A stretch of 42,357 nt of DNA from Segetibacter sp. (GTDB lineage: Bacteria; Bacteroidota; Bacteroidia; Chitinophagales; Chitinophagaceae), in NCBI GenBank assembly GCA_021154405.1, contig JAJKIP010000062.1, positions 1 through 42,357 of the forward strand, given 5' to 3'. Under the pieces are notes generated by a model. It worked only from the letters and a program-made list of their open reading frames with translations. It made no database searches and had not been told where the DNA came from. A program made the translations under genes and the position numbers. Positions 1 through 42,357 of the stretch are shown piece by piece. How positions within the stretch are numbered: position 1 is the stretch's first letter; each line of letters starts with the position of its first letter.

Positions 1-2655
1 CAGGCCTTGCAGGGACAGGTTGCCGGTGTTTTTGTTGCTGCCAATACAGGTGCACCCGGTGATGGAATCAAAGTCAGGATCAGGGGAGAAGGTACATTGG
101 GCAATAATGAAGTATTATATGTTGTAGATGGTGTTTCCACACGGGACATTTCATTTCTGAATATGTCGGATGTTAAATCACTGACCGTACTGAAAGATGC
201 ATCGGCAACTGCAATATATGGTTCAAGAGCTGCCGGTGGTGTAGTTGTTATTACTACCAACAGTGGTCAAAAGGGGAAAACGAATATTGTTGTTGACTAT
301 TTTTCAGGGTTCCACAATGCAGCTAATCTTCCAAAGATGTTGAATGCGGATCAATATTTAACAGTAAAAGATATAGCCTGGCACAATACTGCAGGAAATG
401 CGGCCGGTGCTACCAGCCCTTATAAAGCTGACCGGAGCAGGACTGACCTCGCCAATACAGACTGGCAGGATGAATTGTTTAATACTGGCAAATCCAAAAA
501 CCTTCAGGTTTCAGCTTCGGGTGGTTCCGAGGCTGTACAATACTTACTTTCTGCCGGCTATTACGGACAGGATGGAATTGTTGTGGACGATCACGATCAA
601 TACAAACGTTTTAATTTCCGGGCAAATATCAATGCAAACATTTCTGATCGCCTGAAAGTAGGAACCAATGTGCTGATAAGTTACGCCAGACAGGACAAGT
701 TATCCTCCAGCGGTGATGCACCTGGTGTTATTCGTCATGCTTTGTTGCGACCTCCTGTTATAGGGGTGTATAAAAGCCCTACAGACCCTACCTGGTCTGC
801 AGCCAACCCTTATACAGACTTACCCTTCTATTTGAATAATAATAGTAATGGCGGATGGAGTAAAATCTATGAATTCACTTCTAATCCTATCGCGATCGTT
901 CATTTTACTGATGATAAACGAAATACTTATCAAACATTTGGAAATGTATATGGAGAATATGCCTTCTTAGGTGATAAATCCCTGAGGTTCCGGACCAACC
1001 TGGGCATCGACATCAGCTTTTCCCATAATAAAAAGTTTGCTGAGAATTTTGGGGATGATACTGATAATGATCCGGCTGAACCTTATCCGGGTGCAGGACG
1101 AAATAACCGGCCTAATAACCTGGATGAAAACTTTGGTCAAACTATGACCTTTACCTTTAGTAACACGCTTAATTACCTGAAGACTATCAACGGTAAACAT
1201 AGCATCAACGCTCTGCTCGGAACTGAAAATATCAGCAGTAAATCATCCGGGATAGGTGGAAGCAGGCAAAATTTTGATAATACCAGCAGTTCCTTCCGTT
1301 ATCTTGATTATGGTAGCACTGCAAACCTGTATAATGGTGGTTCTGCCAGCAACTGGAACCTGTTATCTTTTTTTGCTTCAGGAACCTATGGTTATGATAA
1401 TAAATATTTTGCAACTGCAACAATAAGAGCTGATGCGTCTTCCCGCTTTGGACCAAATAATAAATGGGGTTATTTTCCTTCCGTTTCTGCGGGCTGGAGA
1501 ATTTTACAGGAAAAATTTATGGAGAATGTTGACTGGTTATCCAATTTAAAACTACGGGCCAGCTGGGGCCAGTCCGGCAATCAGGAAATACCTGATCATG
1601 CCTATGAGACTGTTGTTACAAAAGTAGGCGGAGTAGTAAATACGGTCCGCTATGGTAACCCCGATATTAAATGGGAAAGCACTACCCAAACCAATATCGG
1701 TTTAGATGCGGGTATACTGAAAAATAAACTCTCTTTTTCTGCCGATTACTTTATAAAAAGAACAAATGACATCTTATTGGCGGTAGGCTTGCCGGCGGTT
1801 TCCGTTGGTGTGATCGAAAAAACCTTTGTGAATGCTGGGGAGGTTACCAATAAGGGATTTGAATTCGGTGTGAATTACCAGGAAAACACTCACGCTTTCA
1901 AGTATAGTATAAACGCAAATATTGCCACGCTAGCCAACAACGTGGATAAACTGCAAACTTTCGTAAAGAGCATTATTGACGATGGCACCCATACAAAAAC
2001 TGAGGTTGGACAGCCAATCAGTTCATACTATGGCCTTGTATTTGACGGCATTTATCAAAATACCGGTGAAATAACCAAACACCTGTTTTCAAATGCAAAC
2101 GGCGCACAACCTGGTGATATCCGGTTCAAAGATTTGAATAATGACGGACAGATCAACGCAAACGACAGAAGTTTTATTGGCAACCCCATCCCAAAACTGA
2201 CCTATGGTCTTGCCTTTTCTGCAGAATATAACCGTTTCGATTTTTCATTTTTACTTCAGGGAGTAGAAGGTGTTGACCGTTACAATGACCTGAAACAGAT
2301 ATTGAATTACGATAGCCGTCCCTTCAATTCCATGGTTTCAGTGCTGAAAAGCTGGTCAGGCGATGGTTCAAGTAATACAATTCCCCGGCTGACCTTTAAT
2401 AATAACGGTGGTGGTAATGTCTCCAGTGTTTTTGTTGAAGATGCTTCTTATTTCCGGTTAAAGAACATTGAGGTCGGGTACAGTTTCAACACGAAAAATA
2501 TGGGTGTAAAAAACCTGCGCCTGTTTGTAGCGGGACAAAACCTGCTGACCAGTACAAAATATACAGGTCTTGACCCTGAATCTACTTCGTTGATCGATAA
2601 AGGCACTTACCCTCAATCAACCGCAGTTCTGGTAGGTGTAAAAATAAATCTATAA
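1..2655 (+). CDS. SusC/RagA-family TonB-linked outer-membrane transporter (5' end outside window)
   Basis: This is the outer-membrane TonB-dependent channel that imports an oligosaccharide under its SusD lid. The reading frame is open from base 1, so the N-terminus (signal peptide, carboxypeptidase-regulatory-like domain and the start of the plug) lies upstream. What remains begins in the plug, with VRIRGEGTLG, VLYVVDGVS and the SusC hallmark TVLKDASATAIYGSRAAGG, and continues through a long beta-barrel. An Asp-rich loop, FKDLNNDGQINANDR, near the C-terminal third is a calcium-loop-like motif common in SusC proteins. The protein ends in a short hydrophobic strand, VLVGVKINL. About 884 residues are visible; full SusC proteins are usually around 1000. 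A SusD gene follows after 36 bp, forming the usual pair. Substrate cannot be read from the sequence; the GH130 neighbour suggests a mannoside. Confidence 0.96.
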   Translation, partial: QALQGQVAGVFVAANTGAPGDGIKVRIRGEGTLGNNEVLYVVDGVSTRDISFLNMSDVKSLTVLKDASATAIYGSRAAGGVVVITTNSGQKGKTNIVVDYFSGFHNAANLPKMLNADQYLTVKDIAWHNTAGNAAGATSPYKADRSRTDLANTDWQDELFNTGKSKNLQVSASGGSEAVQYLLSAGYYGQDGIVVDDHDQYKRFNFRANINANISDRLKVGTNVLISYARQDKLSSSGDAPGVIRHALLRPPVIGVYKSPTDPTWSAANPYTDLPFYLNNNSNGGWSKIYEFTSNPIAIVHFTDDKRNTYQTFGNVYGEYAFLGDKSLRFRTNLGIDISFSHNKKFAENFGDDTDNDPAEPYPGAGRNNRPNNLDENFGQTMTFTFSNTLNYLKTINGKHSINALLGTENISSKSSGIGGSRQNFDNTSSSFRYLDYGSTANLYNGGSASNWNLLSFFASGTYGYDNKYFATATIRADASSRFGPNNKWGYFPSVSAGWRILQEKFMENVDWLSNLKLRASWGQSGNQEIPDHAYETVVTKVGGVVNTVRYGNPDIKWESTTQTNIGLDAGILKNKLSFSADYFIKRTNDILLAVGLPAVSVGVIEKTFVNAGEVTNKGFEFGVNYQENTHAFKYSINANIATLANNVDKLQTFVKSIIDDGTHTKTEVGQPISSYYGLVFDGIYQNTGEITKHLFSNANGAQPGDIRFKDLNNDGQINANDRSFIGNPIPKLTYGLAFSAEYNRFDFSFLLQGVEGVDRYNDLKQILNYDSRPFNSMVSVLKSWSGDGSSNTIPRLTFNNNGGGNVSSVFVEDASYFRLKNIEVGYSFNTKNMGVKNLRLFVAGQNLLTSTKYTGLDPESTSLIDKGTYPQSTAVLVGVKINL

Positions 2656-2691
2656 ACAACCTTCCGCCAGGTCGGAATTAAAATAGTAATT

Positions 2692-4176
2692 ATGAAAAAA
2701 ATATTTGTAACAGGATTTATAATCACCATTGCGGCTTTAGCAGGTTGTAAAAAGCAACTGACCACAAAACCAATTGGATTATTGACCCTGGATCAGGTAA
2801 ATGCTGCGCCTACATTGAACACGGTAGAAACGGCTGTCAGCTCATCCTATGAACTGCTATCAAGCAGGTTGAATATATTGGCAGAGTGGGATTGGGGTGG
2901 AGGTCTTGTTTTCCAAAATGATTATATCCTGCAGGATATTGCTTCTGATGATATGGAAAAAAAATGGAGCCCTGATGGTGACCAGCCCTGGATGGATGAA
3001 ATCAACAATTTCACCTTTACTTCAACCAACGGCGGTCCAAATGGTTTATGGAAATATGACTATGAAGGAATAAAAAGGATCAATTTGGCTATCAGCTTTC
3101 TGACAAAGGCCGATATAGAAGCAATTACAGGAATAACTACTGCAAGAAAAAATCAATTGCTGGGAGAAGCCTATTTTTTACGTTCTTATTATTATTTCTC
3201 CCTGGTGACCAATTTTGGAGATGTGCCCTTGATCCTTTCACCGGTAAAAACTTACCAGGAAGCTTTTGAGGTAGCGGTAAGAGCTGATAAAAACGTTGTA
3301 TGGGACAGGATAAAAGCCGATCTGGCATTGGCAAAACCGTTGTTGCCCGCTTCAAAGTACTCTTCTGCTACAGAAAAATGGAGAGTTTCCAAAGGTGCAG
3401 TAATCGCACTCCAGGCAAAGGCTGCTTTGTATACACAAAAGTGGAATGAGGTAATAACCCTTGTTACGGAACTGGAAGCACTTGGTTTCTATTCTTTGAA
3501 CGCCAATTATTTCAGCAGTTTTAATACGTCCACTGAATTTGCAGAGAACGAAGATATTTTTCTGTATGATCATCAAAGCAATCAAACTCCAAGAAGAGGT
3601 GATGGACTTTGTGCGCCACTGGATTGGGGCTTTTTTGCACCCAGCACTGATTTTTTGAATTCATTTGAAGCAAATGATCCAAGAAAATTATATACTGTAG
3701 ATGTACCCAATAAAAATGTAAACAAGTTGTTGGGTAGTTTAAATGGAACATTCAAAGGAAATGATGATGCTCCTACCAATAAAATATACATGCGCATGGC
3801 TGATGCATTGCTTTGGAAAGCGGAAGCGTATATCGAAACATCGAATTTTCCCGCTGCAATAGCAATCATTAACCAGATAAGAGCAAGAGCCAGGAATACA
3901 GTGACCGCAACCGGTGGCACAGTTCCCGCAGGCACATTGCCAGACAGGCCTGCATCAACGGATAAAGCGACTGTCAAAGCATGGTTAATATCTGAAAGAA
4001 GAGCAGAGTTGGGATTTGAATCCCAAAGAATGCTGGATTTAAAAAGATGGGGAATTGCAAAATCCGTTATGACAGCCCATGGAAAAGCTTTCCAGGACAA
4101 ACATTATCTATATCCCATTCCACAGGGAGAAATAGATGCGTCTGCAGGTACGTTGACACAAAACCCAGGATATTGA
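2692..4176 (+). CDS. RagB/SusD-family nutrient-binding outer-membrane lipoprotein
   Basis: This is a 494-residue surface lipoprotein that forms the lid on the SusC channel encoded just upstream and binds glycan. It starts with a lipoprotein signal (MKKIFVTGFII, then the lipobox LAGC with Cys near residue 19). It contains SusD/TPR features: LLGEAYFLRSYYYFSLV, in which the ARFLRA-like motif of the family is recognisable, and the C-terminal RAELGFESQRMLDLKRWG and YLYPIPQGEID motifs, which are typical of the SusD C-terminal domain. The protein ends LTQNPGY, the usual SusD ending. The gap to susC is 36 bp and to the GH130 gene about 40 bp, so co-transcription is likely. At 494 residues it is normal for the family. 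The ligand is unknown. Confidence 0.96.
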   Translation: MKKIFVTGFIITIAALAGCKKQLTTKPIGLLTLDQVNAAPTLNTVETAVSSSYELLSSRLNILAEWDWGGGLVFQNDYILQDIASDDMEKKWSPDGDQPWMDEINNFTFTSTNGGPNGLWKYDYEGIKRINLAISFLTKADIEAITGITTARKNQLLGEAYFLRSYYYFSLVTNFGDVPLILSPVKTYQEAFEVAVRADKNVVWDRIKADLALAKPLLPASKYSSATEKWRVSKGAVIALQAKAALYTQKWNEVITLVTELEALGFYSLNANYFSSFNTSTEFAENEDIFLYDHQSNQTPRRGDGLCAPLDWGFFAPSTDFLNSFEANDPRKLYTVDVPNKNVNKLLGSLNGTFKGNDDAPTNKIYMRMADALLWKAEAYIETSNFPAAIAIINQIRARARNTVTATGGTVPAGTLPDRPASTDKATVKAWLISERRAELGFESQRMLDLKRWGIAKSVMTAHGKAFQDKHYLYPIPQGEIDASAGTLTQNPGY

Positions 4177-4216
4177 GTGAATAGCGATCAGTCACCTTAC
4201 CAAAATATATGTGCGG

Positions 4217-5284
4217 ATGAAAGACATAGCGAAACGGTTTGCTGAAAACCCATTACTGTCTCCGGCTGATCTTAAAGCCAGTGCCGATGGCCTTCAGATT
4301 ACCTGTCTCCTGAATCCCGGGGTATTTCGCTATGAAGACAAGACCTGGTTGATTATACGCGTGGCTGAAAGACCCGAACAAAAAGAGGATACCCTCTCTT
4401 TTCCCGTACTGACGGAATCCGGGGCAACCAGGATCATTGAAATTAAAAAGGATGATCCCGCATTAACAGCTACAGATGCCAGGGTGATTAATTACAAGGG
4501 TATTGATTACCTGACCACGCTATCGCATCTCCGTTTGCTTTGCAGTATTGACGGAATCCATTTTAATGAACCGGCCGGCTATCAAGCATTGATGGGGGAG
4601 GGAGTATTGCAAACATTTGGCATAGAAGATTGCAGGGTGATTTGGCTTGAAGATAAATATCATCTTACGTTTACGGCCGTATCGGATAATGGAGTAGGAG
4701 TAGGATTGCGTACTACTACCGATTGGAAAAAATTTAGATCGTACGGAATGATCCTGCCACCTCACAATAAAGACTGTGCCATTTTTGAAGAAAGGATAAA
4801 TGGATTATACTATGCGTTGCATCGCCCGAGCAGTGTAGATATCGGTGGTAATTATATCTGGCTGGCTTCATCGCCTGATGGTGTACACTGGGGGAATCAT
4901 CAATGCATTATAAAAACCCGAAAGGATAGCTGGGATAGTGCCAGAGTTGGAGCTGGCGCATCACCTATCAAAACAGAAAGGGGTTGGCTGGAAATTTATC
5001 ACGGTGCCAATGAGCAGCATCAATACTGTTTAGGCGCTTTTCTAGTTGACAGTAACGATCCCTCTAAAGTTATCGCACGTACGGAGAAACCTATTATGGT
5101 CCCTACTGCGGATTATGAGCGAAGCGGTTTTTTCGGTAACGTAGTATTTACTAATGGGCATACCATGAGTCCCGATGGGGATACTATCACGGTATATTAT
5201 GGCGCCTCTGACGAATTTGTTTGCGGGGCCAATTTTTCACTGAAAGAAATATTCTCACTATTAAAATATGATCATGCGCAATAA
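4217..5284 (+). CDS. GH130-family beta-mannoside phosphorylase or hydrolase-like protein
   Basis: This 355-residue protein has no signal peptide and so is probably cytoplasmic. It resembles GH130, a five-bladed beta-propeller family that phosphorolyses beta-mannosides (for example mannosyl-glucose, mannosyl-GlcNAc or mannan oligosaccharides) or in some subgroups hydrolyses them. Family signatures visible are LLNPGVFRYEDKTWLIIRVA near the N-terminus, FGIEDCRV (the family usually has EDPR; the Asp near residue 138 is the expected proton donor), NKDCAIFEERINGLYYALHRP-type phosphate/sugar-site residues in the middle, WDSARVGAGASPI, and GWLEIYHGA. A GTG codon at 4211 is in frame two codons earlier; I prefer ATG at 4217. 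It overlaps the MFS gene by 11-17 bp, which indicates translational coupling of import and intracellular cleavage. The subfamily, and hence phosphorylase versus hydrolase, cannot be settled by eye. Confidence 0.9.
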   Translation: MKDIAKRFAENPLLSPADLKASADGLQITCLLNPGVFRYEDKTWLIIRVAERPEQKEDTLSFPVLTESGATRIIEIKKDDPALTATDARVINYKGIDYLTTLSHLRLLCSIDGIHFNEPAGYQALMGEGVLQTFGIEDCRVIWLEDKYHLTFTAVSDNGVGVGLRTTTDWKKFRSYGMILPPHNKDCAIFEERINGLYYALHRPSSVDIGGNYIWLASSPDGVHWGNHQCIIKTRKDSWDSARVGAGASPIKTERGWLEIYHGANEQHQYCLGAFLVDSNDPSKVIARTEKPIMVPTADYERSGFFGNVVFTNGHTMSPDGDTITVYYGASDEFVCGANFSLKEIFSLLKYDHAQ

Positions 5285-6566
5285 ATTGAAAATAGAAATT
5301 GATCATTTTAACAGTCAGCCACGTAATTTCAGGATATTGATATTTACAAACCTGGTCTATGCCTTTGTATTGCCGGTGATAGATACTTTCGTGGCAGCAT
5401 ATATTATGCGAAACACGCATGGAGATATTACCAAGGTCGTCATTTACCAGCTCACCATTTACACCGGAATACCGCTCACTTTCTTATTGAATGGCTGGCT
5501 ATTAAAACATTTTGATATCCGGAAATTGTATTCGGCAGGCATGATGCTTAGTGGCGTATCGATGATAGTAATGATGTCTTTAAAAGAGCTTGATGTGGTG
5601 GGAATTGGTGTGGCGGGCATGATCATGGGACTAAGTTTTGGTTTTTATTGGGCAAACAGGGATTTTTTGGCCCTGTCCATAACCAATGATAATAACCGGA
5701 ATTATTATTACGGGATGGAAATGCTGTTTTATACCATTATTTCCGTGCTTATTCCGATTACTATAGGCTTATTTATCGATTCCCAGATCAGTGACAACCA
5801 GAAACATACCGCCTATATAATTATTACAGGCGTAGTATTTTTAATAACGGTTTTAGCTTCAATTGTTTGTTTCCGGGGTACTTTCAAAAACCCGGAACAG
5901 AAAAAATATATCTTTTTTAAATTTCATCCACTCTGGTATAAGTTATTGGCGCTGGCTACACTGAAAGGTTTGGCCCAGGGTTTTTTGGTGACAGCACCCG
6001 CTATGCTGATATTGCGTTTTTTTGGAAATGAAGGCGCACTGGGCTCTGCGGTGTCAATTGGAGCTGTTATCGCGGCAGGGATCATGTATGTGCTTGGACG
6101 GATCTCGAAACCATCGGACAGGATAAAAATATTTGCAGCTGGCCTTATTTTGTTTGCCATTGGCGCTGTAGTGAACGGTGTTTTATTTAGTCAGCCAGGA
6201 GTGGTAATATTTATTTTATTATTGTTAATAGCAAAACCTTTGCTGGATCTGGCGTATTTTCCTATACAATTCCAGGTAATTGATATTGTAAGTAAGATCG
6301 AGAAAAGAAGTGAATTTGCCTATATCCTCAATCATGAGGCTGGATTGTATGTTGGCCGGTTTTCAGGTGCAGCAACTTTTTTGATCATGGCCCGTTACGG
6401 TTCAGCGGAAATTGCCCTGAGGTATGCTGTAATAATCATTGCAGGGTTGCAACTTTGTTCCATATTTGTCGCCCGGAAAATAATTCAGCAGGGAAAAGAG
6501 TTTTTCCACCAGGAAGTGCCAGTTAATATGAAAGTAATCTCCGAGGTGTTACAAGCGCCTTTATAA
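5268..6566 (+). CDS. Major facilitator superfamily (MFS) transporter, probable oligosaccharide importer
   Basis: This 432-residue integral membrane protein has about 12 hydrophobic helices, starting with FRILIFTNLVYAFVLPVIDTF and ending around residue 405, followed by a short hydrophilic tail. That is the expected size and layout of an MFS carrier. The start codon lies inside the end of the GH130 gene (ATG at 5268, or a second in-frame ATG at 5274). Bacteroidota mannoside and N-glycan PULs often pair a GH130 enzyme with an MFS carrier that brings the disaccharide across the inner membrane, and this arrangement fits here. The substrate is inferred only from context. The basic loop QKKYIFFKFHPLWYK near mid-protein is consistent with the long cytoplasmic loop between helices 6 and 7. 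Confidence 0.9.
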   Translation: MIMRNKLKIEIDHFNSQPRNFRILIFTNLVYAFVLPVIDTFVAAYIMRNTHGDITKVVIYQLTIYTGIPLTFLLNGWLLKHFDIRKLYSAGMMLSGVSMIVMMSLKELDVVGIGVAGMIMGLSFGFYWANRDFLALSITNDNNRNYYYGMEMLFYTIISVLIPITIGLFIDSQISDNQKHTAYIIITGVVFLITVLASIVCFRGTFKNPEQKKYIFFKFHPLWYKLLALATLKGLAQGFLVTAPAMLILRFFGNEGALGSAVSIGAVIAAGIMYVLGRISKPSDRIKIFAAGLILFAIGAVVNGVLFSQPGVVIFILLLLIAKPLLDLAYFPIQFQVIDIVSKIEKRSEFAYILNHEAGLYVGRFSGAATFLIMARYGSAEIALRYAVIIIAGLQLCSIFVARKIIQQGKEFFHQEVPVNMKVISEVLQAPL

Positions 6567-6615
6567 TAAATTGAAACAGTAGATTGGCGGGATTATCTTC
6601 GAATATAGAGAGCTT

Positions 6616-8343
6616 ATGAAAAATAGTTTAACGATAATGTTCGCCTTCCTGCTTTTTGCAGGTTGTAAAGAACCCGCCGCCATTCCGGTTAAGCAGCAAA
6701 ATCTGGCGCGTGTAGACCAGATGCCGGATCTGCCACAGCCTTTGCAAATAATAGACTATAAAAAACTGGCCCTTCGTTTCGACAGCACAGTGTATGACTT
6801 TAACGCCAGTGGAAGATTCTGGCCGATAATATGGAAAGATAGCAGTAATAAGAATTATGCTCAAATGGTAGTGGGTTTATATACCGCTATCGGCGATGTC
6901 CGCCAGGGCCCGGCCAATAACAATGGGATGTTTCACGAAGCTCTTGCAACGATGGGCGCCGTAATGGGTGCGAGTTTGGTTGGCATAGACAAAAGCAATC
7001 AAAAGGGTCTTGATTATGTGAACATGTTGAAGAATTATTTTAACAGTGAAACCGGCTGGGATATCATGATGAATAACACATGCCCCGAAGTTGCGCTGCT
7101 GGGCGGGGGTTATGGGCGTGATTGGTGGTATGATGTATATCCTAACTTATTGTTTTATGCCATCTGCGATCTGTATCCGGATCACCCGGGATTTGATGAT
7201 ATGGCCAGGCGGATTGCCGATAAATTTTTCGAAGCCGATTCCATTTTGAATGGCAATTACGATTACTCCTATTTTGATTATGGGAAGATGCAACCTGTGA
7301 AGAATCAGATCTGCGCCCAGCCTGATGCAGCTGCGGGTCATGCCTGGGTTTTATATGCCGCGTATAAAAAATTTGGCGACCCAAGGTATCTCCGTGGAGC
7401 TTTGAGTGCCTTAGCTGCCTTGCAATCTCAACCATTAAACCCTACTTACGAGCTTTTGATGCCGTTCGGAGCTTATTTAGCTGCAAGAGTAAATGCGGAA
7501 CAGGGGAAAAAATATGATGTCAAAAAAATGCTCGAGTGGACATTTGATGGCACTCCCGTTTGTCGCGAAGGATGGGGTGTTTTGACAGGCAATTGGAATG
7601 GTTTTGATATATCCGGGATAGTAGGAAGCACGGTTGATCATGGAGGGTATGGATTTTTAATGAACACATATGATGCTGCCTGGCCGTTGCTGCCAATGGT
7701 CCGATATGATCAATCCCTTGCAAATGCAATTGGTAAATGGATGCTGAATGCGGCCAATGCATCGCGTTTTTTTTATCCTGCTTATATGCCTGATGAACAT
7801 GAAACTATTCCGCAACTTGCAATAGTTACTAAAGGTGTTATAGCTTATGAAGGAATGGTGCGAAAATCAACACAGCAGCAACATGAAAACCTGTCGGGAC
7901 CAGTTGCTCAGGGCGACGGTCCTCTATGGGTGCCAGGTAAAAACCCTGAGGAAACCCAATTCAGCGTATATGGAAGCGCTCACGTTGGGATCTTCGGAAG
8001 TATTATTCATACTACTGAGGTGCCTGGAATTTTACAGTTAAATTTACTGGCTACAGATTTCTATCACGACAGGGCGTGGCCAACTTATTTGTATTATAAT
8101 CCATATAATGAAAATAAATTGGTAACCATGAGCATCATGATTGGTCAAAATACGGACCTGTATGATATCATATCCGGGAAGATTATTGCCCGCAATGCCT
8201 CAGGTTCTGTGCAGATAGAACTTCCCGCCAAAAACTCTGCGGTAATTGTATGCGTGCCAGGGGGAGCCAAAGTGACTTATACAGCAAACAAAATGCTTGT
8301 GAATGACATTGTAGTGGATTACAATTTTCAACGTAAAAAATAG
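6616..8343 (+). CDS. PUL-encoded lipoprotein of unknown function, likely alpha-helical-barrel carbohydrate-active protein
   Basis: This is a 575-residue predicted lipoprotein, with signal MKNSLTIMFAFLLFAGC and lipobox FAGC. I do not recognise a named family. The body is rich in aromatic and acidic motifs typical of (alpha/alpha)6-barrel glycosidases or lyases: ASGRFWPIIW, GMFHEALATMGAVMGASLVG, a Gly-rich GGGYGRDWWYDVYPNLLF, helical repeats such as GHAWVLYAAYKKFGDPRYL (a pattern seen in six-hairpin enzymes), and CREGWGVLTGNWNGFDISG. The last 70 or so residues look like a beta-sandwich tail (LYDIISGKIIAR ... SAVIVCVPGGAKV), again common in such enzymes. It lies 49 bp after the MFS gene on the same strand, so it probably belongs to this PUL. 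Exported localisation would place it upstream of the MFS step. A short hairpin follows at 8363-8377. Confidence 0.85.
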   Translation: MKNSLTIMFAFLLFAGCKEPAAIPVKQQNLARVDQMPDLPQPLQIIDYKKLALRFDSTVYDFNASGRFWPIIWKDSSNKNYAQMVVGLYTAIGDVRQGPANNNGMFHEALATMGAVMGASLVGIDKSNQKGLDYVNMLKNYFNSETGWDIMMNNTCPEVALLGGGYGRDWWYDVYPNLLFYAICDLYPDHPGFDDMARRIADKFFEADSILNGNYDYSYFDYGKMQPVKNQICAQPDAAAGHAWVLYAAYKKFGDPRYLRGALSALAALQSQPLNPTYELLMPFGAYLAARVNAEQGKKYDVKKMLEWTFDGTPVCREGWGVLTGNWNGFDISGIVGSTVDHGGYGFLMNTYDAAWPLLPMVRYDQSLANAIGKWMLNAANASRFFYPAYMPDEHETIPQLAIVTKGVIAYEGMVRKSTQQQHENLSGPVAQGDGPLWVPGKNPEETQFSVYGSAHVGIFGSIIHTTEVPGILQLNLLATDFYHDRAWPTYLYYNPYNENKLVTMSIMIGQNTDLYDIISGKIIARNASGSVQIELPAKNSAVIVCVPGGAKVTYTANKMLVNDIVVDYNFQRKK

Positions 8344-8366
8344 GCCTCTGGAAATAGGTTTCTTCC

Positions 8367-10604
8367 TTAAAAAGGAATTCCAAAATTTGCAGAAGTAAGG
8401 ATCTTCTTTGACTGTTCACACCAGGCTGCGCTGAATTCCAATGGTCCTATTGGAGTATTATAGGCAAATACAATGGCATGCCCGGTTAACCAGTTATCCA
8501 ACTGTAAGTGACGGTCCCTGCTCTTAAAATTATTCACCAGCGCATTTGATTTTGCCATTAGGTAAGTGTTCTTTGATAACTGAAAGTTTAGACCAAACAT
8601 TAAAGCTGCAACGCTTGGAGTACTGATAGTAGTTTCATCCAGCCCGGCAAAAAGCACCTGGTTCCTTATTGTTTTTGTCAATCCTCCAATCTGGAAATTG
8701 TTTACCAGATTTTGTTTGTAATTAAAATTGACTCCCGATTGTAATAATATTTGAAACACAAATCGTTTTGAAAGCGGCATATATGCTTCCAGATTGACCG
8801 TCCCCCGTTGATAATTATCGTAATTAATACCGAGTGAATCCAGATTTGTTATTGGAATGCCGTTAGAAGAGAATGTCGCCCTGGGATTTTGATTATAAAC
8901 TACCCCAAACTCAGCATTTAGTTTGAATCCTCTTCTCGGATAGGTTCTTTTATCAAGCGTATTCGCATCGAAATAAACAAAAGAGGTAAAAAAATCGTTT
9001 TTCCCCTTTGCTTTCAGTCCAGTAAGTATGATGGGTTTAAAATCTATACGTTCATAGCGGGTGCCCATCCCGGATGTAAAATTGCGGCTACCTGAATATT
9101 GAGCTTTTATTTCACCGGTATAATACAATTGGCGGTATTGCCCGCTTTTGATAAAGCCTTCGTAAGTATTTGTCTTAAAATTCTCTAATTGAAACTTTGG
9201 AATAACAGCAATATTTTTCCGCAGACCAAAATACTGCAGGTGCTCACCTCTCAGGCGGGTATTTTCACCAATGCTGAATGTGGCTGAGCTTCTTGAATAA
9301 TGAAAAAGAAAATCTCGGGTTGTAAGGTTGGTAATGACGCTTATCCCTGAGAACTCATTATAATGCAGTCCCAGTTTGGCATATGCAGAAGGGTTCTCCT
9401 TTACCATAAAAACTATTTTGGAGGAGTTGTCTGGTTGAGGTTCCAAAATATAATTAATGCTGCTGTAGTAACGAGTGCCATATACACGCCTGATCAATTT
9501 TGAAATACCAGCCTCTGACCAGGATCTGTTTGATTGGAAACCCATGGCATGCAGGAAGAATGCTTTCGTTGTTTTGTCGAGGCCCGTTATTTCATAACCG
9601 CTGATGAATATTGAATCAGAGACAGGCAGCCTTTCTGCCTGGAAGGGTACCGTACCGTATTTTTCATTCAGGGAATCTGCAAGGTGTTTTAAGGCAGGAT
9701 ATAATTTTCTGCCTTCTTCCAGTCCAATATCAATTAATTTTTTTGCACTGTTGAAGCTGCCCATTGAATATTCTTCAACTGGCTGGGCAACATATATATC
9801 ACAAAGCGGGATTTCAATTTTATGATCGTCAGCTTCTTTGAAAAAAGCCAGTTGGAGTAAAATGTCCAAAGCAGAACTTAACTTTTCTTTGGGCGATAAT
9901 CCTGCGGTAACATTGCTTCCAATGACCATATCAGCGCCCATTTCTTTTACATCTTTTACCGGGAAGTTTCTTACAAGACCTCCGTCTACCAGTTTATAGC
10001 CTTTGTATTCTACAGCCGTAAATACTGAAGGAATAGCCATGCTGGCCCTGATAGCAGTGGTAATATCGCCATTGTCCAGCACTACTGCCTGCCCGGTTGA
10101 AATATCTGTAGCAATACACTTGAATGGGATAGAGAGCTTATTAAAATCTTTTATTTTTTGAACAGGATAAAATAGTTCAGAGAACTTAAATGATAATTCC
10201 TGCCCCTCCAAAAATCCACCTGGCAATCTGAGCTTATGATTGGTATAGGGTAATTCAATGGCATATTTCCCATATTCTTCCTTTTCTTCCATGGATAATG
10301 AACGCAGGGAAAGTTGATTACTTAATAAAATATCCCAATCTATTTTACGCGCAATCTTTTCAATCTGGTCTCCTGAATAACCGGCGGCGTACAAAGACCC
10401 AATAATGGCACCCATGCTGGTGCCTGTTATATAATCGATCTTTAAGCCGGCAGAATCTATGGCCTTGAGAATGCCAATATGTGCCAGTCCCTTTGCTCCG
10501 CCACCACTTAACGTCAGTCCGATTTTCGGACGAGGGGTTGTTTGCTGGGCACTTATAGTTATTACTATAAAACAGGGAATAAACAGGGCGAAGAAATATC
10601 TCAT
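8367..10604 (-). CDS. Patatin-like phospholipase fused to a C-terminal outer-membrane beta-barrel
   Basis: This 745-residue protein has a signal peptide (MRYFFALFIPCFIVITISAQ). The patatin domain spans about residues 27-250 and carries the oxyanion motif SGGGAKG (34-39 region), the nucleophile motif GTSMG (Ser63) and the DGG of the catalytic dyad (Asp207 in KLVDGGLVRNFPV). A short POTRA-like linker lies around 330-400 and the rest is a BamA/surface-antigen-type barrel, with alternating strands and a final strand ending SANFGIPF. The same architecture is known for PlpD-type (type Vd) secreted phospholipases, where the barrel carries the lipase across the outer membrane; many Bacteroidota homologues are simply called patatin-like proteins. 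It is convergent with the PUL lipoprotein (23 bp apart) and divergent from the NHL gene. It is catalytically intact by motif. Confidence 0.94.
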   Translation of the reverse strand: MRYFFALFIPCFIVITISAQQTTPRPKIGLTLSGGGAKGLAHIGILKAIDSAGLKIDYITGTSMGAIIGSLYAAGYSGDQIEKIARKIDWDILLSNQLSLRSLSMEEKEEYGKYAIELPYTNHKLRLPGGFLEGQELSFKFSELFYPVQKIKDFNKLSIPFKCIATDISTGQAVVLDNGDITTAIRASMAIPSVFTAVEYKGYKLVDGGLVRNFPVKDVKEMGADMVIGSNVTAGLSPKEKLSSALDILLQLAFFKEADDHKIEIPLCDIYVAQPVEEYSMGSFNSAKKLIDIGLEEGRKLYPALKHLADSLNEKYGTVPFQAERLPVSDSIFISGYEITGLDKTTKAFFLHAMGFQSNRSWSEAGISKLIRRVYGTRYYSSINYILEPQPDNSSKIVFMVKENPSAYAKLGLHYNEFSGISVITNLTTRDFLFHYSRSSATFSIGENTRLRGEHLQYFGLRKNIAVIPKFQLENFKTNTYEGFIKSGQYRQLYYTGEIKAQYSGSRNFTSGMGTRYERIDFKPIILTGLKAKGKNDFFTSFVYFDANTLDKRTYPRRGFKLNAEFGVVYNQNPRATFSSNGIPITNLDSLGINYDNYQRGTVNLEAYMPLSKRFVFQILLQSGVNFNYKQNLVNNFQIGGLTKTIRNQVLFAGLDETTISTPSVAALMFGLNFQLSKNTYLMAKSNALVNNFKSRDRHLQLDNWLTGHAIVFAYNTPIGPLEFSAAWCEQSKKILTSANFGIPF

Positions 10605-10837
10605 TGTAATCTAACGGTAAAACTAAAGGATAATTCCCAAAGTATTTCAGTCTGTCAGTTATCCAACGGCAGATTATTTGGAACCAACGGTATGGTTCTG
10701 TTTCCAAACGGCATTAATATATGGAATCGCCATTACGATGGCGTGTTCATGATATTTAAATTAACATTGGAATTGCCAGTCTAAATGCAACGTAACGATT
10801 TTAGTAGCTGTCAATCTGTCCAATCAAACCAATTATT
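10605..10837. promoter_or_regulatory. Divergent intergenic region with two hairpins
   Basis: This 233-bp stretch separates the divergent patatin and NHL genes and must hold both promoters, but no clean TTTG/TAnnTTTG pair was found. Two dyads are visible. One is TTTGGAACCA (10677-10686) facing TGGTTC (10693-10698) and TCCAAA (10703-10708), a ten-pair stem with a bulge. The other is a perfect CGCCAT-tacg-ATGGCG hairpin at 10728-10743. Either could be an operator or an RNA structure; nothing more can be said. Confidence 0.35.
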
Positions 10838-11911
10838 ATGAAAAGATTCAAGGTTGCCTGCCTGCTTTCAACAGCAATAACAATAGTTGCGTTTATCAGT
10901 TGTAAAAAGGATAAGCATGGAAATGGGGTTTTGGCAGAAAAAAAATTCATGGTATCTACTGTTGCTGGAGATGGAGTGGATGGTTTTGTCAATGGAGCGG
11001 CTCTATCGGCCAGGTTCGATGCGCCAGTGGATGTGGCTATTTCAGGTGATGGATCTATTTATGTTGCAGATTACAATAATCACCGTATACGCAAAATTTC
11101 CGCCGGTCAGGTAAGCACATTTGCAGGCAGCGGTACTTATGGAATTGTAAATGGTAATGGTCAATCAGCGCAATTTAAAGACCCGTACAGGGTTGCAACA
11201 GATGGAGGCGGCAATATTTATATGCTGGACCAGGTTGATCCCCGCATCCGTAAAATTTCTTCAGCAGCTGATGTGACTACCTATGCTGGAACTGATCTGG
11301 CTGGATTTCAGAATGGTGCAGCATTGCAGGCACAATTTCAGGTAAATGCTGAAGGAATAGCTGCTGATGCGCAAGGGAACGTTTATATGGGCGATACATT
11401 TAATGAACGTATCCGCAAAATAAGCACTGCAGGTCAGGTATCAACGCATGCGGGAAATGGTACTGAAGGATCCACGGATGGAGACCTGGCAACTGCGCAA
11501 TTCAGGTTTCCTGATGGGGTTGCCATAGACGGGCAGGGAAATATATACGTTGCAGATGGAGGAAATTTATGCATTCGTAAAGTGACACCGGCAGGTGTGG
11601 TCTCCAGATTTGCAGGAAATGGAACAAGAGGCACTGCAGATGGAAATGCAACGGATGCGCAATTTTATGCACCGATCGATATTGTTGCAGACAGCCATGG
11701 AAATCTGTTTGTAATAGATGATAACAGGATTCGAAAGATAACGCCTCAGGGAGTTGTTTCAACCATTGCGGGGAGCACAGCAGGATATGCTGATGGAGAA
11801 GGCAGTACAGCGAAATTTAAAAGTCCACTGGGACTGGGAATTGATGCGCAGGATAATATTTATGTTGCTGACGCTAACAACAATCGTATCCGTAAAATTA
11901 GTTTTCAATAA
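10838..11911 (+). CDS. NHL-repeat beta-propeller lipoprotein
   Basis: This 357-residue lipoprotein has the signal MKRFKVACLLSTAITIVAFISC with Cys near residue 22 and a following KKDKHG. It consists almost wholly of six repeats of about 53 residues. Each opens with a VSTxAGxGxxGxxNG-like turn and continues through a QFxxPxxVAxDxxGNIYVAD segment to a closing RIRKIS. This is the NHL propeller pattern, predicting a six-bladed propeller. NHL proteins bind proteins or ligands; no catalytic residues can be assigned. It is followed after 29 bp by the M43 protease gene on the same strand, so the two may be co-transcribed. Function unknown; probably periplasmic or surface-anchored. Confidence 0.9.
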   Translation: MKRFKVACLLSTAITIVAFISCKKDKHGNGVLAEKKFMVSTVAGDGVDGFVNGAALSARFDAPVDVAISGDGSIYVADYNNHRIRKISAGQVSTFAGSGTYGIVNGNGQSAQFKDPYRVATDGGGNIYMLDQVDPRIRKISSAADVTTYAGTDLAGFQNGAALQAQFQVNAEGIAADAQGNVYMGDTFNERIRKISTAGQVSTHAGNGTEGSTDGDLATAQFRFPDGVAIDGQGNIYVADGGNLCIRKVTPAGVVSRFAGNGTRGTADGNATDAQFYAPIDIVADSHGNLFVIDDNRIRKITPQGVVSTIAGSTAGYADGEGSTAKFKSPLGLGIDAQDNIYVADANNNRIRKISFQ

Positions 11912-11940
11912 AATTTTATTGCCAACTTCATAAACTCCTG

Positions 11941-14109
11941 ATGAAAATCCTGCGATATTTTGCATCATTCAGCCGTTTGGCAAGTATCAGTCTGCTTTTG
12001 TTTTGTAATTCCACCCGCTCATTTGCCCAGCATCCACAATCGCCGAAGGAATGCGGTACCATGCAAATGTTGGAACAGGCCTTTGAATTAACCCCTTCAC
12101 TGAAAACAGAATTTACCCATCAGACGATACAATTTCAGAGGGCGGTTGAAAGGCAAATGACGGGACTTCCTTTTTCTGACCTTCCGGCGGGCACTGTATT
12201 TATACCCATTGTATTTCATATTGTCCTTAACAATCCGGATATAATAACAGATGCTCAGGTGCAGGCACAGTTAGATGTATTAAACAAAGATTTTGGAGGG
12301 ATGAACAGTGATTCTGTAATGTTGCCTGCTGTATTTAAACCCTTATTCGGCAAAAGTCAGATCCAATTCAAACTGGCAAAACGTACACCAGACAATGAAC
12401 CCACTAACGGCATTGTACGAACTATTACCACAACACCGCTCTATGGTACATTAGACAAATCGCTTAAATACAGTAAACTGGGCGGAGATGATTCCTGGGA
12501 TTCAAACCGCTATTTTAACGTATGGGTCACTAATCTGGCCGGTGGTTTTATTTTAGGCTATTCAACTTTTCCGGGTACCAGCCCACCTGACGAGGAAGGA
12601 GTGGTGATTCATTATACAACACTGCCTGCTGATAGCCTGACTAAATACAACAGGGGTCGTACGTTAACGCATGAGACTGGCCATTTTTTTTACCTGTACC
12701 ATATCTGGGGTGATGAAAATGGTTGTACAGGAACTGATTTTGTTGATGATACTCCCAATCAGGGATCTTTTTCAGGTAATTGCCCGGGTGGAGCAATAAT
12801 CACAGATGGTTGCAGTCCTTTTAGTCCAGGCATCCTTTATGAAAATTATATGGATTATACAGATGATGCCTGTATGTGCCTGTTTACGAAAGGACAGGAT
12901 ACCCGTATGGAAACGGCTTTAACCAGTTTCCATCCAGGGTATTTGACTTCAAATGGCGCTGAACCTGTAGCATTATTTAGTCTGGATGCTACAATTAAGA
13001 AAATTATTGCCCCTGCACAACGGACCTGCGCTTCCAATTTTTCACCAGTTATCCGATTGCGCAACCGTGGAACCCAGCCATTATTATCAGCAGATGTTTA
13101 CGCCAGCCTGGATAACGGTACTGTAACTAGTACCCATTGGACGGGTTCATTAACAAGACTTGAGGAGATAAATGTATCGCTCAATGCCATGAGTGTTACT
13201 ACGGCAGGCAGCCATGTTTTAAAATTTATAGTCGCATCACCCAACGGCAGCATAGACCAGAATACTATCAATGACACCATTACCAGTACTTTTCAATATT
13301 ATCCGGCAGTTCCAGGCGCCTTTACTGAAGGATTTGAAAGCAATATTTTCCCTTCTGATGGTTGGGATATTATTAATTCAGATGATAGTACTACCTGGAG
13401 GCGGGTAACAGGCGTGGCAAAAACTGGAAATGCATCTGTAATGATGCATAATTTTAATTACCAGTTATATGGTCAGAAGGATTTTCTCCGGTTGCCGGTA
13501 ATTAATATTTCTAATGCAGATTCAGCTTTTCTCACATTCCAGGTTGCTGCTGCTGTTAGGAGTAATTCCCGGCCTGGACAATATTGGGACAGTTTACAGG
13601 TATTGATCAGCACTGATTGTGGGGCCACTTACTTCAGCCTTTATAAAAAATGGGGAACGTTCCTTAGTACAACAAATAGTCCTTCGCCAGCTTCCTTTGT
13701 GCCAGGACCATCTGAATGGCGGAAAGATTCCGTTGATCTTTCCAGCTATATTAACGTTGGTCCAATCCTCCTGGCTTTTATGAATACAACAGCCAATGAG
13801 AATAATATTTATCTTGATGATATTGCTATTTATAAAACCAGTATTAATCCGAACCTGGTATCACAAGGCTTTTTGGTTACGCCGAATCCGGCCACAAACG
13901 TGATAACAGTACAATTTTATCCTTATCCGGTCTCCTTAAAAAAAATTGTTCTGTATAATACCGCAGGACAAAAGATAGCAGAACAACCAGCTAAGTGGAA
14001 CGGTTCAGGCAGGTTCAGCTTTAATATTAGCCACTTAGCCAATGGTATATACTTTGTTCAGGCAATTTTTGGCGATAAGCAACTTACCAGGAAGGTGATT
14101 AAGCGATAG
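11941..14109 (+). CDS. Secreted M43-family (pappalysin/cytophagalysin-like) zinc metalloprotease with T9SS sorting domain
   Basis: This 722-residue exported protease has a signal peptide of about 30 residues ending FAQ. The metzincin-type zinc site is HETGHFFYLYH, with His244, Glu245, His248 and His254, followed by IWGD. The family's downstream ENYMDYTDDACMCLFTKGQ region supplies the Met-turn. The eighth position of the site, Gly in most metzincins and often Asn in Bacteroidota M43 proteins, is Tyr here. A middle region (about 330-460) is Ig/CARDB-like, followed by a jelly-roll-like segment around 460-630. The last 80 or so residues, from VTPNPATNVITVQF to QLTRKVIKR, form a type A T9SS C-terminal sorting domain, so the protein should be exported across the outer membrane by T9SS. 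Substrate unknown. Confidence 0.93.
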   Translation: MKILRYFASFSRLASISLLLFCNSTRSFAQHPQSPKECGTMQMLEQAFELTPSLKTEFTHQTIQFQRAVERQMTGLPFSDLPAGTVFIPIVFHIVLNNPDIITDAQVQAQLDVLNKDFGGMNSDSVMLPAVFKPLFGKSQIQFKLAKRTPDNEPTNGIVRTITTTPLYGTLDKSLKYSKLGGDDSWDSNRYFNVWVTNLAGGFILGYSTFPGTSPPDEEGVVIHYTTLPADSLTKYNRGRTLTHETGHFFYLYHIWGDENGCTGTDFVDDTPNQGSFSGNCPGGAIITDGCSPFSPGILYENYMDYTDDACMCLFTKGQDTRMETALTSFHPGYLTSNGAEPVALFSLDATIKKIIAPAQRTCASNFSPVIRLRNRGTQPLLSADVYASLDNGTVTSTHWTGSLTRLEEINVSLNAMSVTTAGSHVLKFIVASPNGSIDQNTINDTITSTFQYYPAVPGAFTEGFESNIFPSDGWDIINSDDSTTWRRVTGVAKTGNASVMMHNFNYQLYGQKDFLRLPVINISNADSAFLTFQVAAAVRSNSRPGQYWDSLQVLISTDCGATYFSLYKKWGTFLSTTNSPSPASFVPGPSEWRKDSVDLSSYINVGPILLAFMNTTANENNIYLDDIAIYKTSINPNLVSQGFLVTPNPATNVITVQFYPYPVSLKKIVLYNTAGQKIAEQPAKWNGSGRFSFNISHLANGIYFVQAIFGDKQLTRKVIKR

Positions 14110-14177
14110 TATTTGAATATTTATCCTTTAAATATTTTAATTGTTTGTTGTAAAAATTTCCTGGAGGGGACATGAAA

Positions 14178-14240
14178 CAGGCAATTAAAGTCATTAAGTA
14201 GCGAAAGATAGAGCGCCTGGTTAATGAGCTTAATTGCCTG
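14178..14240. repeat. Long inverted repeat (20-bp arms, two mismatches) between convergent genes
   Basis: Arms are at 14178-14197 and 14221-14240. The outer 11 bp, CAGGCAATTAA against TTAATTGCCTG, are perfect, then a 2-bp mismatch, then a perfect TCATTAA/TTAATGA. The loop of 23 bases can form a short extra GCG/CGC pairing. It lies between the 3' ends of the M43 protease and the minus-strand lipoprotein, where a bidirectional terminator would be expected. Neither side has a T-run next to the stem, so a classical intrinsic terminator is not clear. It could instead be a REP-like element or an mRNA 3'-end stabiliser. Confidence 0.6.
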
Positions 14241-14276
14241 AATGGAACTAAAATACCGTTGTCGAAAATATATCCC

Positions 14277-14672
14277 TTATTTAAAAGAATACTTTATCAC
14301 TTTCAGCGTATCTCCCTTTGAAAATTTGTCCAGGTACCATGAGTAACCTACGTCGAAAATGCGATAGGTGAAACCAACCACCAGAGAATCCTGGTTATTT
14401 CCTGGTACCAGTTTATCGAAGATTAACCGGTTAAGGGAGTCTGGAATATCCTTTATTTTCATGATAGCCAACGCAGAATCAAAAATGGTTCTGCGATTAT
14501 CCCGCATGAAGAGGTTGAATTGAATATCATGATTGTCCTCGGAAAAATTTTGTGTAGTGAAAAGCTCATAATGTACTTTCCTGGTCGGCTTATTACTTCC
14601 TGAATGGTCTTTTGTACAGGAATATATTACACACAAAACAGCTACAGCTGCCAATATTAATTTCGTTCTCAT
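14277..14672 (-). CDS. Small hypothetical lipoprotein
   Basis: This 131-residue protein has a clear lipoprotein signal: MRTKLILAAVAVLCVIYSC, with the lipobox IYSC followed by TKDHSG. The mature part is charged with no motif I recognise; it has segments such as HYELFTTQNFSEDNHDIQFNL and YRIFDVGYSWYLDKF that look like beta-strands. It is convergent with the M43 protease gene and divergent from the DUF6055-like gene, so it is a single-gene unit. Coding is supported by the well-formed signal peptide and good length, but the function is unknown. Confidence 0.75.
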   Translation of the reverse strand: MRTKLILAAVAVLCVIYSCTKDHSGSNKPTRKVHYELFTTQNFSEDNHDIQFNLFMRDNRRTIFDSALAIMKIKDIPDSLNRLIFDKLVPGNNQDSLVVGFTYRIFDVGYSWYLDKFSKGDTLKVIKYSFK

Positions 14673-15033
14673 TTTAGTTTTTTATTGGATACACGTTAAA
14701 GTGACGGGTATTCCTATAGTGATTTAATGGTTTGAATGGATTGCGTGTCTTTTCGTCAGCAACCGCCTGCAAATATCGTTGAAAGGTTACCGGAGGTGGC
14801 CTTTATGGTCATTTATCTGCGAAAAATACCGTAAAAGGGTGAGTCTGCCGGGGTGGTTCCAGGCCCAGAAATGGGTTGTGATACATGCCTCTCAGTTATA
14901 GATGAAACAACGGGCGTTATGTAAGTAGTATTTTACCTATAATAACGGCTTCTTATCAGTTTTTAACTTCCTGATTATCTACACCAAAGCGGTACGGTAT
15001 AATTATTAGATTTAGGTTCTAAAATCACTAACT
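14673..15033. promoter_or_regulatory. 361-bp divergent intergenic region, no gene seen
   Basis: This lies between the small lipoprotein and the DUF6055-like gene and must contain promoters for both. No long ORF, tRNA or clear TTTG/TAnnTTTG promoter was found. One weak dyad, GATTTAG-gtt-CTAAAATC at 15009-15026, has one bulged base and sits 7 bp before the GTG start of the downstream gene, where it could affect translation initiation. Confidence 0.4.
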
Positions 15034-16443
15034 GTGAACACCTGTTTCAAAAGTATAGCTCTGATAATCGCTGGTTCATTAGCCATTAATCAATTGTATT
15101 CAATTTCTATTTACTCTTCTGAGCCAATAACAGGCTACCTGGAGAAGGAACTTTATATCCCGCCTAAAGTATATCGTGTTCCGGAAAACAATGACTATAA
15201 AAATGATACCAGTGAGTATAATTTCAAGCGAATGGTGCAGTCAGATAATATCGCCTTATTCTGGTCAAAAGAATTTGGACAGGATCCGATGGCAAATCCG
15301 GATTCGATGAAAAGATTCAGGATCGACGAAGCATTAAAAGAACTGGAACGGTTTTATAATTTCTATGTCAATGATCTGAAGTTTGTAGAAAAAGGAAAAT
15401 CCCTTACTGATAAATATAAAGCCCTTCTTTATGTAATAGGTGGAAAAGGCGGTACTGCCTTTGGTGGAGGAGCAGAAGACAAAATTGGGGTATTATGGAC
15501 GCCAGCTTCCAGAATGAATAAAGCTCCTTATGGCGCGTTAGCCCATGAACTGGGACATTCCTTTCAATACCTGGTTAAAGCAGATGGCGCATGGGCCTTC
15601 ACATCTGCACCGGAGGGAAGCAGGGGTCAATCGATCTTTGAAATGACATCCCAGTATATGCTATGGCAGGTATATCCTGAGTGGATGACATTTGAAAACT
15701 ATCACCTGAAAGATTTCATGAAGCAGACGCACTATGCATTTCTTCATGAGATCAACCAGTATCATTCTCCTTATGTACTCGAATACTGGTCTAATAAACA
15801 TGGTATTGATTTCATGGGTAAGCTTTGGCGCAATGCTACAAAAGGGGAAGATCCTGTTATGACTTACAAGCGACTCACTTCTATTAATCAGGAGCAATTC
15901 AACGATGAAATATTTGATGCTGCCCGCAGATTCATTACCTGGGATATGCCACGTATTGAAAAAGTGGCTGCCAAATATGCCAATCAGCATTTTTCAAAAC
16001 TGGATTCCGCAGGAGCGGGCTGGTACAGGATCAGTAAAAACAATTGTCCGCAGAATTATGGCTATAATGGTATTAAACTAAAAGTGCCAAAAGCAGGCAC
16101 TAAAGTGACACTGGATTTCAAAGGGATCGCAGGTGCAGAAGGCTTCCGTTCGGTTAAGGTTGAAAAGGCAGGGTGGCGTTATGGATTCCTTGCAGTAAAA
16201 GAAGATGGCAGCCGTGAATACGGAAAAGCATATTCCAATAAAGAAGGTAAGATCAAATTCAAAGTGCCTAAAAGGACTGCCTTCCTATGGCTGGTAGTTA
16301 GTGGCGCTCCAACTGAACATTGGGAACATATTTCAGATGGTAAAGACGAAAATGATGAGCAATGGCCTTACCAGATCAGACTTTCGGGTACTGCTTTAGA
16401 TGATACAATGATCAATCAGGGTGCCATCAGCATGGCACCCTGA
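15034..16443 (+). CDS. Secreted HExxH protein resembling DUF6055
   Basis: This 469-residue exported protein is read from a GTG start; an in-frame stop at 15013 leaves no upstream ATG. The signal peptide (VNTCFKSIALIIAGSLAINQ) is plausible. The sequence around IALFWSKEFGQDP, the Gly-rich KGGTAFGGGAEDKIGVLW and the zincin motif AHELGHSFQYLVKADG (His171, Glu172, His175) fits the DUF6055 family as I remember it. Members carry an HExxH helix and are presumed but not proven to be metallopeptidases. The C-terminal third (about 330-460) is a beta-rich domain with KVEKAGWRYGFLAVKEDGS and WLVVSGAPTEHW, reminiscent of a carbohydrate- or protein-binding sandwich. No T9SS domain is seen. The stop codon is inside a strong hairpin. 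Family name moderately sure; activity unknown. Confidence 0.85.
   Translation: MNTCFKSIALIIAGSLAINQLYSISIYSSEPITGYLEKELYIPPKVYRVPENNDYKNDTSEYNFKRMVQSDNIALFWSKEFGQDPMANPDSMKRFRIDEALKELERFYNFYVNDLKFVEKGKSLTDKYKALLYVIGGKGGTAFGGGAEDKIGVLWTPASRMNKAPYGALAHELGHSFQYLVKADGAWAFTSAPEGSRGQSIFEMTSQYMLWQVYPEWMTFENYHLKDFMKQTHYAFLHEINQYHSPYVLEYWSNKHGIDFMGKLWRNATKGEDPVMTYKRLTSINQEQFNDEIFDAARRFITWDMPRIEKVAAKYANQHFSKLDSAGAGWYRISKNNCPQNYGYNGIKLKVPKAGTKVTLDFKGIAGAEGFRSVKVEKAGWRYGFLAVKEDGSREYGKAYSNKEGKIKFKVPKRTAFLWLVVSGAPTEHWEHISDGKDENDEQWPYQIRLSGTALDDTMINQGAISMAP
16416..16443 (+). terminator. Strong hairpin overlapping the stop codon of the DUF6055-like gene
   Basis: A perfect 12-bp stem, TCAGGGTGCCAT and ATGGCACCCTGA, closes on a CAGC loop. 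The right arm contains the last codons and the TGA stop. Downstream is CTATAGAATTGTTTTCC, only a broken T-run, so it is a terminator-like structure rather than a textbook terminator. On the minus strand it also lies about 45 bp past the stop of the TonB-receptor gene, so it may act in both directions. Confidence 0.55.
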
Positions 16444-16486
16444 CTATAGAATTGTTTTCCTGAGGGTATAATATATTATAGAATGG

Positions 16487-18895
16487 TTAGTTGTTTGCCC
16501 GCTGGATCTCTTCCTCTGACGCTGTCTTTCTTTGGCGACTGGATTTGACCTGCTGATTGCCAAAACTGCGGCTGACGGTTAGCATTAAAACTCGTGTATC
16601 TCTTCTGATCAATACAGTGCTGTAAAAATCTGGCAGATTGATTTTTCCTTTCGATATATTGGTATGAAACACATCCTGCAGGCTGACCCTTGTTTTCCAT
16701 ATCTTCTTAAATGTTTTTTGAAGACCGAGGTCCAGAGAGCCCAGCCAGGGTAAATGTGTGGTTGCTGTTATTGCTGGTGAATTGAGCCGACCAGAGATTT
16801 CTGCCGTCCAGTTCTTTCCTAATAAAATTGCATTGGTATTGGTAATACGTCCGCCAATCTGTGCGGGGTGCACTACCTGATCTTTGTAGATGTAACTGAT
16901 CCGGTTATAGATGCCCATCAGGTTATTCTGCATGGTCCATCCCTTTATAATGGTTACCGGGAAGCTCATTGTTACGTTATAGGCCTGTGCTGTTCCCATG
17001 CTTTGTGCCTTGCGACTGGTAGTATTTTTATCAACGGGAGATACTATGTAGAAGGATAAGTCTTTGATAAAGCTGGCGCCAATTGAAGTGAAGACCTTTC
17101 CCTTGTATCCATGCCGGATTTCCAGCGAATGGGTAAACTGTGGTTTCAGGAAAGGATTACCTTCTGAAAAAGCAAAAGGATCGATATAACTCCTTGCTGG
17201 ATTTAAAGATTGATAATTGGGCCGGTCAATCCGGTAACTGTATGAAAAGCTAAGTGTGTTTTTAGTGTTTAAAGTATTGGTAATAAAAAAGCTGGGGAAA
17301 AATTTCCAGTATTGCCTTGTAATTTTGTTTTTCTGGTTAATGGAATTGGCGATGGAATTGGTGTATTCTGTACGCATGCCAAAAATAACTTCCGTTTTTT
17401 TATTCAGTTTGCCATTAAAGTTGAGATAGGCGGCTTTTATGTCCTCTTCGTATTTAAAGTGATTGGAAAGCATACTGTCTAAAACCAGCTTGCCGTTTGT
17501 GCCAGTGCTCAATTGCATATCATTGTCAGAATTAACCCGGCTTCCCTTGATCCCTGCCTCCAGTTTCCATTGGCCTGATATAATTGTGGAGTAATCCATT
17601 TTAAAGCTGAGGATATCAATAATAGTAGGCATTTGTGTGAGCAGATTAGATACGGGATCTCCTGTTGAACCAGGGATAATTGTATCAGTTATCAGGTAAT
17701 TGCTAAATCGCCTCCTAAAACTTCCCAGGTCAAAATCTGCTGATAATTGTGATTTCCCCTGAAGAACTTGTACAAAATTGAGATTAAAAAGATGATTGGA
17801 TTGAAAATTGGAAATCGTCTTATCAGTCAATGTTTGGAGATAAACAGGTCCATCCTCCTGTTTTCGGAAAAAGGCCTCGGCAGGGCTGGCTTCATGGCTG
17901 TCATTCCATATACCTGTCCAGACTATGCCCGCAGTTAATTTCTTATTGATAAAAAGGTCCAGTCCTGCTTTGGCATTGTGGCCATGATTTTTCATTTGAA
18001 TGGGAGACAGCTGGTTAACATAGTTATAGCCTGTTCCATCCGGTTGCCGCCTGCGAAGATCAAAGTTCCAGTAATTGCCGTCCCTGCCATAACTGTAATT
18101 TCCATACATGTTGATCTTCTGTGTACGATGATTTATAGTGAGTGATGCACCCTGTCTTCCATATTTCCCGGTTCCAATGTTAGCGGAAAATGAACCGTTG
18201 GTGCCAATACTATTATTCTTTTTTAGCCGGATATCAATGATCCCTGAATTACCGGCTGCATCATATTTGGCAGAAGGATTGGTGATCAGTTCTATCCTGT
18301 CAACATTATCAGCCCGCATGCTTCGCAATAAAACCATGGCATCGGCCACCGCGAGATAGGTAGGCTTACCGTCTATCTGAATGATTACACCTTCCTTTCC
18401 ACGGAACAATATCTGGTCATTTTGCTGATCAATGGTAATGCCTGGCGATTTTTCCAGGATATCCAATACACTTCCTCCGCTGGCAACAATAGTATTCGCT
18501 ACATTGACCACCATTCTGTCAATTTTCTGCTCAATGAATGGACGTCGTCCTGTAACCGTTACATCGCCTAATTGCCCATTGGAGGGCAATAATATTAAAA
18601 TTGGTAATTCAGTATTGTTAGCGCCAGCCTTTATATCTATTGTTTTTAGAAATTCCAGTTTATATCCAACCCTGGAAGCTTTAAGTATATAAGAACCGGG
18701 CTGCAGATTTTCAATTTTATAATAGCCTTTATCATCTGTAATGGCAGTCTTTGCAAGTACTGAATCATTTGTCTTCAGGAGAGATAAATTAACTAATGAA
18801 AGCGGTTTGCCATTATCCTGTACCAGACCGCTTACCGACTGGCAATAACTGGAAATCATAAATAACAGGAAACCTGCAGATAGCGTGTATTTCAT
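16487..18895 (-). CDS. TonB-dependent outer-membrane receptor (outer-membrane beta-barrel family)
   Basis: This 802-residue receptor has a signal peptide (MKYTLSAGFLLFMISSYCQS), a carboxypeptidase-regulatory-like domain at about 20-105 (VSGLVQDNGKPLSLVNLSLL to AGANNTELPI), and a plug at about 110-235 with VTVTGRRPFIEQKIDRMVVNV, SVLDILEKSPGITID, IQIDGKPTYL and DRIELITNPSAKYDAAG. A long barrel fills the rest. This is the pattern of the Bacteroidota outer-membrane beta-barrel family (PF14905-like), not a SusC, and there is no SusD next to it. Upstream on the same strand are a response regulator and a histidine kinase, suggesting regulated expression. The cargo is unknown: it could be a peptide, metal chelate or sugar. 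Confidence 0.93.
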   Translation of the reverse strand: MKYTLSAGFLLFMISSYCQSVSGLVQDNGKPLSLVNLSLLKTNDSVLAKTAITDDKGYYKIENLQPGSYILKASRVGYKLEFLKTIDIKAGANNTELPILILLPSNGQLGDVTVTGRRPFIEQKIDRMVVNVANTIVASGGSVLDILEKSPGITIDQQNDQILFRGKEGVIIQIDGKPTYLAVADAMVLLRSMRADNVDRIELITNPSAKYDAAGNSGIIDIRLKKNNSIGTNGSFSANIGTGKYGRQGASLTINHRTQKINMYGNYSYGRDGNYWNFDLRRRQPDGTGYNYVNQLSPIQMKNHGHNAKAGLDLFINKKLTAGIVWTGIWNDSHEASPAEAFFRKQEDGPVYLQTLTDKTISNFQSNHLFNLNFVQVLQGKSQLSADFDLGSFRRRFSNYLITDTIIPGSTGDPVSNLLTQMPTIIDILSFKMDYSTIISGQWKLEAGIKGSRVNSDNDMQLSTGTNGKLVLDSMLSNHFKYEEDIKAAYLNFNGKLNKKTEVIFGMRTEYTNSIANSINQKNKITRQYWKFFPSFFITNTLNTKNTLSFSYSYRIDRPNYQSLNPARSYIDPFAFSEGNPFLKPQFTHSLEIRHGYKGKVFTSIGASFIKDLSFYIVSPVDKNTTSRKAQSMGTAQAYNVTMSFPVTIIKGWTMQNNLMGIYNRISYIYKDQVVHPAQIGGRITNTNAILLGKNWTAEISGRLNSPAITATTHLPWLGSLDLGLQKTFKKIWKTRVSLQDVFHTNISKGKINLPDFYSTVLIRRDTRVLMLTVSRSFGNQQVKSSRQRKTASEEEIQRANN

Positions 18896-18971
18896 ATTCT
18901 CAAAAAGGGAAATAGGAGTGATCTGTAATAAGGGTTTAACAGCAGTGTAAAATTCAGGGGCATCACAATGC

Positions 18972-18985
18972 AGGACAATAGTCCT
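18972..18985. promoter_or_regulatory. Dyad AGGAC-AATA-GTCCT upstream of the TonB-receptor gene
   Basis: A perfect 5-bp dyad lies about 77 bp upstream of the receptor start codon, in the 126-bp gap between the response-regulator and receptor genes. Its right half is part of the ten-mer ATAGTCCTTT (18978-18987), which recurs exactly at 19690-19699 in front of the response-regulator gene. Its placement suits a binding site for that LuxR-type regulator, but this is inference from position and repetition only. Confidence 0.35.
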
Positions 18986-19021
18986 TTAGTACCAGCAGAC
19001 AATAAATTTTGGCAAAATGAT

Positions 19022-19687
19022 TCAGGATGTAATTCGCTCCACCAGTGCTTTTGCTATCGCTTCCTTGCCACAGTTTACATGAAGTTTTGCGTAGATATTA
19101 TTGAGGTGGATGCGTACTGTATTGAAGGCAATATCTAATTTATCGGCAATTGTTTTTGTACTATGTCCCTTAGAGAGTAACTGAAGCACCTGCATTTCCC
19201 TTTCTGTAAGATTATACTGGTTGGATGCTTTGACGGGCTGAAACCTTTCAATTACTTTTTTGGCAATGGTAGGGCTCATGGGAGCGCCACCTTCCATTAC
19301 TTCTCTGATTGCTTCAAATATTTTCTCCGGAGCGGTTTTTTTAAGCAGATAGCCACTGGCACCTGCGCAAAGACACTGGAAAAGTTTCTCGTCATCTTCG
19401 AATACCGTGTACATGATAACGGCAGTGTCTGGGTTCGCTTCTTTTACCAGGCTTACACCCCTGATGCCAGATTCACCCGGCATATCAATATCCATCAACA
19501 CTACATTAGGTTTGTATACCCGTGTTATATTCACGGCATCTTTGCAATGACTATAATCTGCCACTACTTCATAATCGGGGACCGATTGAAGCAGATACGC
19601 CAGTGATTCTCTGAGACGGTCATTGTCTTCGAATATGATAATTCGTATAGCCAACGCAATGAAGTTAGATTTTTTATGATTCAGCAT
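19022..19687 (-). CDS. LuxR/NarL-family response regulator
   Basis: This 221-residue two-domain regulator has a receiver domain with the acidic pair EDND, the phospho-acceptor in VVLMDIDMPGESG (Asp66 in this numbering), a Thr in VIMYTVF and the Lys of YLLKK. The C-terminal HTH is LTEREMQVLQLLSKGHSTKTIADKL with the recognition helix FNTVRIHLNNIYAKL, the LuxR/FixJ type. The first 13 residues (MLNHKKSNFIALA) are atypical, and a TTG near 19654 giving LAIRIIIFEDN is an alternative start. It lies 56 bp after the histidine-kinase gene, its expected partner, and upstream of the TonB receptor. A hairpin ends 2 bp before the ATG. Confidence 0.93.
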   Translation of the reverse strand: MLNHKKSNFIALAIRIIIFEDNDRLRESLAYLLQSVPDYEVVADYSHCKDAVNITRVYKPNVVLMDIDMPGESGIRGVSLVKEANPDTAVIMYTVFEDDEKLFQCLCAGASGYLLKKTAPEKIFEAIREVMEGGAPMSPTIAKKVIERFQPVKASNQYNLTEREMQVLQLLSKGHSTKTIADKLDIAFNTVRIHLNNIYAKLHVNCGKEAIAKALVERITS

Positions 19688-19689
19688 CT

Positions 19690-19707
19690 ATAGTCCTTTT
19701 GGACTAT
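19690..19707 (-). promoter_or_regulatory. Perfect 7-bp hairpin immediately before the response-regulator start codon
   Basis: ATAGTCC-tttt-GGACTAT (plus-strand reading) lies in the 56-bp gap between kinase and regulator, ending two bases before the regulator ATG on the minus strand. In RNA it could mask the initiation region or uncouple the two cistrons; as DNA it could be an operator. It shares the ten-mer ATAGTCCTTT with the dyad upstream of the TonB receptor. Confidence 0.5.
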
Positions 19708-19743
19708 CGCCATAACTATGGCCTCACATCTATGCTTTTGCTC

Positions 19744-22626
19744 TCATTTTACGAGGGGTATCCAGACTTTTATTAAAGTGCCTTTACCAGGCCTGGATTC
19801 CAGGTTGATTCTTCCCTTCCATTTCTTTACACGTTCTTTCATTCCTTCCAGTCCATGTCTTTCTGTTCCTTTTTGCAGATCAAATCCTTTCCCGTCGTCT
19901 TTTACGATTAATAGGAGATGATTTCTTTCAATTGCCAACTGGATAGCTACCTGCTTTGCACAGGCATGTTTGGAAATATTGTTGACGGCTTCCTTATATA
20001 ACAGGTAAAGATCGCGGCGTTGTTCCATGCCAATTTTCCTCGCTTCAAATGCCGGATCAAGGTAAAGTTCATAGGAGATATTGGCTGCATCAAATAGTTC
20101 GGCGGCATATCGCCGCATCCGGGCAACGGTTTCCTCCAGCGTATCATGACTGGTATTTACACTCCAGATTATATCATCAAGTGCCTGAGAGGAGGAAGAT
20201 ACTTCATCTGAAATCCGGTTAAGGAAATCACCCGCTTTGTGTGGCTGGGCAAGGTTTCGCTTACTGAGTGTAGAAAGTATATTTATATTGGTGAGGTTAG
20301 ACCCAATTTCATCATGCAGATCACTGGCAATACGGTTCCTTACTTTTTGCACGTGGATCAATTGTCGCACACGATATCTATATATTGCATAAGCCAGTAA
20401 CCCCGTAAATACAATCATTAATGCAATAAACCAGGCCTTTTGCCAGAAGGGAGTATTAACAATAAAGGTATAAGAAGCAGGAGTTCCCCATTTATCATTG
20501 AATCCAAGTGCCCTGATCTCAAAGCTGTATGCTCCTGGCCTCAGGCTGGCAAAATAAACATTGCGTGATTTACCGGAAAGTTTCCAGCTTGTGTCACCGT
20601 TTCCAAGCAGCCGGTAACTGTATTTGCCAAAATCTTCATTGATATATTGGGGAGCACTGAATTCAAAATATATCTGTGCCTTATTAGTGGGTAGCCGTAA
20701 TACTGAGCTTGTAGTAAATGAGGTATCCGAAGGACCAGGTGAAGCTTTGGTAATATAAACATCAGGAGGTGAAAGAGTATCCTGTTGAAGATCGCGTGAA
20801 TAAAGCAAAGAGGGGTAGCCAGTAGCTATCAGGTTATTATTGTTTAAGAACCTGATATCAAAAACTTTTGAAAAATATTTGTTCGCTCTTCCAAAATTGA
20901 ATATTCTGTATGAGTTACCCTCGGGAATAAGCTTGTCTATGCCCTGTACAGAGCCAACCCAGATATTCCCGTTGTGATCACTATTAATAGTCAAAACGAA
21001 ATCTGATGATAGGCCCTGCGGCGTACCATAATTTTGAATTTCGTATTTCCCATTGGGTAACTCTAAAAGACGAACGATTCCCTTATATCTTGTTCCGATC
21101 CACAGTTCATTTTTCCTGTATGCGTAAATTGTTCTAATATTCGGATCTGGTAAACTGGCATTAATCGTATCAATGATCTGAAACTGGATACTTCCATTGA
21201 TTTGGCTAATTTTTATCTTGTAAAGCCCGTTATTCCAGGTGGAAGCCCATAAATAATTGTTTTTATCAATTAGCAGCCGGTTTAACTGGCTTTTTGACCC
21301 AGTCCTGAATTTGTGAATGATCTGTCCATTCTCTATTGCCAAAATGCTGTCTGCGTTTGTACCAAGAAAGCATATTGAATCTTTTCTTATGACATTCCAT
21401 GCGGGCCCTGATGGCCAGTTAACTAACTGGGGAGTTTCCCTTCCCAGCCGATATACCATTGCCTTGTCTTTATTTGCGATCAGGAACTCCTCGTTATTTA
21501 GTTGAAAAATTTTATAGCTTAAAATATTAACGGACTGTGTATTAGACAATTTGAAGGTAGCAGCATCGAGTCTTCTTGTATTTTTTCCATCAAATACCCG
21601 CCAGCTATTTTCGGATACAGGTAATATGCCCAATGTACCATCATGGGATGGCCCAAGATCCAATTGGAATGTATTTAAATTATTGGTAAGGGATATTTTC
21701 GAAAGTCCGAGGGGAGTTCCAATCCAGATATTTTTTTCCCTGTCTTCCTTAATGCAATTGATTTGAGAAGCAGGTAATCCGTTCTCCTGCCTGTAAATGG
21801 TCGTTCTTTCATTTTTATCCACTCTCACCAATCCATTAACTGTACCAATCCATGTATTACCCTGACTATCCCCCATTATGCAATCAATATAGGCTTCATT
21901 CAGCAATGATATATTATATGGGGGTGGAAGAGATAGAAAGGCAAGCTTTCCAGGCAGATCTTTAGTGTTCACCAGTTTTAATCCATGTTCTGTCCCTAGC
22001 CAGGTGCGATGGCGGGAATCAGTGAATATTGCAGTCACGTTTGTGGAAAGGGGACTGGCCCAATTTTTCAGGAACGCAGATGACCAGGTCAGTGAGTAGG
22101 GGAGATGGATCAATATCCATGCGGAATCATTGATGGCGGTCATGCTGCTGATGCTTTCTTTGTAAGCAGTGTCAGCCTGCAAGAATATTGATTTGTTCCA
22201 TTCAACTATTCCGTGACCATCCGTAGTCCCTACCAACCTGTTTTGAATCTTATAAAACCGGTTTATGGTAACAGAGCTATTTGCTGGAATAGGTCTTATC
22301 CTGTCATTTATCAGCCAAGCCGGACCACCGGCATTCTGGGCAACAATAAATTGCTGGGGTTTTACTTCATAGATATCATTGATCATGTCCGTTGCCAATC
22401 CATGCTCCGGTGTGAAATTGGTAAAGCGGGATCCATCATATCGGCTTAAACCACCTCGGGTGCAGAGCCAGATAAAGCCCCGACTATCCTGGTAGATATT
22501 CAAAATATCATTATTTACCAGTCCATCTTCAATATTATATTTCCAGATATTGATTTGCTGGGCATTGGAATAGAAATTCCAGCCGGTAAATAGAAAGCAG
22601 ATTAGTATAATAAAAGACCTGTTCAC
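19744..22626 (-). CDS. Periplasmic-propeller sensor histidine kinase (Reg_prop, Y_Y_Y, HisKA_3, HATPase)
   Basis: This 960-residue sensor has a signal peptide (about residues 1-22), then two-component-regulator propeller repeats to about residue 650 (for example RGFIWLCTRGGLSRYDG and REKNIWIGTPLGLSKIS). A Y_Y_Y domain follows (FEFSAPQYINEDFGKYSYRL to YSFEIRALGFNDKWG), then one transmembrane helix (AWFIALMIVFTGLLAYAIY). A HisKA_3 dimerisation helix carries IASDLHDEIGSNLTNI with the phospho-His at 771. The HATPase domain has KEAVNNISKHA (N box), DDGKGFDL and RHGLEGMKERV. It senses a periplasmic ligand and phosphorylates the LuxR-type regulator 56 bp downstream. Such propeller sensors are often glycan- or nutrient-responsive in Bacteroidota; the ligand here is unknown. 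Confidence 0.95.
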   Translation of the reverse strand: MNRSFIILICFLFTGWNFYSNAQQINIWKYNIEDGLVNNDILNIYQDSRGFIWLCTRGGLSRYDGSRFTNFTPEHGLATDMINDIYEVKPQQFIVAQNAGGPAWLINDRIRPIPANSSVTINRFYKIQNRLVGTTDGHGIVEWNKSIFLQADTAYKESISSMTAINDSAWILIHLPYSLTWSSAFLKNWASPLSTNVTAIFTDSRHRTWLGTEHGLKLVNTKDLPGKLAFLSLPPPYNISLLNEAYIDCIMGDSQGNTWIGTVNGLVRVDKNERTTIYRQENGLPASQINCIKEDREKNIWIGTPLGLSKISLTNNLNTFQLDLGPSHDGTLGILPVSENSWRVFDGKNTRRLDAATFKLSNTQSVNILSYKIFQLNNEEFLIANKDKAMVYRLGRETPQLVNWPSGPAWNVIRKDSICFLGTNADSILAIENGQIIHKFRTGSKSQLNRLLIDKNNYLWASTWNNGLYKIKISQINGSIQFQIIDTINASLPDPNIRTIYAYRKNELWIGTRYKGIVRLLELPNGKYEIQNYGTPQGLSSDFVLTINSDHNGNIWVGSVQGIDKLIPEGNSYRIFNFGRANKYFSKVFDIRFLNNNNLIATGYPSLLYSRDLQQDTLSPPDVYITKASPGPSDTSFTTSSVLRLPTNKAQIYFEFSAPQYINEDFGKYSYRLLGNGDTSWKLSGKSRNVYFASLRPGAYSFEIRALGFNDKWGTPASYTFIVNTPFWQKAWFIALMIVFTGLLAYAIYRYRVRQLIHVQKVRNRIASDLHDEIGSNLTNINILSTLSKRNLAQPHKAGDFLNRISDEVSSSSQALDDIIWSVNTSHDTLEETVARMRRYAAELFDAANISYELYLDPAFEARKIGMEQRRDLYLLYKEAVNNISKHACAKQVAIQLAIERNHLLLIVKDDGKGFDLQKGTERHGLEGMKERVKKWKGRINLESRPGKGTLIKVWIPLVK

Positions 22627-22674
22627 ACGGATAAGAAGGGGAAATACATTTGATCCTTAAGGTAAGCAAAAAAA

Positions 22675-22711
22675 GATAAAGCCTCCCCGGTGCCACCGGA
22701 GAGGCTTTATC
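22675..22711 (-). terminator. Intrinsic terminator for the PepSY-like gene
   Basis: A 17-bp stem (GATAAAGCCTCCCCGGT at 22675-22691 and ACCGGAGAGGCTTTATC at 22695-22711) has one G-T-type mismatch and a three-base loop. On the minus strand it is followed at once by a run of seven Ts. It lies 26 bp past the PepSY-like stop codon and before the kinase gene, so it separates the two transcription units. Confidence 0.9.
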
Positions 22712-22737
22712 ATCATTCAGATTGAAAAGAATAGCCT

Positions 22738-23253
22738 TTACGATTTTACTTTTTCCTTTATAATATTCCCATTGCCATCTACCAGTAATTTTACTCTTGA
22801 GTTATTTGCATTTTTTGCTTCAATCTCATATACCATTCTGTCTTTCTGAAATTCGCGGTTCACAGTTGAAATAGTATAACCTGAATATTTATCATACACA
22901 GCTTTTGATACTGCTTCCGGAAGAGATTTCACATCTTTCACTACATAGGCAGTACCTATCCAGTTACCTGAATCATCATACCATGCATAATAATTCTCAT
23001 TGTCCATGTCAAATCTTACGAGGTAGTCGTTATTGTCCATTGCCGACCAGCCTGCCAGTTCCCAGTCAATAGGAACAACAGCAGCATCATATCGCGTCCA
23101 GACAACATTTGAAGCATTGGGATATTGATTGTGGAACGAAGTTACTGTTCCATCCGGTGCAACCACTACTGATGTATCTGTTGCTTTGTAAGGTTCACTG
23201 CAGGCAGCGAATCCAGCTATTGCACCAATTACCAGAAAATCTCTAAGTTTCAT
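22738..23253 (-). CDS. PepSY-like (DUF2874-type) lipoprotein or periplasmic protein
   Basis: This 171-residue exported protein has the signal MKLRDFLVIGAIAGFAAC with lipobox FAAC followed by SEPYK. The mature part matches the PepSY-like/beta-lactamase-inhibitor-like fold of Bacteroidota: FHNQYPNASNVVWTRYD, YYAWYDDSGNWIGTAYVV, LPEAVSKAVYDKYSGYTI and a C-terminal VKLLVDGNGNIIKEKVK. These proteins usually have two tandem copies of such a unit, and two can be seen here (about 40-105 and 105-170). They are abundant under stress or in vesicles in related bacteria, but the molecular role is unknown. It is a monocistronic unit with a clear terminator and is divergent from the zincin gene. Confidence 0.88.
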   Translation of the reverse strand: MKLRDFLVIGAIAGFAACSEPYKATDTSVVVAPDGTVTSFHNQYPNASNVVWTRYDAAVVPIDWELAGWSAMDNNDYLVRFDMDNENYYAWYDDSGNWIGTAYVVKDVKSLPEAVSKAVYDKYSGYTISTVNREFQKDRMVYEIEAKNANNSRVKLLVDGNGNIIKEKVKS

Positions 23254-23499
23254 ATCAATTCATTTTAATTTAGAAAATCGATTTACTGGTGGCTCTGCAT
23301 AACCGAAGTAATAATTATGCCAGCCGGAATAAAAACAGCCTATTATTTTCGCACATAATGCTTATGACATAAGGTAAAAAGCCTATATGTGGAGGGTTTG
23401 AGTAGCCATTCCGCAACACGGAAACCTGTTGATAACAATCAAGGGAAATACTATCCACATTTATCAAAACTTTTTCAGGTAATTGAATAATTTAGGGAT

Positions 23500-24057
23500 A
23501 TGAAATTTGCCCTTTCCTGTGTGTTTGCTCTCACATTGTGTACGCTGCATGCAACCTCTGACCGCAACTTCAATTTTTCGAAAGTTCCGCCTGCTGATTC
23601 CAGCATGAGCCAGAGCCAATTTATCCAGGATGCAGTACTGGATATAATGAAGGTCACAGGGCTTCATGCCAATTTTGAACTAAAGACTTCACATGTCCGC
23701 AATATCGAGGCTATAATTTCCCATCGAAAAAGATATATTGTTTACAATCCTGAATTTATTGAAAAGGTCAATAATGCTACTTCGGAAAAATGGGGAACAA
23801 TTGCCTTGCTTGCCCATGAGATCGGGCATCACTTAAATGGGCACACTTTAAAAAAAGGAGGAAGTAAACCAGCCGTAGAACTGGAAGCGGATGAATTCGC
23901 CGGATTTGTTCTCTATAGACTCGGTGCTACTCTTCAGCAATCCCAGGAAGTTATGTACCATATCGCAAGCACATATGCCTCAACTACTCACCCCGGAAGA
24001 CTGGATCGTTTAGAAGCCATTAAGAAAGGGTGGCTCAAAGCAAAAGAGGAGCTGTAA
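23500..24057 (+). CDS. Small secreted M48-like zincin
   Basis: This 185-residue protein has a signal peptide (MKFALSCVFALTLCTLHATS). It carries the zinc motif ALLAHEIGHHLNGH (His106, Glu107, His110) and a downstream ELEADEFAG (Glu127 to Asp131), which fits the third-ligand ExxxD of M48 peptidases. The core is short, about 120 residues, and lacks the membrane helices of HtpX, resembling the compact periplasmic M48-like proteins. The end HPGRLDRLEAIKKGW is typical of this group. All metal ligands are present, so activity is plausible. The HTCS gene starts 66 bp downstream on the same strand, but is probably a separate unit. Confidence 0.85.
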   Translation: MKFALSCVFALTLCTLHATSDRNFNFSKVPPADSSMSQSQFIQDAVLDIMKVTGLHANFELKTSHVRNIEAIISHRKRYIVYNPEFIEKVNNATSEKWGTIALLAHEIGHHLNGHTLKKGGSKPAVELEADEFAGFVLYRLGATLQQSQEVMYHIASTYASTTHPGRLDRLEAIKKGWLKAKEEL

Positions 24058-24078
24058 CCAGGTTCCTTCCGCCTTACC

Positions 24079-24105
24079 ACATGATAAATTTCCGTAATTT
24101 CATGT
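24079..24105 (+). promoter_or_regulatory. Bulged hairpin upstream of the HTCS gene
   Basis: ACATGA-ta-AATT (24079-24090) pairs with AATT-TCATGT (24096-24105) around a TCCGT loop. It gives ten pairs with a two-base bulge, ending 18 bp before the predicted TTG start of the HTCS. It could be a 5'-leader structure, an operator or a weak terminator of the zincin gene; there is no T-run. Confidence 0.3.
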
Positions 24106-24123
24106 ACTGCTAAACTGAATGCT

Positions 24124-27100
24124 TTGCTGCGGAAAATTATTATTTGCCTGTGCCTGTTATTTTGCTGCCTTTGCGATCTCCGTGCTGCAGACCATCCCGT
24201 CAAATACCTCGGAATTGAACACGGGCTTTCCAATAATGCTGTTACCTCTATTTTTCAGGATAAGAAAGGATTTATGTGGTTTGGTACCTATGATGGTCTA
24301 AACCGCTATGATGGTTATAATTTTCAGGTATTCCGTAACAGGGTAGGAGACAGCAGTTCGCTCATCGGAAATGCAGTGTATACAATTGCCGGGGATTCCC
24401 GGGATAATTTATGGATTGGGGGACAAAAAGGTGCATGTGTTTTGGACTCCCTGCGCAAAAATTTTACTTCTCTCAGGTTCATCAGCGCCGATGCCAATAA
24501 GGAAGAATGGTTACGGGATGATATTCATAGTATAGTGGTCAACCGTAATGACGTCGTTTTGATCGGCACCAATCACCGTGGGTTAATCGTATTTGATAGG
24601 AATACTCGAACTGGTAAACAGATTGTTCTTCCGGCCGGTATGGGAGCAGCTTATGATGCAACTGCCATTGAAACAGATCCTTCAGGCACTCTTATCTGGA
24701 TTTTTGTACAGCAACGTGGACTCTTCCTTTTCAATCTTTCTACCCAAAAGCTTTCACTGTTAAACAGTGATATTAAAGAAGGCAATTGCCTGCGCCGTGC
24801 CAGTGATGGAAATCTCTGGCTGGGTAATGAACGCGGTCTCTTTGAATACAATATTCAGGCAAACCGGTATTCGGCCAATCGCATTGCTACCAACAGCAAA
24901 ATTGTTCACCTTAAAGAAGATAAGAATGGACTTTTATGGATTGCTTCCGATGGAGATGGTTTGCTGGTCATGAACAGGACAGATGTAAAAGCTCATGCCT
25001 TTTTAGCGTCTGATGGCAGTCAGCTTATCAACAGCAATGCCATTTACGCCATATATGAAGATATTGAAGGCCGGGAATGGATCGGTACTCTTAGAGGAGG
25101 CATCAATACAATTGAAGCTGCTCCTGATGCATTTCAACTGATCAATTTTGCACATTCAACTTATAAAAGCCCCGCAACCAATTTCATTCTCTCCTTTGCT
25201 GAAGACCGAAAAAACAATTTGTGGATAGGCACCGATGGTGCCGGGTTACGTTATTGGGACAGAGAAGCGAATCAATATTCAGAATATTTCCATTCAGAAA
25301 ACCCTGGTTCTGTCAGTAGCAATTTTATTACAAGTATTGTAAATGATGCTGATAACACTACCTGGGTTGCTACCTGGTTAGGTGGTATCAATCGCTTTGA
25401 TGCAGTTAAAAAGCAATTTGTAAAATACTTCTGCTATAATTCTGTAACCAGGGCATTGGAAAACAATATCTGGGTATTGTACCAGGACGCCTCGCAACGG
25501 TTATGGGCTGGAGCTACCAACGATGGGAGTCTGTATTTATATAATAAGCAGCGTGATCAGTTTGAGTTATTTGACAATAAGGTCAGGAACCTGCAGTGTA
25601 TGGCAGAAGACCGTAATGGAAATCTGTGGGGTGGCAATTACAATGACCTCATCAGGATTGACAGAATTAATAAGAAACATCAGGTTTATAATATTGGATA
25701 TACTATTCGGACTATTCATGAAGACAGTCGCAAAAGACTCTGGATAGGTACACAGGAAGGGGGATTATTGCTTTTTGATCGCGAAACCGGTAAATTCCAG
25801 CGATTTACCATGAGCGAAGGTCTTTCCAATAATACCGTTCTCCGGCTGCTGGAAGATGATAAAGGATTCTTATGGTTAAGCACCTTCAATGGCCTTTCCA
25901 GGTTTGATCCGGAGAAAAAAAGCTTTCGGAATTACTATCAGTCGGATGGTTTACAAAGTAATCAGTTCAGCTTTAATGCAGGCTTAGCACTCAATAAGGG
26001 GGAATTTGCCTTTGGCGGAATAAATGGATTCAATTTGTTTTACCCTGATAGCGTTCAGATCCATTCTTCCCAACCTAAATTATTCCTAACCGGTTTATTC
26101 ATTGATAATGCACCGGCAGATGATAATCCAAGGCAAATTTTGCCAACTACAGCAGATGGAATGCAGCAGATCAAAGTGCCCTTTGATCGTGCGGTACTTT
26201 CCTTAAACTTCCTCGCCCTGGATTATAGCAGTTCAGACAGGATCAGCTATGCTTATTACCTGGAAGGATGGGATAAGAGCTGGAATTATGTGGGCAATAT
26301 CAGAACAGCCAACTATTCCCGTCTGCAGGAAGGAAACTATTTATTTAAGGTAAAAGCCAAATCCCAGGATGGGAACTGGGGACCTGAAGCAACCCTTCTG
26401 CAAATCATTGTATTGCGGCCCTGGTACCGGACATGGTGGGCTTACACATCTTATGTATTGATCTTTGCAGTGGCCATATATTTATACCTGCTGTATTACC
26501 GCAGGCAGGAGCGTTTGAAATATGAAATTAAATTGGCCCACCTGGAAAATGAAAAGGACAAAGAACTCAATGAAAAAAAACTCTCATTTTTTACCAATAT
26601 CTCCCATGAATTCAGGAGCCCGCTTTCACTGATCATTAATCCGCTTAAGGATTTTTTGGCCAGGAAGAACGAAATCAGGAATGGGGACGATCTGAATATT
26701 GCCTATCGAAATGCAAGAAGGTTATTAAGCCTGGTAGATCAATTATTACTTTTCCGAAAAGCGGACAGCGGGGCCGATATATTAAAGGTATCCAGGTTTG
26801 ATATTATTCATCTCTGTAATGAAGTATACCAGTGTTTTGTGCAGCAGGCAAAGAACAGAGGAATGCAGTATGATTTCAATACGGAAATTGATAAGATAGA
26901 ATTATATGGCGATTACGAGAAAATTGAGATCGCCCTATTCAATTTGTTATCCAATGCTTTTAAATATACCAGCGATGGTGGCAAAATTGATATTAACGTA
27001 TACCAGGAAGGTGAGGTGGTGAAGATCCTTATCAAGGATACAGGTTGTGGTTTTGAGATGGCTGAAAGCAATCGCATTTTCGAGAAATTCCAGCAGGCTT

Positions 27101-28182
27101 CAAGTGTCCGGAGCCAGAAAGCAGGATTTGGTATTGGACTCTACCTGGTGAAACATTTTGTTGAAAGCCATAAAGGAACAATTTCCGTTGATAGTCAGCT
27201 GAACAGGGGAACGAGTTTTATCATTGCCCTCCCAACAGGAACCAAACATTTGCCTGCACAATATATCACGGATGATTCCGGGCAAGGTCATGCACTTTTG
27301 GATGAGCTTGTGGAGGAACCTGAATTGCCAGTTCCTGAATTGGCAGAAGAGGGTAGATCTGCGGATGAAACGGTTACTGAAAAGAAAACGCTGTTGATAG
27401 TGGATGATAACGCGGAGATCCGGGAATATATGCGACAGTTATTTGGTGAAAAGTATGTTTTATTTACGGCGGATAACGGCGATACCGCATTAACAATGGC
27501 CCTTAGGCATTTCCCTGACCTGATCATTTCTGATATCACCATGACAGGCATAGACGGTATCGAACTCTGTGCAAGAGTTAAGAAGTCAGAGCTCCTTGCC
27601 CATATCCCTGTTATATTGTTAACGGCCGCTTCTTCATCGGAAGTAAAATTGAAAGGTATTGAAGGCGGTGCAGATGATTATATCACCAAGCCGTTTGACA
27701 GCAAGCTTCTCCATGCCAGGGTTGATACCATTCTCAAGAACCGAAACAGGCTGCAGCGATACTTCTTTGATCATATTACCTTACAGGAATCTACGATCAA
27801 GGTACCGGCTGAATACCGCGACTTCCTCAAAGACTGCATCCGGGTGGTGGAAGAGAACCTGGACACAGAGGATTTTACCATTCTCAAATTCTCAAAGGCC
27901 ATGGGCATGAGCCGGTCTTCCCTTTACCAAAAGATCAAGAATATCTCTGGCCAATCACCGAATGCCTTTATACGCTCCATCCGGTTGCGTCGCGCTGCGG
28001 TCCTTATAATAAAGGAGAACATGAATGTAAACCAGGCTGCCTTCCAGGTAGGAATCGGGGATGCGCGCTATTTTCGAGAGCAGTTTACAAAGCTGTTTGG
28101 CATGACTCCTTCAGATTACCGGAAAAAATATCGCCAGCCATTTAGTGGCGAGATGAATTTATTAAGGCCTGAAACTGACTAA
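24124..28182 (+). CDS. Hybrid two-component system regulator (HTCS) of the downstream PUL
   Basis: This 1352-residue one-protein signalling chain has a signal peptide (LLRKIIICLCLLFCCLCDLRA). Two blocks of propeller repeats fill about 30-650 (KGFMWFGTYDGLNRYDGYNF and similar), followed by a Y_Y_Y domain at about 685-765 and a transmembrane helix at about 771-792. The kinase has HisKA FTNISHEFRSPLSLI (His828), HATPase NLLSNAFKYTSDGG, DTGCGFEM and FGIGLYLVKHF. A receiver at about 1088-1205 (LLIVDDNAEIREYM, acceptor Asp1137 in DLIISDITM) is followed by an AraC-type HTH at about 1245-1345 (FSKAMGMSRSSLYQKIK, GIGDARYFREQFTKLFG). HTCS proteins bind a signature oligosaccharide in the periplasm and activate their neighbouring susCD operon, here 95 bp or more downstream. 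The start is TTG: no in-frame ATG exists after the stop at 24085. Confidence 0.95.
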   Translation: MLRKIIICLCLLFCCLCDLRAADHPVKYLGIEHGLSNNAVTSIFQDKKGFMWFGTYDGLNRYDGYNFQVFRNRVGDSSSLIGNAVYTIAGDSRDNLWIGGQKGACVLDSLRKNFTSLRFISADANKEEWLRDDIHSIVVNRNDVVLIGTNHRGLIVFDRNTRTGKQIVLPAGMGAAYDATAIETDPSGTLIWIFVQQRGLFLFNLSTQKLSLLNSDIKEGNCLRRASDGNLWLGNERGLFEYNIQANRYSANRIATNSKIVHLKEDKNGLLWIASDGDGLLVMNRTDVKAHAFLASDGSQLINSNAIYAIYEDIEGREWIGTLRGGINTIEAAPDAFQLINFAHSTYKSPATNFILSFAEDRKNNLWIGTDGAGLRYWDREANQYSEYFHSENPGSVSSNFITSIVNDADNTTWVATWLGGINRFDAVKKQFVKYFCYNSVTRALENNIWVLYQDASQRLWAGATNDGSLYLYNKQRDQFELFDNKVRNLQCMAEDRNGNLWGGNYNDLIRIDRINKKHQVYNIGYTIRTIHEDSRKRLWIGTQEGGLLLFDRETGKFQRFTMSEGLSNNTVLRLLEDDKGFLWLSTFNGLSRFDPEKKSFRNYYQSDGLQSNQFSFNAGLALNKGEFAFGGINGFNLFYPDSVQIHSSQPKLFLTGLFIDNAPADDNPRQILPTTADGMQQIKVPFDRAVLSLNFLALDYSSSDRISYAYYLEGWDKSWNYVGNIRTANYSRLQEGNYLFKVKAKSQDGNWGPEATLLQIIVLRPWYRTWWAYTSYVLIFAVAIYLYLLYYRRQERLKYEIKLAHLENEKDKELNEKKLSFFTNISHEFRSPLSLIINPLKDFLARKNEIRNGDDLNIAYRNARRLLSLVDQLLLFRKADSGADILKVSRFDIIHLCNEVYQCFVQQAKNRGMQYDFNTEIDKIELYGDYEKIEIALFNLLSNAFKYTSDGGKIDINVYQEGEVVKILIKDTGCGFEMAESNRIFEKFQQASSVRSQKAGFGIGLYLVKHFVESHKGTISVDSQLNRGTSFIIALPTGTKHLPAQYITDDSGQGHALLDELVEEPELPVPELAEEGRSADETVTEKKTLLIVDDNAEIREYMRQLFGEKYVLFTADNGDTALTMALRHFPDLIISDITMTGIDGIELCARVKKSELLAHIPVILLTAASSSEVKLKGIEGGADDYITKPFDSKLLHARVDTILKNRNRLQRYFFDHITLQESTIKVPAEYRDFLKDCIRVVEENLDTEDFTILKFSKAMGMSRSSLYQKIKNISGQSPNAFIRSIRLRRAAVLIIKENMNVNQAAFQVGIGDARYFREQFTKLFGMTPSDYRKKYRQPFSGEMNLLRPETD

Positions 28183-28297
28183 TCGATAATTTACCCCCCT
28201 CATTTTACCAATTTACCGCCGGTTCCAACCACCTCTGCGCTTCTACCTTAGTTGTGACAACCGACTAATCTGTTAAATGCAGGAAAGCATTCATCAG

Positions 28298-28315
28298 ATT
28301 ATTACTAGTAATAAT
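28298..28315. promoter_or_regulatory. Perfect 18-bp palindrome ATTATTACTAGTAATAAT upstream of susC
   Basis: The 18 bases are exactly self-complementary and end 21 bp before the preferred susC ATG (28337), on the promoter side of a PUL operon whose HTCS regulator lies immediately upstream. It could be the HTCS or another regulator's operator, or the leader hairpin of the susC mRNA. Its presence argues against the longer ORF start at 28277. Confidence 0.5.
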
Positions 28316-28336
28316 ATAAATAATTGCCTTGCTATT

Positions 28337-31300
28337 ATGAGAAGATCTACTCTCCGTGGCATTCCTGCGATGAGTCGCAGCTTTGCACTCAAACTGCTTT
28401 GTTTTGTCTTTCTCGGCTTAATCAGCTGCCCAATTTTTTCACAGATCTCTGGTACTGTTAAATCGGGTGAGCAGCCTGTTAGTGATGTAACTGTTACAGT
28501 TAAGGGCACTACAACTGCTACCAAAACCAATGATCAGGGACATTTTTCAATTGATGCTTCTCCCAACTCCGTACTGGTGTTCACACACGTGAGTTTTACC
28601 TCGCGGGAAATGAATATTGGCAACCAGCAACAGGTCAATATAGACCTGGATCCACTGAGTGGAAGCCTTGGTGAAGTAGTGGTAGTGGGTTATAATGCCC
28701 AGAAAAAAGCCACTCTTACCGGTTCTGTTTCAACTGTGAAAGGAGCTGACCTGGTGAAGAGTCCACAGGCGAACGTATCCAACTCTCTGGCGGGACGTTT
28801 TTCCGGTATGATGCTTACCAATCGTGCTGGTGAACCCGGGTATGATGGTTCAGGAATTTTGATCAGGGGACTTGCTACAACAGGTAGTAATGATGTATTG
28901 ATTGTAGTAGATGGTGTGCCAGGGCAGATCGGTGGCCTGGAAAGATTGAACCCAAATGATATCGAAAGTATCAGTGTATTGAAAGATGCATCTGCCGCCA
29001 TTTATGGCAGCCGCGCGGCAAACGGAGTTATATTAGTAACAACCAGACGCGGTAAAACGGGTAAGCCAACCATTTCTGCCAGTTTCAATCAGGGGTTTTC
29101 TTCACCTACACGTTTACCTAAAATGGCTGATGCAGCTACTTATGCTGCCATCAGCAATGAAGTAGCCTATTACAACAACCAGGCTGGTGGACTTAATCAG
29201 CAATACAGTGCAGCAGAGATACAGAAATTTGCAGATGGTTCTGATCCTTTGAATTATCCCAATACAGATTGGGCTGATGTAACGCTTAAAAAATCTGCCG
29301 GGCAGAACCAGTCGAATGTATCCATTGCAGGAGGTAGTGACAATATCCGGTATTATCTCTCTGCCGGTATGTTGTACCAGGATGGATTATATAAGAATGG
29401 CGCTACCAACTACAAACAATATAGCTTCCGTTCCAATATAGATGCAAATGTTACAAAGGATCTTAAAGTAAGCCTTTATCTGTCTGGGAGGCAGGAAGAC
29501 CGTCAGTTCCCCACTTCAAGTGCTGGAAATATCTTCCGGTCTATCTATCGTGCCTATTCAACCATTCCTGCCTTTTACCCTACCAATGGATTGCCATCTT
29601 CCGGGATTGAGGGATCAAATCCTGCAATTATGTCAACTGATATCGGTGGCCTGGCAAAGAATCCAAATTCCGTATTTAACGGAATTCTGAAAGGAAGTTA
29701 TAATATTCCTTTTGTGAAAGGATTGTCTGTTGATGGATTTGCAGCCATTGACAAATCCTGGAACTTCAACAAAACATTCAATAAACCCTACCTGCTGTAT
29801 GATTATAACAAGAATACGAATGTATACACTCCAAGGGTAGTAGGTGGCTCTAATAACCTTGGGACATTGAATGAAAGCCAGCAAAACCAGACTCAGATCA
29901 CAGCCAATATTAAACTCAACTATCAATTAAGCTTTAATAACCATAATGTCAATGCCTTTGCAGGTTACGAGCAAAGTGAAATAAAATCGGAGACCTTTGG
30001 TGCAACACGTCAGAATTTCCCCACCACACAAACACCTGAATTATCACAGGGTGGTACTGCAGCTACTGACAGGGACAATAGTGGAAGCAGTTATCATTTC
30101 ACCAGGAAAAGCTGGATCGGAAAACTTTCCTATAACTATAGCGAAAAATATCTGGCAGATGTGCAGATACGTATCGATGGTTCCTCAACCTTTCCCAAAG
30201 GTAACCAGTATGGATACTTTCCTTCCTTCTCTGCAGGCTGGATTGTTACCAAAGAATCATTCATGAATGTAAGCTGGCTCAATTACCTTAAAGTAAGAGC
30301 ATCTTATGGTGCATTGGGTAATGATAATGTGGGTTTGTTCCAGTACCTCAATACCTACGCATTCAATAATCAGCTGGTATTAGGTTCCAGCATAGTTCCC
30401 GGTATGGAGCTGACCAAGCTGGCTAATCCTAATATCCATTGGGAAGATGCAAGAAAAACAGATATAGGTATCGAGGCAAATTTCCTGAATGACTTCAATC
30501 TGGAATTGATCTATTTTAAACAAAAACGTACCAATATCCTGGCAATCAGGAATGCCTCTATTCCATTTGTTTCAGGAATTGTGAACCCTTTTGGATCAGG
30601 TGCACTGGTGCCGTCTGAAAATATCGGAAGGGTAAATAGCAAGGGATTTGAAGCGACCCTGGGTTATAATAAAAAGAAAGCTGATTTCTCTTACGGGATC
30701 TCAGGAAACATAACTTATGCAAAGAGTGAGATCATCAATATAGATGAAGCATCAGGTGTGCTTCCTTATCAAAAGCAGACTGGTCAGCCATTGAATACAT
30801 ATCTCCTTTACAATTCAATCGGAATATTTCATTCAACTGATGAGATTGCAAAATATCCTCACCTCAGCGTAGCCAAACCTGGTGACCTGATCTACCAGGA
30901 TTATAATGGTGATGGAAACATTACTGCTGATGACCAGGTAAGGTCCAAATACGGAAATATCCCACAGATCACTTACGGCATCCTTCTTAATGGTGGATAC
31001 AGGAATTTTGATCTATCCGTTGTATTAGCCGGACAGGCCCAGGTCTCTCAATATGTATTGCCTGAATCTGGAACTGTAGGTAATTTCTATAGCAGCTGGG
31101 CAGACAATCGCTGGAGTCCCACAAATACCAACGGGACCTACCCAAGAGTGGATACCAGAACATCTGCTTCTGTAAATGGTGGATTATACAATAACACTTT
31201 CTGGCTGAATGATGCGTCATTCCTCCGTCTCAAGAATATTGAATTGGGATACAATCTCGGAAGTTCTGTTTTGCGCAAGGCAAAACTCCAGGACGTAAGA

Positions 31301-31432
31301 GTATATCTTAATGCATTCAATCTTTTCACTATTACCAAAGTGAAGGACTATGATCCGGAAGGAAATAGCGGAAGCGGGCAATTCTATCCGCAACAAAAAA
31401 TCATCAATATTGGCGTAAACGTAAAACTCTGA
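28337..31432 (+). CDS. SusC/RagA-family TonB-linked outer-membrane transporter
   Basis: This complete SusC has about 1031 residues from ATG 28337. A TTG-like open frame extends to 28277, but that adds a stretch encoded by a palindrome and no signal; ATG 28370 (MSRSFALKLLCFVFLGLISC) is another option. The signal peptide is followed by a CarboxypepD_reg-like domain (ISGTVKSGEQPVSDVTVTVK to VNIDLDPLSG), the TonB-box-like GEVVVVGY, and a plug with VKGADLVKSPQANVSNSLAG, ILIRGLATTGSNDVLIVVDG and SVLKDASAAIYGSRAANG. The barrel includes YQDYNGDGNITADDQ, a calcium-loop-like SusC motif. SusD follows after 20 bp. Its cargo is probably the galactan-type oligosaccharide implied by the downstream GH30-like and GH35 enzymes. 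Confidence 0.95.
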   Translation: MRRSTLRGIPAMSRSFALKLLCFVFLGLISCPIFSQISGTVKSGEQPVSDVTVTVKGTTTATKTNDQGHFSIDASPNSVLVFTHVSFTSREMNIGNQQQVNIDLDPLSGSLGEVVVVGYNAQKKATLTGSVSTVKGADLVKSPQANVSNSLAGRFSGMMLTNRAGEPGYDGSGILIRGLATTGSNDVLIVVDGVPGQIGGLERLNPNDIESISVLKDASAAIYGSRAANGVILVTTRRGKTGKPTISASFNQGFSSPTRLPKMADAATYAAISNEVAYYNNQAGGLNQQYSAAEIQKFADGSDPLNYPNTDWADVTLKKSAGQNQSNVSIAGGSDNIRYYLSAGMLYQDGLYKNGATNYKQYSFRSNIDANVTKDLKVSLYLSGRQEDRQFPTSSAGNIFRSIYRAYSTIPAFYPTNGLPSSGIEGSNPAIMSTDIGGLAKNPNSVFNGILKGSYNIPFVKGLSVDGFAAIDKSWNFNKTFNKPYLLYDYNKNTNVYTPRVVGGSNNLGTLNESQQNQTQITANIKLNYQLSFNNHNVNAFAGYEQSEIKSETFGATRQNFPTTQTPELSQGGTAATDRDNSGSSYHFTRKSWIGKLSYNYSEKYLADVQIRIDGSSTFPKGNQYGYFPSFSAGWIVTKESFMNVSWLNYLKVRASYGALGNDNVGLFQYLNTYAFNNQLVLGSSIVPGMELTKLANPNIHWEDARKTDIGIEANFLNDFNLELIYFKQKRTNILAIRNASIPFVSGIVNPFGSGALVPSENIGRVNSKGFEATLGYNKKKADFSYGISGNITYAKSEIINIDEASGVLPYQKQTGQPLNTYLLYNSIGIFHSTDEIAKYPHLSVAKPGDLIYQDYNGDGNITADDQVRSKYGNIPQITYGILLNGGYRNFDLSVVLAGQAQVSQYVLPESGTVGNFYSSWADNRWSPTNTNGTYPRVDTRTSASVNGGLYNNTFWLNDASFLRLKNIELGYNLGSSVLRKAKLQDVRVYLNAFNLFTITKVKDYDPEGNSGSGQFYPQQKIINIGVNVKL

Positions 31433-31452
31433 TTGCTTAATACTATTATAAT

Positions 31453-33147
31453 ATGAAAAAGAATCTATTTCCCTATTTATTATTAATAACCTGCCTGCCG
31501 GTCTTTATATCCTGCAAGAAAGACTTTCTGGATATTCAGGCCACTGACAGGATCTCTGAGCAGGCGTTGCTTGGAGATTCTTCCCTGTTTGAGAATTTTG
31601 TAACTAACCGCTATATCGGGGTAAGATTGCAGGATAAAGAGGGTGATGGCACCAATCCTGGTTTTGGCCGTGCATTTGAATATGCCATGTGGAGCTCCCT
31701 TACAGACGAGTCTATCTATAATAACGATGATAATACCTGGCTGGTTCAGCGTGGATTGCTGGCTCCCGAGAATACAGGCATAGCTGGTACTATCTGGGCA
31801 AGAAGCTATCGTAGCATCAGGGAATGTAACTGGGCATTACAGAATATCGATAAGGTAACAATGAGTGCCGATCATAAGACTCGTGTAACCGCCGAGCTTC
31901 GCTTTATTAGAGCGTATCGTTATCATGATCTGATCCGTAATTACGGAGGTGTGGTATTGATGGGGAATGATGTTTATAATCTGTCTGATAATCTGCAGGA
32001 TGCCAAATTATTCACCCGAAGCACATTGCAGGAAAGTATGAACTATGTTTTGGCTGAGCTGGATGCAGCAGCTGCAGGCCTTCCCCAGAACAATGGTTCA
32101 AACTGGGTAAATGGTCGGGCAACCAAAGGAGCAGCATTAGGATTGAAATCAAGGCTAACGCTCTATGCTGCAAGCCCGTTATATAATGTTGGCACCTGGG
32201 TCGCAGCAGTTACAGCCGCCCAGGCAGTGATCAGCTTAAATAAATACAGTTTATATACTGGTGGATATGCAAATTTATTCACTGATGCAACTGCTGCCAA
32301 CACGGAAACTATTTTCGCACGGTTATATACCAAGAATGCAGGGCATACACACCTGGAAATTGCCAATGGTCCCAATGGCTATGGTGGCTGGGGTGGCAAT
32401 CTTCCATTGCAAAACCTTGTGGATGATTACCAGATGGATAATGGAAAAAGTATTACGGATGGAACTTCTGGCTATAATGCACAGAATCCCTATGTTAATC
32501 GCGACCCACGTTTCTATGCTACCATTGTTTATAATGGATCAACCTATCGGGGAGCTACCGTTGAAACTTTTACTCCTGGTGGAAAGGACAGCAAAGATGG
32601 TCCTGAAAACTGGAATACATCCAAGACCGGATACTATCTAAAGAAATATATGAATGATGCCTATCCTTTGCAAAACCCATGGGGTAATGCAGGATTCCAG
32701 CCCTGGTATTATATCCGCTATGCAGAAATACTTTTGAACTTTGCAGAGGCTTCCAATGAGGCCAGTGGTGCTGATGTAGTTCCTGCCGGTGCTACGCTTT
32801 CTGCCCGCACAGCTGTAAACCTCGTAAGAGCAAGGGCTGGAATGCCCGCACTGGCTGCAGGGTTATCCCAGACTGCCATGCGTGATGCAATCCGTAATGA
32901 ACGCAGGATTGAGCTGGCGTTTGAGGAACACCGCTTCTATGATGTACGAAGGTGGAAGATTGCAGACGTTACAGAAAACAGGCCAGCGCAGGGAATCAAT
33001 ATTACCAGGAGTGGATCAACGCTGACCTATGCTACGAAAGTGGCGCTTGATGGAAGGGCATTTGCAGCAAAGCATTACTGGTTACCGATACCAAGGGCCG
33101 AGATCCAGGCATCAGGTAATAAGATCCAACAAAACACAGGATATTAA
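31453..33147 (+). CDS. RagB/SusD-family nutrient-binding outer-membrane lipoprotein
   Basis: This 564-residue lipoprotein has signal MKKNLFPYLLLITCLPVFISC with lipobox FISC, then KKDFLDIQ, the usual SusD start. It has ELRFIRAYRYHDLIRNYGG (the FRA-Y-N-GG SusD motif), LGLKSRLTLYAASPLYN, WYYIRYAEILLNFAEASNE and the C-terminal RNERRIELAFEEHRFYDVRRW and YWLPIPRAEIQ motifs, ending QQNTGY. It is the lid and binding partner of the SusC just upstream. At 564 residues it is somewhat longer than the first SusD of the window, within the family range. A strong intrinsic terminator lies 48 bp downstream, so a susCD transcript can end here. Confidence 0.96.
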   Translation: MKKNLFPYLLLITCLPVFISCKKDFLDIQATDRISEQALLGDSSLFENFVTNRYIGVRLQDKEGDGTNPGFGRAFEYAMWSSLTDESIYNNDDNTWLVQRGLLAPENTGIAGTIWARSYRSIRECNWALQNIDKVTMSADHKTRVTAELRFIRAYRYHDLIRNYGGVVLMGNDVYNLSDNLQDAKLFTRSTLQESMNYVLAELDAAAAGLPQNNGSNWVNGRATKGAALGLKSRLTLYAASPLYNVGTWVAAVTAAQAVISLNKYSLYTGGYANLFTDATAANTETIFARLYTKNAGHTHLEIANGPNGYGGWGGNLPLQNLVDDYQMDNGKSITDGTSGYNAQNPYVNRDPRFYATIVYNGSTYRGATVETFTPGGKDSKDGPENWNTSKTGYYLKKYMNDAYPLQNPWGNAGFQPWYYIRYAEILLNFAEASNEASGADVVPAGATLSARTAVNLVRARAGMPALAAGLSQTAMRDAIRNERRIELAFEEHRFYDVRRWKIADVTENRPAQGINITRSGSTLTYATKVALDGRAFAAKHYWLPIPRAEIQASGNKIQQNTGY

Positions 33148-33195
33148 TGAATCGTTTTTTTTCGATACAGCAGTTTTAAGCAAAGCAACATGTAC

Positions 33196-33225
33196 AAATA
33201 AGAACCGGCAACGGTTCTTATTTTT
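33196..33225 (+). terminator. Intrinsic terminator between susD and the GH30-like gene
   Basis: A perfect 12-bp stem, AAATAAGAACCG (33196-33207) and CGGTTCTTATTT (33212-33223), closes on a GCAA tetraloop. The stem runs into five Ts (33221-33225). It lies 48 bp after the susD stop and 35 bp before the GH30-like start, inside what otherwise looks like one operon. Confidence 0.9.
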
Positions 33226-33260
33226 CTCATTTCCTTGTGATAACTTAATAGAAAATTATA

Positions 33261-34820
33261 ATGACTGGTCTGCTTAATAAATTCAACCCAGGTCTGGGTT
33301 CTGCGATCATATCATTTTGTATGATCCTTATTCTGCATGGTTGTGCAAAATCACAGCCTCCAAAGCAGTCTGCGAAAGTTTCAATCAGGTATGATATGAA
33401 TGCAGAGAACCAGACCATCCGTAACTTCTCAGCATCCGATGCCTGGGCCTGCCAGTTTGTAGGCAATTGGCCGGAAGCAAAGAAAAATGCTATTGCCGAC
33501 TGGCTGTTTAGTATGGACACGCTGTCTAATGGAAGTCCCAAAGGAATTGGACTTAGCATGTGGCGATATAATATCGGGGCTGGAACTGCAGCTCAGGGTG
33601 ATGGAAGTGGAATAAAAGATGAATGGCGACGGGCCGCTTCCTTTGATAATACGGATGCAAATTCTGTTAAGCTCATTGAAGGCCAGAACTGGTTTTTGCA
33701 GGCGGCCAGGAAAAGAGGAGTAAGTCAGTTCCTTGGGTTTTTTAATAGTCCGCCAGTTAATTTGACTGTGAATGGAAAGGGCTATGCAAATAACGGGCAA
33801 TGTAATATTGCTGACGATAAACTTACACCTTTTGCCCAGTATGCCATCAACGCAATCAACCGGGTTAAGACCAGTACCGGGATTAATCTGGATTTTATAA
33901 GTCCGGTAAACGAGCCCCAATGGGACTGGAGTGATGGCGGGCAGGAGGGATGTCCTTATACCAATGATCAGATCAGGGGAATAGTAAAGGCCTTAAATGC
34001 TGAATTTGAAAAGAACTCAATAACTTCCAAAATATTGTTGACAGAGGCAGGACAACTGAATTACCTGCTGGAAGCGAATGATAAACCTGAAAAGGATAAC
34101 CAGATCTCTGATTTCTTTGATCCGGTCTCTTCCAATTATTTGGGCAATCTATCCGCTGTAAGCAGGACCATTGCTTCACACAGCTATTTTACTACCTCGC
34201 CAATGAACAAGGGAATTGAATTGCGCAATAAGGTAAGGGAGCGCCTGAACCAGGTTCAACATCTTGAATTCTGGCAATCGGAATATTGTATATTAGGAGA
34301 TAATGGCGGCGAGATCAGTGGCAATAATCGTGACCTTGGAATGGATGCAGCCCTTTATGTAGCAAAAGTAGTATACCAGGATATGGTTGCCGCCAATGCG
34401 GCAGCCTGGCAATGGTGGCTGGCTATTTCTCCCTATAATTATAAAGATGGACTGGTGTATGTAGACAAAAATAATAGTGATGGCAATTATTATGATAGTA
34501 AAATGCTATGGGCGCTGGGTAATTACAGTCGGTTTATCCGCCCAGGTAGCAGGCGCATAGATATTGGTCAGGTAAATGATCCGGCACTTCTGGTGTCAGC
34601 CTATAAAAATGAAAAAAGTGATGGGGTGGTGCTTGTAGTAATTAATTCTTCGGCAGATGCAAAACCACTGGATCTTTCTGCCAATGCCCTGATAGGAGAT
34701 AAAAGTATTGTCACATTTACAACTGACAATACCAGTAATCTTGCCAAAAATAGTGTATCAGTACAAAACATTGCCATACCGGCCAGAAGTATTGTAACGC
34801 TGGTTATCGGAAAGAATTAA
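33261..34820 (+). CDS. GH30-like clan GH-A glycosidase (possible endo-beta-1,6-galactanase)
   Basis: This 519-residue enzyme has a signal or lipoprotein N-terminus (IISFCMILILHGC with lipobox LHGC). It resembles the GH30/O-glycosyl-hydrolase group: FSASDAWACQFVG, SMWRYNIGAG, FLGFFNSPPVNLTVNGKGYA, the acid/base motif FISPVNEPQWDW (Glu218), QEGCPYTNDQI, and the nucleophile in LEFWQSEYCIL (Glu341). The last 90 or so residues form the small beta-sandwich typical of GH30. Bacterial relatives include endo-beta-1,6-galactanases, but GH30 also holds glucosylceramidases, beta-1,6-glucanases and xylanases, so the substrate is inferred from the GH35 neighbour. It follows an intrinsic terminator that may reduce its expression relative to susCD. 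Confidence 0.87.
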   Translation: MTGLLNKFNPGLGSAIISFCMILILHGCAKSQPPKQSAKVSIRYDMNAENQTIRNFSASDAWACQFVGNWPEAKKNAIADWLFSMDTLSNGSPKGIGLSMWRYNIGAGTAAQGDGSGIKDEWRRAASFDNTDANSVKLIEGQNWFLQAARKRGVSQFLGFFNSPPVNLTVNGKGYANNGQCNIADDKLTPFAQYAINAINRVKTSTGINLDFISPVNEPQWDWSDGGQEGCPYTNDQIRGIVKALNAEFEKNSITSKILLTEAGQLNYLLEANDKPEKDNQISDFFDPVSSNYLGNLSAVSRTIASHSYFTTSPMNKGIELRNKVRERLNQVQHLEFWQSEYCILGDNGGEISGNNRDLGMDAALYVAKVVYQDMVAANAAAWQWWLAISPYNYKDGLVYVDKNNSDGNYYDSKMLWALGNYSRFIRPGSRRIDIGQVNDPALLVSAYKNEKSDGVVLVVINSSADAKPLDLSANALIGDKSIVTFTTDNTSNLAKNSVSVQNIAIPARSIVTLVIGKN

Positions 34821-34849
34821 TGCTTGCGCAAACCAAAATATGACCATTA

Positions 34850-37800
34850 ATGAGAGTGTTGAAATGGATCTGTTTTCTTTTTTTTGCCGGTGAGATCAGC
34901 TGGTCATGCAAATCATCCCCCCCTGAGTTTTTTACAGATATATCGGAAAGCTGCGGTATCAGCTTTGCCAATATTATTACGGAAAATGAACAGGATAATA
35001 TATTTACCTATGAGTACATGTACAATGGAGCCGGGGTGGCTGTTGGAGATGTAAATGGTGATGGCCTTCCTGATATTTTTTTTACTGCCAACCAGTTGCC
35101 TGATCAACTCTACTTAAATAAAGGAAATCTCAGTTTTCAAAATGTAACAGAATTTGCGGGTGTTGCTGGCAGGCCAGGATGGAAAACCGGTGTGTCAATG
35201 GCTGATGTGAATGCAGATGGGAGAATGGATATTTATGTCTGTTATTCTGGACATGGAGATGCACAAAGCAGGGATAACCAGCTTTTCATTAATAAAGGGA
35301 TAAAAAATGGGGTTCCCGTATTTATGGATGAAGCGGCCAGTTATGGATTGAATGCACCGGGGACCAATAGTTCACAGTCTTTGTTCTTTGATTACGACAG
35401 GGATGGTGACCTGGACATGTTCCTCCTGAATCATGCAGTAATTTTCTATTCTCCGCTTGTTAATACTTATAAATTGCGGCATAAACGGCATCCCTGGTAT
35501 AGCAATTATTTATTTAGAAATGATAATGGCCATTTTGTTGATGTTTCTGCTGAAGCAGGTATAGCGGGGGGTGGAAATAATTTCGGATTGGGAGTGGTGG
35601 CATCCGATATAAATTCTGATGGCTGGCCAGATCTGTATATGACCAATGACTACGAGGAGCAGGATTTCCTGTTGCTGAATAATCATGATGGCACATTCAG
35701 TGAAGTAACAAAACAATCACTTAAACATATTTCCCGCTATGGAATGGGATGTGATGTGGCAGATTACAATAATGATGGATTGCCAGATATAATGGTTCCC
35801 GATATGTGGCCGGAAGATAATTACCGGCAGAAGGTTTTAAGAGGCCCTGATGAATACGATAAGTACAATATACTGGTGGATAGCGGGTACATGCAGCAGA
35901 ATATGCGGAATACACTGCAATTGAACAGAGGCAATGACAGGCAGGGCATCCCGGTATTTTCAGAGATCGGACAGCTGGCGGGTGTTTCCAATACGGACTG
36001 GAGCTGGTCTTCCTTATTTGCTGATTTTGATAATGATGGTAATAAGGACCTGTATGTTACTAACGGATTCTGGCGTGATTTCTCCAATATGGATTTCCAG
36101 ACGTATCAGGCAGGTGCATTTATGGAGGCAAACGGACCCGAGGCTTCCTTATTTCATTTATTAGATAGCATACCGCGTACGAGCCTTTCCCATTATATGT
36201 TTCATAATAAAGGAGATCTCTGCTTTGACAATGTAACCAGCAGCTGGGGACTTGCGCATAAAAATGTTACTAACGGAACTGCTTATGCAGACCTGGATAA
36301 TGATGGTGACCTTGACCTGATATTGAACAATATGGGAGAGAAGGCAACCATCTACCGAAATAACAATCTTTCAAAAGGAAATTATCTGAATATTAAATTA
36401 AAAGGGTTCGAAGGTAACCTTGATGCCATTGGAGCAAAGGTCAGTATTGAAACTGCAGATGGCAAGCTACAAATGGCCGAACTGGAGCCAGTGAGAGGAT
36501 ATCTTTCCTGCATGACATCAATGCTCCATTTCGGTTTAGGCACTGATTCATTAATAAAAGAATTGACCGTTTATTGGCCCAACGGAACAGAAACAATTGT
36601 TGATACTATTGGCGTCAATCGTTTATTGACAATTGAACAGAATACAGAGGCAGTTCTAAATCCACGAAAATCCAGACCCAGGATGGTTTTTGAAGATTGT
36701 ACCAGCTCTTCAGGAATTGCATTTTATCAGCCGGAAAATAAATTTGTTGACTATTATATCGAAAGATTGCTTCCATGGCAATTATCCAGGCAGGGGCCAA
36801 AGATGGCTAAGGGAGATGTTAATGGGGATGAACTGGAGGATGTTTTTATTGGTGCTCCACAAGGCGGTCAGGCATGTTTGTATTTGCAGGGAAAGGATGG
36901 CAGATTTATGAAAGCAGCTTCACAACCCTGGAATAAAAATGCAGGTGCTGATATTATTCAATCAGTACTTTTTGATGCCGATGGGGATGGAGACAAAGAC
37001 CTTTACCTGGTAAGTGGAGGAAACGAAAACCAAGATCTTTCTCAATATCAGGATCGACTGTTTCTGAATAATGGAAAAGGTATTTTCAGTGAAGCAGGAG
37101 AAGCTCTTCCAGTCATGCATGCTTCCAAAAGCTGTGTGGCAGTAGCAGATTTCAATAAAGATGGAAAACCGGATCTGTTTGTAGGGGGAAGAGTAATTCC
37201 GGGAAAATATGGATTGGCCCCGCGATCTTTTTTATTACAGAATGAAACAGTAAATGGAAAGGTTAAGTTCACTGATGTTACAGCTACAATAGCCCCGGTT
37301 TTGCTAAGTCCGGGAATGGTAACTTCTGCTGTCTGGACTGATTTGAATAAGGATGAACGACCTGATCTGTTGCTGGTTGGAGAATGGATGCCAGTAAAGG
37401 TTATTATTAATCACCAAAACCAGTTTGAGGATGCTTCAGCATCCATGGGAATGGAGAATACGGAAGGATTATGGACAAGTTTGACAGCTGTTGACGTGGA
37501 TGATGATGGGGATATGGATTATCTATTGGGGAATCTGGCTCCAAATACCCAGTTTACAGCTTCAGCAGAACGACCCATGTCCCTATATGTAAATGATTTT
37601 ACAAAAACTGGTCGCACACAAGCTTTGCTTTTTTATTATATTCAGGGCGAAAGCTGGCCTTATCCTTCGCGCAATGAGATCGTAGATGAGTTCCCATGGC
37701 TGAAAAAGAAATTTCTCTACTACCGCGATTACGCTACAGCCCATCTCAGTAGTCTATTTACCCCTGAGCAACTGGAAGGTGTGCAGGAACTCAAAGCAAA

Positions 37801-38170
37801 ACAATTAAAAAATTGCTGGCTGGAGAATAGGAATGGTAAACTCGTTATGCATGAATTACCCGTTCCTGCCCAATTTTCACCCATTCAGAATGCTGTAATT
37901 GTGGATATGGAACATAATGGCAAAAAAGAAATGCTGGTGATAGGCAATTTCTTTCCATTCCGTGTTCAGTTGGGCAGGGAAGATTCAGGCATGGGTTTAT
38001 TGCTTCAGTGGGATAAGAAAGGAGGGAATGTAATTCAATCGGGGCTGAACCCGGGTATATTCATTTGTGGAGATACCAGGGATGCGGTACAGGTTCAAAC
38101 CGCCCAAAAGGATAATTTGATAATTATTTCAAAAAATAATGACAGTGTTCAGGTTATTAAATACAAGTAA
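34850..38170 (+). CDS. FG-GAP/VCBS and ASPIC-UnbV repeat lipoprotein (possible surface glycan-binding protein)
   Basis: This 1106-residue lipoprotein has signal VLKWICFLFFAGEISWSC with lipobox SWSC. It carries about twelve Asp-rich calcium loops of the DxNxDGxxD type, for example DVNGDGLPD, DYDRDGDLD, DFDNDGNKD, DLDNDGDLD, DADGDGDKD and DFNKDGKPD. They fall in two propeller-like blocks (about 55-500 and 640-920) separated by an ASPIC/UnbV domain at about 509-584 (YLNIKLKGFEGNLDAIGAKV to LTVYWPNGTETIV). The last 180 residues match nothing I recognise. Such proteins are frequent next to SusCD in Bacteroidota and are presumed cell-surface binding proteins, but few have been tested. It sits between the GH30-like and GH35 genes, with spacings of 29 bp and 1 bp, so it belongs to the operon. 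Confidence 0.92.
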   Translation: MRVLKWICFLFFAGEISWSCKSSPPEFFTDISESCGISFANIITENEQDNIFTYEYMYNGAGVAVGDVNGDGLPDIFFTANQLPDQLYLNKGNLSFQNVTEFAGVAGRPGWKTGVSMADVNADGRMDIYVCYSGHGDAQSRDNQLFINKGIKNGVPVFMDEAASYGLNAPGTNSSQSLFFDYDRDGDLDMFLLNHAVIFYSPLVNTYKLRHKRHPWYSNYLFRNDNGHFVDVSAEAGIAGGGNNFGLGVVASDINSDGWPDLYMTNDYEEQDFLLLNNHDGTFSEVTKQSLKHISRYGMGCDVADYNNDGLPDIMVPDMWPEDNYRQKVLRGPDEYDKYNILVDSGYMQQNMRNTLQLNRGNDRQGIPVFSEIGQLAGVSNTDWSWSSLFADFDNDGNKDLYVTNGFWRDFSNMDFQTYQAGAFMEANGPEASLFHLLDSIPRTSLSHYMFHNKGDLCFDNVTSSWGLAHKNVTNGTAYADLDNDGDLDLILNNMGEKATIYRNNNLSKGNYLNIKLKGFEGNLDAIGAKVSIETADGKLQMAELEPVRGYLSCMTSMLHFGLGTDSLIKELTVYWPNGTETIVDTIGVNRLLTIEQNTEAVLNPRKSRPRMVFEDCTSSSGIAFYQPENKFVDYYIERLLPWQLSRQGPKMAKGDVNGDELEDVFIGAPQGGQACLYLQGKDGRFMKAASQPWNKNAGADIIQSVLFDADGDGDKDLYLVSGGNENQDLSQYQDRLFLNNGKGIFSEAGEALPVMHASKSCVAVADFNKDGKPDLFVGGRVIPGKYGLAPRSFLLQNETVNGKVKFTDVTATIAPVLLSPGMVTSAVWTDLNKDERPDLLLVGEWMPVKVIINHQNQFEDASASMGMENTEGLWTSLTAVDVDDDGDMDYLLGNLAPNTQFTASAERPMSLYVNDFTKTGRTQALLFYYIQGESWPYPSRNEIVDEFPWLKKKFLYYRDYATAHLSSLFTPEQLEGVQELKAKQLKNCWLENRNGKLVMHELPVPAQFSPIQNAVIVDMEHNGKKEMLVIGNFFPFRVQLGREDSGMGLLLQWDKKGGNVIQSGLNPGIFICGDTRDAVQVQTAQKDNLIIISKNNDSVQVIKYK

Positions 38171-38171
38171 G

Positions 38172-39989
38172 ATGAAGCGTTTTTTGTGTTGCTTATTGAT
38201 TTTTTGTTTTGCAGGACCAACCATTGCCCAGAAAGCCCGATTGCACAGTTTTGATTTAGGCGATACCTGTTTTCTGCTGGATGGAAAGCCTTTTCAGATT
38301 ATTTCAGCTGAGATCCATTATCCAAGAGTTCCTCGCCAGGCATGGCGTCAGCGGATGCAGATGGCAAAAGCCATGGGCATAAATACCATTGGCACCTATG
38401 TTTTCTGGAACCTGCAGGAACCAGAAAAAGATAAATTCGATTTTACGGAGAATAATGATATCGCTGCATTTGTAAGAACTGCACGGGAGGAAGGCCTTTG
38501 GGTTATTCTTCGTCCATCACCTTATGTATGTGCTGAATGGGAGTTTGGTGGTTATCCTTACTGGCTTCAAAATCAAAAGGGACTGGTGGTCCGCAGCAAA
38601 GAATCTCAATACCTGAATGAATACAAAAAATATATTCAGCGTTTGGGAAAGGAATTATCTCCTTATTTGATCAATAATGGTGGAAATATTATTATGGTCC
38701 AGGTAGAGAATGAGTATGGATCTTATGGAAATGATAAAGAATATCTGGAGATCAATCGAAAGATGTTCGTGGATGCCGGATTGAATGGTATATTGTATAC
38801 CTGTGACCCTGCCAGGGATGTGGCTAAAGGCCAGTTGCCCGGAATGTTTGCGGCTGTGAATGGCGTTAATAATGCTGCGACACTGAAAACATTGACCCGG
38901 AAATATAATAATGGCAAAGGGCCCTTCTTTGTGGCAGAGTGGTACCCGGCCTGGTTCGATTGGTGGGGAGAGAAGCACCATACAGTTCCGCCTGCCAGGT
39001 ATGTGAGAGAACTGGATAATATGCTTGGTGCAGGAGTTTCCATTAACATGTATATGTTCCATGGTGGCACAACCCGTGGATTTATGAACGGCGCCAATTG
39101 TTATGATTCTTCCTACTATCAGCCACAGATCAGCAGTTATGATTATGATGCACCACTGGATGAAGCGGGGAATGCTACTGATAAGTTCATGCAGTTCCGT
39201 TCAGTGATCCAGAAATATGCAGGACATACCCTGCCGGATGTTCCTTCCCCCAAAAAATCGATCGTTATTCCTCCAATCACATTTTCATCCTCTACGGATA
39301 TCTTTTCAATATTGCCCAGGCCTGTGGTTTCTGCAAAGCCATTGAGTTTTGAAAAATTGAAACAGGCTTATGGATATGTATTGTATCGCACGAAGGTCAC
39401 CAATGGCAAATCTGGCATGCTTTCCATAAAGGAGCTAAGAGACTATGGAATTGTATTTATCAATGGGAAAAAGCAGGGGACACTGAACAGGATGATAAAA
39501 CAGGATAGTCTTTATGTGGAATTGGGAAATGGAGTTCACATAATTGACATACTGGTAGAGAATATGGGAAGGGTCAATTACGGTCCCAATCTTTTGAAGA
39601 ACGAAAAAGGCATAACAGAAAAAGTAACACTCAATGGAAAAGAATTGACCAATTGGCAAATGTTTTCATTACCAATGACCTCCCTGGATAAGTTGAGTTT
39701 TACAAAAAAGCCATCCAAAGATATTCCTGTGCTTCGGAAGGCTTCGTTCTCCTTGACTGAGACTGGAGATACTTATCTGGATATGCGCAGCTGGGGGAAG
39801 GGCGCTGTCTGGATAAATGGAAAAAGCCTGGGAAGATATTGGGAAATAGGTCCTCAGCAAACGATTTATGTTCCGGCAGAATGGTTAATCAAGGGAGTAA
39901 ATCAGGTAGTTGTATTTGAATTGCAGCGTACTGATGAAACAGTGCTAAAGACAGTGGAAAAGCCAGTGCTAGACCAGTTGAAAAATTAA
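38172..39989 (+). CDS. GH35 beta-galactosidase
   Basis: This 605-residue exported enzyme removes terminal beta-linked galactose. Its start is ATG 38172, one base after the previous stop; the signal peptide is MKRFLCCLLIFCFAGPTIAQ. The GH35 barrel motifs are complete: FQIISAEIHYPRVPRQAWRQ, TIGTYVFWNLQEPE, LRPSPYVCAEWEFGGYPYWL, MVQVENEYGSYG with acid/base Glu181, and FFVAEWYPAWFDWWG with nucleophile Glu256, then NMYMFHGGTTRGF. The C-terminal beta domains include GAVWINGKSLGRYWEIGPQQ, the typical galactose-binding-like sandwich. It is about the usual size for bacterial GH35. It is the last gene of the PUL and would act in the periplasm or on the surface on oligosaccharides from the GH30-like enzyme. 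Confidence 0.95.
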   Translation: MKRFLCCLLIFCFAGPTIAQKARLHSFDLGDTCFLLDGKPFQIISAEIHYPRVPRQAWRQRMQMAKAMGINTIGTYVFWNLQEPEKDKFDFTENNDIAAFVRTAREEGLWVILRPSPYVCAEWEFGGYPYWLQNQKGLVVRSKESQYLNEYKKYIQRLGKELSPYLINNGGNIIMVQVENEYGSYGNDKEYLEINRKMFVDAGLNGILYTCDPARDVAKGQLPGMFAAVNGVNNAATLKTLTRKYNNGKGPFFVAEWYPAWFDWWGEKHHTVPPARYVRELDNMLGAGVSINMYMFHGGTTRGFMNGANCYDSSYYQPQISSYDYDAPLDEAGNATDKFMQFRSVIQKYAGHTLPDVPSPKKSIVIPPITFSSSTDIFSILPRPVVSAKPLSFEKLKQAYGYVLYRTKVTNGKSGMLSIKELRDYGIVFINGKKQGTLNRMIKQDSLYVELGNGVHIIDILVENMGRVNYGPNLLKNEKGITEKVTLNGKELTNWQMFSLPMTSLDKLSFTKKPSKDIPVLRKASFSLTETGDTYLDMRSWGKGAVWINGKSLGRYWEIGPQQTIYVPAEWLIKGVNQVVVFELQRTDETVLKTVEKPVLDQLKN

Positions 39990-40043
39990 TTTCGAATGAG
40001 CGTTCTAAAATGTACTGGACCTGGTAAAGTATAAACCAGCTAA

Positions 40044-40277
40044 TTATTTGTCGAGATTTGAACCTTCCTCCCGATTGTCCGCAGGTTTTATTCCTTTTCT
40101 GGGAAATGGCAAATGCCCTGTTTCTTTTTCTCTATCTGAAACTTTTGTAGCCTCGTTGTAATTGGGGTCCTGTTCAGTTCCCTCATTGAAAGCCCCACTG
40201 CCGGCATTTTTGTCCTTTTTATCTGTAACTCCTCCATATTGTTTGTTACCAGTACTCTTATTCTTATTGTTTGCCAT
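40044..40277 (-). CDS. Small hydrophilic protein of unknown function
   Basis: From ATG 40277 this encodes 77 residues, beginning MANNKNKSTGNKQYGG; an open frame continues upstream to 40340, but that part lacks support. The protein is lysine-, asparagine- and glutamate-rich, has no hydrophobic segment and reads as intrinsically disordered (for example TDKKDKNAGSGAFNEG and GKGIKPADNREE-like stretches). Similar small basic/acidic disordered proteins in Bacteroidota are associated with stress, but I cannot assign a family. It converges on the GH35 gene, with a weak CTGGT/ACCAG hairpin between them. Coding is moderately supported by length and start context only. Confidence 0.5.
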   Translation of the reverse strand: MANNKNKSTGNKQYGGVTDKKDKNAGSGAFNEGTEQDPNYNEATKVSDREKETGHLPFPRKGIKPADNREEGSNLDK

Positions 40278-40491
40278 AATTGTGTATTTAAACCAGATAG
40301 GTAAATGATCTCCTATTAACGAAAACAAAAAAGCTGCCATTTTTACTTAAAGGAGACCAATTATTCCATGATGAGCGGTTTACAAGGCAACATTCCCTGA
40401 AGATTGTACTGTGATGAATAGCTGTAACCTGAGTTTCTTATCCGTAGTCATATTATCAGAACCGCCTGATGGTTCGATAAATTAAAATTTT

Positions 40492-40902
40492 ATGAAACAT
40501 ATCCAGAATTTCAAAACTATCGTGCTGGGAACCGTTATCAGTCTTGGATCCTTTGTATCAAATGCCACTGGGTCGCCAAAAAGTACCAGTGAGCTATCAA
40601 AAAGTACCAGTGAGCTATATTATGCCGGAATTGTAGACAATAAACCAGCTTTCCGACTGACATTGAACAATAGGGAAGAAGCATTATTCACAATTACTGT
40701 TTCGAATCGGAAGGACGGAACTCTTTATACCCAAAAAATAAAAGCAAAAAATAAGGCTTTTTTATTTCAATTGGATGTCATTGACATTACCGGTGAACCT
40801 TTGCAGGTTGAAGTTAGAAATGTAAATACTCAGCAAACTGAAACTTTTACCATTAACCTGGAAAGCAGGACAGTACTGGAAACCAGTGTGAGCAAACTAT
40901 GA
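40492..40902 (+). CDS. Small secreted protein with an internal tandem duplication
   Basis: This 136-residue exported protein has a signal peptide (KTIVLGTVISLGSFVSNATG). The mature part is a short beta-rich domain (PAFRLTLNNREEALFTITVS, KNKAFLFQLDVIDITGEPLQ, TFTINLESRTVLETSVSKL) resembling the small secreted beta-sandwich proteins found singly in Bacteroidota. Residues after the signal contain two copies of KSTSELS/KSTSELY, encoded by a perfect 21-bp tandem repeat at 40577-40618. A terminator lies 75 bp downstream, so it is monocistronic. Function unknown. Confidence 0.75.
   Translation: MKHIQNFKTIVLGTVISLGSFVSNATGSPKSTSELSKSTSELYYAGIVDNKPAFRLTLNNREEALFTITVSNRKDGTLYTQKIKAKNKAFLFQLDVIDITGEPLQVEVRNVNTQQTETFTINLESRTVLETSVSKL
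40577..40618 (+). repeat. Perfect 21-bp in-frame tandem duplication in the small secreted protein gene
   Basis: The 21 bases at 40577-40597 (starting CAAAAAGTACC, ending GAGCTAT) are repeated exactly at 40598-40618. Because 21 is a multiple of three, the frame is kept and seven residues (KSTSEL plus S or Y) are duplicated just after the signal peptide. The lack of any difference suggests a recent slippage event. Confidence 0.95.
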
Positions 40903-40977
40903 CGGAAAATAGAGCTCAATTTTTTTCGGCGGATAAAAATAAAAGATCAATGATCATGATCCGCCCATTATAGGCTG

Positions 40978-41010
40978 AAGCCGAAAGAGAATGTCTCTTC
41001 CGGCTTTTTT
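40978..41010 (+). terminator. Intrinsic terminator downstream of the small secreted protein gene
   Basis: AAGCCGAAAGAGA (40978-40990) pairs with TCTCTTCCGGCTT (40994-41006), with one mismatch, around an ATG loop. It is followed by a six-T run (41005-41010). It ends the transcript of the 40492-40902 gene and isolates the ArsR operon downstream. Confidence 0.88.
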
Positions 41011-41072
41011 AGTTCCTGCTCTACAGGACGGCCGATTTCTCAGCCGGAGAATTCCCGTGAATTCAAATAATA

Positions 41073-41104
41073 TTTGCGCAAGTGAATGCTTGCCTATATA
41101 TTTG
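41073..41104 (+). promoter_or_regulatory. Bacteroidota-type promoter of the ArsR operon
   Basis: A -33 TTTG at 41073-41076 and a -7 TATATTTG (TAnnTTTG) at 41097-41104 are spaced by 20 bp, the consensus for the Bacteroidota primary sigma factor. Transcription would start around 41110-41115, leaving a leader of only about 10-15 nt before the repressor ATG at 41125. Confidence 0.8.
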
Positions 41105-41119
41105 CAAGCAAATACTTGC
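41078..41119. promoter_or_regulatory. Two GCAAG-N6-CTTGC dyads: probable ArsR operator
   Basis: GCAAGTGAATGCTTGC (41078-41093) and GCAAGCAAATACTTGC (41104-41119) share the pattern GCAAGYRAATRCTTGC, their starts 26 bp apart, between 2.5 helical turns. The first fills the spacer of the promoter and the second covers the -7 end and the start site. This is the layout expected of an autorepressor such as the ArsR-family protein encoded right after. Confidence 0.8.
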
Positions 41120-41124
41120 ATATT

Positions 41125-41457
41125 ATGGAGACCCGAAGAGACGTATTTCAGGCCATTGCGGACCCTACCCGGCGGGAGATCATCGGCCTGCTGGCAAGCC
41201 AATCCCTAAACCTGAATGCTATTGCAGAAAAATTTAATGTGACCAGGCAGGCGGTTTCACTGCATGTAAAGATCCTGACGGAATGCGGACTTATTGTCAT
41301 TAAACAGCAGGGCAGGGAACGCCTTTGTGAGGCAAAACTGGATAAGCTAAGTGAAGTTTATGACTGGGTTGATCAATACAGAGAACTCTGGAGTGAACGA
41401 TTCAAATCACTGGATAAATACCTTGCTAAAATTCAAAAAAACAAACTAAAAAAATAA
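41125..41457 (+). CDS. ArsR/SmtB-family winged-helix repressor
   Basis: This 110-residue DNA-binding protein starts at ATG 41125; the frame is open from 41086, but the promoter and operator overlap that part. It begins METRRDVFQAIADPTRREI, the usual ArsR helix, with the HTH LNLNAIAEKFNVTRQAVSLH-VKIL (about residues 28-51) and the wing VIKQQGRERLCEA. No Cys-containing metal motif (ELCVCDL) is visible, so it is more like the ArsR proteins that pair with SRPBCC genes than a metal sensor. It probably represses itself and the downstream fusion gene, which begins 4 bp after its stop, through the two dyads upstream. Confidence 0.92.
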   Translation: METRRDVFQAIADPTRREIIGLLASQSLNLNAIAEKFNVTRQAVSLHVKILTECGLIVIKQQGRERLCEAKLDKLSEVYDWVDQYRELWSERFKSLDKYLAKIQKNKLKK

Positions 41458-41461
41458 ACTC

Positions 41462-42357
41462 ATGGGTAAGCCAAAAAAAGAACTCGTATTCACCCGGCAT
41501 TTCAATGCTCCAAAGGATATTGTATTTTCAGCATTTGCCAGTGCAGAAGCGATGGCAGAATGGTGGGGGCCTGCTGAAGCCAATACAACAGTAATAAGTT
41601 TTGATTTTAGTCCTCGGGGGCGTTTTCATTATAAGTCCGAAATAAAAGGGCATACCAGCTATGGACTATTGGTCTATGGCGAGATCAGGAAGCCAGACCT
41701 GATTGAATTCACGTCTTCTTTCTCTAATGAAAAAGCGGAAGTAGTGAGTAGTCCCATGATGGCCAGCTGGCCAAAAGAGATATTCAATAGTTTTTCCTTT
41801 ACCGAATCGAATGGCATAACCACTATTACTATTATCGGTTATCCTGTAAATCCAACAGAGGAAGAATATAAAACTTTTGTGGACCTCCAACCAGGAGTAC
41901 AAAAAGGCATGGGAGGCATGTTTGACCAGTTGCAAAAATATATTGAAGCTCAATTTCAATTACGTCAAAAGGCAAAAACATCAACCTTGTCCAGAACCAG
42001 CACCTATCTCAATTTTGATGGCAATACGGAAGAAGCATTCCTGTTTTATAAATCAGTTTTTGGTACTGAATTCAATGGAGAAGGTATTAAACACTTTGGA
42101 GATATCCCGCAAACAGCTGGTAATCCTCCCGTAAATGAAAATATAAAAAAAATGGTGCTGCATGTGGAGCTTCCTTTGTTAGGAAATCATATTTTAATGG
42201 GCACAGACGCTCCAAAGGAGATGGGCTTTACGCTGAATTTTGGAAACAATGTTCATATTTGCCTGGAACCTGATTCGCGAAAAGAAACAGAGCGATTGTT
42301 TGCAGCGCTTAGTTCCGGAGGTACTGTTACAATGCCTTTGGAGGATATGTTTTTTGG
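41462..42357 (+). CDS. SRPBCC (AHSA1-type) and VOC/PhnB-like fusion protein (3' end outside window)
   Basis: The frame is open from ATG 41462 to the window edge with no stop, about 298 codons. Residues 1 to about 165 are an AHSA1-like START/SRPBCC domain: ELVFTRHFNAPKDIVFSAFA, MAEWWGPAEANTTVISFDFS, GRFHYKSEIKGHTSYGLLVYG and MGGMFDQLQKYIE. From about residue 178 a second domain of the VOC/PhnB (3-demethylubiquinone methyltransferase-like) type begins: YLNFDGNTEEAFLFYKSVFG, HVELPLLGNHILMGTDAP, FGNNVHICLEPDS and the ending EDMFFG. Both families are often encoded separately next to ArsR regulators; here they are fused. Small-molecule binding is likely; the ligand is unknown. Confidence 0.9.
   Translation, partial: MGKPKKELVFTRHFNAPKDIVFSAFASAEAMAEWWGPAEANTTVISFDFSPRGRFHYKSEIKGHTSYGLLVYGEIRKPDLIEFTSSFSNEKAEVVSSPMMASWPKEIFNSFSFTESNGITTITIIGYPVNPTEEEYKTFVDLQPGVQKGMGGMFDQLQKYIEAQFQLRQKAKTSTLSRTSTYLNFDGNTEEAFLFYKSVFGTEFNGEGIKHFGDIPQTAGNPPVNENIKKMVLHVELPLLGNHILMGTDAPKEMGFTLNFGNNVHICLEPDSRKETERLFAALSSGGTVTMPLEDMFF

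Follow-up and report, generated by a model that had tools for sequence, protein, structure and literature searches.

A protein family unnamed in Pfam and NCBIfam that accompanies GH130 genes in Bacteroidota: possible exported enzymes of beta-1,2-mannan breakdown

Introduction

For beta-1,2-mannosides, phosphorylases and a mannosidase type are already known, according to the available text of three publications: the 2014 report by Chiku on beta-1,2-oligomannan phosphorylases (PMC4264767), the 2015 report by Cuskin on beta-1,2-mannosidases (PMC4599007), and a review of phosphorylases (PMC8950772). The available part of the first names Candida, Leishmania and its relatives, and several O-antigens as sources of beta-1,2-mannan, and reports the Thermoanaerobacter Teth514_1788/1789 cluster with a GH5 gene and genes for two hypothetical proteins (PMC4264767). 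In the part of the review that is available, Uhgb_MS is a mixed-linkage synthase that has beta-1,2-mannobiose among its products and also uses alpha-1,2-mannobiose, and TM1225 is listed in a table as a beta-1,4 enzyme (PMC8950772). A further paper, in its available text, mentions GH130 for comparison only (PMC8626586). Among the titles and abstract openings covered by our literature search, with subscription journals mostly outside it, we found no enzyme described as acting outside the cytoplasm to cut beta-1,2-mannan chains.

Here we describe a gene of Segetibacter sp. that lies beside genes for a SusC/SusD pair, a GH130 protein and an MFS transporter. The stretch of DNA analysed, 42,357 nucleotides from contig JAJKIP010000062.1, is called the window, and the product of the gene is called the target; L and G numbers denote loci and genomes. 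The family of the target, its predicted fold, its leader, its locus partners and the assignment of the GH130 protein come from computation. Our best explanation of these observations, to which we give a little less than an even chance, is that the target founds an unnamed family of exported glycoside hydrolases and cuts beta-1,2-mannan, supplying mannobiose to the MFS transporter and the GH130 enzyme.

Results

A preliminary description of this DNA had placed a 575-residue lipoprotein at positions 6616-8343 of the window (forward strand), at the end of a susCD-GH130-MFS operon. The gene is real: the open frame encodes 575 amino acids with 0 internal stops, the longest antisense open frame is 99 codons, and comparison with an 80%-identical homologue (L022) shows differences spread 81/56/276 over the three codon positions, mostly in the third. 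Upstream on the same strand lie a partial gene for a SusC-like TonB-dependent outer-membrane transporter (1-2655; Pfam TonB_dep_Rec_b-barrel, 1.4e-25, and Plug, 1.2e-12) and genes for a SusD-like glycan-binding protein (2692-4176; Pfam SusD_RagB, 3.2e-28), a GH130 protein that is probably a beta-1,2-mannobiose phosphorylase (4211-5284; Pfam GH130, 8.9e-44; PDB Uhgb_MS, 1.3e-153, and Lin0857, 3.1e-85) and an MFS transporter (5268-6566; Pfam MFS_1, 3.7e-13), the last separated from the target gene by 49 bp. The SusC gene has lost its 5' end at the contig start, as the window begins at base 1 of the contig. The next gene downstream, which Pfam annotates as encoding a patatin/OMP85 protein (8367-10604), is on the strand opposite to the target. 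The target gene closes the operon, and the adjoining SusC/SusD genes with their catabolic partners make this a polysaccharide utilization locus. Sequence, model and loci taken together lead us to annotate 6616-8343 as an exported (alpha/alpha)6 protein and predicted beta-1,2-mannan-cutting glycoside hydrolase.

The target sequence opens with a signal peptide (6616-6666, forward strand) bearing a lipobox-like FAGC at residues 14-17, which places the cysteine at Cys17 and F at the -3 position. Lipidation may hold for the target itself, but it does not extend to the family, in which the type of leader varies: a loosely defined lipobox pattern was seen in 24 of the 79 members, the leaders of many others end in AQ, and many of those without the pattern resemble ordinary signal peptides. 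Judged by these patterns, a leader is a common trait of the family and lipidation is not.

Elsewhere, the window holds a second glycan locus (24124-39989) with genes for a hybrid two-component regulator, a SusC-like protein, a SusD protein, a GH30-like protein, a 1106-aa FG-GAP/UnbV_ASPIC protein and a GH35 protein. It also encodes a DUF6055 protein (15034-16443; E 6.8e-156) and, near it, a T9SS-tailed metallopeptidase of M43 type (11941-14109).

The family set comprised 83 sequences, all cut at 640 residues and reduced to 79 alignment rows by removal of identical rows; a 30-residue match (L079) and a wrong-strand open reading frame (of L075) were left out before counting. No named family had been recognised for the target from its sequence, and searches of Pfam and NCBIfam with profile models agree, having given nothing above cutoff. 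Searches of the PDB, both with the target sequence and with the alignment profile, found no relative of the toroid described below; every profile match below E 0.1 lies in a LamG, PKD or T9SS tail of a long paralogue. Matches of the target to FAS_I_H (0.005) and LB_053 (0.036) were rejected as below cutoff, and its PDB sequence matches (alpha-hemolysin at E 0.1, others weaker) look like chance. When 44 aligned members were scanned singly against Pfam (E<=10, 23 families matched in all, ten members rescanned), nothing rose above noise except LamG, PKD/Ig and T9SS regions, all in three long paralogues, and PF03663, the GH76 family, was absent from the 23. D-glucuronyl C5-epimerase (PF06662), matched weakly in 18 of the 44 (best E 0.0014), was rejected because it stayed below the Pfam cutoff; the signal, which in six of the ten rescanned members came from sub-cutoff stretches of 30-34 residues, is a repeat motif of ~30 residues located where the only weak match in the GH76 comparison also falls.

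Membership of three toroid families was considered with hhalign and rejected: the probability was 3.4% over 26 columns for GH76 (for which PF03663 also gave no match), 3.5% for GH88 (PF07470 members) and 1.0% for GH144 (PF10091 members), compared with 45% for GH76 versus GH88 in the same set-up, and each profile consisted of 15 rows, so small that a distant tie could escape it. At the level of sequence, the reading of a new family, unnamed in Pfam and NCBIfam, is supported.

An AlphaFold2 model of the target, built from 44 aligned sequences (mean pLDDT 92.3, pTM 0.92), predicts a helical toroid at residues ~46-486 (6751-8073, forward strand) followed by nine strands that form, by DSSP, a small all-beta C-terminal domain at residues ~490-575 (8083-8340, forward strand). 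This confident prediction agrees with the (alpha/alpha)6 barrel and beta tail that had been proposed earlier. Comparison of the model with six-hairpin glycosidases, which had also been suggested, returned GH76-type enzymes, MmpH and GH88 as the best among those listed. The best VIA-align row is BT_3782 (Z 22.0), titled a putative glycosylhydrolase, which we take to be a GH76 enzyme. It is followed by entries titled GH76 (21.2, 21.0 and 20.7), MmpH (19.9) and further GH76 entries (19.8-18.9), the eight best rows, from Z 22.0 to ~18.9, thus being six titled GH76, BT_3782 and MmpH; the ninth, a GH88 entry at Z 18.8, is about level with the eighth. The toroid characteristic of GH76 is present in the model, as Z 21.2 to 6u4z, an entry titled GH76, indicates. 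GH144 is not among the best 50 VIA-align rows, an absence that excludes nothing. Foldseek's own list, led by GH127, was given little weight because its matches have TM ~0.3 and rmsd near 16. As modelled, the likeness to GH76 is a resemblance of fold only.

The catalytic hallmark of GH76 is a conserved adjacent Asp-Asp pair, and titles in the PDB mention variants at D136/D137 and D163/D164. No pair of neighbouring columns is acidic in >=70% of the 79 rows of the target family, and the sole DD of the target (residues 194-195) is not conserved. E108, E279, E412 and D434, all within the toroid, are found in every one of the 79 rows; D331, D481 and D169 are nearly invariant, and D173 is Asp or Glu. 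In the secondary structure of the model, E108, D169-D173 and E279 lie at or just before the starts of long helices, and toroid enzymes tend to place their active sites at or near helix starts. We regard E108, E279, E412 and D434 as candidate active residues.

The genome from which the window comes has one copy of the target. With that genome counted in both samples, 294 genomes of its taxonomic family include 21 with a match, and 395 genomes of the phylum include 19. In genome_contigs the target is present at 40 loci, all from Bacteroidota as far as titles tell, and since the search there relied on six peptide patterns taken from the window protein, it picks up close relatives only. A tree of the 79 members contrasts a short form of ~570 aa with a long form of ~1,050 aa, and the long-form members examined add domains of Ig/PKD and laminin-G-like type as well as a tail for T9SS sorting. 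One Flavobacterium locus has a second target copy (L023:5753-7474), 37% identical, beside the operon copy; it groups in the tree with the targets of the BT3780-type loci described below.

A functional tie between the target and GH130 had been proposed from the window alone, and it is borne out in other genomes: of 37 Bacteroidota genomes that carry the target (20 from the family sample and 18 from the phylum sample, one shared, the window's genome excluded), 33 encode a GH130 protein (PF04041) no more than 10 kb from it, where chance would give 0.48. No probability is quoted for this count, because relatives share ancestry and the genomes are not independent. In G054 and G071 the contig extends at least 10 kb from the target yet shows no GH130 in that range, and in G435 and G643, where no GH130 is seen, the contigs end near the target; a nearby GH130 is missing from 4 of the 40 genome_contigs loci (L043, L046, L050, L051).

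Gene order was compared over 78 loci, in which the labels for regulator, SusC, SusD, MFS, GH13 and LamG are BLAST best matches, with Pfam applied to examples only. These loci include second copies of one species (L022/L158, L031/L167, L038/L171), and two are counted as misses: L110, where the target is uncalled because of an overlapping open reading frame, and L113, which has no full-length target. GH130 is found in 68 of the 78, the adjacency GH130-MFS-target in 58, and SusC-SusD ahead of that trio in 49, where a LamG gene or a 430-aa gene may intervene. The whole string regulator-SusC-SusD-(LamG)-GH130-MFS-target occurs in 33, the regulator being a hybrid two-component protein in the one locus in which it was identified by Pfam (L115). 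In 24 of these 33 loci no GH13 gene follows the target, which makes the target the string's sole candidate for an exported enzyme.

The partners of the target change across the family. Five loci have GH130-MFS-target ahead of SusC-SusD (L053, L054, L055, L057, L111), and the first three of these add a long, T9SS-tailed paralogue of the target. Most long-form loci examined contain genes of a binding-protein-dependent ABC transporter (by Pfam in L107, L108, L109), accompanied by two sizes of GH130, 300 and ~480 residues, and by a GH2 (by Pfam in L107, L116, L119); L109 and L118 have a window-type GH130 and SusCD besides this ABC-type set. A short-form target is combined with a BT3780-type GH130, SusCD and a different MFS in L114 and L122. 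The GH130 link is present on both deep branches of the tree while the partners change, and transporters and kinds of GH130 differ between target subclades. This variety of partners is a stronger point than the co-location count.

Window-type GH130 genes (E<=1e-60) occur in 25 phylum-sample genomes besides the window's own, 9 with the target and 16 without it. As a contrast set we used 17 neighbourhoods of such genes away from the target, from 15 of the 16 target-less genomes (not G488) and from second copies in G598 and G661. In none of the 17, of which L187 had its upstream part masked, is there a homologue of either the window's MFS or the target, and therefore the version equipped for uptake goes with the target. 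One of them, L181, has a divergent SusC/SusD pair. The lone window-type GH130 genes (L172-L188), which are 38-77% identical and apart from any target or MFS homologue, look as if they serve an internal beta-1,2-mannoside pool.

Three further genes recur around the target. A protein of 811-834 aa is encoded directly ahead of SusC in ten loci (L024:305-2782, L031, L036, L037, L039, L042, L044, L049, L052, L061; the L031 copy, cut by the contig end, has 543 aa). The L024 copy has no Pfam or NCBIfam match, and a predicted model of this ~825-aa neighbour is too poor to read because its pLDDT is 57.9; it is possibly another unnamed enzyme. A GH13 gene whose product is near oligo-1,6-glucosidases/alpha-glucosidases directly follows the target in 10 of the 78 loci (for example L025:11732-13372 and L053:17516-19141). 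A family of ~430 aa occurs in GH130-target clusters (L107:7104-8381, L108, L109, L110, L113, L117, L119, L121, L168); it is related to YPO2471 (7tem; E 2.3e-92) and, in its L107 and L168 copies, has no Pfam match. The predicted model of the target also aligns to 7tem (Z 17.5).

We then compared the GH130 proteins with enzymes of known linkage. In the PDB, the window's GH130 matches Uhgb_MS (9erh) at 515 bits and Lin0857 (5b0p) at 290 bits, versus 149 bits for TM1225 and at most 98 bits for other beta-1,4 enzymes; two Thermoanaerobacter-type beta-1,2 entries, at 158 and 149 bits, come no nearer than TM1225. Because the window's GH130 stands far nearer to enzymes of beta-1,2-mannobiose than to those of beta-1,4 linkage, the disaccharide expected is beta-1,2-mannobiose, and the earlier suggestion that the MFS transporter imports a disaccharide for the GH130 can be sharpened to that sugar (515 and 290 versus at most 149 bits).

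Sixteen GH130 proteins, picked to cover the locus types and not at random, were scanned with NCBIfam, as were three controls from elsewhere in target-bearing genomes. The window's GH130 scores 383.6 bits with BtaManbiosPhlase, under the cutoff of 550, and the five window-type GH130s, which include this one and two that come from long-form loci, range over 384-434 bits. Four 300-residue GH130s score 230-253 and five 480-residue GH130s 146-167, and the GH130s of L114 and L122 pass the BT3780 beta-1,2-mannosidase cutoff (641.8 and 648.9 versus 550). The controls score 163, ~75 and 172 bits, with the same three best models as the GH130s of target loci. PDB matching covered two of the controls, both of beta-1,4 type: L219 (Uhgb_MP at 694 bits versus Lin0857 at 125) and L220 (mannosylglucose phosphorylase at 571 bits); L221 was scanned with NCBIfam only. 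We rejected the idea that every neighbouring GH130 is beta-1,2 by its best NCBIfam model, since beta-1,4-type controls match the same models best and the best model therefore says nothing on linkage. The NCBIfam entry BtaManbiosPhlase, as listed, names no linkage, and weight was placed on the height of the score, the PDB margins and the BT3780 cutoff. The beta-1,2/mannobiose models NF050092, NF052550 and NF058598, which beta-1,4-type GH130s match best at scores far below cutoff, are a trap for best-match annotation of GH130s.

In the ABC-type locus L107, the 300-residue GH130 matches Lin0857 at 193 bits versus TM1225 at 161, and the protein of the 480-residue type matches 1,2-oligomannan phosphorylase at 135 bits versus TM1225 at 94. 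For the 480-residue type, the PDB thus leans towards 1,2 and NCBIfam does no better than with controls, and the GH2 proteins of ABC-type loci have mannosidase-type domains that would suit beta-1,4-mannosides. By sequence likeness, then, beta-1,2 linkage appears clear for GH130s of the window type, with two from long-form loci included, and of the BT3780 type. It is likely for those of 300 residues and weakly indicated for the ABC-transporter loci overall. The substrate of the target would be beta-mannosides, most likely beta-1,2.

Discussion

Given that the predicted fold of the target is like that of mannan hydrolases and that its gene usually adjoins genes of enzymes for beta-linked mannose, in most cases with the rare beta-1,2 link, the target is probably the missing first chain-cutting enzyme. 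Its catalysis, the linkage it would cut, its endo or exo mode and its active residues we infer from the computed evidence. The roles of SusCD, MFS and GH130 proteins are established knowledge of those families, and on our reading they would be joined as follows. The substrate would be a beta-1,2-linked mannan, or a glycan with beta-1,2-mannosyl chains, that SusC and SusD would take across the outer membrane. The target, in the periplasm or on the surface, would cut it to beta-1,2-mannobiose, which the MFS transporter would move into the cytoplasm for phosphorolysis by the GH130 to alpha-mannose-1-phosphate and mannose. In L053, L054 and L055, the long T9SS-tailed paralogue could cut first, outside the cell. 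A wider proposal, that the targets are a family of beta-1,2-mannanases in a dedicated, 'mannogen'-like utilisation of beta-1,2-mannan (SusCD/MFS or ABC transporters with GH130) across Bacteroidota, is plausible but more tentative.

Several findings count against beta-1,2-mannan. Linkage is weakly indicated in the ABC-type loci, whose GH2 proteins would suit beta-1,4-mannosides; Uhgb_MS, a mixed-linkage synthase, also uses alpha-1,2-mannobiose (PMC8950772); some genomes and loci have the target but no GH130 nearby; the nearest folds cut alpha-mannans; and a pure beta-1,2-mannan leaves unexplained the GH13 gene found directly after the target at 10 of the 78 loci. The folds bear on the main rival to a beta-1,2-mannosyl substrate, an alpha-mannan with beta-1,2 caps: the target would cut an alpha-mannosidic link as GH76 enzymes do, freeing beta-1,2-capped alpha-mannooligosaccharides, for example from a Candida-type mannan, and the cytoplasmic GH130 would remove the cap. 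However, linkage is not fixed by fold class, and GH92, the usual alpha-mannosidase of alpha-mannan loci, lies within 10 kb of the target in at least one of 38 genomes (G225, among the places listed), while 33 of the 38 carry GH92 somewhere. What the available text of two publications adds is favourable to the capped alpha-mannan: Uhgb_MS is credited with making beta-Man-1,2 on alpha-1,2-mannotriose as well (PMC8950772), and BT3780 belongs to a yeast-mannan locus (PMC4599007). We judge this substrate unlikely, though it deserves to be taken seriously.

The GH13 proteins, being near oligo-1,6-glucosidases/alpha-glucosidases, fit better with some other mannose polysaccharide, one option being a heteropolysaccharide whose alpha-glucosyl parts the GH13 would handle and the other, for the ABC-type loci, a differently linked beta-mannan. 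The unannotated ~825-aa protein that precedes SusC in 10 loci, and the combination of GH2 with GH130s of uncertain linkage in ABC-type loci, point the same way. Yet the GH13 gene and the 825-aa gene are each missing from 68 of the 78 loci, GH130 is found in 68 of 78, and the window-type and BT3780-type GH130s appear clearly beta-1,2, and we judge such a substrate slightly less likely than the capped alpha-mannan. More improbable still is that the target is a non-hydrolase on the same toroid, such as a glycan-binding protein, an epimerase or a lyase. Sugar 2-epimerases and unsaturated glucuronyl hydrolases do share the fold class (Z 16-19), but the target has a leader peptide, its acids and aromatics are strictly conserved over 79 rows, and the string of 24 loci offers no other exported enzyme candidate.

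If the target does cut beta-1,2-mannan, the family would supply the first step of the pathway and possibly a tool to trim Candida-type beta-1,2-mannosides. It would also point to a glycan with overlooked turnover, and beta-1,2-mannan would be commoner in the environment, perhaps as a bacterial reserve too, than its few known sources suggest.

Among known systems, the target is closest in fold to the GH76 endo-alpha-1,6-mannanases (Bt3792, 4c1s; BT2949, 4v1s; Bacillus Aman6), which have the (alpha/alpha)6 toroid predicted for it; GH76-titled entries align to the model at Z 21.2-17.7 over 284-328 residues with 6-11% identity. Unlike them, it has no PF03663 match, a profile probability of 3.4%, no conserved adjacent acid pair and an extra C-terminal beta domain, and GH92 is rarely near it among the places listed. 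MmpH, the methylmannose polysaccharide hydrolase (7qsj), shares the fold (Z 19.9 over 306 residues) and is mannan-acting by its title, but it is mycobacterial and 9% identical to the target. The GH144 endo-beta-1,2-glucanases are toroid enzymes that cut beta-1,2-glucan, and the target has no profile similarity to them (1.0% probability). As a pathway, the ABC-type target loci resemble the Thermoanaerobacter beta-1,2-oligomannan system of Teth514_1788/1789, which, in the available text, likewise combines an ABC transporter with two GH130 phosphorylases (PMC4264767). Uhgb_MS (9erh) and Lin0857 (5b0p) are the closest solved relatives of the window's GH130, and they correspond to pathway partners of the target, not to relatives of it.
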